Positions 1-62,643 of a DNA stretch of 62,643 nucleotides are shown one piece after another. The notes under the pieces are model-generated. The model saw nothing but the letters and a program-made list of their open reading frames with translations. It searched no databases and was not told the origin of the DNA. A program made the position numbers and the translations under genes. Position 1 is the first letter of the stretch, and each line of letters starts with the position of its first letter. Origin of the DNA: an uncultured Bacteroidales bacterium (GTDB lineage: Bacteria; Bacteroidota; Bacteroidia; Bacteroidales; F082); NCBI GenBank assembly GCA_900318265.1, contig ONKA01000027.1, positions 1 to 62,643 on the forward strand, read 5' to 3'.

Positions 1-440
1 AAAGTGGCCACGTTGCGGTTGCTGACCACCGTGCATTCGTATTCCTTCACGTTCAGAATTGACTGCGGCACCACGATTTTCAGGTTTTCCTTCACCTTCA
101 CCTGGCATCCCAAGCGCCAGTGGTCCTGAATCTGCTTGCGGGTGAAGAATCCTACTTCGGTGGGCAAAATCGTTCCGCCGCCTTCCACCACACGGCATTT
201 GCACTGGCCGCACGAGCCTTTGCCACCACAGGCAGAAGGCAGATACACTTTCTGTTCGGCTAGCGTGGCAATCAACGTGTTGCCCGTCGGGACGGTCAGC
301 ACTTTGTCGTCGTTAATGGTGATTTTCACCTCACCTTTAGGCATGAGTTTGTTGCGCACCCATCGCAATAGGGCAACAAGTAGCAAGACGATGCCTAAAA
401 AAACAATAATGCTTAGTAATATATTGGTTGTAAAATCCAT
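1..440 (-). CDS. nqrF: Na+-translocating NADH:quinone reductase subunit F (5' part; continues beyond window)
   Basis: NqrF is the NADH-oxidising, FAD- and 2Fe-2S-carrying entry subunit of the Na+-NQR complex in the inner membrane. The 146 codons visible show one N-terminal membrane helix (about residues 6-26) followed by a plant-type ferredoxin domain. Its cluster ligands are Cys71, Cys77 and Cys80 in the ACGGKGSCGQCKC motif, with the fourth at Cys112. The FAD/NADH-binding domain lies outside the window, so the gene is cut by the window edge and not broken. It is the last gene of the nqr operon and starts four bases after the nqrE stop. Confidence 0.95.
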   Translation of the reverse strand, partial: MDFTTNILLSIIVFLGIVLLLVALLRWVRNKLMPKGEVKITINDDKVLTVPTGNTLIATLAEQKVYLPSACGGKGSCGQCKCRVVEGGGTILPTEVGFFTRKQIQDHWRLGCQVKVKENLKIVVPQSILNVKEYECTVVSNRNVAT

Positions 441-444
441 AACA

Positions 445-1029
445 TCAAATTTTTATACCCATGAAGGCCATGAAAGCGATACCCATCAAGCCAGTGATGA
501 TAAATGAGATGCCAACACCTTGCAGACCTTTGGGAACTTTGGAATAGCGCAGTTTCTCGCGGATGGCGGCGATGGCCACAATGGCCAGCAGCCAGCCAAT
601 GCCTGAGCCAAGACCGAACACAGCGGCCTCACCCACATTGCTGAAGTTGCGCTCCTGCATGAAGAGCGAGCAACCCAGGATGGCACAGTTCACCGCAATC
701 AGCGGAAGGAAAATGCCCAAGGCGGAATAGAGCGACGGTGTGAAGGTCTCAATCACCATCTCCAGAATCTGTACGATGGCAGCGATGATGGCAATAAAGA
801 GGATATAGGTCAGGAAGCTCAGATCGACAGAAGCCAATTTGGGGCTGATCCATGATAAAGCACCAGGCAGAAGTAGATATTTGTTGATCAGATAGTTGAC
901 TGGAACGGTAACGACCAACACGAAAGTCACGGCCAAACCCAAACCAGCACTGGTCTTGACGGTCTTCGACACGGCAAGATAAGAGCACATGCCCAGGGTT
1001 ACGGGTACGCTGAATCCAAATGATGACAC
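445..1029 (-). CDS. nqrE: Na+-NQR subunit E, N-terminus replaced by an apparent deletion
   Basis: NqrE is a six-helix membrane subunit of Na+-NQR, paralogous to NqrD. From the motif [15 protein letters not shown] to the C-terminus the protein matches the family along its whole length. Family members carry about 22 residues before this motif (a start like MEHxISLxVRxxFxxN). Here those are missing, and the open frame upstream (from a GTG at 1029) only reads nqrD DNA in the wrong register ([10 protein letters not shown]). The first ATG of true NqrE sequence lies inside the first membrane segment. Either the gene is damaged or the assembly has lost about 0.1 kb. The frame overlaps the nqrD frame by 281 bp, which is not natural for this operon. 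Confidence 0.8.
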
Positions 1030-1594
1030 CTACCACAATCAGTGCCATGGGAGGCAATATCATTAAACCATTATTTTGGTAGCCAGCTTCATAAAATGAT
1101 TGGGGTATAATTTGGTAGCCTAAAAGCGTTCCTGACCCAAACAATTCACGGAAGAAGGCTACGATGACAAGTATCAAACTGTAACCCAAGCCGTTGCCCA
1201 AGCCGTCCAAGAACGACTCCCCAGGTCCATGCGACAAGGCAAAAGCCTCCAAGCGCCCCATGATAATGCAGTTGGTGATGATAAGTCCCACATAAACAGA
1301 TAGTTGTTTGCTTACATCGTAGGCAAAGGCCTTCAGGAATTGGTCAATCAAGATGACCAAAGTGGCCACAACAACAAGTTGCACGATGATACGGATACGG
1401 TTGGGGATGCCCTTTCGTAGCAGCGAGATGATGAAATTCGACAACGCCGTCACGACCGTCACCGAAAGACCCATTACCAAGGCAGGCTTGAGTTGGGCGG
1501 TCACGGCAAGGCAAGAGCAGATACCCAGCACCAATACGGTGACGGGATTAGTCTTGCGCAGAGGTTCTATAATGAGTTTCTTCAAGTTAGCCAT
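749..1594 (-). CDS. nqrD: Na+-NQR subunit D, C-terminus run into nqrE out of frame
   Basis: Residues 1 to about 202 are a full NqrD membrane subunit, from [20 protein letters not shown] through [13 protein letters not shown], close to the normal C-terminus (family about 205-210 residues). After that point, near position 995, the frame enters nqrE DNA in the wrong register and continues for about 80 meaningless residues ([16 protein letters not shown] onwards) to a stop at 749. The usual stop codon, the intergenic gap and the first codons of nqrE are absent. The start ATG lies two bases after the nqrC stop. The intact part should fold like other NqrD proteins, but the long hydrophilic tail would be foreign to the complex. 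Confidence 0.85.
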
Positions 1595-1596
1595 AG

Positions 1597-2214
1597 TTAT
1601 TCTCCTCTCTCTGCTATTCTGCTTAAATATGCCGAATATTTCTCCAAAGTATTGTCAATCATTTCTTTAACTCCATTCGAAGTCTTGGTTGCTCCAGTGA
1701 TGGCATCGAATTCAACAGGGACCACATTGCCGTTGTTCATGATTTGCTTGCCGGCAAATTGGCCTTGGAACTTTTTGGTCGTAATCTCTCCGCCCAAGCC
1801 TGGTGTTTCCGATTTGTGTCCAAAGGTTGTACCCACAACAGTTTTACCATCAGCGGCAATGGCAAGGTAGCCCCAAATGGGACCCCAAAGGCCGTTACCC
1901 TGCATGGGGATGACGCTGGTCTGACGATCGATGACAAACACGGGCAAACCTGCATCGCTTTCAGTGGGATTACCATTCTCGTCCAATAGGAATTCCGATG
2001 TGCAGTGTTTCTCGAACATCAACGCCGCGTTTTTGGCGTTGACGCCGGGAATGCCCGCCGCTGTAAGGATGTTGATGCGTTTCTCGTTCTTCTTGTTGCG
2101 GTCTTGGAAGGGCTGTAACCACAAGGCCGTCACCGTGAGCAGTACCGCCACAATGATGATTAAAATACTGGCGTACAAGAAAATATAACGATTGCTATTG
2201 ACATCTTTCTTCAT
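1597..2214 (-). CDS. nqrC: Na+-NQR subunit C
   Basis: NqrC carries a covalent FMN in the electron path of Na+-NQR. The 205-residue protein has one N-terminal membrane helix (about residues 10-33) and a periplasmic domain. The flavin attachment motif is seen as DAITGATKTS, with Thr176 as the expected phosphoester-linked residue. The family consensus is SGAT, and here the first position is Thr. Its ATG overlaps the nqrB stop codon by four bases (ATGA), which indicates translational coupling. Confidence 0.95.
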   Translation of the reverse strand: MKKDVNSNRYIFLYASILIIIVAVLLTVTALWLQPFQDRNKKNEKRINILTAAGIPGVNAKNAALMFEKHCTSEFLLDENGNPTESDAGLPVFVIDRQTSVIPMQGNGLWGPIWGYLAIAADGKTVVGTTFGHKSETPGLGGEITTKKFQGQFAGKQIMNNGNVVPVEFDAITGATKTSNGVKEMIDNTLEKYSAYLSRIAERGE

Positions 2215-3397
2215 GACTTAATGGATTTTGAGAGTTTAAGAGCACGATGTTGGCGCATTTTGATGTTCCTGGCCACCACGCAGTGGTCGATGAGCGGGGC
2301 GAAGCAGTTCATGAGCAGGATGCTGAGCATCATACCCTCGGGATAGGCCGGGTTGATGACACGGAGCATCACGGCGAAAATGCCAATGAGCAGGCCATAG
2401 ATCCACTTGCCCGTGTTGGTCTGAGCCGCCGTAACAGGGTCAGTGGCCATAAAGACCGCACCGAACATGAAACCGCCCATCAGGTAATGGTAGTAGAACG
2501 GCACTTGCATATATTCGTTGGCGCCAATGGCATTGAATAACAAGCCCATGAGACCACCACCAAGGACGACAGAGAGCATGACACGCCAACTGGCTATCCC
2601 TGTGAACAACAACAAAATGGCGCCCAACAAAATGGCTATCACAGATGTCTCACAGGTAGACCCTGGAATGGTTCCGATGAACATATCCAAGGCGGAAGCC
2701 GAAGGATGCACGCCAGCGGCAAGTTCAGCTAAAGGCGTGGCGCTCGTGATGGCATCGGTGCCCCAGAGGTCGGCGGCAATCCATACATTGTCGCCCGACA
2801 TTCGAGTGGGATAAGCGAAGAAGAGGAAGGCACGTGCCACCAAGGCGGGGTTGAGGAAATTCATGCCCGTGCCGCCGAAGACCTCCTTGCCGATGATGAC
2901 GGCAAAGGCCACTGCCAAAGCGAGTTGCCACAAAGGCGTAGTGACCGGCACAATCATCGGGATGATGAAACCTGTGACCAAAAAGCCTTCGTTCACCTCA
3001 TGGTGACGTATCTGCGCGAAAGTGAATTCGATGCCCAAACCGACAATATACGACACTGCCAACATGGGCAGCATTCTCAAGAAGCCGAACCAAAGACAAT
3101 ACCACCAACTGGCCACTGTGCCCAACTCGTATGGCCAGTCCGTGGCGTGGAGCGAAGTCTGGTAGCCGATGTTCCACATGCCGAAGAGCATGGCAGGAAC
3201 GAGGGCGATGACAACCATGATCATGGCGCGTTTCAAATCGATGGCGTCACGAACGTGGCTGCCGCGCTTGGTGACCCGATTGGGTGTGAAGGCAAAGGTT
3301 TCAAAAGCCTCAAAAGTGCTTTGAAGCCATGCGAATCTCCCGCCCTCCACAAAGTTCGGCTTGATTTTGTCAACAAAACGACGTAGGTTATTGAACA

Positions 3398-3398
<1 letters not shown>
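2211..3398 (-). CDS. nqrB: Na+-NQR subunit B
   Basis: NqrB is the large membrane subunit that binds a covalent FMN and riboflavin and takes part in Na+ translocation. The protein (395 residues from this start) contains about ten membrane helices. The second flavin attachment motif of the complex is visible as AITSATPLAEL. I chose the ATG at 3398 because it begins MFNNLRRFVDKIKPN, is preceded by a strong ribosome binding site (AGGAGGG), and overlaps the nqrA stop codon as TAATG. A longer open frame upstream only reads nqrA DNA. Confidence 0.95.
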
Positions 3399-4837
<1,439 letters not shown>

Positions 4838-4838
4838 T

Positions 4839-5144
4839 TTATTTGAGGTTAAGCAAGGGATAGATCTGCTTCACAAAAAGATCCTCGGCATTCTCCTTGG
4901 TAACATGATGCAGAAGAAAACCGTCGTCACATAGCGTCATACTCGGCATCTCCTGGCTCATCATGGATCCAGTCTCGCACTTAACATTCACGCCGTTGAT
5001 GCACTCGTTGAAGCAAAAACTAGCTTTCAATTCAATCAAGTCTTCGACATCGTATTTCTTCAACAAACTCTTGAATTCCTGAATCACGTCGTAAGAACCA
5101 TTGAGGTGACACGAACTTCCAGTACAAATCTTTATTATCATCAT
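4839..5144 (-). CDS. Thioredoxin-fold 2Fe-2S ferredoxin (NuoE/HndA-like), first gene of the nqr operon
   Basis: This 101-residue protein has the cysteine pattern of thioredoxin-like 2Fe-2S ferredoxins: CTGSSCHLNGS near the start, then CFNEC about 40 residues on, with a further Cys in the same stretch. It resembles the NuoE/HndA electron-transfer module without the rest of those proteins. It lies one base upstream of nqrA and shares its promoter, so it probably delivers or buffers electrons for Na+-NQR or matures with it. That role is inference. Two adjacent ATG codons (5144 and 5141) can start it. Confidence 0.85.
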   Translation of the reverse strand: MMIIKICTGSSCHLNGSYDVIQEFKSLLKKYDVEDLIELKASFCFNECINGVNVKCETGSMMSQEMPSMTLCDDGFLLHHVTKENAEDLFVKQIYPLLNLK

Positions 5145-5268
5145 TACTTTGATTTATATATTATACCTTGTCTTTATTGGCATTTCCATAGCAGTTTCAT
5201 ACCTTATTATAATATCATGCTACTTGTTCACCTATTCGATATGTTTTTATCGTATCTGTATCTCGCTG

Positions 5269-5276
5269 CAAAATTA
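5269..5276 (-). promoter_or_regulatory. Promoter -7 box of the ferredoxin-nqr operon
   Basis: TAATTTTG followed by C on the minus strand fits the Bacteroidetes TAnnTTTG box. It lies about 125 bp before the first gene. No convincing -33 TTTG was found. Confidence 0.5.
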
Positions 5277-5431
5277 CGACATTTATTTTGATTTCCGCGA
5301 AAAAAAAGAAAAAAAATTCAAAATTGTGATTTTAGTCATGTTTTAACTTCATGTATCATTTATAATTATTTATATTCCAATTGATTAAACTATATTTCGA
5401 AGAATAGTTTGGAAATATTTCATTTTTTTTG

Positions 5432-5461
5432 TTTGAAGTATATGATTTCTTTGTACTTTTG
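5432..5461 (+). promoter_or_regulatory. Promoter of aspA (-33 and -7 boxes)
   Basis: TTTG at 5432-5435 and TACTTTTG at 5454-5461 are separated by 18 bp, close to the 19-21 bp spacing usual in Bacteroides. The 5145-5533 spacer is AT-rich, holds this promoter and the divergent nqr promoter, and shows no other gene. Confidence 0.65.
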
Positions 5462-5533
5462 CAAACGATAAAAATGTATCGAATAAAAGATAGAAATTAT
5501 TATAATTAATTGAAAATCAAAACATTTGAAGCT

Positions 5534-6955
5534 ATGACAGCCAAGACAACAAGTAAATTCCGCACCGAGAGCGACCTTCTCGGAAGCAAAGAAGTGCCAG
5601 AAGAGGCCCTCTACGGCGTACAGACAACACGCGCCATTGAAAACTTCCATATCAGTGGCAATCTGATGGTCAGTTACCCCAATTTCATAAAAGGTATGGC
5701 CATCACGAAGAAAGCCGCAGCACTTGCCAACTATGAAGTGGGCATGATCACGGTCCAACAAGCCAACGCTATCTGCCAGGCTTGCGATGAACTGATTGCC
5801 GGACAGCACCACGACCAATTCCCGATCGACATGATCCAAGGGGGTGCCGGTACCTCAACCAATATGTGCGCCAACGAGGTGATTGCCAACCGCGCCCTTG
5901 AAATCATGGGGTACAAACGCGGACAATACGAGTTCTGCTCACCCAACGATGTGGTGAACGCCTCTCAATCCACCAACGACGCTTATCCTTGCGCCATCCA
6001 CATGGCCATGTTCCTTGAACATGAGGAGTTCCTCCCCCATCTGACCCAGATGATCGACGCCTTGGAGAAGAAAGCCAAAGAGTTTGCCGAAGTCATCAAG
6101 ATGGGCCGCACCCAATTGCAGGATGCTGTTCCCATGACTTTGGGACAGACATTCAGCGGCTTTGCCGCTTCGCTCCGTGGCGAACTGCGCACTTTGAACA
6201 GCGCCGCCCGCGAGTTCCTCACTGTCAACATGGGTGCCACCGCCATCGGTACGGGCATCTGCTCCAAGCCAGGTTATAGCATGGCTTGCATCAAGGCCTT
6301 GCGCGAGATTACGGGATGGAGCATCCATTTGGCCGACAACCTCATTGAAGCCACCAGTGCGACGAGCTGCATGATCCAATACAGCGCAGCTATGAAGCGC
6401 CTCTGCATCAAGATCAATAAGATGTGCAACGACCTCCGCCTGATGAGTTCCGGCCCTCGCTGCGGCTTCAACGAGATCCACCTGCCTGAACGCCAACCCG
6501 GTTCTTCCATCATGCCTGGTAAGGTCAACCCGGTCATCCCCGAAGTGATGAACCAAGTGTGCTATAAGGTGATCGGCAACGACATGACCATCACCTTCGC
6601 CTCCGACAACGGTCAGCTCGAACTGAACGTGATGGAACCCGTCATCGCTTACAGCCTCTTCGAGTCCATCCACCTGCTCGCCAACGGCCTTGACACCCTG
6701 CGCAAGTACTGCATCGAAGGCATCGTTGCCAACGTAGAGCGTTGCCGCCAACTGGTTGAAGGCAGCATCGGCATCGTCACCATGCTCAACCCCATCATAG
6801 GTTACAAGCAATCCACCAAGATTGCCAAGGAAGCCAGCGAAACCGGTCGCGGCGTCTACGAACTGGTCCTCGAGCACAACCTGCTCACCAAGGAACAACT
6901 CGACAAGATTCTCCGTCCCGAGAACATGCTCAAGCCCATCGACATTAAACTGTAG
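5534..6955 (+). CDS. aspA: Aspartate ammonia-lyase
   Basis: This enzyme of the fumarase/aspartase superfamily converts L-aspartate to fumarate and ammonia, feeding fumarate respiration. The signature loop GSSIMPGKVNP with its catalytic Ser is at about residue 322. The conserved segments GAGTSTNMCANEV and MGRTQLQDAVP are also present, and the length (473 residues) matches aspartases. I prefer aspartase over fumarase on overall sequence character. The ATG at 5534 starts the family-like N-terminus; an in-frame TTG at 5510 is possible but less likely. It is monocistronic, with its own promoter and terminator. Confidence 0.9.
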   Translation: MTAKTTSKFRTESDLLGSKEVPEEALYGVQTTRAIENFHISGNLMVSYPNFIKGMAITKKAAALANYEVGMITVQQANAICQACDELIAGQHHDQFPIDMIQGGAGTSTNMCANEVIANRALEIMGYKRGQYEFCSPNDVVNASQSTNDAYPCAIHMAMFLEHEEFLPHLTQMIDALEKKAKEFAEVIKMGRTQLQDAVPMTLGQTFSGFAASLRGELRTLNSAAREFLTVNMGATAIGTGICSKPGYSMACIKALREITGWSIHLADNLIEATSATSCMIQYSAAMKRLCIKINKMCNDLRLMSSGPRCGFNEIHLPERQPGSSIMPGKVNPVIPEVMNQVCYKVIGNDMTITFASDNGQLELNVMEPVIAYSLFESIHLLANGLDTLRKYCIEGIVANVERCRQLVEGSIGIVTMLNPIIGYKQSTKIAKEASETGRGVYELVLEHNLLTKEQLDKILRPENMLKPIDIKL

Positions 6956-6977
6956 ATAAAAATAGAAGAATTGCTTC

Positions 6978-7018
6978 AAATAACGGTGTCGCTTTATGCG
7001 GTGCCGTTATTTGTTTTT
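6978..7018 (+). terminator. Intrinsic terminator of aspA
   Basis: A 15-bp stem (AAATAACGG on the left arm, CCGTTATTT on the right, with G-U pairs in the upper part) and a short loop are followed by a T-rich run ending TTTTT. Confidence 0.85.
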
Positions 7019-7037
7019 CGCTTTATAAAATAATTCA

Positions 7038-7045
7038 TAAATTTG
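7038..7045 (+). promoter_or_regulatory. Promoter -7 box of the flavin reductase gene
   Basis: TAAATTTG followed by C fits TAnnTTTG. It lies 123 bp upstream of the start codon, with the heptamer repeat between them. Confidence 0.5.
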
Positions 7046-7132
7046 CAGTCCAATAGTAACGAGACATAAGCTTTTAAAAGATAAACAATGGAAGTATAGG
7101 AATTGATTCGAAAAATATCAAATTCTATTATC

Positions 7133-7166
7133 AACTGTCAATTATCAATTATCAATTATCAATTTA
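7133..7166. repeat. Tandem heptamer repeat in the leader of the flavin reductase gene
   Basis: CAACTGTC followed by repeated AATTATC units forms about four and a half 7-mers ending three bases before the start codon. The phase and pattern match the AACTCTC repeats seen inside nqrA and the CMD-cupin gene. Confidence 0.75.
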
Positions 7167-7168
7167 TT

Positions 7169-7732
7169 ATGAAACAACCCATTAAAGTAACAGAAGCCAT
7201 TTTCCCGATGCCCGTTTTGCTCGTGGCTACCTACAACGAAGACGGCACTATTGACGTGATGAACGCCGCTTGGGGCACCATGCTCGACCGCGACCGCGTG
7301 GCCCTCAACCTGACCGAGACCCACAAAACCGTGGAAAACATCAAGCAACGCAAGGGCTTTGTCGTCCATATCGCCGACACTGCCCACGTGGTGGAAGCCG
7401 ACTATTTCGGCGTTGTGTCAGGCAAGACCGAGAAGGACAAATTTGCCAAGAGCGGTCTCACCGCGACCAAATCCTCATTGGTGGACGCTCCCATCATCAA
7501 CGAGCTGCCTATCGCCATGGAGTGCGAGTTCATCGAATACCAAAGCGATGACACAGGCCTTGGCGTCATCGGCAAGGTGCTGCAGACCTCCGTCGAGGCC
7601 GACAAGATGAAAGACGGTAAAGTGGACGTGGAAGCCCTGCAAGCCATCACTTTCGACCCCTACACGCACGGCTATTATCAAGTCTCGAAGCGCGTCGGCG
7701 AGGCCTTCAAGGATGGATTGAAACTGAAATAG
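7169..7732 (+). CDS. Flavin reductase family protein (flavoredoxin-like)
   Basis: A 187-residue FMN-binding split-barrel protein of the DIM6/NtaB flavin reductase family. The N-terminal strand PMPVLLVATYNEDGTIDVMNAAW and the later NIKQRKGFVVHIAD and SGKTEKDKF segments are typical of the family. I chose the ATG at 7169 because homology begins there; the open frame upstream only translates the heptamer repeat. It probably reduces or carries FMN for an unknown partner. The downstream amidohydrolase starts 31 bp later and may be co-transcribed. Confidence 0.85.
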   Translation: MKQPIKVTEAIFPMPVLLVATYNEDGTIDVMNAAWGTMLDRDRVALNLTETHKTVENIKQRKGFVVHIADTAHVVEADYFGVVSGKTEKDKFAKSGLTATKSSLVDAPIINELPIAMECEFIEYQSDDTGLGVIGKVLQTSVEADKMKDGKVDVEALQAITFDPYTHGYYQVSKRVGEAFKDGLKLK

Positions 7733-7763
7733 TCATCAGTCAGCAACCAAGTCAAGCAACACC

Positions 7764-9083
7764 ATGCGTAAAATCCTGATTGTTTTAGCCTTTATGATCC
7801 TTTCAGCATTGCCATCCTTGGCACAGATCGACCTCCACAGCCACGCCATCACGAAAGATTACCTGGACTACATCAAGGCCAACGGTGCAGAGATGGACGA
7901 AGGTTTCCCTATCCCCGCTTGGGATGCGGAACAACATATTGCTTTTATGGACAAGGCTGACATTCAGACCGCTGTACTAACCATGCCCGCACCGCAGCCT
8001 TGGTTTGGCGACGCCGAGGCTTCGGCAGCGGTTTGCCGTAGCTACAATGAGGAGTGCGCCGCACTCAAGGCACGCTATCCCGGACGCTTCATGTTTTGTG
8101 CCGCTCTGCCTTTACACGATGTGCCACAGGCATTGGAAGAGGCTCGCTATGCCTTGGAGGTCTTGGGAGCCGATGGCATCAAATTAGCCACCAACAGTTA
8201 CGGACAATACCTCGGTGACCCTGCCTTGGACACGCTGATGGCCTATCTCGACCAACAGAATGCCATCGTCATCCTGCATCCACACAAACCCTCGGCGGTC
8301 AATGCGCAACTGATTGCCGATGTGCCGTTGGCCAGTTATGAATACTTGGCCGAAACTACGCGCACGGTGCTCAACATGGTAGCACACGATGTATTGGTGC
8401 GCTATCCACATTTGAAAGTTGTGGTGCCACATTGCGGTTCGTTCCTGCCCAATGCTTTGCCCCGTTTCCGCTCCCTCCTGCCCGTGATGGTGAAACAAGG
8501 CATGATGCAACTCGTTGATGTAGATGCCAACCTTTCACATCTCTATTACGACCTTGCTGGCGCTCCGACCGACGAAGTCCTCGATGCCCTTCTGACCATC
8601 ACCACGCCCGACCACATCCTCTATGGCAGCGACTATCCGTATGTGGCCGAGCCAGTACTTATCAGTGGAAAGCAAGCTTTGGAAAGCCGTCTCGCCTCGC
8701 ACGGATTGAATCCCAAAGATGTCTTCACCGACAACGCCCGACGTTTATTTGGGGAGAACCTGCCATTGCGACAATATGGAGAAAAGATCGTCCGCCTCGC
8801 CGAGATTGAAGTGGTGCCTGAGTTTTTGGAGGAATATATGTCCTTCGCCAAGGAAGTCGGCGAAACTTCAGTGAAGGTGGAGCCCGGCGTGCTGACCCTC
8901 TTCTCGATGCAAACCAAGGAAGACCCTTGCAAGATCTACATCCTTGAAATCTATGCCGACCAAGAGGCCTACCAAAGCCATATCCAGACCGCCCATTTCA
9001 AGAAATACAAGGAAGGCACGGCCCAAATGGTGAAGAGTCTGAAACTGATTGACGTCAACCCGCTGGCGGGGATGGTACGGTGA
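7764..9083 (+). CDS. Exported amidohydrolase (ACMSD-like) fused to an antibiotic-biosynthesis-monooxygenase domain
   Basis: Residues 1-20 form a cleavable signal peptide (ALPSLAQ). Residues about 22-330 are an amidohydrolase-2 TIM barrel with metal-binding motifs DLHSHA, HPHKP, PHCGSF and YGSDYPY, as in ACMSD/decarboxylase-type hydrolases. Residues about 340-439 look like an ABM/dimeric ferredoxin-like domain (starting IVRLAEIEVVPEFLEEY, with the segment YADQEAYQSHIQTAHFKKY). This suggests hydrolysis or decarboxylation of a small aromatic or quinone-like compound in the periplasm. The substrate is unknown, and the fusion is the unusual part. Confidence 0.8.
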   Translation: MRKILIVLAFMILSALPSLAQIDLHSHAITKDYLDYIKANGAEMDEGFPIPAWDAEQHIAFMDKADIQTAVLTMPAPQPWFGDAEASAAVCRSYNEECAALKARYPGRFMFCAALPLHDVPQALEEARYALEVLGADGIKLATNSYGQYLGDPALDTLMAYLDQQNAIVILHPHKPSAVNAQLIADVPLASYEYLAETTRTVLNMVAHDVLVRYPHLKVVVPHCGSFLPNALPRFRSLLPVMVKQGMMQLVDVDANLSHLYYDLAGAPTDEVLDALLTITTPDHILYGSDYPYVAEPVLISGKQALESRLASHGLNPKDVFTDNARRLFGENLPLRQYGEKIVRLAEIEVVPEFLEEYMSFAKEVGETSVKVEPGVLTLFSMQTKEDPCKIYILEIYADQEAYQSHIQTAHFKKYKEGTAQMVKSLKLIDVNPLAGMVR

Positions 9084-9098
9084 ATTGAGGATATTTAC

Positions 9099-9106
9099 TA
9101 TTTTTG
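9099..9106 (+). promoter_or_regulatory. Putative promoter -7 box before the DUF362 gene
   Basis: TATTTTTG followed by C, 22 bp upstream of the start codon. No -33 element at the right distance. Confidence 0.4.
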
Positions 9107-9128
9107 CAACCATATAATAACAAAAACG

Positions 9129-10148
9129 ATGAAGAAAATAGCAATAACCCTTTTGTGTGCTTTGGCCTTTGCCGCCTGCACCAATAACCAACCTGAAGAC
9201 AATAAAAACAACCAAAACAACACGAATATGGAAAACACAGCAAAAGTCTATCTGACTCGCAACATCAGCCCGGAAGCTTTGGTGAACATCTACAAGGCTT
9301 TGGGCGTGGAAGCCAAAGGCCGCGTGGCCGTGAAAATCTCGACCGGCGAGGGCAGCAACCCCAACTATCTGAAGCCCGAACTCATCAAAGACCTTGTGCA
9401 TGAAGTGGACGGCACCATCGTGGAGTGCAACACCGCCTACGGCAACGGCCCTGGCGACGAGAAGGACGAGCGCAACAATTCGGCAGTCCACTGGGATGTC
9501 ATCCGCAGGCACGGTTTCACCGACTACTTCCCTGTCGATATCATGGACGAGTACGACGAAATCCGCATCCCTGTGAAGGACCAGAGGCACATCAAATACG
9601 ACATTGTGGGCGGACATATCGCCAACTACGACTTCATGATTGCCCTCAACCACTTCAAGGGTCACCCGATGGGCGGCTACGGCGGTGCGCTGAAAAACCT
9701 CAGCATCGGCTGTGCCAGCAGCAACGGCAAGGCATACATCCACTCTTCGGGAAAGATGGAGAAACTCGATATGGCCAAGCTTTGGACTCCTGAATACATC
9801 GGCGACCAGGACGGCTTCCTTGAGAGCATGGCGGCAGCAGCCCAAGCAGTGACGAACTACTTTCAAAAGAGACAAGGCATTATCTACATCAGCGTGATGA
9901 ACAACATGAGCATCGACTGCGACTGCGTCGACCATCCCGCCCCCGTGAAGCTTGAAGACTATGGCATCCTTGCCAGCACCGACCCCGTTGCCCTCGACCA
10001 GGCCTGCGTCGACATCATCAACAACCAGCAGGTGACCGCCACCAACGACCCCACCGACCTGCTCAGCCGCATCGACAAGCAACACGGCACCCACACCATC
10101 GAGGGACTGGGAACCAGAAAATACACCATTGTCAGCATTGACAAATAA
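9129..10148 (+). CDS. DUF362 domain lipoprotein
   Basis: The N-terminus is a lipoprotein signal with lipobox AFAAC (Cys17) followed by an Asn-rich linker. The rest is a DUF362 domain with typical motifs KISTGEG, ALNHFKGHPMGGYGGALKNLSIG and ASTDPVALDQACVD. A CDCVDH cluster near the C-terminal third could bind metal or an iron-sulfur centre. DUF362 proteins often accompany ferredoxins, but their reaction is not established. The next gene starts directly after the stop, so the two are translationally coupled. Confidence 0.85.
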   Translation: MKKIAITLLCALAFAACTNNQPEDNKNNQNNTNMENTAKVYLTRNISPEALVNIYKALGVEAKGRVAVKISTGEGSNPNYLKPELIKDLVHEVDGTIVECNTAYGNGPGDEKDERNNSAVHWDVIRRHGFTDYFPVDIMDEYDEIRIPVKDQRHIKYDIVGGHIANYDFMIALNHFKGHPMGGYGGALKNLSIGCASSNGKAYIHSSGKMEKLDMAKLWTPEYIGDQDGFLESMAAAAQAVTNYFQKRQGIIYISVMNNMSIDCDCVDHPAPVKLEDYGILASTDPVALDQACVDIINNQQVTATNDPTDLLSRIDKQHGTHTIEGLGTRKYTIVSIDK

Positions 10149-11192
10149 GTGAAGCAATCTGACCTCATTAAACAATTTGGACGGACTGCTCGTGGTGAAC
10201 GCCTCGAACGCATCAGGAAGTCGCCTCATTTTGTGAACGACAAGTTCCAGAATGAGGAACCGACCACACTATTCACAGGTCAAGGCGGCATGCTGAAGAA
10301 CATTGGGAAGTTCCTCTTTGGGAAAAAGCCGAAGAATAGGATTCCAAAACTGGGCGAGGTCCCCGTTATCAAGGCTGACTTGTATTGCTTGCCCGAATCT
10401 GGTGATTTCTATTTATGGTTCGGGCACAGTTCCTTTTTGCTTCGTTTGGACGGGAAGACCATCCTTGCCGACCCAGTGTTTTACAAAGGCTCGCCCGTTT
10501 CCTTCGTCAATCGGGCCTTTCCGGGGACGAACCTCTACAAACCCCAAGAAATGCCCAAGGAAATCGACTTTCTCCTCATCTCGCACGACCACTGGGATCA
10601 CTTGGATTACCAGACGGTCATCGAGCTGAAAGACAGAGTAAAGAAGGTAGTTTGTCCTTTGGGCGTGGGAGAGAACTTTGAATACTGGGGCTACGACAAG
10701 CAGCAACTCATCGAATTGGATTGGTATGAAAGTGCCACCTCCGACGGCTTGACCTTCCATTGTCTGCCCACCCAGCATTTTACAGGGCGAGGCTTTTGGA
10801 AATCCAAGACGATGCCAGCCGCATGGCTGATGGAATCACCATCGAGAAAGGTCTTTTTCTCTGGCGATGGAGGCTATAACAGTCGCTTCAAACGCTTCGG
10901 GGAGCAGTTTCCCGACATCGACCTCGCCATCATGGAGAACGGTCAATACGATGCCAACTGGAGCCAGATCCACACCATGCCCGAGCAATTGGGGCAAGCC
11001 GTTGCTGAACTCGGTGCTAAACGGTTCGTCACCGTCCACCACTCCAAGTTCTGCCTCTCGAACCACCCTTGGGACGAGCCTCGGAAAAACGAGCGCAAGG
11101 CTGCCGAGCAATATAGGCTTCAGCTTATCACTTGTCAGATAGGCGTATTATTCCTTTTTGATTGTAACTTTGCATCACCAATAGCTAGATAA
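10149..11192 (+). CDS. MBL-fold metallo-hydrolase (UlaG/NAPE-PLD-like)
   Basis: The metallo-beta-lactamase fold is shown by the metal motif SHDHWDH (His146, Asp147, His148, Asp150, His151), preceded by WFGHSSFLLRL and followed by SGDGGY and ENGQYDANW. This is the pattern of UlaG/NAPE-PLD-like hydrolases. The start is GTG at 10149, adjoining the DUF362 stop. The last 15 or so residues (VLFLFDCNFASPIAR) are not family-like and are read across the promoter of the next gene, so the natural stop has probably been lost. The substrate is unknown. Confidence 0.85.
   Translation: MKQSDLIKQFGRTARGERLERIRKSPHFVNDKFQNEEPTTLFTGQGGMLKNIGKFLFGKKPKNRIPKLGEVPVIKADLYCLPESGDFYLWFGHSSFLLRLDGKTILADPVFYKGSPVSFVNRAFPGTNLYKPQEMPKEIDFLLISHDHWDHLDYQTVIELKDRVKKVVCPLGVGENFEYWGYDKQQLIELDWYESATSDGLTFHCLPTQHFTGRGFWKSKTMPAAWLMESPSRKVFFSGDGGYNSRFKRFGEQFPDIDLAIMENGQYDANWSQIHTMPEQLGQAVAELGAKRFVTVHHSKFCLSNHPWDEPRKNERKAAEQYRLQLITCQIGVLFLFDCNFASPIAR
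11165..11172 (+). promoter_or_regulatory. Promoter -7 box inside the 3' end of the MBL gene
   Basis: TAACTTTG followed by C, 20 bp before the ATG of the next gene, lies within the coding frame of the upstream gene. Confidence 0.45.
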
Positions 11193-11678
11193 ATGACCTT
11201 TTTCATCGAATCCCTCATCGCGTGTGCTTTGTTCACGCTGTTTGTGTTCCTGATGTCAAGAAACCCCATCAAGACCATCTTCAACTACCCTCCTGCCATC
11301 ATCGAGCGATGCAACCAGTTAGGTTTGGTCGATGCCAGCAACCGTCCTGGAGGGACATCTTTCTACATCAAAAAGATTGTGGCCATGATGGTCTTTGGTG
11401 TTTTGCTGGGCCTGTTGGTGCGCTATGTCAACGGTTGTCAGACCTATTGGTGCGGTGCCTTTACGGCCTATGCCTTATGGGTAGTGGTCAATTGGTTCGA
11501 TGCGCTGGTGCTCGACTGTCTCTGGTTTTGCCACGATAAGCATTTCGTCATCCCTGGCACGGAGGACATGACCGATGCCTATCACGACTATTGGTTCCAT
11601 ATCAAAGGAGCGCTAATCGGGATGCTGCTGGGCATTCCCGCTGTGCTGGTTGCTGGAGGAATTGTGACTTTATTATGA
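11193..11678 (+). CDS. Conserved integral membrane protein of unknown function
   Basis: A 161-residue protein with about four membrane helices (approximately residues 3-20, 62-80, 89-112 and 140-160). A conserved-looking polar segment lies between helices 3 and 4: DCLWFCHDKHFVIPGTEDM and then DYWFHIKG. I recognise the pattern from uncharacterised bacterial membrane proteins but know no function. It starts directly after the MBL stop and also has a promoter-like box of its own. Confidence 0.75.
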   Translation: MTFFIESLIACALFTLFVFLMSRNPIKTIFNYPPAIIERCNQLGLVDASNRPGGTSFYIKKIVAMMVFGVLLGLLVRYVNGCQTYWCGAFTAYALWVVVNWFDALVLDCLWFCHDKHFVIPGTEDMTDAYHDYWFHIKGALIGMLLGIPAVLVAGGIVTLL

Positions 11679-11697
11679 TTCTAATTCTGTATGGCCT

Positions 11698-12450
11698 CTA
11701 GTTCTGTACCCAAGTAAGGCGCTCCCACACGAAACGGGGAATCATTTTCCATAGCCCTACGACGAGACGGAATTTCCAGTCAAAGGTATAAACGCGCTTC
11801 TTTTTATGAAGCGCCTTCATCACATGGTCTGTCGCCTTCTCTTTTGACATCAGCATCGGATAATGCTTGTTAGGATTCAGGATGTCCGTTGCGACAAAAC
11901 CAGGGCGTATGTCGGTGAAGCATACGGGAACCTTGTCCATACGGGAGAGTTGTGACAAAGCCGTAAGATAGGTGCTCTGCATCTTTTTGGTCGCAGAGTA
12001 GGCTGGAGAAGCCCCCATTCCATTGGTGCCGGCTATGGAGGTGATGACAGCTATATGAGCCTTGTGGCTATTGCTGTAATTGTGCGTCCTTACATAGTTA
12101 AAAAAGTGGTCCACCATCCTGACCATCCCTTCGCTGTTGGTCTGGATGATGCGTATTTCCTTCTCTTCATCAAGGTCACGGTTCTGAAAGCCAACGCCCG
12201 AAACATAGAAGAACAGGTCGGGGTCCCCGGTTTGAGAGAGTAAATCGTCCAGCGCTTCAACGGATTCAGGACGGGTGACATCCATCGTGGCAATACACAC
12301 CTTGTCTTTGCCGAATTCATTTTGAAAAGCCTCCAGTGCTGCAGTGCGCCGGCCTGCGATTCCGACTTTCCAACCTTCCGCCACAAGTCTTGCGGCTGCT
12401 TCCCTGCCAAGGCCGGAGGTGGCTCCTATGATAATGGCTGTCTTCATCAT
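11698..12450 (-). CDS. Short-chain dehydrogenase/reductase
   Basis: A classical SDR of 250 residues: the cofactor motif GATSGLG is at 9-15, Ser138 and the active-site YSATK (Tyr151, Lys155) are present, and PGFVATD follows. A C-terminal extension of about 50 basic and hydrophobic residues (YTFDWKFRLVVGLWKMIPRF) may associate with the membrane. Its ATG overlaps the tcdA stop by four bases, so it is the second gene of a two-gene operon. The substrate is unknown. Confidence 0.85.
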   Translation of the reverse strand: MMKTAIIIGATSGLGREAAARLVAEGWKVGIAGRRTAALEAFQNEFGKDKVCIATMDVTRPESVEALDDLLSQTGDPDLFFYVSGVGFQNRDLDEEKEIRIIQTNSEGMVRMVDHFFNYVRTHNYSNSHKAHIAVITSIAGTNGMGASPAYSATKKMQSTYLTALSQLSRMDKVPVCFTDIRPGFVATDILNPNKHYPMLMSKEKATDHVMKALHKKKRVYTFDWKFRLVVGLWKMIPRFVWERLTWVQN

Positions 12451-13250
12451 CCGTTAGCATATAAGTCATTCATCACCAATCCGGCAAGCATGAAGCCGAA
12501 AATGGCCGTGATATGGGCCGAGGTGCCATTGATTTGGGCTTTCGATGAGCACCACTCATGGTTGACAAGGTCAGGATTGCCAGCAGCGATGATGGCCTTG
12601 GGACACATGCAGGCATTGGTGCCACAGGTGCTTGCAGTGCCTTTGTTGGGTAGTACCTCGGGCGAAAATACACAGAGGAACTTTTTCTTCGGAAAGGTTT
12701 TCGCTTTCCTGAGGCGCTTGCGGATCATGCTGGCCAATGGGCAACCATTCACCTCCCAAAACTCGGCCACCTGTATCTTGGTCGGATCCATTTTGAGTGC
12801 CGCCCCCATGGCAGAGAACAACTTGCCCGGACATTCTGTGGCGTGCAAGATAAGGTGTATTTTATCCTTGAGGCTGTCGATGGCATCGATGATATAGTCG
12901 TAGGTCTCAAGTTGGAACATCTCGGCGTTCTCGGCGGAATAAATCTCCTGCACAGCATTGATTTCGGCCTTTGGGTTAATCTCCAAAAGACGTTCCTTCA
13001 ACACCTCCACCTTGACCAGTCCCACCGTCTTGGTGGTGGCTTGCAACTGCCGGTTGACATTGGTGATACACACGCGGTCGCTGTCCACAATGGTGAGGTG
13101 ACTGATGCCGCTTCGCACAAGACTCTCGGCGCACCAACTGCCCACGCCCCCCACGCCGAAGATGATGACGCGCTTATTCATGACACGCTCCATTGTCTCC
13201 TCGCCCAAAAGCAGGTTCAAACGGTTGAATATGGGGTTTTGTGCACTCAT
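12447..13250 (-). CDS. tcdA: tRNA threonylcarbamoyladenosine dehydratase
   Basis: An E1/ThiF-like enzyme that cyclises t6A37 in tRNA to ct6A in an ATP-dependent step. The nucleotide-binding loop GVGGVGS is at residues 32-38. The C-terminal half has the TcdA pattern with NKGTASTCGTNACMCPK and a final hydrophobic tail that anchors to membrane in homologues. Length 267 is normal. The gene has its own promoter and shares a transcript with the downstream SDR gene. Confidence 0.9.
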   Translation of the reverse strand: MSAQNPIFNRLNLLLGEETMERVMNKRVIIFGVGGVGSWCAESLVRSGISHLTIVDSDRVCITNVNRQLQATTKTVGLVKVEVLKERLLEINPKAEINAVQEIYSAENAEMFQLETYDYIIDAIDSLKDKIHLILHATECPGKLFSAMGAALKMDPTKIQVAEFWEVNGCPLASMIRKRLRKAKTFPKKKFLCVFSPEVLPNKGTASTCGTNACMCPKAIIAAGNPDLVNHEWCSSKAQINGTSAHITAIFGFMLAGLVMNDLYANG

Positions 13251-13269
13251 AATAGGATTATCGAAGCTG

Positions 13270-13277
13270 CAAAGATA
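13270..13277 (-). promoter_or_regulatory. Promoter -7 box of tcdA
   Basis: TATCTTTG followed by C on the minus strand, 20 bp upstream of the ATG. Confidence 0.55.
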
Positions 13278-13334
13278 GTGGTTTTAGGCGAATTATCACT
13301 TTTTGCGATATGATTTGATGAGAATCAGCCATCC

Positions 13335-14153
13335 TTAACCCTTAGGTTGCAGACTCCGCCGATATTCGCTGGGTGACTGTCCAAGATGCTTGGTGCAGTA
13401 GCGGCTGAAATAACTCAACGAGGTGAAGTTCATGCGGTCGGCGATTTGGGTGAGCGAGAGGCGCTCGTCATCCAAAAAGCCTTTCAGGATGGGTACAGTG
13501 GCACGGTTGATGTAACTGCTGACGCTGTGGCCCGTCACGCGTTTGACCGTGGCGGAGAGGTATTTCGGCGAGACATTCAATCGCTCGGCATAGTAGCTCA
13601 CCTCGCGCTCGGTGCGACTGATGCCGGTGGCGAGCAGGTCGGCCAATTGACGGACGATGTAGGCGGTGCGGTCGCTGTGGGTGTCGGTGGCATCACGTTG
13701 TGCGTGAGGCTCAAAGATATCATACATCATCGTCAGGCAAAGACTCCCCATCAGTTCGTTGTAGAACAGCAGGTGACGGTCGTTGAGGCGATCACGGAGA
13801 CGGTGGAAGTCGGCAAGCAAGATAGCAGCCTGCTCATCGGTGAGTTTGATGATGGGGTCTTGGTTGAGTGAAATGCTTCCGCCGATGCTGTAGTTGTTCG
13901 ATGGCAGAAGGTTTTGCAAGAGCTTGTAATCTGCGGCGAACCACTCCACCTTCATATCGGGATGAGCGGCAAGGCTCTTTGCACGACTCGGATTTGGCAT
14001 CACCACCAAATCGTTTTTCTCCAAATGATAACAATGTTCGTTAAACACTAGACTCCCCTCCCCTTCCGTACACAACAAGTGCATGCAAGTGTGGCTCAAT
14101 CTAGGGTCATTCATCCCGAGGAAATCCGTAGCGTACTGAAAATCAATCTTCAT
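13335..14153 (-). CDS. AraC family transcriptional regulator
   Basis: A cupin-like sensor half (residues about 1-110, with segment GEGSLVFNEHCYHLEKNDLVVMP) is joined to a C-terminal double helix-turn-helix (AERLNVSPKYLSATVKRVTG and then LTQIADRMNFTSLSYFSRYCTKHLGQSPSEYRR). I chose the ATG at 14153 (MKIDFQYA) over a longer frame because a -7 box lies only four bases upstream. It is divergent from the hexapeptide acyltransferase-flavodoxin pair and probably controls it. Confidence 0.9.
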   Translation of the reverse strand: MKIDFQYATDFLGMNDPRLSHTCMHLLCTEGEGSLVFNEHCYHLEKNDLVVMPNPSRAKSLAAHPDMKVEWFAADYKLLQNLLPSNNYSIGGSISLNQDPIIKLTDEQAAILLADFHRLRDRLNDRHLLFYNELMGSLCLTMMYDIFEPHAQRDATDTHSDRTAYIVRQLADLLATGISRTEREVSYYAERLNVSPKYLSATVKRVTGHSVSSYINRATVPILKGFLDDERLSLTQIADRMNFTSLSYFSRYCTKHLGQSPSEYRRSLQPKG

Positions 14154-14157
14154 GGCG

Positions 14158-14165
14158 CAAAAATA
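14158..14165 (-). promoter_or_regulatory. Promoter -7 box of the AraC gene at 13335-14153
   Basis: TATTTTTG followed by C ends four bases before the ATG, which would give a nearly leaderless transcript. Confidence 0.45.
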
Positions 14166-14253
14166 CACTTTATTTCTCTCACTAGCACAAAAAAGATGGA
14201 TTTTGTGAAAATAATGATGCTTTTTGTGAAACATTTAACCCATTAAGTTGCTG

Positions 14254-14261
14254 TATTTTTG
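14254..14261 (+). promoter_or_regulatory. Promoter -7 box of the acyltransferase-flavodoxin pair
   Basis: TATTTTTG followed by C, 25 bp upstream of the ATG at 14287 and divergent from the AraC promoter about 90 bp away. Confidence 0.55.
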
Positions 14262-14286
14262 CATCGTAATTCAAAACCTGACAACG

Positions 14287-14820
14287 ATGCAAGAACAAAG
14301 AGTTGACCCCAGGCTGACCACAGCCGAAGAACACGCGGAAGGTGTGCGCCAAGCGCAAGTCCTTTTCAAACTGAACCACACGATGCCTTACACCGACGAG
14401 TACAACGCCCTCGTGCGCGAGCTCTTCGGAGACAACCTCGGTGAAGGCGGCTGGGTGATGCCAGGCCTCACTGGTGTTTGCTTCGACCGTGTCCACATCG
14501 GGAAGAATGTGATGATCATGAACAACTGCCTGATGATGGCCCGTGGCGGCATCACCATCGACGACGGCGCCATGATTGCTGCTAATGTCCAACTCATCTC
14601 CAACAACCACGACCTCTACGACCGTCAAATTCTCCTCTGCAAGCCCGTCCACATCTGCGAAAACGCTTGGATTGGCGCTGGTGCCACCATCTTGCCTGGC
14701 GTGACTGTCGGCAAGAACGCTGTCGTGGCCGCTGGTGCCGTGGTCACCAAGGATGTGGAACCCAATACCATCGTGGGCGGCAACCCTGCAAAATTCATTA
14801 AAAACATTATAGAACTATGA
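14287..14820 (+). CDS. Hexapeptide-repeat O-acetyltransferase (maltose/galactoside acetyltransferase type)
   Basis: A 177-residue left-handed beta-helix acyltransferase. The N-terminus has a Mac-type helical part and the C-terminal half has hexapeptide turns (HIGKNVMIMNN, ITIDDGAMIAANV, VTVGKNAVVAAGAVVTKDV, GGNPAKFIK). The catalytic His is in SNNHDL. The acceptor is unknown; small sugars or thiols are typical. I start it at ATG 14287, 25 bp after the -7 box. It overlaps the flavodoxin lipoprotein gene by four bases (ATGA). Confidence 0.85.
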   Translation: MQEQRVDPRLTTAEEHAEGVRQAQVLFKLNHTMPYTDEYNALVRELFGDNLGEGGWVMPGLTGVCFDRVHIGKNVMIMNNCLMMARGGITIDDGAMIAANVQLISNNHDLYDRQILLCKPVHICENAWIGAGATILPGVTVGKNAVVAAGAVVTKDVEPNTIVGGNPAKFIKNIIEL

Positions 14821-15446
14821 AAAGAATCATTACCGCAGTCCTGGCAATCCTCATGGCCACTGGCTGCAATGCACAAAACAACAATGTAGAGACGTTGCGT
14901 GCAACGTCTATGAAAAACGACAAATCACAAAAACAGAACAATATGAACAAATCCATCGTCATTTTCTTCTCCCATGCGGGCGACAACTACAGCGTGGGCA
15001 ACATCGAGATCGGCAACACCAAGATCGTGGCCGACTACATCACTGAAATCAAAGGTGCCGACCAGTTTGAGATCGTCACCCACAAGTACGACGGAATGGC
15101 CTACATGCCCCTTATCGAATTGGCCAAGGAAGAGGCTAACAAGGGCGAGCTGCCGCCATACGAAGGCACTGCTCCCGACCTTAGCCAATACGACACGGTC
15201 TTCATCGGCGGTCCTGTGTGGTGGGGCACCTACCCGCAAGTGATGTTCACCCTCTTCAAGGACATCAACCTCGACGGCAAAACCGTCATCCCCTTCACCA
15301 CCCACGAGGGCAGCGGCTTAGCCTCCTGCGCCAGCGATGTGAAGAAAGCTTTCCCGAAGGCCAAAGTCACAGGCGAGTTCAGCATCTATGGACATGAAGT
15401 GCGCACGGGTAAGGCAAAGGTCGAAAAATGGCTGAAGGGCCTTTGA
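14817..15446 (+). CDS. Flavodoxin-like lipoprotein with a repeat-encoded linker
   Basis: The signal peptide ends in a lipobox (ATGC, then NAQN), so the product should be a periplasmic lipoprotein. From about residue 43 it is a flavodoxin domain (IVIFFSHAGDNYSVGN for FMN phosphate, then FIGGPVWWGTYP). The linker between them (VETLRATSM) is encoded by a palindromic repeat at 14886-14911. A second ATG at 14943 (MNKSIVIFF) would make a cytoplasmic form without signal. Related exported flavodoxins follow at 23618. Its electron partner is unknown. Confidence 0.85.
   Translation: MKRIITAVLAILMATGCNAQNNNVETLRATSMKNDKSQKQNNMNKSIVIFFSHAGDNYSVGNIEIGNTKIVADYITEIKGADQFEIVTHKYDGMAYMPLIELAKEEANKGELPPYEGTAPDLSQYDTVFIGGPVWWGTYPQVMFTLFKDINLDGKTVIPFTTHEGSGLASCASDVKKAFPKAKVTGEFSIYGHEVRTGKAKVEKWLKGL
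14886..14911. repeat. REP-like palindrome inside a coding region
   Basis: GTAGAGACGTTG and CAACGTCTAT arms are separated by two bases. The same family (GTAGAGACGnnG) forms a perfect 28-bp palindrome at 41194-41221. Here it is translated as linker of the flavodoxin lipoprotein. Confidence 0.8.
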
Positions 15447-15477
15447 AATAATCATCCAATAAACTCTCTCAACCCAA

Positions 15478-16371
15478 CTATTTCCCCAAATACTCGCTCG
15501 GCGTGAGGCCAGTCATCTTTTTGAAGAGACGGGTGAAATGATGAGGAAAATCGAAGCCAAGGAGGCGCGAGGTCTCGCTGATGTTGTGACCGTTCATGAG
15601 TAGGCTCTTGGCCTGGTTGATGACATAGTTGTGGATGTAGCCGATGGCCGTTCCACCTGTGGCTTTGTGGACAATATCGCCGAAATAACGAGGCGAATAA
15701 GCCAGCTCTGAAGCGCAATAGGCAACAGTGGGCAGACCTTGTGACAGTTGCCGATTCTCGCGGAAATACTGTTGCAGCAGGTCGTGAAAGCGTTTCAAGA
15801 GATCGCTACCGCCCTTGTCTTCCTCGGAGAGCTGTCGCAGGTAGATTCGGTTGCAGTATTCCAGTATCAGGTGCAGATAGCCCAACAAGATGCTTCTGAG
15901 CGAGGGTGAGTCATCGTGAGTTATCAGCTCTTGCCGCATCTGGGAGAGCAGTTGTGTGATACTGAGCCATTCATCAGGCTCCATCCGCAGCGAGCCGGTG
16001 AAGAAATAAGAGAAATACTGATAGCGTTCTATTTGGCGTTCCAATTCAGAGCCGTGTAGCAGTTCGGGCGACCACAAGAGCACCCATCCGCTCAGCGAGA
16101 TGCGCTCCCCATTGTCCTCCAAGCCGCCAATCTGTCCTGGCTCTACGGCAATAATCGAGGCATCGCTCGCCTGCAAGGTCTTCATTCCGTACGAGAGGTC
16201 CTTGGGAAACTGACGCTGGATAAAGAGCCCGTAAACACCGTAGTTGTTCAGGCTATGACGGAAAGGAGCCAATTCGTCATAGTGGATAATACTGACCAAT
16301 GGATGCAGCTCAGGAGCATCCACAAACCGGGCATAATCGTTGGGATTGTCTATTTTCAGAATCTTCTTCAT
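15478..16371 (-). CDS. AraC family transcriptional regulator
   Basis: A 297-residue regulator with an N-terminal sensor domain (about residues 15-180) and a C-terminal AraC DNA-binding domain (LAYSPRYFGDIVHKATGG, then ISETSRLLGFDFPHHFTRLFKKMTGLTPSEY). It is convergent with the flavodoxin gene on its left and divergent from the cyclophilin-like gene on its right. It probably regulates the 16.5-24.5 kb block, which is inference from position only. Confidence 0.9.
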   Translation of the reverse strand: MKKILKIDNPNDYARFVDAPELHPLVSIIHYDELAPFRHSLNNYGVYGLFIQRQFPKDLSYGMKTLQASDASIIAVEPGQIGGLEDNGERISLSGWVLLWSPELLHGSELERQIERYQYFSYFFTGSLRMEPDEWLSITQLLSQMRQELITHDDSPSLRSILLGYLHLILEYCNRIYLRQLSEEDKGGSDLLKRFHDLLQQYFRENRQLSQGLPTVAYCASELAYSPRYFGDIVHKATGGTAIGYIHNYVINQAKSLLMNGHNISETSRLLGFDFPHHFTRLFKKMTGLTPSEYLGK

Positions 16372-16378
16372 TGCGATG

Positions 16379-16386
16379 CAAAGGTA
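16379..16386 (-). promoter_or_regulatory. Promoter -7 box of the AraC gene at 15478-16371
   Basis: TACCTTTG followed by C, seven bases before the ATG, with a TTG about 17 bp further upstream. Confidence 0.5.
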
Positions 16387-16504
16387 GGAAGAATATGCAA
16401 AAACAAGGTAAAAATGGTGCTATTTTTCATAATAATCATACATTTTCTGCGAAATTGGTATTTATGCAGCCAATTTGTGTAATATTTCTATTAAATAACA
16501 GATG

Positions 16505-16512
16505 TACTTTTG
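16505..16512 (+). promoter_or_regulatory. Promoter -7 box of the cyclophilin-like gene
   Basis: TACTTTTG followed by C, 25 bp before the ATG at 16538. Confidence 0.55.
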
Positions 16513-16537
16513 CCAACGAAATTAGAATTAGACCAAA

Positions 16538-17116
16538 ATGAAAAAGATTCTTTGGCTATTGGCAGCAATACTGATTACAGGTTGCTCGAAGAACAGCGAG
16601 ACTTTTGCACAGACAATGGAAGAGACAATGTATATCACTATCGGAGAGGAGACGCATACCGTCACGATGGAGGACAATGTCGGCACACGGGCCTTGATAG
16701 CTGCATTGCAAACGGACAACATCACCTACGTAGCACACGACTACGGCAACTTTGAGAAGGTGGGCCATGTCGGGCAGTCGTTCCCCACGGAAGACCATCA
16801 AACCACCACTTCTGCGGGCGACATTGTGTTATACAACGGCGACAACATCTGCATCTTCTATGGTAGCAACTCTTGGTCGTATACGCGTATTGGCAAACTC
16901 GACAACTTGTCGGCTGACGAGGTGCGTCGGTTCGTCAAGGCAGGTGAAGGCGAAGTGGCTATTACACTTTCATTGCAGCCCATCTATACAGGGATTCAAG
17001 AACTATCACCTAAAGAAAACAGCGAAGGAACAACCTACACCATTACTGGGCAGATTGCACCCAAAGGCTATAAAGGCATTGTGATTCAAAACGGGAAAAA
17101 AAGAATAAACTATTGA
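16538..17116 (+). CDS. Cyclophilin-like fold lipoprotein with a T9SS-like C-terminal tail
   Basis: A lipobox (ITGC, Cys16) ends the signal peptide. Residues about 30-150 form a cyclophilin-like beta-barrel of the small bacterial family without known isomerase activity (MYITIGEETHTVTMEDN, GDIVLYNGDNICIFYGSNSW). The C-terminus GTTYTITGQIAPKGYKGIVIQNGKKRINY-like stretch (residues about 164-192) resembles the short T9SS type A sorting tails of Prevotella-like proteins (pattern Y-x-L/I-x-G, then GIVIxNGKK). A lipobox together with such a tail is odd. Confidence 0.75.
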   Translation: MKKILWLLAAILITGCSKNSETFAQTMEETMYITIGEETHTVTMEDNVGTRALIAALQTDNITYVAHDYGNFEKVGHVGQSFPTEDHQTTTSAGDIVLYNGDNICIFYGSNSWSYTRIGKLDNLSADEVRRFVKAGEGEVAITLSLQPIYTGIQELSPKENSEGTTYTITGQIAPKGYKGIVIQNGKKRINY

Positions 17117-17189
17117 TAATTAAATGTGCATAAATAGTTTACATAAAAGTCGCAAGTTTGGCTTTAACTACGTTGAATACTACGTATTT

Positions 17190-17252
17190 CAGCTGTCAGC
17201 CATCAGCTTTCAGCAACGATGCTACCTAGCTGATAGCTGACGGCTGACGGCT
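17190..17252. repeat. Imperfect inverted repeat built of AGCnnTC heptamers
   Basis: The left arm (17190-17213) and right arm (17229-17252) pair at about 20 of 24 positions. Each arm is itself built of 7-mers such as AGCTGTC, AGCCATC and AGCTTTC. It fills the 17117-17286 spacer; no gene is seen there. Confidence 0.75.
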
Positions 17253-17286
17253 TACAGCCAATATAAATATTGAAAAGTTACTTATT

Positions 17287-18411
17287 ATGAAACAGATTCT
17301 CATCTTTGCAGCAGTGATAGCACTTATGACCGCCTGCAACAGTCAACCGCAAACAACAGAAACAACAGAAACAACAGAAACTAAAAAAGAAGAAATGAAA
17401 CAAGAACTGAACCTCACGCAGAAGTGGGACAAGGTGTTCCCGCTGAGCGACAAAGTGAACCACCGCAAGGTGACATTCGAAACCCAATACGGCCTGACTT
17501 TGGCAGCAGACCTTTATACACCTAAAGATGCCGAAGGCAAATTGGCGGCTATTGCCGTGAGCGGACCTTTTGGCGCCGTCAAGGAGCAGTCGAGCGGCCT
17601 CTATGCCATGCGGATGGCAGAGCGCGGTTTCGTGGCATTGGCCTTCGACCCTTCCTATACTGGCGAAAGCAGCGGTGAGCCTCGTCGTACAGCCTCGCCC
17701 GACATCAACACCGAGGACTTCATGGCTGCCGTTGATTTCCTGTCGAAACAAGACAACGTAGATGCCGAACGCATCGGCATCATCGGCATTTGTGGCTGGG
17801 GTGGCATCGCCCTCAACGCTGCCGCCGCCGACACCCGCATCAAAGCCACCGTTGCCTCGACGATGTACGACATGACCCGTGTCAACGGCAATGATTACAA
17901 TGATGCTTTCGACGTGGAAGAGGCTCGCCATAAGAACCGCGAGGCCCTCGCTATGCAGCGACTGACCGACCCGATGGCTATGGCTGGCGGCGTGCTTGAC
18001 ACCGTTCCTCCCCAAGCTCCCCGGTTTGTCCATGACTACCACGCGTACTACAAAACTCCTCGCGGTTATCACAAGCGCAGCGGCAACAGCAACGACGGCT
18101 GGCGCGTCATCGGAACGCAAGCCTACGCCAACAGCCGTTTCCTCTATTACATCAACGAAATCCGCTCTGCCGTCCTCGTGATGCACGGTGCGGAAGCCCA
18201 CTCCCGCTATTTCGGCGAGGCCGCTTACAAATACATGGTAGAGGGTCAGGCCGAAGGCTACAACTTCATTGGCAAACCCAATCCCAACCCTGAAAACAAG
18301 CAACTGCTCATCATCCCAGGTGCCACCCACTGCGACCTTTACGACGGTGGCGAGGGCAATTACATTCCTTGGGATACGTTGGCGGAGTTTTTCACCAAAA
18401 ACCTGAAATAA
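17287..18411 (+). CDS. Alpha/beta hydrolase lipoprotein (dienelactone-hydrolase-like)
   Basis: A lipobox (MTAC, Cys17) is followed by a short repetitive Thr-Glu linker. The catalytic part is an alpha/beta hydrolase with nucleophile elbow GIIGICGWGG, in which a Cys takes the usual Ser position as in dienelactone hydrolases and some YafP-like esterases. The catalytic His is in GATHCDLYD near the C-terminus. It is followed six bases later by a hexapeptide acyltransferase gene. The substrate is unknown, and extracytoplasmic ester or lactone cleavage is the likely reaction type. Confidence 0.85.
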   Translation: MKQILIFAAVIALMTACNSQPQTTETTETTETKKEEMKQELNLTQKWDKVFPLSDKVNHRKVTFETQYGLTLAADLYTPKDAEGKLAAIAVSGPFGAVKEQSSGLYAMRMAERGFVALAFDPSYTGESSGEPRRTASPDINTEDFMAAVDFLSKQDNVDAERIGIIGICGWGGIALNAAAADTRIKATVASTMYDMTRVNGNDYNDAFDVEEARHKNREALAMQRLTDPMAMAGGVLDTVPPQAPRFVHDYHAYYKTPRGYHKRSGNSNDGWRVIGTQAYANSRFLYYINEIRSAVLVMHGAEAHSRYFGEAAYKYMVEGQAEGYNFIGKPNPNPENKQLLIIPGATHCDLYDGGEGNYIPWDTLAEFFTKNLK

Positions 18412-18417
18412 TACAAA

Positions 18418-18954
18418 ATGAACGAACAACCCACAGGGAAGACCTACGTCGGCAGTGATGAGCTTTATGCCGATGTGCAGCGCTGCATGAAACTGGTTGC
18501 CGAGATGAACACTGGCTACCACACCGAGTCCGAGGTGCGCGCTTACCTGCGACAAATCACAAGCTCTGACATTGACGACACCGTGCGTGTGTTTCCGCCG
18601 TTCAACATCAACTATGGCAAGAAGACCACCTTCGGCAAGGGCAGTTTCGTCAACTTCGGCTGCACCTTCCTGGCACTTGGTGGCATCACGATTGAGGAGG
18701 GCGTCTTCATTGCGCCTCATGTGGTTTTGGCTTCAGAATACCATCCCGAAGACCCGGAAACAAGACATTCCTTGCTCACCAAGCCCATTGTCATCAAGAA
18801 GAACGCCTGGATTGGTGCCAATGCCACGATATTGGCGGGAGTCACCATCGGAGAGAACGCCATTGTGGCCGCCGGTGCCGTGGTGGGAAAGGATGTCCCC
18901 GACAACACCATTGTGGGAGGCGTTCCTGCCAAGGTGATTAGAATGATCAGATAA
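18418..18954 (+). CDS. Hexapeptide-repeat O-acetyltransferase
   Basis: A 178-residue left-handed beta-helix acetyltransferase with the same architecture as the one at 14287 ([31 protein letters not shown], then [19 protein letters not shown] and GGVPAKVIR). The active-site His is in ASEYHP. It is co-transcribed with the preceding hydrolase gene (gap six bases). The acceptor is unknown. Confidence 0.85.
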
Positions 18955-18972
18955 GAGACGGAATGAAACGAT

Positions 18973-18990
18973 GAAATCCGCAATTCAGGC
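18973..18990. repeat. Partial copy of the AAATCCGCAATTCAGGC element
   Basis: GAAATCCGCAATTCAGGC matches the left arm of the hairpin-promoter element at 20229-20280. Only this arm is present, 16 bp before the CMD-cupin gene. Confidence 0.7.
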
Positions 18991-19005
18991 AATAAACTAA
19001 TGACT

Positions 19006-20211
19006 ATGAAAAAGACAATGATGATATTCGCCATCGCATTGACAATGGCCGCCTGTGGAACGCAATCCACTAAAGAAAACGCAAAAGAAATGAACACACT
19101 TACCTTTACTACCGAGCAGGCGACCTTCATGTCGGCCATCGTCTGCAATGAGGCCAAAGCCGACTATACCGCCTTGGCCGAGGCCATCAACGGCGGCTTG
19201 GATGCCGGCCTGACGGTCAGCCAAATCAAAGAAGCCCTATCGCAACTCTATGCCTACACGGGTTTCCCGCGTTCTTTGAACGCCCTTGGCTCTTTGCAGA
19301 AGGTATTGGAACAACGCCAGAGCGAAGGCAAAGCCACTGAAGAAGGTATGGATGCTTCTCCCCTGCCTGCCAGCTACGACGCCTTGAAACAAGGCACCGA
19401 GGTGCAGACCCAACTCAGCGGTCGCCCTTTCAACTATGACTTCTGCCCTGCCGAAGACTACTATCTGAAAGCCCATCTCTTCGGCGACATCTTCGCCCGC
19501 GACAACCTCACCCATGCCGACCGCGAACTCATCACCGTGAGTGCGTTGAGCGGCTTGGAGAATGTGATGCCGCAGTTGCAGGCACACGTACGAGGAGCAT
19601 TGAATATGGGTGTCACAGAGGAGCAGTTGCGTAGTATCCCAGTGGCTTTGAAAGCGTACGGCTTGGTTTCAGAAGCGCATCGTGTCGAAGCAGCATTAGC
19701 AACAGTCATTGTTGGAGACACAACTCTAAACTCTAAACTCTCAACTCTAAACTCTTCTTGGCCTATCGGAGAGCCCAACACTGCATACGCCCAGTATTTC
19801 ATTGGCAACAGTTACCTCGCCGTCCTCGATCCCACAAGCGGGCTCTGCAACGTCAGCTTCGAGCCTGGCTGCCGCAACAACTGGCACGTTCACCATGGTG
19901 CGGTGCAGATGTTGATCTGCGTGAGTGGTCGTGGCTGGTATCAGGAATGGGGCAAGGAAGCCATTCCGTTGGTCCCTGGCACCGTCATCGCCGTTCCCGA
20001 GGGCGTGAAACACTGGCACGGCGCTGCCAAAGACAGCTGGATGCAGCACCTCACCTACCATGCCAATGCCCAACCTGGCAACAGCAACGAACTGATGGAG
20101 CAGCGAGAGCAGAGTGATGCTCGCATCAACTCTGCCGAGTCGCGACAGAAGTCGAGTGAAACTCAATGGTTGGAGCCTGTCAGCGACGAACAGTATGGCA
20201 CTTTGAAATAA
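19006..20211 (+). CDS. Lipoprotein with two carboxymuconolactone decarboxylase (CMD) domains and a cupin domain
   Basis: A lipobox signal (MAAC) is followed by a CMD/AhpD-like domain (about residues 35-110), a second CMD domain (about 145-235, DYYLKAHLFGDIFARDNLTHADRELITVSAL region) and a cupin (about 250-360, with NNWHVHHGAVQMLICVSGRGWYQEWG and GVKHWHGA metal-site histidines). The stretch TLNSKLSTLNSS, encoded by heptamer repeats, sits exactly between CMD and cupin. CMD-cupin pairs are often found beside redox enzymes. An ATG two codons earlier (19000) is possible. Confidence 0.85.
   Translation: MKKTMMIFAIALTMAACGTQSTKENAKEMNTLTFTTEQATFMSAIVCNEAKADYTALAEAINGGLDAGLTVSQIKEALSQLYAYTGFPRSLNALGSLQKVLEQRQSEGKATEEGMDASPLPASYDALKQGTEVQTQLSGRPFNYDFCPAEDYYLKAHLFGDIFARDNLTHADRELITVSALSGLENVMPQLQAHVRGALNMGVTEEQLRSIPVALKAYGLVSEAHRVEAALATVIVGDTTLNSKLSTLNSSWPIGEPNTAYAQYFIGNSYLAVLDPTSGLCNVSFEPGCRNNWHVHHGAVQMLICVSGRGWYQEWGKEAIPLVPGTVIAVPEGVKHWHGAAKDSWMQHLTYHANAQPGNSNELMEQREQSDARINSAESRQKSSETQWLEPVSDEQYGTLK
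19721..19756. repeat. Tandem heptamer repeat at the CMD-cupin junction
   Basis: Five AACTCTA/AACTCTC units in tandem, read as a seven-residue periodic peptide (KLSTLNS). The unit is the same as that in nqrA. Confidence 0.85.
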
Positions 20212-20228
20212 TTGAACAAGATTCAATG

Positions 20229-20280
20229 AAAAATCCGCAATTCAGGCGAAGGCTTGGGTTGCGGTTTTTTTGTACCTTTG
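20229..20280 (+). promoter_or_regulatory. Combined terminator hairpin and promoter -7 box (repeat element, copy 1)
   Basis: Arms AAAAATCCGCAATTCAGGC and GCTTGGGTTGCGGTTTTTT form a 19-position stem with one mismatch and some G-U pairs around a GAAG loop. A T-run then leads directly into TACCTTTG (20273-20280). It can end the CMD-cupin transcript and start the next one. A related copy lies at 20972-21023. Confidence 0.7.
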
Positions 20281-20296
20281 CGGCAAAACAACAGCA

Positions 20297-20920
20297 ATGA
20301 AGAAAGAGATTGACCCTAAAGAATCACCGCGCGGACGGGCGTTTGAGCTGTGGAAAACGGCTGGCATGCCGAAAGTGACGATAGTCAAAACCTTCAATGT
20401 GGGCAGACTGATCAAGGTTGCCAAACGAAGCGGGATGAAGACGAACATGCTGATGTGCTGGTGTATCGGTCAAGCGGCCAGCGGCATTCAGGAGTTCTAT
20501 ACACTGCCTGCCAGAGAGCACTTATGGCAGTACGACCGTCTGGCAGTGATGACTGTCGTGAAGACCACGAGCGGTGACGCCCACCTTTGTGACATCCCGT
20601 TTTCAGCGGATCTTCGCCAGTTCAATGAAGACTATTTGCGCCTGACGCGCCAGGTGCACGAAACAAACGAAGACCACCTTCTTGGCGACGACTATATGGC
20701 CATCGACACCTCGGCCTTGGCAGAATGCGAGATTGACGGTGTGGTGAGTGTCTATTCCGAATTGTTCACCAATCCCTTCTTGGCCTGGGGCAAATACCAT
20801 CAAGGGCTGTTCAAAACGACATTGCCTATCTCGTTCCAGTTTCATCATGCCCAGATGGATGGCTTCGAAGCCGCTCGTTTCCTCAATGGCCTTCTGGAGG
20901 TAATTAACAGGCTTTCTTGA
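20297..20920 (+). CDS. Chloramphenicol acetyltransferase-like (CatA family) protein
   Basis: A 207-residue CatA-type acyltransferase fold with the active-site motif HHAQMDG (His183, His184, Asp188, Gly189), matching the HHxxxDG signature of trimeric CATs. The N-terminal part resembles CatA-like proteins of Bacteroidetes that are annotated without proven drug activity. I start it at ATG 20297, after the -7 box. Whether it acetylates chloramphenicol cannot be told from the sequence. Confidence 0.8.
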   Translation: MKKEIDPKESPRGRAFELWKTAGMPKVTIVKTFNVGRLIKVAKRSGMKTNMLMCWCIGQAASGIQEFYTLPAREHLWQYDRLAVMTVVKTTSGDAHLCDIPFSADLRQFNEDYLRLTRQVHETNEDHLLGDDYMAIDTSALAECEIDGVVSVYSELFTNPFLAWGKYHQGLFKTTLPISFQFHHAQMDGFEAARFLNGLLEVINRLS

Positions 20921-20971
20921 ATGAGAGTATTACAGCTGTAGTCTTGAAGGTTTAGCGGCTACTTGGTTTGT

Positions 20972-21023
20972 AAAAATCCAGAACTCAGACGAAGGCTTAG
21001 GTTGAGGTATTTTTGTATTTTTG
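20972..21023 (+). repeat. Copy 2 of the hairpin-promoter element
   Basis: Over 52 positions it matches the element at 20229-20280 at about 43. The stem is less perfect here, and the -7 box reads TATTTTTG (also once at 21008-21015). It lies 20 bp before the AlkZ-related gene. Confidence 0.65.
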
Positions 21024-21043
21024 TAACCTCATTTGAATGCTAA

Positions 21044-21697
21044 ATGATAATGAATTTTGAAATATCCAGTCCAGAAACAATGGAGCGAGCCATTTGCGAG
21101 CTTGGAATCGTCCCGTTTTTCACCAGCGCCATCCCGGGCTATTCCATCAAGGAACTCACACAGCCTGGGTTTTGGTTTGACGGTGAGGAGGACTCGCTCG
21201 GGCCGTGGGACTGGAAGATCGACTGCCTCCAAAACGGTGGCATCGCCTACGGGAAGTTTCTATGCGGAGGAAAAGCCGCCTTCGCAACCATTCCCTTTTA
21301 CCGCGAACTGATGAACGTCCGCCGCGCCACGACAACACCCGACAAGAACGGCGAGCGCATCATGGAACACCTCGAAAAGCAAGGCAGCATCACCATCAAA
21401 GAGGTACGCAACTTGCTTGGCGTGAAGAAAGGCCAAGCCGATGCAGCCGTAGGCAAGCTGATGCAGCAGTGCCGTGTCGTCACGGGAGCCATTGAACGGG
21501 TGTATCGAGGACCCGAACAGGTTTACAACGGCTGGCAGGTGTCGTATTTCTGCACGCCCGAGTTGCTATTCGAAGACTTCACCACGCTCCACACCGACCA
21601 TACCCCCGAGGAGTCGCTGGAGTTTTTAGTCGACCACATCACGAAACTGACGGATGGTATGGCTACACGAAAGCAGGTTTTGAAGGTGCTGAAATAA
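21044..21697 (+). CDS. AlkZ-related winged-helix protein
   Basis: A 217-residue protein of the family annotated as AlkZ-related in Bacteroides. It has the N-terminal motifs FFTSAIPGYSIKELTQPGFWF and GPWDWKIDC, and a middle winged-helix-like part (GSITIKEVRNLLGVKKGQADAAVGKL). These proteins are distantly linked to the DNA glycosylase AlkZ, but their function is unproven. ATG 21044 and ATG 21050 are both possible starts. Confidence 0.8.
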   Translation: MIMNFEISSPETMERAICELGIVPFFTSAIPGYSIKELTQPGFWFDGEEDSLGPWDWKIDCLQNGGIAYGKFLCGGKAAFATIPFYRELMNVRRATTTPDKNGERIMEHLEKQGSITIKEVRNLLGVKKGQADAAVGKLMQQCRVVTGAIERVYRGPEQVYNGWQVSYFCTPELLFEDFTTLHTDHTPEESLEFLVDHITKLTDGMATRKQVLKVLK

Positions 21698-21729
21698 ACT
21701 ATGATTATTCATCTCAAAATATAAACACA

Positions 21730-22908
21730 ATGATCAACGATTTCATTTATGACATTCCCGTAAGGATTTACTTCGGACGCGACCAACTGAAACACCTTGG
21801 CGCAGAACTCAAAAAATATGGCACACGCGTGCTGATGACCTACGGCGGCGGCTCCATCAAGAAGATGGGGGTGTATGACCGTGTGGTAAAAGAAATAAAA
21901 GAAGCCGGACTCGAACTGTTCGAACTCTCGGGCATCGAACCTAACCCACGCATCGGCTCCGTGCGCAAAGGTGTGCAGATGTGCAAAGAGCACAACATTG
22001 ATGTGTTGTTAGCTGTGGGCGGTGGCTCCACCATCGATGCCACCAAGATCATGGCCGCCGGTGCCTGCGTCGACCACGACCCTTGGGACTTCCTCGACCT
22101 CAGCAAGCGTGCCCCCATCGAGCGCGCCCTGCCCATCGTCAGCATCCTGACACTCGCTGCCACAGGCTCAGAGATGGACACGGCTGCCGTCATCAGCAAC
22201 CCCGAAACCAATGACAAAATCGGTCGCCTGGACCCCAACATGTTGCCCAAGGCATCCTTCCTCGACCCGAGCATCACCTTCAGCGTCAGCCCTTATCAGA
22301 CCGCTTGTGGCTCAGCCGACATCCTTTCGCACCTCTTCGAGGTCTATTTCACCATGGACCAGGACCTCTACATGCTCGACTGCTTCATGGAGGGCTTGAT
22401 GAAGACCGTCATCCGCTTCGCCCCTATCGCCATGCGAGAACCTGACAACTATGAGGCGCGTGCCAACCTGATGTGGGCCTCCTCATGGGCCATCAACGGC
22501 TTCGTGAACGGCGGTAAACGCAAAGCCTGGAGTTGCCACCCAATGGAACATGAACTGTCGGCCTTCTACGACATCACACACGGCCTCGGCCTCGCCATCC
22601 TCACCCCACGCTGGATGGAGTATTGCCTCGACGAAACCACCGTCTCGAAATATGTTCAGTTTGGCACCAACGTCTTCGGCATCGACCCGACCCTGCCTCC
22701 GCTGGACATCGCCCATCAAGCCATTGACAAGTTGAGCGACTTCCTCTTCAACACCTTGCAGCTGAAACGCACCTTCCCCGAGGTAGGCATCGACCGCACC
22801 CACTTCGACGTCATGGCCAAGAAAGCCGTTGGCGGTGGTACCATGCCCGGCTTCAAGCCCTTGCAGCAGGCCGACGTGGAGAAGATATTTGAGATGTGTA
22901 TGAAATGA
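21730..22908 (+). CDS. Iron-containing alcohol dehydrogenase (YqhD/butanol dehydrogenase type)
   Basis: A 392-residue group III alcohol dehydrogenase. The cofactor loop GGGSTIDATK and the metal-binding region (ADILSHLFE, HPMEHELSAFYDITHGLGLAIL) are intact. The N-terminus FIYDIPVRIYFGRDQL is typical of the NADPH-dependent YqhD/BdhA group, which reduces many short aldehydes. It lies in one run with the glutathione peroxidase and flavodoxin genes, so a role in aldehyde or oxidative stress is plausible. Confidence 0.9.
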   Translation: MINDFIYDIPVRIYFGRDQLKHLGAELKKYGTRVLMTYGGGSIKKMGVYDRVVKEIKEAGLELFELSGIEPNPRIGSVRKGVQMCKEHNIDVLLAVGGGSTIDATKIMAAGACVDHDPWDFLDLSKRAPIERALPIVSILTLAATGSEMDTAAVISNPETNDKIGRLDPNMLPKASFLDPSITFSVSPYQTACGSADILSHLFEVYFTMDQDLYMLDCFMEGLMKTVIRFAPIAMREPDNYEARANLMWASSWAINGFVNGGKRKAWSCHPMEHELSAFYDITHGLGLAILTPRWMEYCLDETTVSKYVQFGTNVFGIDPTLPPLDIAHQAIDKLSDFLFNTLQLKRTFPEVGIDRTHFDVMAKKAVGGGTMPGFKPLQQADVEKIFEMCMK

Positions 22909-22926
22909 ACTTAAATCCTATTCAAT

Positions 22927-23604
22927 ATGAAAAAACTATTCTTTCTCGCAGTAGTGGCACTGATGATGGCCGCGAGCTGCAACAACCAGAACAACAAGAC
23001 CGCCCAAGTGACGCCCGAACCAGAACCTGTGGTCGAGCAGACCAGTGGCATCTACGACATCACAGTCAAAGACATGGACGGAAGCGATGTATCGTTGGCC
23101 AACTACAAAGGCAAGGTGCTGCTCATCGTCAATGTGGCCAGCAAATGCGGACTGACACCACAATACGAAGGCCTTGAAGCCCTTTATCAGAAGTACAAGG
23201 ACCAAGGACTGGAAATTTTGGCCTTCCCCTGCAACCAATTCTTGGGTCAAGAGCCTGGTACCAACGAGGAAATCAAGAGCTTCTGCTCGCTGAACTACAA
23301 CGTCACCTTCCCGCTGTTCGACAAGATTGACGTCAACGGCGAAGCGGAGAGCCCGCTCTACACCTACCTCAAAAAGGAAGCACCTTTCAAGGGCTATCCC
23401 GAGGGCATCGAGGAGTTTGCAACAATGCTCGACGAAATTCACCAAAAGACCGGCACGGGCTTCGACCAAGGTGACGCCATCCGATGGAACTTTGGCAAGT
23501 TCCTGGTCTCCAAAGACGGCAAGACCATCCTCCGCTTCGAGCCCATGGTGACGCCCGACATGATGGAGGAGACCATACAGGAGCTTTTGAAAGTCAATGA
23601 ATAA
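22927..23604 (+). CDS. Glutathione peroxidase family lipoprotein
   Basis: A lipobox signal (MAASC) precedes a thiol peroxidase of the GPx family. The peroxidatic Cys74 is in NVASKCG, followed by FPCNQFLGQEPG (possible resolving Cys) and IRWNFGKFLVSKDG. The C-terminal half contains an insertion of about 15 residues relative to the cytoplasmic homologue at 32391. It probably acts as a thioredoxin-type peroxidase in the periplasm. The gene overlaps no neighbour; the next ATG is 13 bp after the stop. Confidence 0.9.
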   Translation: MKKLFFLAVVALMMAASCNNQNNKTAQVTPEPEPVVEQTSGIYDITVKDMDGSDVSLANYKGKVLLIVNVASKCGLTPQYEGLEALYQKYKDQGLEILAFPCNQFLGQEPGTNEEIKSFCSLNYNVTFPLFDKIDVNGEAESPLYTYLKKEAPFKGYPEGIEEFATMLDEIHQKTGTGFDQGDAIRWNFGKFLVSKDGKTILRFEPMVTPDMMEETIQELLKVNE

Positions 23605-23617
23605 AAATCGATACAAA

Positions 23618-24466
23618 ATGAAAAGATTACTCGTTCTCGCCATCGTAGCGATGGCCGCCGTTTCCTGCGGTCCGAAAAATGAAACCCAAAAAGAAGAAGC
23701 ACCCAAGGCAGAAACCCCTAAAGTGCTGGTCCTCTACTACTCCCAAACGTCGAACACGAAAGCCGTAGCGACCGAAATCGCCACACGGCTCGGTGCCGAC
23801 ATTGAGGAGATTGTCCTCACGAAACCCTACGATGAGGATTTCCAAGCCACCATCGAACGTTGCAAGCAAGATCGCGAACAAGGCATTGTTCCCGAGATTC
23901 AGCCATTAGCAGCCGACATCGCCAAATACGATGTGGTGTTCCTAGGCTATCCCGTGTGGTTCGGCACGTACGCACCGCCCGTGATTACCTTCTTGAGTCA
24001 AGTGGACTTGAGCGGCAAGAAAATTGTCCCATTCTGCACCTTCGGCAGCGGCGGACTGGAGTCGAGCATGAAGGATTTGGCCGAGGCACAGCCTAAAGCG
24101 GAAATCCTTCCCGGCTATGGTGTGCGTGCCGCCCGACTCGATGCTGCACCCAAAGAAATCGACCAATTCTTGAAAGCAAACGGTTTCCTTGAAGGAGAGT
24201 TAGTTCAGTTGGAGGACTTCCCAGAACAACATCCTGTAAATGAAGAGGAAACAGCTATCTTCAATGCTGCCGTCGATGGCTATCAGATGCTTCATGCCCA
24301 AGCCAAGGCCGTGGCTTCGCGTACTATTCCCGGAGGCACGGAATATCTATTCACAGCCGAGGATCTTCCACGTGAGGACAATCCAGGGATGCCTACGGGA
24401 GAGTTGAAGGTTTATGTGACCGTCGCTGATGGCGAAAATCCTGTTTTTACACGGGTGGTCAGGTAA
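23618..24466 (+). CDS. Exported flavodoxin-like lipoprotein with C-terminal extension
   Basis: A signal with lipobox VSC (Cys17) and a charged linker lead to a flavodoxin domain (VLVLYYSQTSNTKAVATEIA, FLGYPVWFGTYAPP, FCTFGSGGLESS). After about residue 185 there is a 95-residue extension (QAKAVASRTIPGGTEYLFTAED, then LKVYVTVADGENPVFTRVVR) that I do not recognise. I chose ATG 23618 because it gives a clean signal peptide. With the peroxidase and dehydrogenase before it, it looks like part of one operon. Confidence 0.85.
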   Translation: MKRLLVLAIVAMAAVSCGPKNETQKEEAPKAETPKVLVLYYSQTSNTKAVATEIATRLGADIEEIVLTKPYDEDFQATIERCKQDREQGIVPEIQPLAADIAKYDVVFLGYPVWFGTYAPPVITFLSQVDLSGKKIVPFCTFGSGGLESSMKDLAEAQPKAEILPGYGVRAARLDAAPKEIDQFLKANGFLEGELVQLEDFPEQHPVNEEETAIFNAAVDGYQMLHAQAKAVASRTIPGGTEYLFTAEDLPREDNPGMPTGELKVYVTVADGENPVFTRVVR

Positions 24467-24486
24467 ATGAAGATTCCAGTATTTCA

Positions 24487-24494
24487 TACCTTTG
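24487..24494 (+). promoter_or_regulatory. Promoter -7 box of the flavoprotein gene at 24512
   Basis: TACCTTTG followed by C, 17 bp before the ATG. Confidence 0.5.
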
Positions 24495-24511
24495 CAGCAA
24501 AATAATCACAA

Positions 24512-25129
24512 ATGAAAGCACTCCTCATCAACGGCAGCCCACACGCCAACGGCTGCACCTTCACCGCCTTGAACATCGTGGCGGAAGAATTACAGAAGAA
24601 TGGTATAGAAACCGAAATCGTTCATATTGGCAACAAGGACATCCGAGGCTGCATCGCTTGCGGCAAATGCGCCGAACTAGGGCATTGTGTCTTCAACGAC
24701 ATGGTGAACGAAGTGGCGCCCAAATTCGAGCAGGCCGACGGCCTCGTGGTCGGTTCGCCGGTGTATTACGCCGGTCCCAACGGAACGCTCACCAACCTGC
24801 TCGACCGCCTGTTTTTCAGCACCCCGTTCGACAAACGCATGAAGGTGGGTGCGGCCGTCGTCTCGGCACGACGTGGCGGCACCACAGCCGCTTTCGACCG
24901 ACTCAACAAGTATTTCACCATCAGCGAGATGCCTGTCGTGAGCAGTCGCTATTGGAACATGGTGCATGGCCACACGCCTGAAGATGTGACGAAAGACGAA
25001 GAAGGCGTGCAAATCATGCGCATCTTGGGCCGCAATATGGCCTTCCTCATCCGCGCCATTGCCGCCGAGCGCGAGCGCAATGGCTTGCCTGAAAAGGTAG
25101 TGGCGAGTTACACGAATTTTATTCGATAA
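24512..25129 (+). CDS. NADPH-dependent FMN reductase / iron-sulfur flavoprotein family
   Basis: A 205-residue flavodoxin-fold protein with FMN loop INGSPHANGCTFTAL and a cysteine cluster CIACGKCAELGHC, the pattern of iron-sulfur flavoproteins and related oxidoreductases. GSPVYYAGPNGTLTNLLDR and SARRGGTTAAFD are also typical. It probably transfers electrons from NAD(P)H or ferredoxin to an unknown acceptor. A truncated relative lies at 26768. Confidence 0.9.
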   Translation: MKALLINGSPHANGCTFTALNIVAEELQKNGIETEIVHIGNKDIRGCIACGKCAELGHCVFNDMVNEVAPKFEQADGLVVGSPVYYAGPNGTLTNLLDRLFFSTPFDKRMKVGAAVVSARRGGTTAAFDRLNKYFTISEMPVVSSRYWNMVHGHTPEDVTKDEEGVQIMRILGRNMAFLIRAIAAERERNGLPEKVVASYTNFIR

Positions 25130-25162
25130 AGACACTGTGTTTATTTGCGAGACCAATAATTC

Positions 25163-25576
25163 ATGATAAAACTGAACAAAGTACACCATATTGCCATCAT
25201 CTGCTCCAACTATCAGCGAAGCGTCGAATTCTATACCCGTGTTCTTGGCTTTCATGTCATTGCGGAACATTATCGTACGGAAAGACAGTCATACAAAACC
25301 GATTTGGCATTGGGTGATGACTACATCATTGAATTGTTCTCGTTTCCCTCGCCTCCACCACGAATGACCCGACCAGAGGCCGCAGGATTGCGCCATCTGG
25401 CCTTCGAAGTCGATGATGTGGCAAAGGCTGCAACGGAGTTTGACGAAATGGATGTCCCACACGAAGCGGTCAGAATAGACGAATATACCAACCGACGCTT
25501 TTTCTTCTTCCAAGACCCCGACGGACTTCCTATCGAGTTGTATGAAGGATGTGCCCAGGAAGAAACAAACCAATAA
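25163..25576 (+). CDS. yaeR: VOC family protein, YaeR/GloA2-like
   Basis: A 137-residue glyoxalase-fold protein closely matching E. coli YaeR along its length (KVHHIAIICSNYQRSVEFYTRVLGF, VIELFSFP-like IIELFSFPSPPP, GLRHLAFEVDDV, FFFFQDPDGLPIELYE). Metal ligands His8 (of VHHIA) and the C-terminal Glu of ELYE are in place. YaeR is a glyoxalase-like protein of uncertain substrate. It is followed 13 bp later by the Vat-type gene. Confidence 0.9.
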   Translation: MIKLNKVHHIAIICSNYQRSVEFYTRVLGFHVIAEHYRTERQSYKTDLALGDDYIIELFSFPSPPPRMTRPEAAGLRHLAFEVDDVAKAATEFDEMDVPHEAVRIDEYTNRRFFFFQDPDGLPIELYEGCAQEETNQ

Positions 25577-25589
25577 TATGTAAGAGTTT

Positions 25590-26234
25590 ATGATAACAAA
25601 CCGACCCAACCCCAACGAGGCTTTTCCGAATCCCAACATCCCAAGCCTCTGCTTCATCAAGAACGTGGTGAAGAGCCCGCGTATCATCATTGGCGACTAT
25701 ACCTATTATGATGACGTGGATGGTGCCGACCAATTCGAGAAGCACGTCACCCATTTCTACGACTTCATTGGCGACCGGCTGATTATCGGCAAGTTCTGCG
25801 CTATTGCCAAAGGTGTGGAGTTTGTGATGAATGGTGCCAACCACAGGATGGACGGCGTGACGACTTATCCGTTTTATGTCATAGGCGGTGACTGGGGCAG
25901 CGCAATTGCTCCAGTGAAAGATGAATTGCCTCTGAAAGGCGATACCATTGTGGGCAACGACGTTTGGATTGGTCAGCATGTCACCATCATGCCAGGTGTC
26001 CATATTGGCGACGGAGCCATTATCGGAGCCAACTCGGTGGTTGCCTCGGACATTCCTCCATACGCTGTCGCCGTGGGTAACCCTTGCCGTGTGGTCAGAA
26101 AGCGCTTCGACGACGATTTCATCGCTTATCTGCTGGAACTGAAATGGTGGGATTGGAACATTGAGAAGATCGAGGCCAATTTCGAGGCCTTGTCAAGTAG
26201 CGATTTATCGCTGATTAGAAAGATTGATCAATAG
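25590..26234 (+). CDS. Vat/CatB-type xenobiotic acetyltransferase
   Basis: A 214-residue hexapeptide acyltransferase of the XAT class (streptogramin Vat and CatB chloramphenicol acetyltransferases). The Vat-specific stretch [11 protein letters not shown] and the active-site NGANHRMDG with His85 are present, as are [17 protein letters not shown] and WWDWNIEKI near the C-terminus. Resistance to streptogramin A is possible, but many chromosomal homologues have not been tested. It lies next to a P-loop kinase gene and a 5'-truncated gene, which may mark an insertion. Confidence 0.85.
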
Positions 26235-26244
26235 TTTGTCATCC

Positions 26245-26766
26245 ATGGTTATACTGATAGCAGGTGCATCACATACGGGTAAAACGCTTTTGGCGCAGCG
26301 GATGCTTGAAAAATACAAGTATCCTTATATGTCTATGGATCATTTGAAGATGGGCTTGATCCGCAGTGGCAACACCACCCTGACACCGAAAGATGATGAT
26401 GCCTTAACGGAATACCTTTGGCCCATTGTCCGCGAGATCATCAAGACAGCAATCGAAAATCATCAGAATCTCATAATAGAAGGCGGCTATGTTCCATACA
26501 ACTGGAGAGAATGCTTTGAAGAACCGTATTTGAACGCTATCCGTTTCATTTGTCTTGCCTTGACAGACGAATACATTGACCAACACTTTTCCGAAATAAA
26601 AGGACACAGCTTGGATATTGAAAAGCGGCTGGAAGACAGTTGCACTGTTGCCACTTTAAAGAATGACAACAAGAACTATATTGATGGTTTTAAGAAGGTT
26701 GGAGAAAAGGTCTGTATGATCAACTCCGATTATGAACAAGTGATTCAGTCTATTTTGGACATTTAA
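26245..26766 (+). CDS. P-loop nucleoside/metabolite kinase-like protein
   Basis: A 173-residue ATP-binding protein with Walker A GASHTGKT at the N-terminus, a conserved MDHLKMGL segment (lid or substrate region) and ENHQNLIIEGGYV (Walker B-like). It resembles small AAA/zeta-toxin- or 2-phosphoglycerate kinase-like kinases, and I cannot assign a substrate. The base composition is more AT-rich than that of its neighbours. ATG 26245 is the first normal start; the frame upstream has no ATG. Confidence 0.75.
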   Translation: MVILIAGASHTGKTLLAQRMLEKYKYPYMSMDHLKMGLIRSGNTTLTPKDDDALTEYLWPIVREIIKTAIENHQNLIIEGGYVPYNWRECFEEPYLNAIRFICLALTDEYIDQHFSEIKGHSLDIEKRLEDSCTVATLKNDNKNYIDGFKKVGEKVCMINSDYEQVIQSILDI

Positions 26767-26767
26767 T

Positions 26768-27274
26768 TCAATTCCCGGCTCGAACAGCCACGCGATGGCG
26801 GAGCAATTTGCCAAGGGCGCGGAAGCCGCCGGGCATCAAGTGGAACTCGTCTCGCTCAGAGGTAAGGAAATCAAGTTTTGCATCGGCTGTCTGTCGTGCC
26901 AAAAGACGGGCGCTTGTGTCATCAAGGATGATGTGCCAGCCATCATGGAGAGTGTGCTCAACGCCGATGTGGTCTGCTGGGCCACGCCCATCTATTACTA
27001 CGAGATGAGTGGCCAGATGAAGACCCTCATCGACCGCATGAACGCCATGTACCCCAAGGATTACAAGTTCCGCGACATCTACCTGCTGACCACAGCAGCC
27101 GAGAACGAGGAGTTCGTGCCGAAGCGCGCTGAAAGCGGTCTGCAGGGCTGGATCGACTGCTACGGCAAGTCCGCACTCAAAGGCCATATCTTCTGCGGCG
27201 GTGTGGGCGCTCCGAAAGAGATTGAAGGCAATGCCAAGTTGCAGGAGGCTTATGACTTAGGCAAACAAGTGTGA
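26768..27274 (+). pseudogene. 5'-truncated NADPH-dependent FMN reductase / iron-sulfur flavoprotein
   Basis: The reading frame gives the family sequence from the end of the FMN phosphate loop onward (PGSNSHAMAEQFAKGAEAAGHQVELVSL, then CIGCLSCQKTGACVIKDD and ATPIYYYEMSGQMKTLIDRM). The family start (about a dozen residues, type MKKVLVINGSPR) is absent, and the frame simply continues upstream into the kinase gene in another register. The only ATG (26795) lies after the flavin loop. The rest is intact to the stop. It is probably non-functional or has lost its start to a deletion or insertion. Confidence 0.75.
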
Positions 27275-27299
27275 CTCTTTTAAAGATTGAAACTGTATG

Positions 27300-27333
27300 C
27301 CGCCGCAAAGGTTATCTTTTGCGGCGGTTTTTT
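27300..27333 (+). terminator. Intrinsic terminator after the truncated flavoprotein gene
   Basis: A perfect 10-bp stem CCGCCGCAAA/TTTGCGGCGG with an eight-base loop is followed by six T. It ends where the convergent NifX-like gene ends. Confidence 0.9.
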
Positions 27334-27694
27334 ATTCGTGGTGATGTCCCTCGCAGTGGTGATGGCAGCTGGGGTCACCGTAAACGATGGTGCCGTTGAG
27401 AAACATCGCCAGCACCTGCTCCACAGGAAGCTCGGGGGCACCAGCGTGAATACGAATGCCTAACTGGTTCAATAGATTGACAGCACCCTGGCCTATTCCA
27501 CCACAAAGCACATCAGTACAACCCTGTTCAGCCAAAAACCTCGGCATGGCGCCGTGCTCATGTTCAGGCGCTTGCAGTACCTGTTGATCAACAATCTTTC
27601 CGTCTTCAACATTAACAATAGTGACTTGTGGCGCCTTTCCGAAGTGCTGCCACAGTTTGCCTTCGTTGGTGGGTATAGCTATTCTTTGATTCAT
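27332..27694 (-). CDS. Dinitrogenase iron-molybdenum cofactor biosynthesis (NifX/NifB-C) domain protein
   Basis: A 120-residue NifX-like domain (RIAIPTNEGKLWQHFGKAPQVTIVNVEDG, CGGIGQGAVNLLNQLGIRI) with a His/Cys-rich metal-binding tail CHHHCEGHHHE. In organisms without nitrogenase such proteins are thought to bind metal clusters. No nif genes are nearby. ATG 27694 was chosen since homology starts at MNQRIAIPT and a -7 box lies upstream. Confidence 0.85.
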   Translation of the reverse strand: MNQRIAIPTNEGKLWQHFGKAPQVTIVNVEDGKIVDQQVLQAPEHEHGAMPRFLAEQGCTDVLCGGIGQGAVNLLNQLGIRIHAGAPELPVEQVLAMFLNGTIVYGDPSCHHHCEGHHHE

Positions 27695-27719
27695 AATCGA
27701 TTGGTTTTGGATTTTTCGG

Positions 27720-27727
27720 CAAAGATA
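27720..27727 (-). promoter_or_regulatory. Promoter -7 box of the NifX-like gene
   Basis: TATCTTTG followed by C on the minus strand, 25 bp before the ATG, with a TTG about 18 bp further upstream. Confidence 0.55.
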
Positions 27728-27748
27728 GTACTTTTGCGACAAATTCAA

Positions 27749-28129
27749 CTACAACTGTTCTTCCAAAAACTCCGCCGCATCGGCCACACAGCCGGTGCAT
27801 TCACGGAGGACCACACCCGTACCTACCCCTTTGAGCCTCTTACATTGGGTGGCTCCGTTGCGTTGCTGGAACTGGGTCATGATTTGGCGCATGGCTTTTC
27901 TAGCGCCTACCATATCCTTTTTAGCCAGTCCTAACACAATGCCTGCTCCGACAAGTGCGCCACAGGTGCCTTCCATGTTGCCCATACCCCCGCCAAAGGC
28001 GTTGCCTAGGTTACGACCTGTTTCTTCATCGATTCCAACCAAGTCGGCATAAGTGCAAATGACGGCTTGGGCGCAGTTGTGCGTGCCGTTCTCCAGCTTC
28101 TCTGCTGCTATGTGTTTTCTGGTGTCCAA
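27749..28129 (-). CDS. C_GCAxxG_C_C family redox-active protein
   Basis: A 126-residue protein with the family pattern NCAQAV, then AFGGGMGNMEGTCGALVGAG, then QCKRLKG and ECTGCVADAAEF near the C-terminus. The conserved cysteines suggest a redox or metal-cluster role, and the function is unproven. I start it at TTG 28129 (MDTRKHIAAEKL) because the family begins there and the promoter -7 box overlaps the longer frame, which therefore cannot be translated from this promoter. It lies behind the NifX-like gene on the same strand. Confidence 0.8.
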   Translation of the reverse strand: MDTRKHIAAEKLENGTHNCAQAVICTYADLVGIDEETGRNLGNAFGGGMGNMEGTCGALVGAGIVLGLAKKDMVGARKAMRQIMTQFQQRNGATQCKRLKGVGTGVVLRECTGCVADAAEFLEEQL

Positions 28130-28148
28130 GATTTCACTAATTTTTTTG

Positions 28149-28156
28149 CAAAGGTA
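28149..28156 (-). promoter_or_regulatory. Promoter -7 box of the C_GCAxxG_C_C gene
   Basis: TACCTTTG followed by C on the minus strand, 19 bp before the TTG start. Confidence 0.5.
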
Positions 28157-28170
28157 CACTTTTTTCTATG

Positions 28171-28178
28171 TATTTTTG
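28171..28178 (+). promoter_or_regulatory. Promoter -7 box of glsA-glsB
   Basis: TATTTTTG followed by C, with TTTG 22 bp upstream at 28145-28148. The box is back to back with the opposite promoter. Confidence 0.55.
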
Positions 28179-28228
28179 CAAAATGTACATGAGTGGCAAG
28201 CGAGTGCGCGAAATAATAAAAAAAAGAC

Positions 28229-29086
28229 ATGACAAAAGACTATTCATCATACGGTCCGGCATACCGAAACTTCAAGGTGAGAGAGGATGTTTATGTCCCT
28301 CAACCCGTTGAGGAGTTCTCTGCCGACAATCCCTTCACGAAGATGGCGCCTATACGTGGAGAGCTCAAGGACATTCGTTTTGACGGGACCTACACCTATC
28401 TTGATAAATCTTTGAAATTCAAGATAGTGAATACTACTATTTATTTTGTAGCATGGACGCTTGCCTTCCTTTTGAACCGAATCCGATATGGCCTCAAAAT
28501 TGAAGGTCGTGAGAAGATACGCAAAAACCGCAAGCTTTTCGACCATGGCGTGATGACGGTTTGCAACCATGTTTACCGTTGGGATATGATTAGCGTCATG
28601 CAGGCGATGCGTTTCAGGAAGGCATGGATCCCCATGTATGCCCAGCCTTTTAGAGGTAAAGATGGTTTTGTCATGAAAGCCGTGGGGGGAATAGCCATCC
28701 CCGAAGAGCGCAGCGGGCTGAAAGCGTTCGACGAGGCCATGGCCGAGTTGTGCGCCAACCACCAGTGGATTCACATCTTTCCTGAAAGCTGCAGCTGGAA
28801 ATTCTATGCTCCGTTGCGTCCTTTCAAAATAGGTGCTTTCAATATGGCTTATCGGCATTCGCTCCCAGTGATCCCCCTGGTGATCTCATTCAGGCCACGC
28901 ACGGGATGGCGAAAGCTGTTCAGCAAAGACGAGCCCTTGATCACCATCCATGTGGGCGACCCTATCATACCTAACACTAACACACCTCGAAAAGAAGAGA
29001 CGGCACGGATGCGTGATGTTGCACACGAAACTATGCTTAATATGGCCGGTATAGTCTCCAATCCCTGGCCTTCTTCTATCGATTGA
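28229..29086 (+). CDS. glsA: PlsC-type O-acyltransferase, glycine lipid synthesis
   Basis: A 1-acylglycerol-3-phosphate acyltransferase-like protein of 285 residues. The acyltransferase motifs are NHVYRWD (His114, Asp119) and FPES (FPEGT in many relatives), with GFVMKAVGGIAIPE between them, and one membrane helix lies at about residues 68-88. It stands directly before a GNAT/OlsB-like N-acyltransferase gene. That pairing is the known gls arrangement of Bacteroides glycine lipids, where this partner adds the O-linked fatty acid. The assignment rests on family plus context. Confidence 0.75.
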   Translation: MTKDYSSYGPAYRNFKVREDVYVPQPVEEFSADNPFTKMAPIRGELKDIRFDGTYTYLDKSLKFKIVNTTIYFVAWTLAFLLNRIRYGLKIEGREKIRKNRKLFDHGVMTVCNHVYRWDMISVMQAMRFRKAWIPMYAQPFRGKDGFVMKAVGGIAIPEERSGLKAFDEAMAELCANHQWIHIFPESCSWKFYAPLRPFKIGAFNMAYRHSLPVIPLVISFRPRTGWRKLFSKDEPLITIHVGDPIIPNTNTPRKEETARMRDVAHETMLNMAGIVSNPWPSSID

Positions 29087-29098
29087 AATCTTATCGTT

Positions 29099-30166
29099 AT
29101 GAGTACAAAAATAATTGACCCCGTACCTGTTGAGCTTATTAAAGCGGAACTTACCAAATCCAAAAAGCTGGAAGATACAAACAAAGGACACAACGAGTTG
29201 TATATCGTCACCTGGCAAGACTCTCCCAATGTGGTTACGGAAATCGGCAGGCTGCGCGAGTTGACCTTCCGTGATGCAGGTGGCTCCACAGGCAACGCCC
29301 TGGATCTTGATGAGTACGACAAGATGGAGAATTCATACAAGCAACTGATTGTGTGGGATCCCGACAACGAGGCCATCATTGGCGGATATCGTTTCATCTT
29401 CGGATCAGATGCCGTTATTGACGAGAAGGGTCAGCCGGTCTTGGCAAGTTCCCATCAGTTCCGATTTTCCCAGAAATTTATCGACGAATATCTGCCGCAT
29501 GTCATAGAACTTGGCCGCAATTTCGTGGCTCCTGAATACCAGAGTTCTAAGCATGGCGCAAAGTCCATTTTTGCCTTGGACAATTTGTGGGACGGCCTTG
29601 TGGCCATTATCATGAAGAATCCGAACCTGCTCTATTACTTTGGAAAGATAACTGTTTATCCATCATACGACCATATCACCAGGGACCTGCTCTATCATTT
29701 TCTATGGAAGCATTTTGGCGACAAAGACGAGCTTGTCCGACCTTGGGAAGACGAAGCGCTCATGCCTAATTCCGATCCCGAGTTGATGGATTTGATCGTA
29801 AACAAGGAAGATTCGATGGAAGACTACAAACTGCTGAAGGCTGCAGCTAAAATGAGGCATGTGAATATCCCACCTAATTTTACTGCGTATATCTCCGTCA
29901 CTTCCCACATGCTTATGTTTGGGACGGCTGTCAACGCTTTAATGGACAATATCGAGGACTCCGCGGTACTTATTCCGTTCGACAAAATCTACCATGAAAA
30001 GAAACGCCGCCATATCGGGGCATATCTCCGGTTCTCTCTCGCAAAGAGGCGTAAGAAAGTGGACTTGAACGCGCCAGAAATCGAGGAACTGATGATTGAC
30101 AATTGGCTGAATAAACGATACCACCAAGTAAAGCGTTTACTCAAAAAATCAGGCCGTACGTTCTAG
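29099..30166 (+). CDS. glsB: GNAT-type N-acyltransferase (OlsB/hemolysin-like), glycine lipid synthesis
   Basis: A 355-residue protein with an OlsB-like acyltransferase core (EIGRLRELTFRDAGGSTG, LIVWDPDNEAIIGGYRFIFG, VIELGRNFVAPEYQ). In Bacteroides the corresponding GlsB N-acylates glycine to start glycine lipid synthesis. A C-terminal extension of about 100 residues holds further conserved sequence (RHVNIPPNFTAYI). It follows glsA after 12 bp. Its stop overlaps the stop of the convergent nitroreductase gene (CTAG). Confidence 0.8.
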   Translation: MSTKIIDPVPVELIKAELTKSKKLEDTNKGHNELYIVTWQDSPNVVTEIGRLRELTFRDAGGSTGNALDLDEYDKMENSYKQLIVWDPDNEAIIGGYRFIFGSDAVIDEKGQPVLASSHQFRFSQKFIDEYLPHVIELGRNFVAPEYQSSKHGAKSIFALDNLWDGLVAIIMKNPNLLYYFGKITVYPSYDHITRDLLYHFLWKHFGDKDELVRPWEDEALMPNSDPELMDLIVNKEDSMEDYKLLKAAAKMRHVNIPPNFTAYISVTSHMLMFGTAVNALMDNIEDSAVLIPFDKIYHEKKRRHIGAYLRFSLAKRRKKVDLNAPEIEELMIDNWLNKRYHQVKRLLKKSGRTF

Positions 30167-30837
30167 TCAGCCCAGCTAAAATTCTCCTTCCCAGCCCCAA
30201 TCTCAAAATGGCACTTGGTGATGCCAAGGTCGAGAGCGGCATAACCGATGAACGAGAACTTAGCCTTTGCTTCCACGCGGCTGCCTTCATGCAGGATGAA
30301 CTCGAACTTTTGCTGGTTGACGGCAGTGGGTGCCAACAAAACAGCTTCCATGCCCTGACGGAACCACTCGGGCATGACACCTTCGACACGGCAGAAATGC
30401 TCAATTCCTTTCTTTTGCGGATGAGCATTGCCTTGGGTGGCACCATAACCCAGAGCGATTACTGCCACCAAGGATTCACCATTAAGCACCTGGTATTGGT
30501 CGGGTTGCTTCTTGTACGACAAGCCCACCCAGCAGGTGTTCAGTCCGAGGGTCTGGGCCAACAGCACCACTTTCTCGCCATAGTAACCGAGTTTCACGTC
30601 TTCGCCTTTAGGCCCAACTACGGCGATATAGTTGCCGACCCCTTTAAACCCGCCATATTTTGCCATGCCGCTGGCAAAGGCTTTTGGCTCATTAGTGACC
30701 AATTGGAGGTGCAGTTGACCTTCCTTATTGCATTCGTCAATCAAGGCCTGCAGTTGAGCGACCTTTTCCGATTCGATAGGTTTTTCCAAGTATTGCCGCA
30801 CAGAGTGGCGGGCAACGATAGCTTCTTGTAGTGTCAT
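30163..30837 (-). CDS. Nitroreductase family protein
   Basis: A 224-residue FMN-dependent nitroreductase-fold protein. It begins TLQEAIVARHSVRQYLEKPI (FMN-binding RHSVRxY) and has YYGEKVVLLAQTLGLNTCWVG and the C-terminal FIGYAALDLGITKCHFEIGA. The middle third differs from classical NfsB, so it may be a Bacteroidetes-specific branch. I start it at ATG 30837, just after its -7 box. Substrate not predictable. Confidence 0.85.
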   Translation of the reverse strand: MTLQEAIVARHSVRQYLEKPIESEKVAQLQALIDECNKEGQLHLQLVTNEPKAFASGMAKYGGFKGVGNYIAVVGPKGEDVKLGYYGEKVVLLAQTLGLNTCWVGLSYKKQPDQYQVLNGESLVAVIALGYGATQGNAHPQKKGIEHFCRVEGVMPEWFRQGMEAVLLAPTAVNQQKFEFILHEGSRVEAKAKFSFIGYAALDLGITKCHFEIGAGKENFSWAD

Positions 30838-30858
30838 AATATTTTCATTTATAGACCG

Positions 30859-30866
30859 CAAAGATA
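30859..30866 (-). promoter_or_regulatory. Promoter -7 box of the nitroreductase gene
   Basis: TATCTTTG followed by C on the minus strand, 22 bp before the ATG. Confidence 0.55.
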
Positions 30867-30875
30867 AAAAAACAC

Positions 30876-30883
30876 TATTTTTG
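30876..30883 (+). promoter_or_regulatory. Promoter -7 box of the WG-repeat gene
   Basis: TATTTTTG followed by C, 33 bp before the ATG and divergent from the nitroreductase promoter ten bases away. Confidence 0.5.
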
Positions 30884-30915
30884 CACATAGTTTAACCCTA
30901 AAAACTCATAATACC

Positions 30916-32193
30916 ATGAAAAGAAAGCGTATACACATTTTGTTGGCAACAGCACTGCTGATGGCGGCCACAATCACGGGCTGCGACCAAAACAAAAGTG
31001 GCAAACAACCTGCTGAGCCGACCAAGGTTGAGAATGAACAACAGATCGAAGTGACGATGGAAGTCATGGAAGCCCTTGCAAAGGTAATGCCCAAGTACAA
31101 CGAGGTCTATAGCTTCAGCGAAGGCTTGGCTGCAGTTAGCGACTGCGAAACCCATCTTTATGGTTTCATTGACAAGATGGGCAACGAGATCATCCCTTGC
31201 CAATACAACTACATTTACCAAGGTTTCAAGGACGGCATTGCAGTGGTTTCCAAATCAGGCGATGACCGGACCCTTATCGACAAGCAATGCAAAGAGATAG
31301 CATCATTCAACTACCCATGCGGAGAATTACAAGACGGACTGATGCCTTTTATGGTGGAAACGGACGATTACGATTACAAGGAGGGCTATCTTGACATGAC
31401 AGGCAAGGTAGTCATCCCCGCTGACTTCGAAATGAGGATGTGCAATGGACCATTTCCATCCTACTTCAGCGAAGGTCTCTGCGGACGTTACGACTACGAA
31501 ACCCAAAAATCCTTCTTCATCGACAAGACCGGAAAGAAAGTGTTTGAATGCGAAGGCGAGGCTGAAGACTTCAGTGAAGGCCTGGCTGCTGTCGGAAAAA
31601 TCTATATGGAGAGCGAGGACGACTTAAGCCGCTTCACTTGGCGCACTGGATTTATTGACAAAACAGGTGCCGAAGCCATACCTTTTATCTTCAAACATGC
31701 CGGCCAGTTTGTCGACGGCCTCTGCTGGGCCGAAACCGACAACCAATGCGGATTCATCAACCACGACGGCAAGTTTGAACTGACGGGCGACTTCAAAACC
31801 ATCGTCCTCGAAGAAGGCATTGAATGCGGCAGCTACCCACTCTGTCCCACTTTTAGCGAAGGCTTGGCATGGGTGTGTAACAAAGAGGGCAAGTTTGGTT
31901 ACATCGACAAGACAGGAAAAGTCGTCATCCCCTTCCGCTATGAGCCCGCCTACGATGATGGCGCAGAATTTTACTACAGCCAGCCATGTTACGATTTCCA
32001 TGAAGGTCTTGCCCGCATCTGTGACAAAACCACGGAGAAATATGGCTTCATCGACCGCGAAGGCAATGAGGTTTTCCCCTGCCAGTTTGAATATGCCGAT
32101 GACATATGCGACGGTCTGGCTTTAGTGGTGCGCGACGACCAATACGGCTTCATCGACACGAAAGGCAATTGCACACTCAACCTCACCAAGTAA
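30916..32193 (+). CDS. WG-repeat lipoprotein
   Basis: A lipoprotein signal (ITGC, Cys23) is followed by about eight degenerate WG repeats across residues 60-425, each of the type FSEGLAAV...YGFIDKxGNEIIP. WG-repeat proteins form beta-rich folds of unknown role, often at the cell surface or in the periplasm. A tetracysteine-free, acidic composition gives no hint at a ligand. The gene stands alone after the divergent nitroreductase gene. Confidence 0.85.
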   Translation: MKRKRIHILLATALLMAATITGCDQNKSGKQPAEPTKVENEQQIEVTMEVMEALAKVMPKYNEVYSFSEGLAAVSDCETHLYGFIDKMGNEIIPCQYNYIYQGFKDGIAVVSKSGDDRTLIDKQCKEIASFNYPCGELQDGLMPFMVETDDYDYKEGYLDMTGKVVIPADFEMRMCNGPFPSYFSEGLCGRYDYETQKSFFIDKTGKKVFECEGEAEDFSEGLAAVGKIYMESEDDLSRFTWRTGFIDKTGAEAIPFIFKHAGQFVDGLCWAETDNQCGFINHDGKFELTGDFKTIVLEEGIECGSYPLCPTFSEGLAWVCNKEGKFGYIDKTGKVVIPFRYEPAYDDGAEFYYSQPCYDFHEGLARICDKTTEKYGFIDREGNEVFPCQFEYADDICDGLALVVRDDQYGFIDTKGNCTLNLTK

Positions 32194-32241
32194 GGTTGGC
32201 GACTCCAACGTGTGAACCTGACAATGACCGCTTTTAACTGA

Positions 32242-32379
32242 ATAAAAGCCAAGCATATTCCCGAGTGTCTCAGCGCTGATATCATTAAGAATGAGGGCTC
32301 TGTGGAAGAAATCTCCCAGATGATTCCCACCCTCGACAATCTCATCCAAGGACTTAAACAACAACAAACAAATCAATAA
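32242..32379 (+). pseudogene. Unrecognised coding remnant
   Basis: After a TGA at 32239 the frame gives 45 codons of protein-like sequence (IKAKHIPECLSADIIKNEGS, then VEEISQMIPTLDNLIQGLKQ) ending in TAA. There is no start codon. It looks like the C-terminal end of a deleted gene, placed 11 bp before the glutathione peroxidase gene. I do not recognise the family. Confidence 0.45.
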
Positions 32380-32390
32380 ACACTAAAGAA

Positions 32391-32939
32391 ATGGCTACGA
32401 TTTATGACTTTAAGGCCCTGAACAACAAGGGCGAAGAAGTGGACATGGCCCAATACAAAGGCAAAGTCCTTATGATTGTCAACACCGCCTCGAAATGCGG
32501 TTTCACTCCCCAATACGACGGTTTGGAAGCCCTCTACAAGAAATACCAAGACCAAGGTCTGGTGATCCTCGGCTTCCCCTGCGACCAATTCAAGCACCAA
32601 GAGCCCGGGTCCGACGAGGAAATCGCCGAGTTCTGCCGCCTCAACCACGGCGTGACCTTCCCGCTGATGAAGAAAATCGATGTCTTCGGCGAGAACGCGC
32701 ACCCCATCTTTAAGTATCTAACGCAACAAGTACCTAACGAGGAAGTCCACGGCCTGAAAGACAGAGCCACGATGAAAATGGTGGATGCCTTGAGCAAATC
32801 CGAAGGTCGTGAAGAAGGTGGCGTACGCTGGAACTTCACCAAGTTCCTCATCTCCAAGGACGGCAGCGTCATCAAGCGTTTTGCTCCTGTGGCCACGCCC
32901 GAAGAGATGGAAGCCGACATTGAAGCTATGCTGAAATAA
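32391..32939 (+). CDS. Glutathione peroxidase family (thiol peroxidase)
   Basis: A 182-residue cytoplasmic GPx-family protein with peroxidatic Cys36 in NTASKCG, FPCDQF (second Cys) and VRWNFTKFLISKDG. It differs from the lipoprotein relative at 22927 by lacking a signal peptide. It probably reduces hydroperoxides with thioredoxin. No promoter box is clear in front of it. Confidence 0.9.
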   Translation: MATIYDFKALNNKGEEVDMAQYKGKVLMIVNTASKCGFTPQYDGLEALYKKYQDQGLVILGFPCDQFKHQEPGSDEEIAEFCRLNHGVTFPLMKKIDVFGENAHPIFKYLTQQVPNEEVHGLKDRATMKMVDALSKSEGREEGGVRWNFTKFLISKDGSVIKRFAPVATPEEMEADIEAMLK

Positions 32940-32946
32940 GAATATT

Positions 32947-33041
32947 GGACACGAGACTACGGGACTGCGAGACGGCCCTTCGACGGGCTCAGGGACCTTG
33001 TCCTGTCCCGAAGTCACGTAGTCTCGAAGTCCCGAAGTCAA
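32947..33041. repeat. Intergenic palindromic repeat (GACACGAGACT...AGTCACG family, copy 1)
   Basis: GACACGAGACTACGGGACTGCGAGAC on the left and TCCCGAAGTCACGTAGTCTC on the right share words in inverted orientation. A second copy lies in the opposite orientation at 44217-44284. Confidence 0.75.
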
Positions 33042-33078
33042 CATTATGAACAGACAAATAATCCAAAACAACACTAAA

Positions 33079-33258
33079 ATGGAAGCAAAAGATCAAGTAC
33101 TGCAAGCCATGCGCGAGATTGGCGCACCCGTCAACGCGGGTAAAATCGCCGAAGTCACCGGCCTCGACCGCAAAGTCGTCGACAAGGCTTTCGACGCTCT
33201 GAAGAAGGAAGGCGCCATCGTGTCGCCCGTCCGCTGCAAGTGGGAACCGGCCAAATGA
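33079..33258 (+). CDS. Small winged-helix DNA-binding protein
   Basis: A 59-residue protein that is almost only a winged helix-turn-helix (DQVLQAMREIGAPVNAGKIAEVTGLDRKVVDKAFDALKKEGAIVSPVRCKWEP). Similar minimal regulators are common in Bacteroides; the target is unknown. ATG 33079 is preferred over an upstream ATG at 33046 since homology starts there. A strong terminator follows. Confidence 0.8.
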   Translation: MEAKDQVLQAMREIGAPVNAGKIAEVTGLDRKVVDKAFDALKKEGAIVSPVRCKWEPAK

Positions 33259-33279
33259 TGCCGTGGCCTAAATGAATTT

Positions 33280-33318
33280 GACCGCCGCAAGGACATATAT
33301 CCTTGCGGCGGTCTTTCT
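33280..33318 (+). terminator. Intrinsic terminator after the winged-helix gene
   Basis: A perfect 14-bp stem GACCGCCGCAAGGA/TCCTTGCGGCGGTC with a six-base loop, followed by a T-rich tail. Confidence 0.9.
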
Positions 33319-33352
33319 TATATCAAATCCTTCTTGTCGATCAGATTGTTCA

Positions 33353-35329
33353 TCAACTCTTCAATGCCCGCATGGCGTTAAACACAGCCAACACCGTAAC
33401 ACCCACATCGGCAAATACCGCCATCCACATGGTGGCGATGCCGAAAGCGGCTAATAACAGCACGAGCACCTTTACACCGATGGCGAACCAGACATTCTGC
33501 TTGGCGATGCGCAATGTGCGACGTGCGATACGGATGGAAAGGGCTATCTTTGAGGGTTTGTCATCCATAAGCACCACATCAGCGGCCTCGATGGCGGCAT
33601 CGCTGCCGAGACCGCCCATGGCGATACCCACATCGGCACGAGCTAGGACAGGGGCATCGTTGATACCATCACCAACAAAGGCCAGTTGTGAGTTCGGCGT
33701 TGCAGGTTTAGTATCAATAAGCTTTTCAACATAGGCGACTTTGTCGACAGGAAGTAGTTCGGCATGGTACTCGTCGATGCCGAGTTTTTCAGCCACATCC
33801 TTCCCTACTTCCTTGCGATCGCCGGTGAGCATCACCGTACGGCTCACTCCGAGCGATTTCAGGTCACGTATGGCTTCGGCACTATCCTCTTTGACTTTGT
33901 CGTTGATGACGATATGTCCGGCATATTCTCCATCGATGGCGACATGAATGATCGTTCCAATGTGTTCGCAGTCATGCCATTTCGCTCCTATGGCATCCAT
34001 CATCTTGGCGTTGCCTACGCAAACCGTCCAATTCTCCACTTTGGCTTTGATGCCCTGTCCGGCTATCTCCTCTACTTCGCTCAACTTGCAGCCATCGGTA
34101 GCCTCGTCAGGGAAGGCATCACGCAACGCAGCCCCAACGGGATGCGTGGAATAGTGCTCCACATGGGCGGCAAGATGCAACAGATGCCGTTCGTCACACT
34201 TCTCGGGATGCACCGCAGTGACGGCAAACTGGCCATGGGTCAAGGTGCCCGTCTTATCGAAAACCACTGTACCCACCTTCGATAACACATCCAAATAATT
34301 AGAGCCTTTCACGAGGATGCCCTTACGCGAAGCCCCACCGATGCCGCCAAAGAAAGTGAGTGGTACACTAATGACCAAGGCACAGGGACACGACACCACG
34401 AGGAACATCAAAGCGCGATAAAGCCAAGTGGCAAAGGTACCCATAAAGTCACCCAAGATCAGAGGAGGCAACAAAGCCAAAGCCAAGGCTGCGAACACCA
34501 CCACTGGGGTATAGACGCGCGCGAACCTTGTTATAAAAGTCTCGTTTTTCGACTTGTTCTCTGTGGCATTCTCCACCAAATCGATAATCTTCGACACCGT
34601 GCTTTCGCCAAAACTCTTGGTCGTGCGCACCTTGACCAATCCTGAAAGATTGACACAACCCGATATGACTTCATCACCTTCAGTCACATTACGGGGAACG
34701 CTTTCACCTGTCAAAGCTACCGTATTCAAAGAAGTGCTTCCTTCGATAACAACGCCGTCTAACGGCACCTTCTCGCCAGGTTTGACGAGGATGGTCTCTC
34801 CTACTGCGACTTGTTCGGGGCCGACCTCTTCCACCGCTCCATTACGTTCCACATGGGCCACATCGGGGCGGATGTCCATCAGGTGGGCGATGCTCTCACG
34901 GCTCTTGCCCTCGGCATAGCCTTCGAAAAGCTCGCCTATTTGGAAGAAAAGCATGACGAACACTGCCTCGGGGTATTGCGTCTCAGCTCCAGGAAGGAAG
35001 CCGATGCAAAGAGCGCCGATGGTGGCGATGGACATCAGAAAATGCTCGTTGAAAGCCTCACCGTGAGCCAACCCTTCGGCGGCCTCCTTCAATGTATCGA
35101 AGCCGATGAAAAGATATGGCACAAGATACACCAAAAGCAACTGCCACTTGGACAAGCCGCAGGTCTTTTCAACGACAACGGCAGCGATGAGCAGCAATGC
35201 TGCAACAGCGATCTTGATGATTTGCTTTTTCAGCCCTTCCTCGTGATGATGGTGATGTTCGTGTCCACCATCCTCATGCCCGTGATGTTCATGCGAGCAA
35301 CATTCTTCGTTATGTTTGTGTTCTGACAT
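33353..35329 (-). CDS. Heavy-metal P1B-type ATPase (Zn/Cd/Co exporter)
   Basis: A 658-residue metal-transporting P-type ATPase: a His-rich N-terminus (EHKHNEECCSHEHHGHEDGG, then HEHHHHHEE) in place of a classical metal-binding domain, the membrane CPC motif (SCPCALVISVPL), phosphorylation site DKTGT at Asp358, GDGIND and HP (STHPVG). CPC with such a tail fits Zn2+/Cd2+/Co2+ exporters of the ZntA/CadA group. The Cu-type CPC context is less likely. The gene is alone on its strand with its own promoter. Confidence 0.9.
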   Translation of the reverse strand: MSEHKHNEECCSHEHHGHEDGGHEHHHHHEEGLKKQIIKIAVAALLLIAAVVVEKTCGLSKWQLLLVYLVPYLFIGFDTLKEAAEGLAHGEAFNEHFLMSIATIGALCIGFLPGAETQYPEAVFVMLFFQIGELFEGYAEGKSRESIAHLMDIRPDVAHVERNGAVEEVGPEQVAVGETILVKPGEKVPLDGVVIEGSTSLNTVALTGESVPRNVTEGDEVISGCVNLSGLVKVRTTKSFGESTVSKIIDLVENATENKSKNETFITRFARVYTPVVVFAALALALLPPLILGDFMGTFATWLYRALMFLVVSCPCALVISVPLTFFGGIGGASRKGILVKGSNYLDVLSKVGTVVFDKTGTLTHGQFAVTAVHPEKCDERHLLHLAAHVEHYSTHPVGAALRDAFPDEATDGCKLSEVEEIAGQGIKAKVENWTVCVGNAKMMDAIGAKWHDCEHIGTIIHVAIDGEYAGHIVINDKVKEDSAEAIRDLKSLGVSRTVMLTGDRKEVGKDVAEKLGIDEYHAELLPVDKVAYVEKLIDTKPATPNSQLAFVGDGINDAPVLARADVGIAMGGLGSDAAIEAADVVLMDDKPSKIALSIRIARRTLRIAKQNVWFAIGVKVLVLLLAAFGIATMWMAVFADVGVTVLAVFNAMRALKS

Positions 35330-35350
35330 AATTCATTCTCCTTTCGACTG

Positions 35351-35358
35351 CAAAGATA
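35351..35358 (-). promoter_or_regulatory. Promoter -7 box of the metal ATPase gene
   Basis: TATCTTTG followed by C on the minus strand, 21 bp before the ATG. Confidence 0.55.
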
Positions 35359-35410
35359 CGAAGGGTATGCGCCGCTCCACATCCTAATTTATGACGATTC
35401 TTGTTTTCAT

Positions 35411-35430
35411 AAATCCCTAAGAGTGGGGAT
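35411..35430. promoter_or_regulatory. Operator-like motif, copy 1
   Basis: AAATCCCTAAGAGTGGGGAT carries arms ATCCC and GGGGAT. Copies with AAATCACC instead of AAATCCC lie at 36883 and 41333. A TTATTTTGC box lies about 25 bp downstream (35453-35461), with similar spacing in the other two copies. Confidence 0.4.
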
Positions 35431-35510
35431 GTCAAAGTTTTGAGAATCGATGTTATTTTGCAGCAGATTTTTGTCATACACTTAGGATGAATTTTGAGTT
35501 AGTTTTTACC

Positions 35511-35556
35511 CATGCGGGGCAGGACGTCTGCCCCGCATGCTTTTTTTGTAATTTTG
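35511..35556 (+). promoter_or_regulatory. Palindrome, T-run and -7 box before the acid phosphatase gene
   Basis: CATGCGGGGCAG and CTGCCCCGCATG arms around five bases form a 29-bp palindrome at 35511-35539. Seven T follow, then TAATTTTG (35549-35556) and C. The promoter box thus directly follows a terminator-like hairpin, as at 20229-20280. Confidence 0.65.
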
Positions 35557-35572
35557 CAGTCAAATAAAGCCT

Positions 35573-36841
35573 ATGTTCAAAGCATATAAAACCATCTTAT
35601 TCTTTCTTTTGCTTGGTGCTTCACTCTCAACTTTTGCCCAAGCCAATCGTACTGAAGATTTCAGTGAACGATACACCTTGAAACAAGTCGTGGTGTTGAG
35701 CCGCCATAACATCCGTTCTCCCCTGTCGGGACGGCACTCCTCGATGCAACGCATCACGCCTCACGAATGGTACCATTGGTCGTCGGCGCCCAGTGAACTG
35801 TCGCTGCGCGGCGGTGCACTAGAGACCATGATGGGCCAGTATTTCCGCAAGTGGCTCGTCGGCGAAGGCCTAATGCAGGAAAACGAGATTCCTGTCGAAG
35901 GTTCCATGCGCTTCTATGCCAACTCCTTGCAGCGTACCATCGCCACGGCACAATACTTCTCCTCAGGAATGCTACCCGTAGCCAACATCCGCATTGAGCA
36001 CCATTTGGAAGTCGGCAAGATGGATTCCATTTTCGCCCCACAGATCACCGACGACAGCGAGGCTTTCAAAGCCCTTGCCCAACAGCAGATCACCGCGATG
36101 GGAGGCGAGAAAGGCTTGGTCGGCATTGGAGAGAAGATGGCGAATAACTACAAGGTGTTGGAGCAGGTGCTCGACATGGACCAAAGCAAGGCCTGCCTAG
36201 AAGGCGACACCTGCCATTTCCGCACCGACGACGCCCACGTCTACCTCATCAAACACCGCGAGCCGGGTATGGGAGGCTCAATGCGACTTGCCTGTCAGGC
36301 CGCCGATGCACTCATCCTGCAATACTACGAGGAGCCTGACGCAGTAAAGGCCGCATTTGGCGACACGCTGACTTGGGAGGAATGGGAAAGCATCTCGGCC
36401 ATCAAAGACTGGTATGGTGATGTGTTGTTCACGGCGCCTGTGGTAGCTCGTCAGGTAGCCAGACCGCTCTTGCGGACGATGCTTGAAGAATTACAAGCCG
36501 AAGGACGAAAATTCACCTTCCTCTGCGGCCACGACTCCAACATAGCCAGCGTTTTGGCAGCATTGGAGGCTGAAGATTACCGTCTGCCGAACACCATCGA
36601 AAAGAAGACGCCGATTGGCTGCAAGCTCGTCATCGAGAAATGGGAAAACGCTGAAGGACAAGTCTTTGCCACGCTAAATCTTGTATACCAAAGCACCAAG
36701 CAATTGCGCAGCATGAGCCTGTTGGATTTGGAAAACCCACCCATGGTGTTTCCCATCCTACTCAAAGGAATAGACGCCAACGCTGATGGGTTTTATCCTT
36801 TCGAAGATGTCTTGCGCAGAATAGATTCTGCCATCCAATAA
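35573..36841 (+). CDS. Exported histidine acid phosphatase (phytase/glucose-1-phosphatase type)
   Basis: A signal peptide of about 22 residues (STFAQ) precedes a branch 2 histidine phosphatase. The catalytic motif is RHNIRSP (Arg44, His45) and the proton donor is in GHDSN (His320, Asp321). The length (422) fits periplasmic AppA/Agp-type enzymes, which hydrolyse phytate or sugar phosphates. The true substrate cannot be told. A long spacer with one palindrome precedes it. Confidence 0.9.
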   Translation: MFKAYKTILFFLLLGASLSTFAQANRTEDFSERYTLKQVVVLSRHNIRSPLSGRHSSMQRITPHEWYHWSSAPSELSLRGGALETMMGQYFRKWLVGEGLMQENEIPVEGSMRFYANSLQRTIATAQYFSSGMLPVANIRIEHHLEVGKMDSIFAPQITDDSEAFKALAQQQITAMGGEKGLVGIGEKMANNYKVLEQVLDMDQSKACLEGDTCHFRTDDAHVYLIKHREPGMGGSMRLACQAADALILQYYEEPDAVKAAFGDTLTWEEWESISAIKDWYGDVLFTAPVVARQVARPLLRTMLEELQAEGRKFTFLCGHDSNIASVLAALEAEDYRLPNTIEKKTPIGCKLVIEKWENAEGQVFATLNLVYQSTKQLRSMSLLDLENPPMVFPILLKGIDANADGFYPFEDVLRRIDSAIQ

Positions 36842-36882
36842 AAGGTGGGCATCATCCTCATTAATTATTAGCCGTTTTTCCG

Positions 36883-36908
36883 AAAATCACCATTAGTGGG
36901 GATTGGAC
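36883..36908 (+). promoter_or_regulatory. Operator-like motif, copy 2 (porin-imelysin operon)
   Basis: AAAATCACCATTAGTGGGGA followed by TTGGAC. A weak -7 box GAATTTTG followed by C lies at 36926-36933. The same layout occurs before ccsBA. Confidence 0.5.
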
Positions 36909-36961
36909 TGCGAGGACAAAAGCGGGAATTTTGCCGTCGTAATTGAATAATAGTGTTCACT

Positions 36962-38257
36962 ATGAAACTGAAAACGATAGCAAAATGCGCCGCATTAGCT
37001 TTGACATTGTGTGTCAGCTCTTTGCAGGCCCAAGATTCCATCACCACGAAACCTCGCTTGACCATTGGCGGTTACGGCGAGGCCGTCTACACCCGCAACT
37101 TCTATAGCGACAACATGTTCCGCTACTCCCATGCCGAGCGGTACAAAGATGCCAAGGGCCATGGCCGCATCGACCTGCCCCATGTGGTCGTCAACTTGGG
37201 CTACGACTTCGGCAAAGGCTGGAGTATGGGTTCAGAAATCGAGTTTGAACACGGCGGCAGCGAAGTCGCCATGGAGATTGAGGCCGAAGAGACTGGCGAA
37301 TTCGAACACGAGATCGAACGCGGCGGTGAAGTAGCCTTAGAGCAGTTCTGGCTTCAAAAATCTTTTGGCAAAGGCTTCAACATCCGCATGGGCCACATCG
37401 TGGTGCCTGTCGGGCAGACCAACAACGCCCACCTACCCACCGAGTTTTTCACCTGCTACCGTCCCGAAGGCGAATTCAACATCCTGCCCTGCACTTGGCA
37501 CGAGACAGGCATCAGCCTGTGGGGTAAGCTCGGTGACTGGCGCTACGAGGCCATGGTCATCCCCGCCTTGAACTCCAACATGTTCAACAATGCCAACTGG
37601 GTGAAGAACGGCTCCGCCTCGGGCTATGAGTTCCGCGTGGCCAACAACCTGGCAGGCGCCCTACGCATCGACAACTACAGCATCAAAAACCTGCATCTCG
37701 GCGTGAGTGGCTACATCGGCAACACCTTTAATAATGATATCGTCACCAACGAGTTCAGCGAGACCAGCCAATATAAAGATGTGAAAGGCACCGTCGTCAT
37801 CGGCACTGCCGAGTTCGACTACAAAGGCCACGGCCTCGTGGTGCGCGGCAACTTCGACTACGGCTACCTCGGCGACGCCAATCTCATCTCTTCGTGGAAC
37901 AAGAACCAAAACCACCAAAGTTTCTCACCTTATCCACGCTCCTTGGTCGGAGAGAAAGCCATCGCCTACGGTGGCGAGGTTGCATACGACATCATGCACC
38001 CTATGCATAACACCGGCGACCAAAAGCTCTACCTCTTTGGCCGCTACGATTACTACGACAGCTATATCCCCACTGCCAATGCCTTGACCGACTACCAATG
38101 GACCGATCGTCATGTGATGACCCTCGGCGTGAACTACTACCCTATCAAACAGGTCGTCATCAAGGCCGAATATGCCAAACGTTTCCTGAAGGAGCAGTAC
38201 AACGACGAACCGATGTTCTCGTTGGGCGTGGCGTATAGTGGATTCTATACGAAATAA
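36962..38257 (+). CDS. Outer-membrane porin-like beta-barrel protein
   Basis: A signal peptide (LQAQDS cleavage region) is followed by a 400-residue protein rich in aromatic-ended beta strands and ending in SLGVAYSGFYTK, as expected for an outer-membrane barrel. It begins with PRLTIGGYGEAVYTRNFYSD, a phosphate-selective porin/OprP-like start common in Bacteroidetes. It is first in a run with an imelysin lipoprotein and a di-haem lipoprotein, so it may let their substrate (perhaps iron) through the outer membrane. ATG 36962 is the normal start; GTG 36953 is in frame. Confidence 0.85.
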   Translation: MKLKTIAKCAALALTLCVSSLQAQDSITTKPRLTIGGYGEAVYTRNFYSDNMFRYSHAERYKDAKGHGRIDLPHVVVNLGYDFGKGWSMGSEIEFEHGGSEVAMEIEAEETGEFEHEIERGGEVALEQFWLQKSFGKGFNIRMGHIVVPVGQTNNAHLPTEFFTCYRPEGEFNILPCTWHETGISLWGKLGDWRYEAMVIPALNSNMFNNANWVKNGSASGYEFRVANNLAGALRIDNYSIKNLHLGVSGYIGNTFNNDIVTNEFSETSQYKDVKGTVVIGTAEFDYKGHGLVVRGNFDYGYLGDANLISSWNKNQNHQSFSPYPRSLVGEKAIAYGGEVAYDIMHPMHNTGDQKLYLFGRYDYYDSYIPTANALTDYQWTDRHVMTLGVNYYPIKQVVIKAEYAKRFLKEQYNDEPMFSLGVAYSGFYTK

Positions 38258-38279
38258 CCATAATTAAACACATAACCAA

Positions 38280-39452
38280 ATGAAGCATTTATTCAAATCC
38301 GCAGCCATAGTCGCTGCATCACTCCTGCTCGCAGTGAACTTCAGCTCCTGCAACAAAGATCCTCAAGACAACACCGAGGAAGCCAACAAGGCCACGAAAG
38401 AGGCCATCGTGAAACAGTACCTCAACCACACGGTGTATCCCACATACGCCAGCTTGGCTGAAAAGACAGACGCTTTGGTGGAGAACCTCGAAGCCTTGAA
38501 GGCCAACAAGACCCAAGCCAATGTGAATGCCGCCACCGTCACCTTCCTCGAAGCCCGCAAGTGGTGGGAAATGAGCGAGGCCTTCCTCTTTGGCGCCGCC
38601 TCCGACTTCGGCATCGACCCTCACATCGACTCATGGCCGCTCGACGAAGACGCCTTCAACAACCTGATGGCCAGCCCCAACATGATTGCCGCCCTCGCCA
38701 CCGATGAAGACGGCATGGTAGCCGGCGAACAGCTCGGCAATGCCCTGCTCGGCTTCCACGGCATCGAGTTCATCCTCTTCCGTGAGGGTCAGCCCCGCAA
38801 TGTGAACGAAATCACCGACGACATGATGACCTACATCGTTGCCGTTTCGCGCGACCTGCGCAACCGCTGCTTCCAACTCGAAGTAAGCTGGAACGCCAAC
38901 GCACCGCAAGCCCACAAAGACCTGATGGAAGAACTGGAGTTCAACACCACCGTCAACGGAGGTGACAACACCTACGGCGAGAACATGCTCCAAGCCGGTC
39001 AAGCGGGTAGCACCTTCGCCACCTTCACCAACGCCCTCGAAGCCATCGCCGACGGCTGCCTCGACATCGCCGACGAGGTGGGTACCTCCAAGATCGGCAA
39101 GTGCCACACGGGCGAAGATGTGACCTATGTGGAGTCACCCTACAGCCAGAAGTCCATCACCGACTTCTATGACAACATCACCAGCATCAAGAACGCCTAC
39201 ATGGGCGGCATGGAAAGCCAACGCGACGAAGCCCTCTCGCTGCACACTTATATCAAGGACAACAATAAGGAGCTTGACAACAAGGCCATGAATGCCATCG
39301 AAAACGCCATGACAAAGATCCAAGCCATGAAGGCGCCTTTCGTGCAGTTCTATGCCGACGCCAGCGCTGGTGAGGCCATGGAAGCCTGCCAGAACCTCTC
39401 CGACGTGATGGCCGAAGTGAAGGCTGAGTTTGGAAAGATTGATAGGAAGTAA
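38280..39452 (+). CDS. Imelysin family lipoprotein
   Basis: A lipobox signal (FSSC) precedes an imelysin domain of 360 residues with the signature GxHxxE, here GFHGIEF (about residues 158-164). Imelysin and EfeO-like proteins are linked to iron or haem uptake. It lies 22 bp after the porin gene and before a DUF1111 di-haem protein, an arrangement typical for Bacteroidetes iron-related operons. Confidence 0.9.
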   Translation: MKHLFKSAAIVAASLLLAVNFSSCNKDPQDNTEEANKATKEAIVKQYLNHTVYPTYASLAEKTDALVENLEALKANKTQANVNAATVTFLEARKWWEMSEAFLFGAASDFGIDPHIDSWPLDEDAFNNLMASPNMIAALATDEDGMVAGEQLGNALLGFHGIEFILFREGQPRNVNEITDDMMTYIVAVSRDLRNRCFQLEVSWNANAPQAHKDLMEELEFNTTVNGGDNTYGENMLQAGQAGSTFATFTNALEAIADGCLDIADEVGTSKIGKCHTGEDVTYVESPYSQKSITDFYDNITSIKNAYMGGMESQRDEALSLHTYIKDNNKELDNKAMNAIENAMTKIQAMKAPFVQFYADASAGEAMEACQNLSDVMAEVKAEFGKIDRK

Positions 39453-39468
39453 TTCTAGGCTCGCTTCG

Positions 39469-39546
39469 CGTCATTGCGAGGCACGAAGCAATCCAGAAAA
39501 CCAACTTAATCCCTGGATTGCTTCGTCGTTCCTCCTCGCAATGACG
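39469..39546. repeat. Large inverted repeat between imelysin and DUF1111 genes
   Basis: Left arm 39469-39496 (CGTCATTGCGAGG, then GAAGCAATCCAG) and right arm 39513-39546 (CTGGATTGCTTCGTCG, then CCTCGCAATGACG) can form a stem of about 28 bp. This word family is widespread in bacterial genomes as a small palindromic element. Confidence 0.9.
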
Positions 39547-39591
39547 ACAAGCGTTCAATAATACAGAACAATAACACAAAACCCAAATATC

Positions 39592-41187
39592 ATGATAAAT
39601 CACAAACATTTATGCATCATTGCCCTTGCAGGCCTCATGGCATTGGCCGCCTGTAATCCGAAGGACCCCATCCCCGAGGTTATCAGCGAAGAGACCTATG
39701 CGGGCGGCGAGTTGGGCACCACCTTCAACACCTCCCAATCCGCCTATGAAGACCCCACCCCCGCCGTCGAGCAGGCCGGCTTGACCACCGCCTTCAAATA
39801 CGGCGAGTACTTCTTTGAGCGCACCTACACGCAAAACAACGAGCCCTTCAACGGCCTCGGCCCCCTTTACATCCGTAGCAGCTGCATCGCTTGCCATCCC
39901 GGCTATGGCCACGGCATGCGCATGGACCGTTATCGCGCCGACGACTGGGGCAATGGCTATCTGCTCGTCTTTACTGACAAGAACGACACCTACCTGAGTT
40001 CTTACACTGGCATGCCTCAAACCAAAGCCGTCGCACCCTTCAAGGCTCCCTTGGACGAGACCCAGATCCAAATCAACTGGCTGAGCTACACCGACGAATG
40101 GGGCAACCAGTTCCCCGATGGCGAGACCTACAACCTCACCTATCCTGAGGTCTACATCCCCGAAGAGGCTTTCTATGCGCCCCTCGAGGTGGGCGGTCAG
40201 CCCATCCCCTACAGCGACTTCGTCTGCCGTCTCGAATCGACCATTGGCATCTACGGCACCGGCTTGATCGATGCCATCCCCGATGACTCGCTGAGAGCAC
40301 AATATCAAAAGGAATACAATGACGGTTTTATGCCGAACGGCCTCAATCCCGCCATGTGGGCCGGCTCCGACTTCGCCCCGACGGGTTATTATGGCAACAC
40401 CACCCATCCCAAGAAGTACACCTACGCCCTCACGCGTGGTCCCTTGCAGGATGCCCCCGGTGCCAACGCCATCTGGAACATCACCAACGTGACGCACCGC
40501 ACCAAGATGGGACACTATATGACCGCCGCCTACGCTACCAAGGCTTCGCAAGATCCTGACGTGCAGGCTGAGTTCTACAACTACTTCCCGCAATACAACC
40601 TCACAGGCAATGTAGAGACCGACATCTACAACTACCTGATGATGAACGACCAAATCCCCGAATCGCTGAAAGTTCCCGAGATGAAGGACGAGGACTATGT
40701 CAACTTCATGGTGTGGCACCGTGGCTTGGCTGTCCCTGCCGCCCGTAACATGGACGATCCCGAAGTGCAACGCGGCAAGGAGCTCTTCAACAACATGGGT
40801 TGTGCCTACTGCCACCGTCCGTCATGGAAGACCGGCGACGACAACTTCACCGACCCGACTGGTTTCTTCGCTGACGGCGATGCCCGTCTGCCCCGCTATC
40901 CCAATCAAAAGATTTGGCCTTATAGCGACTACATCCAGCACAAACTCCACATGGAGAACGACATCCGCACAGGTTGGTGCCGCACCACCCCGCTTTGGGG
41001 TCGTGGCTTGAGTGCCAGATGCACCGGACGCAGCGACCGTTTGCACGACTGTCGCGCCCAAACCGTCATCGAGGCCATCATGTGGCACGGCAACGCCCAA
41101 AGCGACGCCCGCCGCACGGTGGAGAAATTCCGCGAACTGCCGAAGAAAGACCGCGATGCCGTGGTGAAATTCATCGATGCTATTTAA
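39592..41187 (+). CDS. DUF1111 di-haem oxidoreductase lipoprotein (putative peroxidase)
   Basis: A lipobox (LAAC) is followed by a c-type cytochrome with two haem sites: CIACH at 98-102 and CAYCH at 404-408. The C-terminal LWGRGLSARCTGRSDRLHDCRAQTVIEAIMWH region is typical of the DUF1111 (di-haem oxidoreductase, thiol oxidoreductase) family. It is anchored in the periplasm and probably handles electrons during iron uptake with the adjacent imelysin. Its haems need a cytochrome c maturation system, and the next gene cluster supplies one. Confidence 0.9.
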   Translation: MINHKHLCIIALAGLMALAACNPKDPIPEVISEETYAGGELGTTFNTSQSAYEDPTPAVEQAGLTTAFKYGEYFFERTYTQNNEPFNGLGPLYIRSSCIACHPGYGHGMRMDRYRADDWGNGYLLVFTDKNDTYLSSYTGMPQTKAVAPFKAPLDETQIQINWLSYTDEWGNQFPDGETYNLTYPEVYIPEEAFYAPLEVGGQPIPYSDFVCRLESTIGIYGTGLIDAIPDDSLRAQYQKEYNDGFMPNGLNPAMWAGSDFAPTGYYGNTTHPKKYTYALTRGPLQDAPGANAIWNITNVTHRTKMGHYMTAAYATKASQDPDVQAEFYNYFPQYNLTGNVETDIYNYLMMNDQIPESLKVPEMKDEDYVNFMVWHRGLAVPAARNMDDPEVQRGKELFNNMGCAYCHRPSWKTGDDNFTDPTGFFADGDARLPRYPNQKIWPYSDYIQHKLHMENDIRTGWCRTTPLWGRGLSARCTGRSDRLHDCRAQTVIEAIMWHGNAQSDARRTVEKFRELPKKDRDAVVKFIDAI

Positions 41188-41193
41188 ACCTGT

Positions 41194-41221
41194 GTAGAGA
41201 CGGTGTGCACACCGTCTCTAC
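41194..41221. repeat. Perfect 28-bp REP-like palindrome
   Basis: GTAGAGACGGTGTG and CACACCGTCTCTAC meet without loop. The family also occurs inside the flavodoxin lipoprotein gene at 14886. Confidence 0.9.
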
Positions 41222-41238
41222 AGTTTATTCCATAGTCT

Positions 41239-41305
41239 GTAGGGCTGTCACATCGTGGCAGCCGCTGTAAAAACAACAGCGGCTGTCGTGGTACGACAGC
41301 CCTAC
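41239..41305. repeat. Second palindromic repeat before ccsBA
   Basis: Left arm GTAGGGCTGTC...GCAGCCGCTGT and right arm ACAGCGGCTGTC...GACAGCCCTAC pair over about 28 bases with a short loop. It may also terminate the DUF1111 transcript, although no T-run follows. Confidence 0.85.
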
Positions 41306-41332
41306 ATCATTATTAATGAGGACAACAACACG

Positions 41333-41358
41333 CGAAAATCACCAAACATGGGGAGATT
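41333..41358 (+). promoter_or_regulatory. Operator-like motif, copy 3 (ccsBA)
   Basis: GAAAATCACCAAACATGGGG followed by AGATT. A box GACATTTG followed by C lies about 50 bp downstream of the motif start (41378-41385), the same spacing as before the porin gene. Confidence 0.5.
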
Positions 41359-41410
41359 AGACAAGTGTTTTTTTTCGGACATTTGCAGCGTAATCTGAAA
41401 TAATCTAGCT

Positions 41411-42583
41411 ATGAAATACATTCGTCACATCACATCAGTGCTGGTCATCATACTCATCGCTGTACTCGCCGCTGGAACCATCGTCGAGAAACTGCATGGC
41501 TCGGAGTTTGCCCTTGCCCATGTCTATTCTGCATGGTGGTTCGTAGGGCTATGGGCCGTGGTGGCTGGCCTTATCATTATTATGGCAGTGAAATGCCGCT
41601 TGTGGAAACGGCTCTCCGTCTGCGCCCTGCATCTGTCCATCCTGCTGATCCTTTTGGGTGCCCTGCTTACCATGCTCACGGGACAACACGGCAGGATGAA
41701 GCTGGAACCCAACCAGCCCAATAGCCACTTTTTCATCCAAGAAAAAGGTGAGATAACGGAAGAAGCTCTCCCCTTTAGCCTCACTTTGGATCGTTTCGAA
41801 ATTGAGACTTATTCGGGCAGCAACAAGCCGAAGGACTATATCAGTTACCTACAACTCACTGATGGCGAAACCCATCAAGATGTCGTCATTTCCATGAATA
41901 ACATCTTAAGGCACAAGCATTACCGTTTCTATCAAAGCGATTACGACGAGAAGGGCAACTCCATCCTTGATGTCGCCCGCGACCCCTGGGGCATCGGCGT
42001 GACCTACGCAGGTTATGCGTTGCTCTTTGTCGCTTTGGCGGCTATCCTTATCGAACGGCGGAAGACTTTCCGCGCAGTCACTTGGTCGTGGATAGGGGTG
42101 CTTGTCGTTCTGATGGTGTTTCTTTATATCAGGATGCTCACCCATACCTTGTTACCCGTACTGCGTTCACCCTTCTTCAGCATCCATATCTCTACGATTG
42201 TGACCGCCTACGTCTTGCTGCTCGGCATCTTGGTGGTCGGCGTCATCGCCCTTGTCAAGCCGAAAGACCTAGCACGCATGGAGCGATTGAAAAGCCTAAG
42301 CACGGCGATGCTCTACCCTGCCGTCGCATTGCTTGCCTTTGGCATCTTCATCGGTGCCATCTGGGCCAATGTCTCATGGGGCAACTACTGGTCGTGGGAC
42401 CCGAAAGAGGTCTGGGCGCTTATCACTTTGCTCATCTATGCTGCACCGCTGCATGAAAAGCTGTGGAAATCATTCCAGAAACCTTTATTCTACCACATCT
42501 ATGGCATCCTCGCCTTCATGAGTGTATTGTTCACTTATTTCGGCGTGAATCTACTTTTAGGTGGGGTGCATGCGTATTCATAA
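41411..42583 (+). CDS. Short CcsB/CcsA-type cytochrome c synthase (system II)
   Basis: A 390-residue membrane protein. Residues 1-210 look like a shortened ResB/CcsB part (four helices and a periplasmic stretch with QLTDGETHQDVVISMNNILRHKHYRFYQSDYDEKG). The C-terminal half is CcsA with the haem-handling WWD motif WGNYWSWDPKEVWAL (about 322-336). It should attach haem to CxxCH proteins such as the neighbouring DUF1111 protein. Compared with the usual longer CcsBA fusions this version is short. Confidence 0.85.
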   Translation: MKYIRHITSVLVIILIAVLAAGTIVEKLHGSEFALAHVYSAWWFVGLWAVVAGLIIIMAVKCRLWKRLSVCALHLSILLILLGALLTMLTGQHGRMKLEPNQPNSHFFIQEKGEITEEALPFSLTLDRFEIETYSGSNKPKDYISYLQLTDGETHQDVVISMNNILRHKHYRFYQSDYDEKGNSILDVARDPWGIGVTYAGYALLFVALAAILIERRKTFRAVTWSWIGVLVVLMVFLYIRMLTHTLLPVLRSPFFSIHISTIVTAYVLLLGILVVGVIALVKPKDLARMERLKSLSTAMLYPAVALLAFGIFIGAIWANVSWGNYWSWDPKEVWALITLLIYAAPLHEKLWKSFQKPLFYHIYGILAFMSVLFTYFGVNLLLGGVHAYS

Positions 42584-42595
42584 AGAAAAAAACAC

Positions 42596-42603
42596 TATCT
42601 TTG
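42596..42603 (+). promoter_or_regulatory. Promoter -7 box of cobalamin riboswitch 1
   Basis: TATCTTTG followed by C, just upstream of the riboswitch. Confidence 0.6.
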
Positions 42604-42608
42604 CCGCC

Positions 42609-42804
42609 GGATTCGGGTTCTTTCAGCCGAAGATTAATAGGGAATCCTGTGAGAATCAGGAGCTATGCCCGTAGCTGTAAGTCCAATCAAGGTCCACAGC
42701 ACCTATGTCACTGATATTCGTTATCGGGAAGACGCCGCGGACTTGGACAAGCCAGAAGACCTGCCCGTTTCCATATTATTCGCAGCTTTCGGGAACAAGA
42801 GCTT
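42609..42804 (+). ncRNA. Cobalamin riboswitch 1 (with downstream L13 hairpin)
   Basis: The conserved core is seen in order: AATAGGGAATCCTGTGAGAATC, TGCCCGTAGCTGTAAG, CACTG, TCGGGAAGACGCC and GCCAGAAGACCTGCC. After the aptamer a hairpin (42784-42803) shows the loop CGGGAAC, which can pair with CCCG of L5, the usual kissing-loop switch. The following 90 bp contain no gene and lead to the CoA-transferase gene. The 42584-42894 spacer holds nothing else. Confidence 0.9.
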
Positions 42805-42894
42805 GGGAATCATAGGGGAACACATTGCTTTCCCGTCTTTCCATTTTGTCCTCTTGCTGCTGTTTTTGAAGTTGAACAAGTAACAACTGTGTTT

Positions 42895-44211
42895 ATGAAG
42901 AAACAGTATCAAGCAGTTACGGCCGAAGAGGCCGTCAAAGTCATCAAGTCGGGCGACCATGTCCACATCAGTTCGGTGTCGAACGTGCCACAATGTCTCG
43001 TCAAAGCCTTATGTGACAGAGGCCGCGCCGGCGAACTCAAAAACGTTTACATCCATCATCTGCACACCGAGGGCGCCGCACCTTACGTCAATCCCGAATT
43101 TGAGGGCATCTTCCAGCACAACGCCTTCTTCGTGGGCGCCAATGTACGCGAAAGCGTGCAGAAAGGCCTGGCCGATTATATCCCCGTTTTCCTTGGTGAG
43201 ACCTCCAAGCTCTATCGCGAACGTTACATCAAATGCAACGTGGCGATGATCCAGGTGTGTCCGCCCGACAAGTTCGGTTACGTGTCGTTAGGCTCATCCG
43301 TCGACGCCACCTTGGCAGCCATGGAAAGTGCCGAGTTTGTCATCGCCGTGGTCAACAAGCATGTGCCGCGTACCTTCGGCGATGCGTTGGTCCACATCAG
43401 CAGGATCAACATCTTTGTTGAAGACGACACCCCCTTGCTCACCGTCGACATGCCCGAGCCCAATGAAGTGGAGAAAACCATCGGACGCTATTGCGCCGAA
43501 TTGATTGAAGACGGTGCCTGCCTGCAAATGGGCATTGGCAGCATCCCAAACGCCATCCTGTCGTGCCTCCACAACCACAAAGACATCGGCATCCACACCG
43601 AGATGTTCTCCGACGGCATCCTACCTCTGGTGAAAGAAGGAGTCATCACAGGCAACAACAAGAAACTCAACAAAGGCAAGATCGTCTCCACCTTTGTGAT
43701 GGGTTCGCAGAAAATATACAATTTCATCGACGGCAACCATGAAGTGTTGCTGATGGACGTGGAATACACCAACGACCCCTTCATCATCGCACAACAGCCC
43801 AAGATGACCTCCATCAACTCGGGCATCCAGATTGACCTGTCGGGGCAGGTGTGTGCCGACTCCTTGGGCGAGCGCATTTATTCGGGTGTGGGCGGCCAGA
43901 TCGACTATGTCTATGGAGCCTCGCGTTCCAAAGGCGGCAAGGCCATCATCGCCATGCCTTCCACCACGCGCAAGGGCATCAATAAAATCGTGCCTACCTT
44001 GGATTTAGGCTCAGGTGCAGTCACCACGCGCAACCACATCCACTGGTTTGTGACCGAATACGGCGCTGTGAACCTTTACGGACGCTCGTTGCAAGAGAGG
44101 GCAAAACTCATCATCTCAGTGGCGCATCCTCAGTTCCAGGAGATGCTCGACGAGGCTGCCTTCAAGCGTTTCGGACCACATTTCCATTATCTATGGAATA
44201 ATATCATCTAA
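42895..44211 (+). CDS. Acetyl-CoA hydrolase/transferase family CoA-transferase
   Basis: A 438-residue family I CoA-transferase of the 4-hydroxybutyrate/acetyl-CoA hydrolase type. Motifs GIGSIPNAIL, IHTEMFSDGILPLVKEG (likely catalytic Glu), GSQKIYNFID and GVGGQIDYVYGASRSKGGKAIIA are all present. It may exchange CoA between acetate, propionate, succinate or butyrate. The cobalamin riboswitch in front suggests that it is needed according to B12 supply, e.g. in the B12-dependent succinate-propionate route. This last step is inference. Confidence 0.85.
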   Translation: MKKQYQAVTAEEAVKVIKSGDHVHISSVSNVPQCLVKALCDRGRAGELKNVYIHHLHTEGAAPYVNPEFEGIFQHNAFFVGANVRESVQKGLADYIPVFLGETSKLYRERYIKCNVAMIQVCPPDKFGYVSLGSSVDATLAAMESAEFVIAVVNKHVPRTFGDALVHISRINIFVEDDTPLLTVDMPEPNEVEKTIGRYCAELIEDGACLQMGIGSIPNAILSCLHNHKDIGIHTEMFSDGILPLVKEGVITGNNKKLNKGKIVSTFVMGSQKIYNFIDGNHEVLLMDVEYTNDPFIIAQQPKMTSINSGIQIDLSGQVCADSLGERIYSGVGGQIDYVYGASRSKGGKAIIAMPSTTRKGINKIVPTLDLGSGAVTTRNHIHWFVTEYGAVNLYGRSLQERAKLIISVAHPQFQEMLDEAAFKRFGPHFHYLWNNII

Positions 44212-44216
44212 TATAC

Positions 44217-44284
44217 ACGTGACTTCGGGACGCGTGACGCAGGACGGGGTTGGTCTCGCGTCTCGTAGTCCCGAGTCTCGTGTC
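44217..44284. repeat. Intergenic palindromic repeat (copy 2, inverted)
   Basis: Reads GTGACTTCGGGACGCGTGAC at the left end and GTCCCGAGTCTCGTGTC at the right. In reverse orientation it matches the 32947-33041 repeat over the words GACACGAGACT, CGGGACT and CCCGAAGTCAC. Confidence 0.75.
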
Positions 44285-44289
44285 AAAAA

Positions 44290-44895
44290 ATGAAAACCGT
44301 GTTCTCTCAAATCAACTTCGTAGAAATCTTTGGCGCCTTCATCGTCATGGCTGCCATCATTGACATTTTCGGCTCCATCCCCATCTTCATGAGCATGAAG
44401 GAGCAGAACAAGACCATCAAGGCGGGGCAAGCCTGTCTGACGGCCTTGGCCTTGTTTTTGGCTTTCTTCTTTGCCGGTGATGCCTTGCTGAAACTCTTCG
44501 GCATCGACGCGGCCTCCTTTGCTGTGGCGGGTGCTTTCGTGTTGTTCATCCTTGCTGTGGAGATGATTCTCGGCCGCGAAATCATCAAAAACGAGGGAGG
44601 CAAAAGCGGTGCCAGCATCGTCCCCATCGCCTTCCCGTTGATTGCGGGTCCTGGGGCGTTGACCGCTCTGCTCTCGTTGCGAGCCGACTATGCCGTTGTC
44701 AACATCATCATCGCCTTGTTACTCAACATCCTGTTGGACTACATCGTCATCAGTCAGCTGGACCGCATCCACAAACTCTTGGGCGATAACCTCATCTTTA
44801 TATTGCGAAAATTCTTTGGTGTCATCCTTTTAGCTATTGCAGTGAATATGTTTGTAAATAATATCCTCGTGATTATTGCGAGTGTACCAAAATAA
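44290..44895 (+). CDS. MarC family integral membrane protein
   Basis: A 201-residue six-helix membrane protein of the MarC/YchE family: FIVMAAIIDIFGSIPIFMSM, then SIVPIAFPLIAGPGALTALL and NMFVNNIL. The function is unproven; E. coli MarC is not an efflux pump as once thought. It stands between two riboswitch-controlled genes but is not preceded by a riboswitch itself. Confidence 0.9.
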   Translation: MKTVFSQINFVEIFGAFIVMAAIIDIFGSIPIFMSMKEQNKTIKAGQACLTALALFLAFFFAGDALLKLFGIDAASFAVAGAFVLFILAVEMILGREIIKNEGGKSGASIVPIAFPLIAGPGALTALLSLRADYAVVNIIIALLLNILLDYIVISQLDRIHKLLGDNLIFILRKFFGVILLAIAVNMFVNNILVIIASVPK

Positions 44896-44899
44896 TCCA

Positions 44900-44907
44900 T
44901 AAATTTG
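44900..44907 (+). promoter_or_regulatory. Promoter -7 box of cobalamin riboswitch 2
   Basis: TAAATTTG followed by C, with TTG 21 bp upstream. Confidence 0.6.
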
Positions 44908-44914
44908 CAGCCGA

Positions 44915-45101
44915 TTTGTGGTGTCCTTCACGGACTCAATAGGGAATCGGGTGAGAATCCCGGACAGTTCCCGCTGCTGTGATGGCCAATCGCCTGCCAC
45001 TATGCCACTGAAAGCCCTGTCTTTCGGGAAGGCGGCAAACGCGAGGCCTCAGTCAGAAGACCTGCCTCAAGTCGCGAAACAAGGCTTCCGGGATAGAGGC
45101 T
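44915..45101 (+). ncRNA. Cobalamin riboswitch 2 (with downstream L13 hairpin)
   Basis: Core elements: AATAGGGAATCGGGTGAGAATC, GTTCCCGCTGCTGTGATG, GCCACTG, TTTCGGGAAGGCG and GTCAGAAGACCTGCC. The post-aptamer hairpin GCTTC/GAGGC (45085-45100) has loop CGGGATA, complementary to CCCG of L5. Downstream, TGACCC/GGGT(G)TCA at about 45126-45144 followed by TTTTT could be an intrinsic terminator. The remaining leader to 45224 has no gene. Confidence 0.93.
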
Positions 45102-45224
45102 GGGATTCTATATAATAACAAGGTGTGACCCGCTGAGGGTGTCATCTGCTTTTTAGGTATTCCAACATTTTTCCAGAAGTTTTTGGGTAATGAACTTAAT
45201 GTCAAACCTATAAACTTTTGTATT

Positions 45225-48200
45225 ATGTATTCAAAATTTTTTACACGATTGTTCCTATTAATAGGGATAATTGGAATGTTTTCGGTTCCTTTGAGAGCTG
45301 ATGAGATTCAGATTGGTTCGGGAACGGGTAAACAGTATTACCTTCCGAGTTACAGTTATTACATGTACTCCCTGACACAGCAGTTATATACTGCAGAAGA
45401 ACTTGGAGGTATTGCGGGAGGCATCAATAGTATAGCTTTCTATAATGATGGCACAACACAAACCCGCAACTTCGACATTTACATGGTCAACACCAACAAG
45501 ACCTGTTTTTCAAGCAGGACTGACTGGGTTCCTGTAACATCAAGCGACAAGGTCTTCAGTGGAAATGTAACCATGACAAAAGGCACTTGGACAACCATCA
45601 CTTTTACGACTCCTTTTGATTATGATGGAACCAATATTGCCATCATGGTGGATGACAATACAAACAGCGCATCTTCGTCAGGCTCACATGCCCAATACCT
45701 GACTTTCAACGTGAGCAACTACCAAAGCATCTATGCCTATAGCGACGGCACAAATTATGATCCATCAAACCCACCTACGACAGGATACTCTTCCTCTTTC
45801 ACTTATCAACAATACAAGAACCAAATCAAGATAGACATTGTGACGGCTCCCGTCACCTGTGCCAAGCCTTCAGGCCTTGAAGCCACAAACATCTCTGCCT
45901 ATACCGCCACCTTGGACTGGACCAAAGGCAGCGAAGACCAGGACACTTGGGAAATCTATCTCACTGATAATGCCAACGACATCCCCAACGACGAGAGCGA
46001 GGCCACAATCAGCGAGAACGTCACAAAGCCTTACACGCTCACCAGCTTGACCTCAAGCACCACCTATTATGCTTACGTGCGCGCCAACTGTGGCAGCACC
46101 AACGGAAAGAGCAAATGGAGCGCAGGATGCCAATTTGCCACCACCTGTATAGCCATTACCGAATTCCCCTTCACCGAAACCTTCGACGACCTCACCACCA
46201 ACGGTGAAATCCCGATGTGCTGGAACAACGAGGAAGGCACCACAACCAATGAAAACTACAGATGGTGCTACAACAGCACTTACGGCACAGGGCATAGTGG
46301 GAAATGCGTCCGATTCGATTCATTCAGCAACACCAGCGGGAACACCAACTTTCTGAAAACACCCGTGATAAGCCTTCCCCAAAGCCCAGCCATGCAGCTG
46401 CGCTTCTGGTACAAGAACCCCAAGGGTGGTGACTTCTCCGTGTTCATTTCAACAGACGGAGGTCAGACCCACGAAACTGCATTGGCCACTGGAATGACCA
46501 ATATCGCTGACTGGACAGAAAAGACCCTTGACCTTTCGGATTACAAAGGCGAGGATAATGTGGTCATTGTGTTTAAGGGAACCTCCAACTATGGCAGCAA
46601 CGATGCCCGCATCTATCTTGATGATGTTAACGTCGAACTGGCTCCCACTTGTCCAAAACAGAACGCATTGCACGTCACTGAACTTACTTCCTCTTCCGTC
46701 ACCTTGGACTGGACAGCAGGCAACAGTGAGCAAGACCATTGGGACCTCTTCATCACCACCGATGCCAGCGTTACGCCTGATGCCAACACTACTCCTACGG
46801 TAACAAACACGAACCAAAAGCCTTACACCCATACTGGCCTCAGTGACGAGACTATATATTTCGTTTTTGTCCGTGCCCGTTGCAGCGACACTGACCAAAG
46901 TGATTGGACCGATGCATGCCGATTCGTCACGCCGCAGATTCCTGTTGTCGTAGATGGCGAACACCCATATAGCAACGACTTTGAAACCAATAATGGCTGG
47001 CTCTTCGTGAATGGTGACCGTCCCAACCAATGGTGGTATGGCTCGGCTGCCAACAACACCCCGAATGGTTCAAAAGCCATTTACATCTCAAACGATGGTG
47101 GAGTAACCAATAGTTATACAAGTTCATCCGAAGCAAAAGGTGTAGTATATGCCACCAAGGCTTTTACTTTCGCGGAAGGCGTATATTCATTTACTTACGA
47201 TTGGCGGGCTAAAGGCAATCAATATTACGATTTTATCCGTGTGGCTTTAGTGCCTGCTTCTTACGAGATAGTAGCCACCGACAACCTTCCTACGGGTCTG
47301 TCCGCCACCAGCTTGCCTAATGGCTGGATTGCTCTTGATGGTGGGTCAAAGCTCATCAATAGCGATGTTTGGAATACCCAAACCGCCGATGAGATTCAAG
47401 TCGCAGCCGGAGATTATAAAATGGTATTCGTTTGGAGAAACCTTTCCGGAGCTGCCAACCAACCCCCAGCGGCCATCGACAACATCAGCATCAGCTATAT
47501 GACTTGTCCGAGACCCACCAATCTTACGGCAAGCGACATCGCTGGCCGCACGGCTACGCTCACTTGGACGGAAAACGGCACCGCCACCAACTGGGTGCTG
47601 CAATATGCCACCAACAATAGCTTCACCGAAAACCTTGTGGAAACCAATGTCAGCGGTGCTGCTACCATGAATCTGTCAGGCCTTACCCCTGAGACAACAT
47701 ACTATGCACGCGTGAAATCCATCCTTGGTAATGAGGAAAGCTCGTGGAGCGATGTTTGTAATTTCACCACTACGGCTACCTGCGAAAAACCCACGTTAAG
47801 CTATGTGACTAACTCCAACACGGCACATAGCGGCGCTGTCAGCTGGACAGGCAACGCCGATAACTACGAACTGATATATTCCACAAAGACCTCATTTGAA
47901 CCTGGTGAGGAAGGTGTTATCCAAATCGACCTTGGAAATGTGAACACCTATACCTTGCAAGACTTAACACCCGAAACTACCTACCGTATCAAGGTGCGGG
48001 CCAACTGTGGAGCGGATGATGGTTATAGCCAATGGAGTAATCAGGTGAGTTTCACCACCACAGCAACTTGTGTTGCACCTTCAGGTTTATCGGCCACAGC
48101 AACCAGTTCAACTATTACCCTTAACTGGACGGCAGGTGCACAAGGCCAAGACGCTTGGGACATCCGATACAAGACGGGTACAAACGAGTACACCTATATT

Positions 48201-51014
48201 CATCTTGACAACCAAACCACTACCAGCTACACAATCACGGGGCTCAACCCTGTCACCACCTACAGCGTGAATGTACGTGCCTATTGTAGCGAAGAAGACC
48301 AAAGCAAATGGGGCTACAACTCCTACAACCAAAACTCCGACTTGTCTATCACCACAGAATGCGGTGCGTTGTCTCTGCCCTATTCTTATGGTTTCGAGGA
48401 TAATTTGGTCACCACATCACCGTATAGCACAAGCAATCCTTATCCGAACTGCTGGAGCCGCATCGCCTACCAATCTGGTTCCTACGGTAACTACACTTAT
48501 TATCCCTTTGCCTTCACTGCCACATCTTCACAGCCCTACGCACATGGCGGGAATGGAGCCAACAGCACTTCAGGACACTGCCTTCGTTTTTACCAAACTT
48601 CAAGCTCCACAAACGAATGCGCTGTCTTACCTGAAATCAGCAGCGAGTATAACATGAATAGTATTCAGATTAGGTTCTGGGGAGCGGTGCAAAGTTCACA
48701 AGGCACCATGCAAATTGGTATCATGGAATCTTTGGCCAATGTCAACACCTTCACCCCCATTCAAGAAGTGAATATTTCAAATACTTACAGCACTGGTTTC
48801 CAGGAATTTACAATTCCATTCACAAACTATACAGGAAATGGCAGATACATTGCTTTTATGTGTGGTACAGGAAACAGTTATGCTTATTTCCTCATCGATG
48901 ACATTACTGTGGAGATAGTGCCGACTTGCTTTATCCCAAATGATTTAGAAGCTAACGAAATCACCGAGAATGAGGCCACGCTGGTTTGGACGCCAAGTGG
49001 CAATGAGTCAGCTTGGAACATCCAATACAAAAAAGCCTCTGACAGCGAATGGAGCGATCCGATTGCCGTTGAAGAGACCACATACACGCTGACCGGACTG
49101 CAGCGCGCCACCGCTTATGAAGCCAGAGTGCAAGCCAATTGCGCCGAGGATGACCAAAGCGACTGGACAAATCCCATCAGCTTCCAAACCGATTGTGGCA
49201 TATGGACTGTAGATGGAGGCAATGCCATCTTTGAAGACTTCGAAAATGTGGATGCGTCCGACTTCCCACCCACGTGTTGGGATAAGTTCAGCCATGAGAT
49301 GTCAGGCTATACCTATTGGTACCTGAATTCGAATAATGGTTTAGGCTCAAGCGCAGCCTATAGTTATTGGAACGAAGGATACGCCTTCTTAGTCATGCCG
49401 AAGATGCACATTAATGGCAACGCCACCCTTTCGTTTGACTATCTCATCGGCTCAGGCGATTACGATGAAAGTTGCTCGGTCGTAGTCTCTACTAATGGAT
49501 TGACCTATAGCGACTTCAGCAATATCGTTTGGGCGGCTGCTGGCAGCAATTCTGGCAATGCTAGCGCCACCGTTTCGTTGTCTGATTTTGATGGCCGAGA
49601 CATCTACATCGCCTTCAAATTCAAAGGCTTGGGTACAAGCGGCTGCACCTGGTATGTTGACAACGTCCAAGTCTATGTAGCTGACAAGATATTCGCCACC
49701 GATGGCGATTGGAATGTTGCCAATAATTGGCAACCCGAAGGCGTACCTGCCATTACAGAAAGCGTCCACATCAACGCGGCGGCTAATATTCCAAACGATT
49801 ACATTGCTATAGTTGACAATATCACCATCGGTAACGGCTCCCTTACCATCGCCAATGGCGGACAATTGAAGCATAACAATGAAGGTGTACAGGCAACGGT
49901 ACAAAAGACCATCAACGGCTACACAGGCAACAAGGACAACTATTACCTGATTGCCTCCCCAATGGCCGAAGACATTGCTCTTGCCAATGTCTCCAACTTG
50001 ACCTCCAACGATTACGATCTCTACCTGTTCGACCAAAGCCAAGAACTTGAATGGCGCAACCAAGAAGACGGCGCTTTCAACAGCCTCAACAACACTGTGG
50101 GTTATCTCTATGCCAACAGCCAGACGGTCACACTTGGCTTCAACGGAGAGCTCATGCCGAGTGATGAGGGTGTGGAAGTGCCGCTCTTATACGACGAATC
50201 CTCTCAATTTGCAGGCTGGAACCTCATTGGTAACCCATTTGCATGCGATGCCTATCTTAACGACGATCTAAATTTCTATAAGATTGACGGTACCGAGGTG
50301 GTGGCCAGCAATAAGGCCGTTTCACCCATGGAAGGTATCTTCGTGGAAGCCACTAGCGAAAGCCAAAACGTCACTTTTTACAGGACGCAGTTCGGCACCA
50401 ACGGCAAAGGCGTCCTTAACCTGAATGCCTTCCAATCTGGCAACCGTGTCGACTTGGCCCGCATACGCTTCAGTGAAGGTCGCAACCTAAGCAAGTTCAT
50501 GCTGCACCGCGATGCTTCCCGACTCTACATCCCTCAGGAAGGCAGAGAATACGCCGTAGTCCATACCGATGGCATTGGCGAACTTCCTGTCAACTTCAAA
50601 GCAACCGAAAACGGCACCTATACCATTAATGTAAGCACTGAGGATGTAGAAATGAGCTACCTCCACCTCATCGACAATTTGACGGGTGAGGATGTCAACC
50701 TTATGGAAAGCCCAAGTTACAGCTTTGAGGCCAAGACAACGGACTATGCGAGCCGATTCCGTCTGGTGTTTTCAACCATAAGCGGGAACTCAGATGGCGA
50801 CAATGAGACCTTTGCCTTCTTCAGCAATGGCAAACTCATCGTCTTGAACGAAGACCAAGCCACCTTGCAGGTCATCGACATGATTGGGCGTGTGCTCAGC
50901 AGCGAGACGCTCAGCGGTAACACCGAAATCAACCTCAACCAACCTGCTGGCATTTACATGCTCCGCCTCGTCAACGGTGAGAATGTGAAGACGCAAAAGA
51001 TTGTGGTGAGATAA
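45225..51014 (+). CDS. Giant T9SS-secreted FnIII / choice-of-anchor surface protein under cobalamin control
   Basis: A 1929-residue protein. A signal peptide (about 1-25, ending near PLRA) is followed by an N-terminal beta-sandwich (about 28-205), FnIII domains starting near 211, 474, 759, 851, 948 and 1233, and large beta-jelly-roll (choice-of-anchor J/cleaved adhesin-like) domains near 307, 573, 1044 and 1322. Then comes a DNITIGNGSLTIANGG region (about 1525) and a C-terminal type A T9SS sorting domain (LQVIDMIGRVLSS, AGIYMLRLVNGENVKTQKIVVR) in the last 75 residues. It should be exported to the cell surface. The B12 riboswitch in the leader links it to cobamide supply. The ATG at 45225 gives the signal peptide. 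Confidence 0.9.
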   Translation: MYSKFFTRLFLLIGIIGMFSVPLRADEIQIGSGTGKQYYLPSYSYYMYSLTQQLYTAEELGGIAGGINSIAFYNDGTTQTRNFDIYMVNTNKTCFSSRTDWVPVTSSDKVFSGNVTMTKGTWTTITFTTPFDYDGTNIAIMVDDNTNSASSSGSHAQYLTFNVSNYQSIYAYSDGTNYDPSNPPTTGYSSSFTYQQYKNQIKIDIVTAPVTCAKPSGLEATNISAYTATLDWTKGSEDQDTWEIYLTDNANDIPNDESEATISENVTKPYTLTSLTSSTTYYAYVRANCGSTNGKSKWSAGCQFATTCIAITEFPFTETFDDLTTNGEIPMCWNNEEGTTTNENYRWCYNSTYGTGHSGKCVRFDSFSNTSGNTNFLKTPVISLPQSPAMQLRFWYKNPKGGDFSVFISTDGGQTHETALATGMTNIADWTEKTLDLSDYKGEDNVVIVFKGTSNYGSNDARIYLDDVNVELAPTCPKQNALHVTELTSSSVTLDWTAGNSEQDHWDLFITTDASVTPDANTTPTVTNTNQKPYTHTGLSDETIYFVFVRARCSDTDQSDWTDACRFVTPQIPVVVDGEHPYSNDFETNNGWLFVNGDRPNQWWYGSAANNTPNGSKAIYISNDGGVTNSYTSSSEAKGVVYATKAFTFAEGVYSFTYDWRAKGNQYYDFIRVALVPASYEIVATDNLPTGLSATSLPNGWIALDGGSKLINSDVWNTQTADEIQVAAGDYKMVFVWRNLSGAANQPPAAIDNISISYMTCPRPTNLTASDIAGRTATLTWTENGTATNWVLQYATNNSFTENLVETNVSGAATMNLSGLTPETTYYARVKSILGNEESSWSDVCNFTTTATCEKPTLSYVTNSNTAHSGAVSWTGNADNYELIYSTKTSFEPGEEGVIQIDLGNVNTYTLQDLTPETTYRIKVRANCGADDGYSQWSNQVSFTTTATCVAPSGLSATATSSTITLNWTAGAQGQDAWDIRYKTGTNEYTYIHLDNQTTTSYTITGLNPVTTYSVNVRAYCSEEDQSKWGYNSYNQNSDLSITTECGALSLPYSYGFEDNLVTTSPYSTSNPYPNCWSRIAYQSGSYGNYTYYPFAFTATSSQPYAHGGNGANSTSGHCLRFYQTSSSTNECAVLPEISSEYNMNSIQIRFWGAVQSSQGTMQIGIMESLANVNTFTPIQEVNISNTYSTGFQEFTIPFTNYTGNGRYIAFMCGTGNSYAYFLIDDITVEIVPTCFIPNDLEANEITENEATLVWTPSGNESAWNIQYKKASDSEWSDPIAVEETTYTLTGLQRATAYEARVQANCAEDDQSDWTNPISFQTDCGIWTVDGGNAIFEDFENVDASDFPPTCWDKFSHEMSGYTYWYLNSNNGLGSSAAYSYWNEGYAFLVMPKMHINGNATLSFDYLIGSGDYDESCSVVVSTNGLTYSDFSNIVWAAAGSNSGNASATVSLSDFDGRDIYIAFKFKGLGTSGCTWYVDNVQVYVADKIFATDGDWNVANNWQPEGVPAITESVHINAAANIPNDYIAIVDNITIGNGSLTIANGGQLKHNNEGVQATVQKTINGYTGNKDNYYLIASPMAEDIALANVSNLTSNDYDLYLFDQSQELEWRNQEDGAFNSLNNTVGYLYANSQTVTLGFNGELMPSDEGVEVPLLYDESSQFAGWNLIGNPFACDAYLNDDLNFYKIDGTEVVASNKAVSPMEGIFVEATSESQNVTFYRTQFGTNGKGVLNLNAFQSGNRVDLARIRFSEGRNLSKFMLHRDASRLYIPQEGREYAVVHTDGIGELPVNFKATENGTYTINVSTEDVEMSYLHLIDNLTGEDVNLMESPSYSFEAKTTDYASRFRLVFSTISGNSDGDNETFAFFSNGKLIVLNEDQATLQVIDMIGRVLSSETLSGNTEINLNQPAGIYMLRLVNGENVKTQKIVVR

Positions 51015-51016
51015 CC

Positions 51017-51090
51017 ATGACCGCTGACCCTGACCCTGACCGCCCACCCATGGGGATAACGGTCTGGGTCTGGGTCAATGGTCAGGGTAA
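51017..51090. repeat. Imperfect inverted repeat of GACCCT units
   Basis: GACCGCTGACCCTGACCCTG on the left and CGGTCTGGGTCTGGGTC plus GGTCAGGG on the right can pair around the centre at 51053. It lies between the giant T9SS gene and the 91-residue gene. Confidence 0.7.
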
Positions 51091-51113
51091 AACAAACCTG
51101 AAACTATAAAACG

Positions 51114-51389
51114 ATGAAAAAACTAGCATTAACAATCGCAATCGTCCTCGGACTGGGTCTCACGACCTTCGCTGAGCCCAATGAAGGCGGACTGTTCAAA
51201 CGCGGTATCGTGCCCGATGAGGAATACTACAACATGGGCATGAACCGTGACGGCAATGCCCCTTTGCTACCCAACCACGGAATGCCGGACAACCAAGACG
51301 GCAATCAAGGTCCTGTCGGCACAGGCATAGCAGTGCTCGCAGCCCTCGGCGGCGCTTATCTCATCGGCAAACGCCGTAAACAAGAATAA
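51114..51389 (+). CDS. Small exported protein with C-terminal membrane helix and basic tail
   Basis: A 91-residue protein: signal peptide (about 1-20, TTFAEP), a 45-residue acidic and polar middle, then GPVGTGIAVLAALGGAYLIG and the basic end KRRKQE. This tripartite tail (Gly-rich turn, helix, Lys/Arg) recalls the C-terminal sorting signals known as PID-CTERM or PEP-CTERM, but the exact motif differs. It follows the giant T9SS gene by 100 bp and precedes a terminator, so both may share the riboswitch transcript. Function unknown. Confidence 0.7.
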   Translation: MKKLALTIAIVLGLGLTTFAEPNEGGLFKRGIVPDEEYYNMGMNRDGNAPLLPNHGMPDNQDGNQGPVGTGIAVLAALGGAYLIGKRRKQE

Positions 51390-51417
51390 AGATACTTTTT
51401 TTCTTTCATATTGTTGC

Positions 51418-51450
51418 GCCGGTGGCAGCTTTGCTGTCACCGGCATTTTT
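51418..51450 (+). terminator. Intrinsic terminator after the small exported protein
   Basis: A 12-bp stem GCCGGTGGCAGC/GCTGTCACCGGC with a three-base loop and ATTTTT. The convergent T9SS gene ends 75 bp further on. Confidence 0.9.
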
Positions 51451-51525
51451 GTGGCACCCAAAAGAAGAAGCGACCCCACAAGGAGCCGCTTCCTCACACT
51501 CAAAAAACTATCTATGATGTACCTT

Positions 51526-54500
51526 CTATTTCACTATCACTTTCTTTATCAGTCTATTACCATTCAATTCAATGGAGATGTAATAGACACCTTTATTCAA
51601 GTAACCTAAATCAAGGGTGGTTTCGTTGCCAGTGACTTTACCATTCATGATGCATTGCCCCATAAGGCTAAAGACATGATAATCAAAGCCAGAAGCACCA
51701 TCCATGGTCAGTTTCAACTGGCCATCAGTGGGATTCGGATAAGCCATGAGACCATAATGGTCTTCCTCCAGGCCTTCTACTTGATGCATGATGACGTGGA
51801 CGATGAAATCGACCGACTGACCATCACTGATGGCACGCATCAACACATTGGCGATGGCTTCGTCACTCGTCAATCTATTGAGTGCCAAAATCCTGCCTGA
51901 CAAGCTTGCCGAAAGGGCTTCTTCATTGGAATTGGAAATGAGTTCATACTCAATCAATTCATCAGGGTCATCAGGATCGGTGGCCACTCCATTGAGGTCG
52001 ATGTAAACCAGTTTCGGGAACTCGGTCATGATGACATCCGGCACAGGATGGACTATATAAGGAGGCAAGTCGACAACGGCACCGCCATTGAAATCGTCCA
52101 TGCAGAAATACGCCGGCGTAATCATGCCACTATTGTTGTTCTTCGTAGACGACAAGCTGAACGAGATGGTAGCCACTTCGCCCAAAGGACTGAGGTCAAA
52201 CCACTCCCAAGTGTTCAGGATATAGTCGTCTTCGGGGTTGTCGAAGCGATAGTCGGCAAGATAGAAGTCAAGCGTCCCAACAGTCTGCCCACTAGCGTTC
52301 TTGCCCGTCGCGGTCAGCTTGAACCAGTCAGGGTCGTTGCCCGAGAGGCCGCCGAAAGGTGTCACGGTATTGTCACCTTCAAGCATGTTTTGATATGCCC
52401 ACAAATTGTTGGTAACATAACATCCTGTGACGGTATGCGGTTGGCCGTCAGCGGCATAGACATCCGTCTGGGCGCCATAGGTGTAGGCCACGGCGTATTG
52501 TGCAGAGCCGTCATAGCCGCAACCTGTGGCAGCGGTGTATTGGGCACTCATATAGGTCTGGCTCAAATCGGTGCGATTGGAGGCTGTGAATCCACCCCAG
52601 AAATAGGACGAATAGTAGTTGGTGAAGATCCAGCCATGGCTGAACATCTCGTTGTTGCCTTCCTGAGGTTCCCAGATGCCACTCGGACTCAACTCCACAT
52701 CTTCAAAATCAGCAATATCAACAGTGATGACCACCTCAACTCCTGAAACGCTGACCTCCATGTCAACATGTTTGCCGTTGCTGGTGGCGCGAATCACCAA
52801 GATCCTGTCGTTGAAGGCATTGGGCGTGGTACGGCTTACCGTAAGCACGTCCTCGTCATCGATGGAAGCTGAAACCTCGCTCGGGCAGACCTGAACGGTG
52901 TATTCCATCATCTCGTTGTTGTTGTCAGGGTCATCGAAACACGCACTAATGTCGAAAGTGAACGATTGCGGATACTCGGTGTAGATGATGGGGGCCAATT
53001 GGTTAGACACCACTGGAGGCTGGTCTTCAACGATGCATTCCACAGTGAATGAGGTCTGCACCGACTGCCCATTGCTCTCGGCTTGAAGAACGATGACTGA
53101 AGTTCCTGCCATGTTTTGCAGGCGCTCCACCTCCAACGTGCGACCGTTCAACGTTGTTCCCACTAAAGTGGGATTGCTGTTGGATGCCACCGTGATGACA
53201 ATATCCTCATTCGGGTCATCGGGGTCGTCGAAAGTGTTGGTCAAATCGACGGTTTCAGAGGCTGGATAGGTCTCAAAGACGATGTCATTGATAGGATTGA
53301 CCACCACTGGTGGCAGATTGGTACCGCTAGCATACTCATCGGCACCGGCACAGGGCGTCGTGGAACGGTCTTCTCCATCAATGTCGGTCGTCACATAGGA
53401 TAACGGATTGGCCACGGTGATGCCATCGCTTCCGGTGATATGAAGGTCGTTGTTACCCACAAACTGGGGCGTGCAAAGTGCGGAATGAGCATCGAAACCC
53501 GATGCAGCTGTCCAATCGGCTAGCGTAGCGCAATCCGTGCCTGCAATGATGCCGACATTGCTCCCCGTGAAGGAAACACGGTTGTAATCGCAGAAACGGT
53601 TGTCGGAGTCGCTATTGAAACGAAACACATAACCAGAGGTTTCGTTGACAAACAGGTTGTTGTAGACCCAAAGGTTTTCCCAGCTCTTTTCCACAAACAG
53701 GTTTCCGCAAAGACCCGAGCCTGAGCATTTCGCAGTGTTGTGCGCAAAATAGATATACTCGCTGTCGGCATTGTCGAAATCAAAACAATAACTGTAGTCG
53801 GCGTTGCATTGCAGATTCACAATGTTGTTTCGGATGATGACCGGTTCGGCTGCCGTACCTGTGACAGGACGTAGACGAAACACCGTTGTGTAATTGGTAG
53901 TTCGGGTCACATCGATGACATTGTTCTCGAAGAGACAGCCATAACGGCAACGAAAGACGTCGATGGCATTATAGTCATTACGGATATCGTATGTGCTGTT
54001 GATGGTATTGCCACTCACAGTCACATGGTCGGTAAAGGTGACATACACAGACTTGCTGCTTTGGTTGGTGAAAGTGCAATTCTCAACCAAAAGACCGTCA
54101 TTGTACTGATAGATGTTATGGCCTTGATAATACAGCCCTATGTAACCGTTCACAAAAGCACAATCCACAAATGCGTTATCGGTATCCTGCCATTCGCCGG
54201 AAATCCTATAGACGAGGTTTTTGTCGTTTTCAAGATTGGCCGTCGATACACTACCGACAAAGCGCACATTCTCGAACCGCAAGCCGCTGTTGCCATTCTG
54301 CAACTTCACCACGACAGCCTTGTTATCAGAGGTGGTGGTCAAGGTCATGTTCTCAAAGGTCACGTAGTCGGTGCCTGCGAGTTTTAAGGTGCTGTTGTCG
54401 GTATAGCCGGCGTTGCTTGTTACCACGACCTGCTGGTTGTCGGCGCCCATGCCACGAAAGATGACACGGCTGGTGGCACTAGTGCCATTGATATTGTTGA

Positions 54501-54708
54501 GTATGACGTATTCCTCGTATGTACCAGGAGCCACTTCAAAAACGACCTGTCCTGACACACCTGCGGCAAGCGCCGTAGCTGCCGCACTGAACGAAGTGTA
54601 ATCAGGGTTTTGTGAGGCGTTACTATTAATGGTGTAAGTACCTGAAAGTTGGGCGCGCAAGCTGGTGAAAGCCATTGATAGCGCCAACAAAAAAACTATT
54701 CGTTTCAT
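51526..54708 (-). CDS. T9SS-secreted beta-helix / Ig-like / DUF4465 protein
   Basis: A 1060-residue exported protein. A signal peptide (1-19) is followed by a right-handed beta-helix (about 25-440, NNIVNLQCNADYSY-type turns), two cadherin/Ig-like units beginning PPVVVNPIND and PPVVSNQLAP, and a DUF4465 domain (about 690-880, IADFEDVELSPSGIWEPQEG, WGGFTASNRTDLS, WEWFDLSPLG). Then comes one 99-residue repeat (PPYIVHPVPD) and a type A T9SS domain (LMAYPNPTDGQLKLTM to NGNRLIKKVIVK). It starts 12 bp after the preceding DUF4465 gene and so belongs to the operon led by cobalamin riboswitch 3. Confidence 0.9.
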   Translation of the reverse strand: MKRIVFLLALSMAFTSLRAQLSGTYTINSNASQNPDYTSFSAAATALAAGVSGQVVFEVAPGTYEEYVILNNINGTSATSRVIFRGMGADNQQVVVTSNAGYTDNSTLKLAGTDYVTFENMTLTTTSDNKAVVVKLQNGNSGLRFENVRFVGSVSTANLENDKNLVYRISGEWQDTDNAFVDCAFVNGYIGLYYQGHNIYQYNDGLLVENCTFTNQSSKSVYVTFTDHVTVSGNTINSTYDIRNDYNAIDVFRCRYGCLFENNVIDVTRTTNYTTVFRLRPVTGTAAEPVIIRNNIVNLQCNADYSYCFDFDNADSEYIYFAHNTAKCSGSGLCGNLFVEKSWENLWVYNNLFVNETSGYVFRFNSDSDNRFCDYNRVSFTGSNVGIIAGTDCATLADWTAASGFDAHSALCTPQFVGNNDLHITGSDGITVANPLSYVTTDIDGEDRSTTPCAGADEYASGTNLPPVVVNPINDIVFETYPASETVDLTNTFDDPDDPNEDIVITVASNSNPTLVGTTLNGRTLEVERLQNMAGTSVIVLQAESNGQSVQTSFTVECIVEDQPPVVSNQLAPIIYTEYPQSFTFDISACFDDPDNNNEMMEYTVQVCPSEVSASIDDEDVLTVSRTTPNAFNDRILVIRATSNGKHVDMEVSVSGVEVVITVDIADFEDVELSPSGIWEPQEGNNEMFSHGWIFTNYYSSYFWGGFTASNRTDLSQTYMSAQYTAATGCGYDGSAQYAVAYTYGAQTDVYAADGQPHTVTGCYVTNNLWAYQNMLEGDNTVTPFGGLSGNDPDWFKLTATGKNASGQTVGTLDFYLADYRFDNPEDDYILNTWEWFDLSPLGEVATISFSLSSTKNNNSGMITPAYFCMDDFNGGAVVDLPPYIVHPVPDVIMTEFPKLVYIDLNGVATDPDDPDELIEYELISNSNEEALSASLSGRILALNRLTSDEAIANVLMRAISDGQSVDFIVHVIMHQVEGLEEDHYGLMAYPNPTDGQLKLTMDGASGFDYHVFSLMGQCIMNGKVTGNETTLDLGYLNKGVYYISIELNGNRLIKKVIVK

Positions 54709-54720
54709 TTCACCAAAGCA

Positions 54721-55590
54721 TTATTGTACCATCACTTTCCGAATCACACGGGATCCGCCCCAACTCACAGCGACAAAATAGACGCCTTGATGACAAGAGC
54801 TCAAATCGATTTGAGCCGATCCGTTTTGTGCCTGACCGTTCAACACACATTGTCCCATAAGGTTATAAACCTCATAGTCAAAGCTTTGACTCTCATCCAG
54901 ATGAACCGTAATCATCCCATTGGTCGGATTAGGATAGACCAGCATGGCCATAGCGTCTTCTTCAAGACCCTCCACATAGTTCATAATCACGCGGAAGTTG
55001 AAATCCACATATTGTCCGTCGCTGGTGGCACGCATGGCAATTTCAGCGTCAGCTTGCTCAGCGGTCAAGCGCTCAAGCATCAGAATCCTGCCGTTCATGG
55101 TGGCTGAAACCGCCGCCTCGTTGGAGTTGGACAGCATGGTGTATTCTATCAGTTCGTCCGGGTCATCGGGGTCGGTAGCCACACCGTTGAAGTCGATATA
55201 CACTAACTTGGGGAACTCGTCCATCACCACATCCGGAACCGGAGTGACGACATAAGGCGGCTCGTCGATGACAGCGTTGAGGATGACATGAACATTGAAG
55301 TTGACATACTGTCCGTCGCTGGTGGCACGCATGGTGAGGTCAGCAGTTGCTTGATTGGCGTTTTGGCGCGTCATGACCAAGATCTTGCCGTTCATCGTGG
55401 CCGTCAAGGCAGAGGGATTCGAGTTGTTGACGATGCTGTAGGCGATGTTCTCATCCGGATCGTCGGGGTCGGTGGCCACACCGTTGAGATTGACTTGTTG
55501 CGTCTGCGGGTACTCGTTGAAGACTACGTCAGAAACGGAATTGACGATATAAGGCGGCTCATCAACGACGACGTTGAGAATGACGTGCAC
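54721..55590 (-). CDS. C-terminal fragment of a broken DUF4465/T9SS protein
   Basis: An open frame of 289 residues without a proper start. It contains two 99-residue repeats (PPYIVNSVSDVVFNEYPQ... and PPYVVTPVPDVVMDEFPK...) and a type A T9SS sorting domain (MAMLVYPNPTNGMITVHLDE to GGSRVIRKVMVQ). It is the continuation of the DUF4465 gene fragment at 55612-56427, from which it is separated by a damaged repeat. It is in the same register as that fragment; only the piece between them is shifted. Whether it is translated is uncertain. Confidence 0.75.
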   Translation of the reverse strand: MHVILNVVVDEPPYIVNSVSDVVFNEYPQTQQVNLNGVATDPDDPDENIAYSIVNNSNPSALTATMNGKILVMTRQNANQATADLTMRATSDGQYVNFNVHVILNAVIDEPPYVVTPVPDVVMDEFPKLVYIDFNGVATDPDDPDELIEYTMLSNSNEAAVSATMNGRILMLERLTAEQADAEIAMRATSDGQYVDFNFRVIMNYVEGLEEDAMAMLVYPNPTNGMITVHLDESQSFDYEVYNLMGQCVLNGQAQNGSAQIDLSSCHQGVYFVAVSWGGSRVIRKVMVQ

Positions 55591-55724
55591 AGTGGCCGCT
55601 CATCGTGGCCGTCAAGGCAGAGGGATTCGAATTGTTGACGATGCTGTATGCGATGTTCTCATCTGGATCGTCGGGGTCGGTGGCCACACCGTTGAGGTTG
55701 ACTTGTTGCGTCTGCGGGTACTCG
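55393..55724. repeat. Near-identical repeat pair at the break in the DUF4465 gene
   Basis: The 124 bp at 55393-55516 and 55601-55724 differ at only about four positions. An intact repeat step is 297 bp (55096 to 55393), but this step is 208 bp, so about 89 bp are missing. This breaks the frame. Confidence 0.75.
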
Positions 55725-56427
55725 CACCACCACCATTGAAGTTGTCCATGCAGAAATAAGCCGGCGTAATCATATTGTAGCCACTGCCTCTTGATGACGA
55801 AAGACTAAAGGAAATGGTAGCCACATTACCCAAGGGGCTGAGATCGAACCACTCCCAAGTATTAAGGACATAGTCTTCCTCATTGTTGGCAAAGCGATAG
55901 TCGGCGAGATAGAAATCCAATGTGCCCACAGTCTGCCCACTGGCATTCTTACCTGTCGCCGTCACCTTAAACCAGTCAGGATCATTGCCTGTAGATCCTC
56001 CGTAGGGTAACTCGCCATACCCGCCTTGAAGAATGTCCTGATAAGTCCACAGATTGTTGGTGACATAGCAGCCTGTGACGGTATGTAATTGCCCATCGGT
56101 GGCATAGACATCCGTCTGCACACCCATGGTATATGCCACTGCATATTGGGTAGAGCCATCATAGCCACAGCCTGAAGCCGCAGTATACTGGGCATTAAGA
56201 CCCGTTTGACTCAAATCCGTGCGGTTGGAGGCCGTGAAACCGCCCCAATAGCCGTTTTGTGTATTATTGGTGAAAAGCCAGCCGCCGCTGGACATTTCAT
56301 TGGATCCAATAGGGGGTTGCCAAATACCGTTACTGCCGAGTTGGACGTCTTCGAAAGTGGCTGGATCCTGGGCAAAAGCCCAAGCAGCCAAAAAAAGCGC
56401 GAGGGTTAAGGATAAAAGCTTACGCAT
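55612..56427 (-). CDS. DUF4465 domain protein fragment, first gene after cobalamin riboswitch 3
   Basis: A signal peptide (AAWAFAQ, about 1-19) is followed by a complete DUF4465 domain (about 22-232: ATFEDVQLGSNGIWQPPIG, WGGFTASNRTDLSQTGLN, WEWFDLSPLGNVATISFSLSS, AYFCMDNFNGGG). It is about 75 percent identical by eye to the DUF4465 domain of the downstream 1060-residue protein. After NGGG, at about 55724, the frame runs out of register (ASTRRRNKSTST) and stops at 55612. The proper continuation lies at 54721-55590. The gene is either a pseudogene, phase-variable, or misassembled. Confidence 0.8.
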   Translation of the reverse strand: MRKLLSLTLALFLAAWAFAQDPATFEDVQLGSNGIWQPPIGSNEMSSGGWLFTNNTQNGYWGGFTASNRTDLSQTGLNAQYTAASGCGYDGSTQYAVAYTMGVQTDVYATDGQLHTVTGCYVTNNLWTYQDILQGGYGELPYGGSTGNDPDWFKVTATGKNASGQTVGTLDFYLADYRFANNEEDYVLNTWEWFDLSPLGNVATISFSLSSSRGSGYNMITPAYFCMDNFNGGGASTRRRNKSTSTVWPPTPTIQMRTSHTASSTIRIPLP

Positions 56428-56504
56428 AACTTATTTGTTTTAATGCATTAAACGAATAATGCAAGACCATCGCAAGCAGCTATGCTAATTGCCGCGCTTA
56501 GCGT

Positions 56505-56680
56505 CGCCCTTGTTCCCGAAGGCTTGCAATTGAACTCATGGTTTGGCAGGTCTTCTGACTCGCCCGAACCTGTCGCCTTCCCATCTGGATGAGCCAGACA
56601 GTGGCTTTGTTTGACAGGCCTTACACGGACTTACAGCAGCGGGCACTGTTGCCGATTCACACGGCATTCCCTTGGCCAAA
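56505..56680 (-). ncRNA. Cobalamin riboswitch 3 (with downstream L13 hairpin)
   Basis: On the minus strand the core runs AAGGGAATGCCGTGTGAATC, GTGCCCGCTGCTGTAAG, GCCACTG, ATGGGAAGGCG and GTCAGAAGACCTGCC. The hairpin GCCTT/AAGGGC (about 56507-56524) with loop CGGGAAC follows. The region between it and the DUF4465 ATG (56428-56504) is a plain leader without a gene. Confidence 0.93.
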
Positions 56681-56687
56681 CTCGGTG

Positions 56688-56695
56688 CAAAGATA
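56688..56695 (-). promoter_or_regulatory. Promoter -7 box of cobalamin riboswitch 3
   Basis: TATCTTTG followed by C on the minus strand, immediately before the aptamer. Confidence 0.6.
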
Positions 56696-56723
56696 CAACT
56701 TTTCCCGCATGCTTGCCATTTTC

Positions 56724-56764
56724 AACAAAAACAAAGTGGAGACAGCCACTCAGGCCATCTCCAC
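56724..56764 (-). terminator. Intrinsic terminator of the outer-membrane protein gene
   Basis: On the minus strand GTGGAGATGGCC and GGCTGTCTCCAC form a 12-bp stem with two G-U pairs, followed by TTTGTTTTTG. It separates this gene from the riboswitch promoter. Confidence 0.8.
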
Positions 56765-56789
56765 CTTATTCTTTGTCTTACAAAAAAGC

Positions 56790-57545
56790 TTAGAAGCAGA
56801 AACCGATACGTCCCAAAACCATGATGGGATGAACGGTTCCATATTCGTTGAAGTGGGTCTCCGCGTTGGAAACGTTTTCTTCAAGGTTCCTTACCTTCAC
56901 AGTCTCCTCGCCAGCGACAGAAGCCTTGCCAAGGTCATAGAAGCTGCAACCGATGATCAGATTCTTTGCCACTTCGATGCCAATGCCAGCCTGATAGGCA
57001 AAGCTGAAGGCCTTGTCATACTCTTGAATTCTGGTGGTCTGGATTGCGGCAAGTTTATTCACCGTTTCCATCTTGGTGATGAAACGAAGGTTGCCACCTG
57101 CACCAGCCTCAACATAGACGCCCAAATTGGGATTAAAGCGGTAAATGTAATTCAAACCCAACATGGCAGGGACATTGATGTATTGCGGCTTTGCCGTATA
57201 ATTCAGACTACCACCGTTAAACGAACCCTCAGATGTACGATACCAATTCTTCAAATCTTGGCATGGTCCGTTGTAAAGACCATCCACTGAGAGCATGACA
57301 CCCAGTCCAGGGACGCCAACATTGAAATACCACTTGAGACCTGCATTAAAACCAATGCCTGCACCGGCATCGTCGTCATCAAGTTCATATGAGGTCAATG
57401 CAAAATCATCGAACCCATCGAAATCCGCAAAATCAGACATCGGGAAAGAAGCCCCAAGAAACATGGCGCCACGCGTTTGGGCCATAGCCTGACCACCCAG
57501 AACCATCATGAGGGTCAAAGCGAACACTTTTAATATTCTATTCAT
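56790..57545 (-). CDS. Outer-membrane beta-barrel protein
   Basis: A 251-residue protein with a signal peptide (GGQAMAQ, about 1-22), strands with alternating hydrophobic residues and the final aromatic residue of a barrel (LGRIGFCF). It resembles the small eight-to-ten-strand OMP family of Bacteroidetes (PorT/OmpW-like domain). An acidic loop (YELDDDDAGAG) follows strand 2. It has its own promoter and terminator and is not under the riboswitch. Confidence 0.8.
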   Translation of the reverse strand: MNRILKVFALTLMMVLGGQAMAQTRGAMFLGASFPMSDFADFDGFDDFALTSYELDDDDAGAGIGFNAGLKWYFNVGVPGLGVMLSVDGLYNGPCQDLKNWYRTSEGSFNGGSLNYTAKPQYINVPAMLGLNYIYRFNPNLGVYVEAGAGGNLRFITKMETVNKLAAIQTTRIQEYDKAFSFAYQAGIGIEVAKNLIIGCSFYDLGKASVAGEETVKVRNLEENVSNAETHFNEYGTVHPIMVLGRIGFCF

Positions 57546-57592
57546 ATTTTTGATACTTAAAGTTTTGTTTTTCCGTTGTATTTAAAACGGCA

Positions 57593-57600
57593 CAAAATTA
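57593..57600 (-). promoter_or_regulatory. Promoter -7 box of the outer-membrane protein gene
   Basis: TAATTTTG on the minus strand, 47 bp before the ATG. Confidence 0.5.
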
Positions 57601-57611
57601 CAAAAAATTTG

Positions 57612-57619
57612 TACTTTTG
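57612..57619 (+). promoter_or_regulatory. Promoter -7 box of the membrane protein-ligA operon
   Basis: TACTTTTG followed by C, 18 bp before the ATG and back to back with the opposite promoter. Confidence 0.55.
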
Positions 57620-57637
57620 CGTTCTAAACGGAAAAAT

Positions 57638-61523
<3,886 letters not shown>

Positions 61524-61594
61524 CGTAGCTTGTTTTTGATGCCGCAAAGTTGCGAAAAAAATCGCGGTTTTTGCCGTGGATTAGGAAAAAAGAT

Positions 61595-61602
61595 GTACTT
61601 TT
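61595..61602 (+). promoter_or_regulatory. Promoter -7 box of tRNA-Tyr
   Basis: TACTTTTG followed by C, 37 bp before the mature 5' end. Confidence 0.55.
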
Positions 61603-61639
61603 GCGCCGTCAAACAAAGACAAAACGTTCTTTCATTCTT

Positions 61640-61721
61640 GGGGGAGTCGCATAGTGGCAATTGCAACAGACTGTAAATCTGTCCGGGTATCCGTTCGGTG
61701 GTTCGAGTCCACCCTCCCCCA
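61640..61721 (+). tRNA. tRNA-Tyr (anticodon GTA)
   Basis: A class II tRNA with acceptor GGGGGAG/CTCCCCC, anticodon stem ACAGA/TCTGT with loop CTGTAAA (anticodon GTA) and a long variable arm (CCGGGTATCCGTTCGG). The T arm TGGTTCGAGTCCACC is intact. No CCA is encoded. Confidence 0.97.
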
Positions 61722-61816
61722 CTTCTAAGCGAAGTGTTCGGCTTCGCTTTTTTCATGCCCTTTTCACAGAAAACAAAATTTCTCCAGCTTTTTTTCATCG
61801 CATTAAAATAATTGTA

Positions 61817-61824
61817 TATCTTTG
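61817..61824 (+). promoter_or_regulatory. Promoter -7 box of the RRM gene
   Basis: TATCTTTG followed by C, 19 bp before the ATG. Confidence 0.6.
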
Positions 61825-61843
61825 CACTACAAATACGTATGTT

Positions 61844-62164
61844 ATGAAGATTTTTGTCGCCAAACTAGCATTTAAGACCACAACGGAAGATTTAAGAGCC
61901 CTGTTCGAGCAATTCGGCACGGTGGAATCCTGCAAGGTCATCATGGATCACGAGACGGGCCGCTCGAAATGTTACGGTTTCGTTGAAATGCCCAACGACG
62001 ATGAGGCATACAAAGCCATCGTGGAGACTGACGAGACCGTCTTCATGGGTAACGAGCTGCAAGTCAAGAAGTCACGTCCACAAGCCGCAGCGGCTCCCAA
62101 GCCGGAAAAACCGGTACGCCCAAAGCGCCCACACCATCCTTACGTACCCAAGACGGAGGAATAA
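61844..62164 (+). CDS. RRM-type RNA-binding protein
   Basis: A 106-residue protein made of one RNA recognition motif. RNP2 (IFVAKLAF) is near the start and RNP1 (KCYGFVEM) near residue 43, followed by a Pro/Lys/Arg-rich tail (KPVRPKRPHHPYVPK). Such small RRM proteins are abundant in Bacteroidetes and may act as RNA chaperones in an Hfq-like role. ATG 61844 follows the -7 box. Confidence 0.9.
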   Translation: MKIFVAKLAFKTTTEDLRALFEQFGTVESCKVIMDHETGRSKCYGFVEMPNDDEAYKAIVETDETVFMGNELQVKKSRPQAAAAPKPEKPVRPKRPHHPYVPKTEE

Positions 62165-62220
62165 TAATGCGTTAGCGCATTTTTTTCGCCCAAGTCGCCT
62201 ACATATTTAAAAATATTCCG

Positions 62221-62228
62221 TATTTTTG
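62221..62228 (+). promoter_or_regulatory. Promoter -7 box of tRNA-Arg
   Basis: TATTTTTG followed by C, 15 bp before the mature 5' end. Confidence 0.55.
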
Positions 62229-62243
62229 CACCCGCAAAACGAT

Positions 62244-62317
62244 GGCCTGGTAGCTCAGCTGGATAGAGCAACAGCCTTCTAAGCTGTGGGTCTTGGGTTC
62301 GAATCCCAACCGGGTCA
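62244..62317 (+). tRNA. tRNA-Arg (anticodon TCT)
   Basis: Acceptor GGCCTGG/CCGGGTC, D arm with AGCTCAGCTGGATAGAGC, anticodon loop CTTCTAA (anticodon TCT), and T arm TTGGGTTCGAATCCCAA. No CCA is encoded. Confidence 0.97.
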
Positions 62318-62325
62318 CGAAAAAG

Positions 62326-62358
62326 AAAAATCCCAACTCCATTGGAGCTGGGATTTTT
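62326..62358. terminator. Bidirectional terminator between tRNA-Arg and rplT
   Basis: A 15-position stem AAAAATCCCAACTCC/GGAGCTGGGATTTTT with one mismatch, a three-base loop and A/T tracts on both sides, so it works on both strands. Confidence 0.9.
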
Positions 62359-62384
62359 CATTATCCTAAGAACAATAGTGCGAC

Positions 62385-62643
62385 TTACTTCACTTGGTCG
62401 ACGATGGCCTTGAAAGCCTCCGGGTTGTTCACAGCGAGATCGGCAAGGACCTTGCGATTGATTTCGATGCCCGACTTGGTGAGCTTGTCCATGAATTGGC
62501 TGTAGTTCATGCCAAATTCGCGCACAGCGGCGTTGATACGGACGATCCACAGGCTGCGGAATTCGCGCTTCTTGTTTCTTCTGTCGCGATAAGCGTAGGT
62601 TTGACCCTTTTCGTAAGAGTTCTTCGCCACAGTCCACACGTTC
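62385..62643 (-). CDS. rplT: 50S ribosomal protein L20 (C-terminal part; continues beyond window)
   Basis: The 86 codons visible cover L20 from [22 protein letters not shown] to the C-terminus ([20 protein letters not shown]). The start lies outside the window, so the gene is cut by the window edge and not truncated. L20 is an early-assembly 23S-binding protein, normally downstream of infC and rpmI. Confidence 0.97.

Follow-up and report, generated by a model that had tools for sequence, protein, structure and literature searches.

Gut bacteria compete for vitamin B12, which is in short supply in their communities; according to the available passages of PMC12751083, the proteins that capture it in Bacteroides thetaiotaomicron are lipoproteins. 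Two of them, BtuJ1 and BtuJ2 (BT_1491 and BT_1957), are products of btu operons and show enrichment in vesicles, as the same passages describe. The B12-binding BtuJ family was published in 2025-26 and corresponds to DUF4465, as stated in PMC13398666 and PMC12751083. In the available part of PMC13398666 (Clarke et al. 2026; D5EK51, Pan, Fluta, 656, Cylst and Halo), B12 binding is reported for eight DUF4465 members, more than 70% of the family are described as lipoproteins and the remainder as periplasmic, and the terms T9SS, type IX, secretion and sorting are mentioned 0 times. A second accessory protein of Bacteroides, BtuH, is also a surface B12-binding protein with N-terminal Ig-like domains; the accessible text of PMC8941943 describes its binding domain as being without known structural homologs and contains the term DUF4465 0 times.

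We analysed a stretch of 62,643 nucleotides from an uncultured Bacteroidales bacterium (the window). As proposed by an earlier, sequence-only reading, a promoter element, a cobalamin riboswitch and two DUF4465 genes separated by 12 nt (54709-54720) form a single unit on the minus strand. The -7 element TATCTTTG (56688..56695, minus strand), read from the sequence, follows TAnnTTTG, the Bacteroidota consensus; of the 44 DUF4465 genes of the genus for which a riboswitch motif was found, 43 have this element in the corresponding position. The aptamer (RF00174; 56528..56695, minus strand) scored 87.9 bits (E 2.4e-20) with the covariance model, exceeding the gathering score of 31.5 bits, and was also recovered in the genome search. 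Among 57 DUF4465 genes of the genus that were examined, 44 have the motif within 900 nt and 12 of the other 13 sit farther down a riboswitch-led gene row, so that the linkage is kept in 56; at the type-1 locus L041 no riboswitch was found within 17.5 kb. Score and conservation together rule out a chance match. Between aptamer and start codon, RNAalifold analysis of 21 distinct type-2 leaders predicted a hairpin (56460..56529, minus strand) that may serve as expression platform. As to the suggestion that this is the L13 hairpin, a kissing pairing between L5 and L13 was not established from the leader alignments. Type-1 and type-2 leaders diverge 3' of the aptamer. Downstream of the second gene, a terminator scan detected a hairpin of 14 pairs followed by TTTT (51464..51495, minus strand); 13 terminator-like sites were found in the region against 5.3 expected, and a sigma-70 scan returned 9 sites against 7.6 expected.

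The downstream gene, gene B (51526..54708, minus strand), codes for 1060 aa. Profiles place a DUF4465 domain at residues 700-873 and a T9SS type A sorting domain at residues 990-1059 (PF18962, 43.4 bits; TIGR04183, 39.9 bits). A signal peptide recognized by eye, a beta-helix-like region (residues ~21-410) and Ig/cadherin-like repeats precede DUF4465, and one further repeat lies between this domain and the tail. The full-length model (pLDDT 74.1) contains both the beta-helix-like N-terminal region and the Ig/cadherin-like repeats, and a whole-protein Foldseek search with this model gave mainly Ig-chain matches plus DUF4465 entries among the best 50 matches listed. The Pfam Beta_helix profile had no match in gene B; seven of 35 type-1 members do match it. 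The anticipated joining of DUF4465 to a beta-helix, Ig/cadherin repeats and a T9SS tail is thus seen in gene B, where the first two elements come from the model and not from Pfam Beta_helix, and not in gene A as assembled.

Both genes belong to DUF4465 (PF14717/IPR027828) with scores above the curated cut-off of 25 bits (gene A, 164.4 bits; gene B, 179.5 bits). The DUF4465 domain of gene B is predicted to adopt an augmented beta-jellyroll fold (pLDDT 93.3) that matches B12-bound 9HMU (Foldseek E 3.2e-20, TM 0.79, the fold also of the proteins of Clarke et al.) and 9FCT/9QPM (E 1e-17 to 5e-19, rmsd 2.4-2.5). All nine PDB matches of this domain at E<=0.001 are DUF4465 proteins. By phmmer, the BtuJ1 structures 9qpm/9fct were matched by gene A with E 1e-22 and by gene B with 3e-27 and 6e-27. 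The profile search and the structure prediction that had been suggested as checks therefore both came out in favour of DUF4465. In contrast, the link that the same reading had drawn between DUF4465 and BtuH has to be abandoned, since DUF4465 is BtuJ. BtuH has a different binding domain: every phmmer match up to E 0.1 and every Foldseek match up to E 0.001 obtained here is a DUF4465 protein, with no BtuH domain among them. On this basis we reject membership in BtuH and correct the label to BtuJ-type.

The upstream gene, gene A, is interrupted in the assembly. Its first piece (55612..56427, minus strand; 271 aa) carries a signal peptide, again recognized by eye, and DUF4465 (aa 58-230), and its reading frame terminates out of frame within the frame-shifted part of the first repeat. 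The second piece (54721..55590, minus strand; 289 aa) contains repeats, and its aa 218-288 match the T9SS type A sorting domain (PF18962, 64.1 bits; TIGR04183, 64.2 bits). Since these are separate open reading frames, gene A as assembled does not code for one DUF4465-T9SS protein, and the claim of two such genes stands for gene B only. The stop between the two pieces could mean that gene A has decayed, that its tail-less DUF4465 piece is periplasmic or degraded, and that gene B alone is functional. We find this reading rather doubtful. The break site lies in tandem repeats (297-nt unit, with a Cadherin_3 match under its cut-off) that are 96% identical over 130 nt, and three congeners (G004, G057 and G066) contain intact two-gene copies with an upstream frame of 674-680 aa from stop to stop. 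The type-2 genes L084, L089 and L090 also lack a tail, each having lost it in the repeat array, whereas 35 of 35 type-1 genes are tailed. This pattern fits repeat misassembly in metagenome assemblies.

The sorting domain common to gene B and the second frame of gene A is that of T9SS type A cargo with a Por_Secre_tail. Nutrient binding by T9SS cargo has a precedent in HBP35 of Porphyromonas gingivalis, whose ligand is haem. Unlike other cargo of this type, the proteins described here combine a cobamide-binding-type domain with control by a cobalamin riboswitch. In the genus, 20 of 26 type-2 proteins carry the tail in addition to all of type 1. It is also present in 28 of 37 DUF4465 relatives outside the genus, among the best matches listed, so that type IX capture of the vitamin may be widespread if these proteins bind cobamides. 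The genome encodes SprA of the T9SS machinery (SprA_N, E 4.0e-164) and at least 150 T9SS tails; with tails this frequent, carrying one says little by itself about a dedicated B12 route. With BtuJ1 and BtuJ2 the proteins share the fold, the HI-loop Thr and Tyr and cobalamin riboswitch control. They differ in being multidomain, in their tandem genes, in the T9SS tail, in signal peptides that by eye have no lipobox cysteine, and in their contig, where the search for TonB plug domains had no hit. As judged from sequence, what is new here is the delivery, with DUF4465 joined to a T9SS tail in place of a lipid anchor. Since a domain of a B12-binding family lies under a cobalamin riboswitch and is linked to such a tail, these sequences are best read, as proposed, as a T9SS-exported form of B12 capture.

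We infer cobamide binding, secretion and regulation for the products of genes A and B, and think it likely that the locus is a B12-repressed unit for type IX-secreted, surface-displayed cobamide-binding proteins. When cobamides are scarce, the aptamer would be empty and the genes would be expressed. Sec would take the proteins over the inner membrane and T9SS over the outer one; after loss of the C-terminal domain they would end up either surface-attached or free. Their jellyroll loops would then bind a cobamide for transfer to an outer-membrane uptake system, while the beta-helix and cadherin-like parts would probably be stalk or adhesive parts that keep the domain away from the cell. Candidate uptake partners in the same regulon are a BtuG homologue and a BtuF-like protein encoded elsewhere in the genome. 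The BtuG homologue matches 8p97 (E 6.5e-61), which is BtuB3G3 (PMC10404256), and the BtuF-like gene lies under another of the genome's own cobalamin riboswitches. Of the genome's five own riboswitches, three precede a unit in which genes with a T9SS tail occur (binomial 0.002, computed post hoc with an assumed background of 6%). A DUF4430 protein (transcobalamin C-terminal-like; Pfam match 63.2 bits) adjoins the BtuG homologue and the BtuF-like gene. In a search against PDB sequences it had two hits, and in each the T9SS tail was the part that matched best; we therefore rejected it as a provable transcobalamin relative, for which the support is the Pfam match and a passage of PMC4350170. None of the 15 TonB plug domains found in the genome is on the contig of the window, so that genes for capture and for uptake lie apart. 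Methylmalonyl-CoA mutase is present, and PF02965 of B12-dependent MetH was not found in the genome (89% complete).

T9SS cargo can be released, and released proteins might serve as decoys or as traps shared by the community, denying cobamides to competitors instead of feeding the producer. This is improbable, since in PMC12751083 BtuJ vesicles as sole cobalamin source fed the wild type, and since the genome has its BtuG homologue and BtuF-like protein likewise behind a cobalamin riboswitch.

For the binding site we considered four contact positions of BtuJ1, namely Tyr146, Asn241, Thr242 and Tyr245, taken from PMC12751083. Genes A and B share the HI loop MITPAYF and have Trp in place of Tyr146 and Ile in place of Asn241. 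Among the T9SS-type domains of the genus, Thr242 and the HI-loop Tyr (Tyr245) are kept in 59 of the 59 that reach the column, Tyr146 is replaced by Trp in 60 of 60, and Asn241 by Ile, Leu or Val in 59 of 59. Of 31 distant DUF4465 relatives, 30 have Tyr at the first of these replaced positions and 29 have Asn at the second. In the alignment, B12-bound D5EK51 (9hmu) has neither Asn nor Thr in the HI loop, and these two residues are thus dispensable for binding. That the BtuJ fold was kept while tight B12 binding was lost, leaving T9SS adhesins co-regulated with B12 genes by the riboswitch, appears improbable: the two fixed replacements, the retention of Tyr and Asn in distant relatives and the adhesin-like look of the beta-helix and cadherin-like parts speak for it, but Thr242 and Tyr245 are conserved, D5EK51 binds B12 as described, the solved DUF4465 structures 4jqr (Trp at the Tyr146 position) and 4e9k (Leu at the Asn241 position) carry similar residues, and the riboswitch linkage persists. 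With two of four contact residues changed across the T9SS forms of the genus, the ligand could be another cobamide than B12.

In its broadest form, which we advance tentatively and would not bet on, secreted cobamide binding would mean that rumen Candidatus Alcium has shifted cobamide capture to T9SS as a riboswitch regulon, consisting of the tandem DUF4465 genes, a giant fn3 protein and the DUF4430 protein by the BtuG homologue and BtuF-like gene. The DUF4465 pocket would have been re-tuned by the changes Tyr to Trp and Asn to Ile/Leu/Val for, for example, adenine-type cobamides, and the proteins would form an extracellular antenna with its own specificity. If cobamide binding is true, vitamin capture is also served by type IX secretion, and the two contact positions at which the genus has uniformly departed from BtuJ1 offer a handle on how DUF4465 chooses among cobamides.

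Two more cobalamin riboswitches (RF00174) are located on the plus strand of the window. The first (42598..42782), in the same B12 island, precedes a CoA-transferase-family gene (42889-44211) and MarC (44290-44895). The second (44902..45083) precedes the gene (45222-51014) for a T9SS-tailed protein of 1930 aa in which profiles recognize fn3 and choice-of-anchor J domains, and of 67 stretches from the genus, 19 contain a match to this protein at E<=1e-30.

The two DUF4465 genes lie on the minus strand in one unit (56695-51526): a cobalamin aptamer with a TAnnTTTG element at its 5′ end, then gene A (56427-54721) and, 12 nt downstream, gene B (54708-51526). We confirmed the sequence-only reading of riboswitch and both genes as one unit from the aptamer's RF00174 match (87.9 bits, E = 2.4e-20), the TAnnTTTG element and the short gap. 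Since terminator-like hairpins stand on both sides, after the preceding gene (56751-56734) and after gene B (51495-51464), the unit looks self-contained.

The same reading had tentatively tied the domain to BtuH, another surface B12-binding protein of Bacteroides. This assignment had to be replaced: DUF4465 is the BtuJ family, and DUF4465 proteins account for all nine PDB fold matches at E ≤ 0.001. The domain of gene B as modelled (pLDDT 93.3) matches B12-bound D5EK51 (9hmu) at E = 3.2e-20 with TM 0.79, and matches 9qpm and 9fct, structures of the Bacteroides thetaiotaomicron lipoprotein BtuJ1, with rmsd 2.4-2.5. For the domain of gene A, sequence comparison with BtuJ1 chains gave E about 1e-22. 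Published work reports that eight diverse DUF4465 members bind B12 (Clarke et al. 2026, PMC13398666), that BtuJ1 has a Kd near 0.15 nM, and that four conserved residues form hydrogen bonds, Tyr146, Asn241, Thr242 and Tyr245 in BtuJ1 numbering (Biochem J, PMC12751083).

Gene B encodes 1060 residues. A signal peptide was read by eye, and the full model (pLDDT 74.1) shows a beta-helix-like region together with Ig/cadherin-like repeats; DUF4465 (179.5 bits) and a T9SS sorting domain of type A are also present. We refer to such beta-helix-first genes as type 1 and to DUF4465-first genes as type 2. Gene A is of type 2, with DUF4465 near the N-terminus (164.4 bits), repeats (a Cadherin_3 match falls below its cut-off) and then a sorting domain (64.1 bits). 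It had been described as one DUF4465-T9SS protein, but the window sequence contains two ORFs instead of one open frame. The first piece (56427-55612) runs out of frame past the DUF4465 domain and then stops; the second (55590-54721) holds the remaining repeats and the tail. The repeat unit measures 297 nt, whereas copies 1 and 2, 96% identical over 130 nt, start 208 nt apart; unit 1 is therefore shortened, and the missing length is not divisible by three. Three congeners that share this gene pair (G004, G057, G066) have the upstream gene open over 674-680 residues, stop to stop. The tail is missing from six of 26 type-2 genes and from none of 35 type-1 genes; of the six, the ORF list shows four with a break within the repeats (window, L084, L089, L090) and two truncated where their contig ends (L092, L105). 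Decay of gene A seems the less likely cause of the break, and misassembly of near-identical repeats the more likely one.

PF14717 occurs in 64 of 99 genus genomes and RF00174 in all 99. We fetched 67 stretches to cover the genus matches listed for genomes other than the window's; together with the window they contain 73 DUF4465 ORFs: 35 of type 1, 26 of type 2, nine of lipoprotein type (L093-L101) and three fragments (L065, L070, L103). Distances to the riboswitch were counted for the 57 type-1 and type-2 genes with a recognised start, a set without the lipoprotein-type genes, the fragments and the type-2 genes of L060, L064, L102 and L104. Of these genes, 44 have a riboswitch core no more than 900 nt away, accompanied by TAnnTTTG in 43 cases. 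The other 13 are all type 1. Five are the second gene of a pair (window, L059, L060, L063, L064); the L060 contig ends before any riboswitch, and cmscan places one before the L064 type-2 gene. Seven (L048, L049, L056, L058, L071, and L074 and L075, two contigs of one genome) lie downstream of a riboswitch, a CoA-transferase (94-99% identical in all seven stretches) and MarC (in all seven, partial in L071). For L041 no riboswitch was found. The motif also lies 235-559 nt upstream of eight lipoprotein-type genes; the ninth has a contig end about 400 nt from its start. Ruminant guts are the source of many assemblies among the named relatives. The riboswitch-linked set of T9SS-tailed BtuJ-type proteins is real and conserved; their cobamide binding, export and regulation we infer.

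The lipoprotein-type members make up a third form within the genus: by eye their start resembles that of a lipoprotein, DUF4465 is C-terminal, and DUF4988 was present in all three members scanned.

We tabulated the four BtuJ1 contact positions across 106 domains. The Tyr146 place is Trp in 60/60 genus T9SS-type domains; in the 59 that are not cut before the other three positions, Asn241 is replaced by Ile, Leu or Val, and Thr242 and Tyr245 are kept throughout. Six relatives sharing the T9SS-type architecture also carry Trp with Leu or Val. The other 31 relatives have Tyr (30), Asn (29), Thr (30) and Tyr (31) at the four positions. The nine lipoprotein-type members have Tyr, Ser, Gln and Tyr, Ser-Gln replacing Asn-Thr in the HI loop. 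Judged from these alignments, two of the four published contacts have changed in the genus T9SS-type clade and are fixed there. Simple loss of binding is disfavoured by B12-bound D5EK51, whose aligned HI loop has neither Asn nor Thr. The alignment also shows Trp in 4jqr where BtuJ1 has Tyr146, and Leu in 4e9k where it has Asn241, changes that would bear on the question to the extent that these two proteins bind B12. The changed contacts could reflect another cobamide preference, or weaker binding. Here a known binding domain is combined with a new route of delivery and a pocket particular to the clade.

Among the best 80 matches of a genome scan (79 loci), 37 were judged from their contigs to lie outside the genus, and DUF4465 was confirmed in all 37. 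With T9SS tails in 28 and PEP-CTERM in four of these best-match proteins (E ≤ 0.001), the sequences indicate at least three modes of delivery for DUF4465, the third being the lipid anchor. Within this sample, 26 genes have a riboswitch ahead of them at most about 450 nt from the open frame (22 by motif, four by cmscan), and six have one further upstream on the same strand (L168, L169, L171, L180, L183, L184); three frames reach the stretch edge (L141, L165, L181), and two have no riboswitch (L164, L166). Proteins ending in PEP-CTERM, some with motifs below cut-off, come from Phycisphaerae, Desulfobacterium, Planctomycetota, Methyloversatilis and Rhodocyclaceae assemblies (L153, L164, L168, L173, L180), four of the five with a cobalamin riboswitch upstream. 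In a deltaproteobacterial assembly (L175:3228-3615), a DUF4465 gene is preceded by a tandem of cobalamin and c-di-GMP-I-GGC riboswitches, both on the same strand.

The literature searched, with subscription papers and preprints outside its scope, yielded no description of a T9SS-exported DUF4465, and further searches of titles and abstract starts did not find T9SS-B12 capture. One paper found mentions T9SS, vitamin B12 and a riboswitch together (PMC9723704); its riboswitch passage concerns a Flavobacterium psychrophilum TonB transporter.

The window's genome has five RF00174 matches, including that of the DUF4465 unit. One at 42598 is followed by an acetyl-CoA hydrolase/transferase-family (CoA-transferase-family) gene and MarC (42598-44895 with the riboswitch), and one at 44902 by a 1930-residue T9SS-tailed protein (44902-51014 with the riboswitch). 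At E ≤ 1e-30 this protein is matched in 19 of the 67 stretches, in some weakly (29-34% identity); riboswitch presence was checked in part of the 19. Near its slot, seven congener stretches have a type-1 DUF4465 gene that follows the same row of riboswitch, CoA-transferase and MarC. On contig C18 a riboswitch (L009:10610-10798) precedes the class III anaerobic ribonucleotide reductase gene nrdD (8402-10513), which suggests a B12-independent backup enzyme. Methylmalonyl-CoA mutase is present in this genome, and MetH gave no match in it. On contig C15 a riboswitch and operon (L008:5828-11138; C15:71827 onward) comprise a DUF4430-T9SS protein, a second T9SS protein, a BtuG homologue and a BtuF-like protein. 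The BtuG homologue matches 8p97 at E = 6.5e-61, an entry identified as BtuB3G3 in PMC10404256. The DUF4430 protein consists of three DUF4430 stretches plus a T9SS tail; DUF4430 is described in PMC4350170 as the domain at the transcobalamin C-terminus. Of 40 genus genomes sampled, 11 gave a DUF4430 match, eight of them over cut-off.
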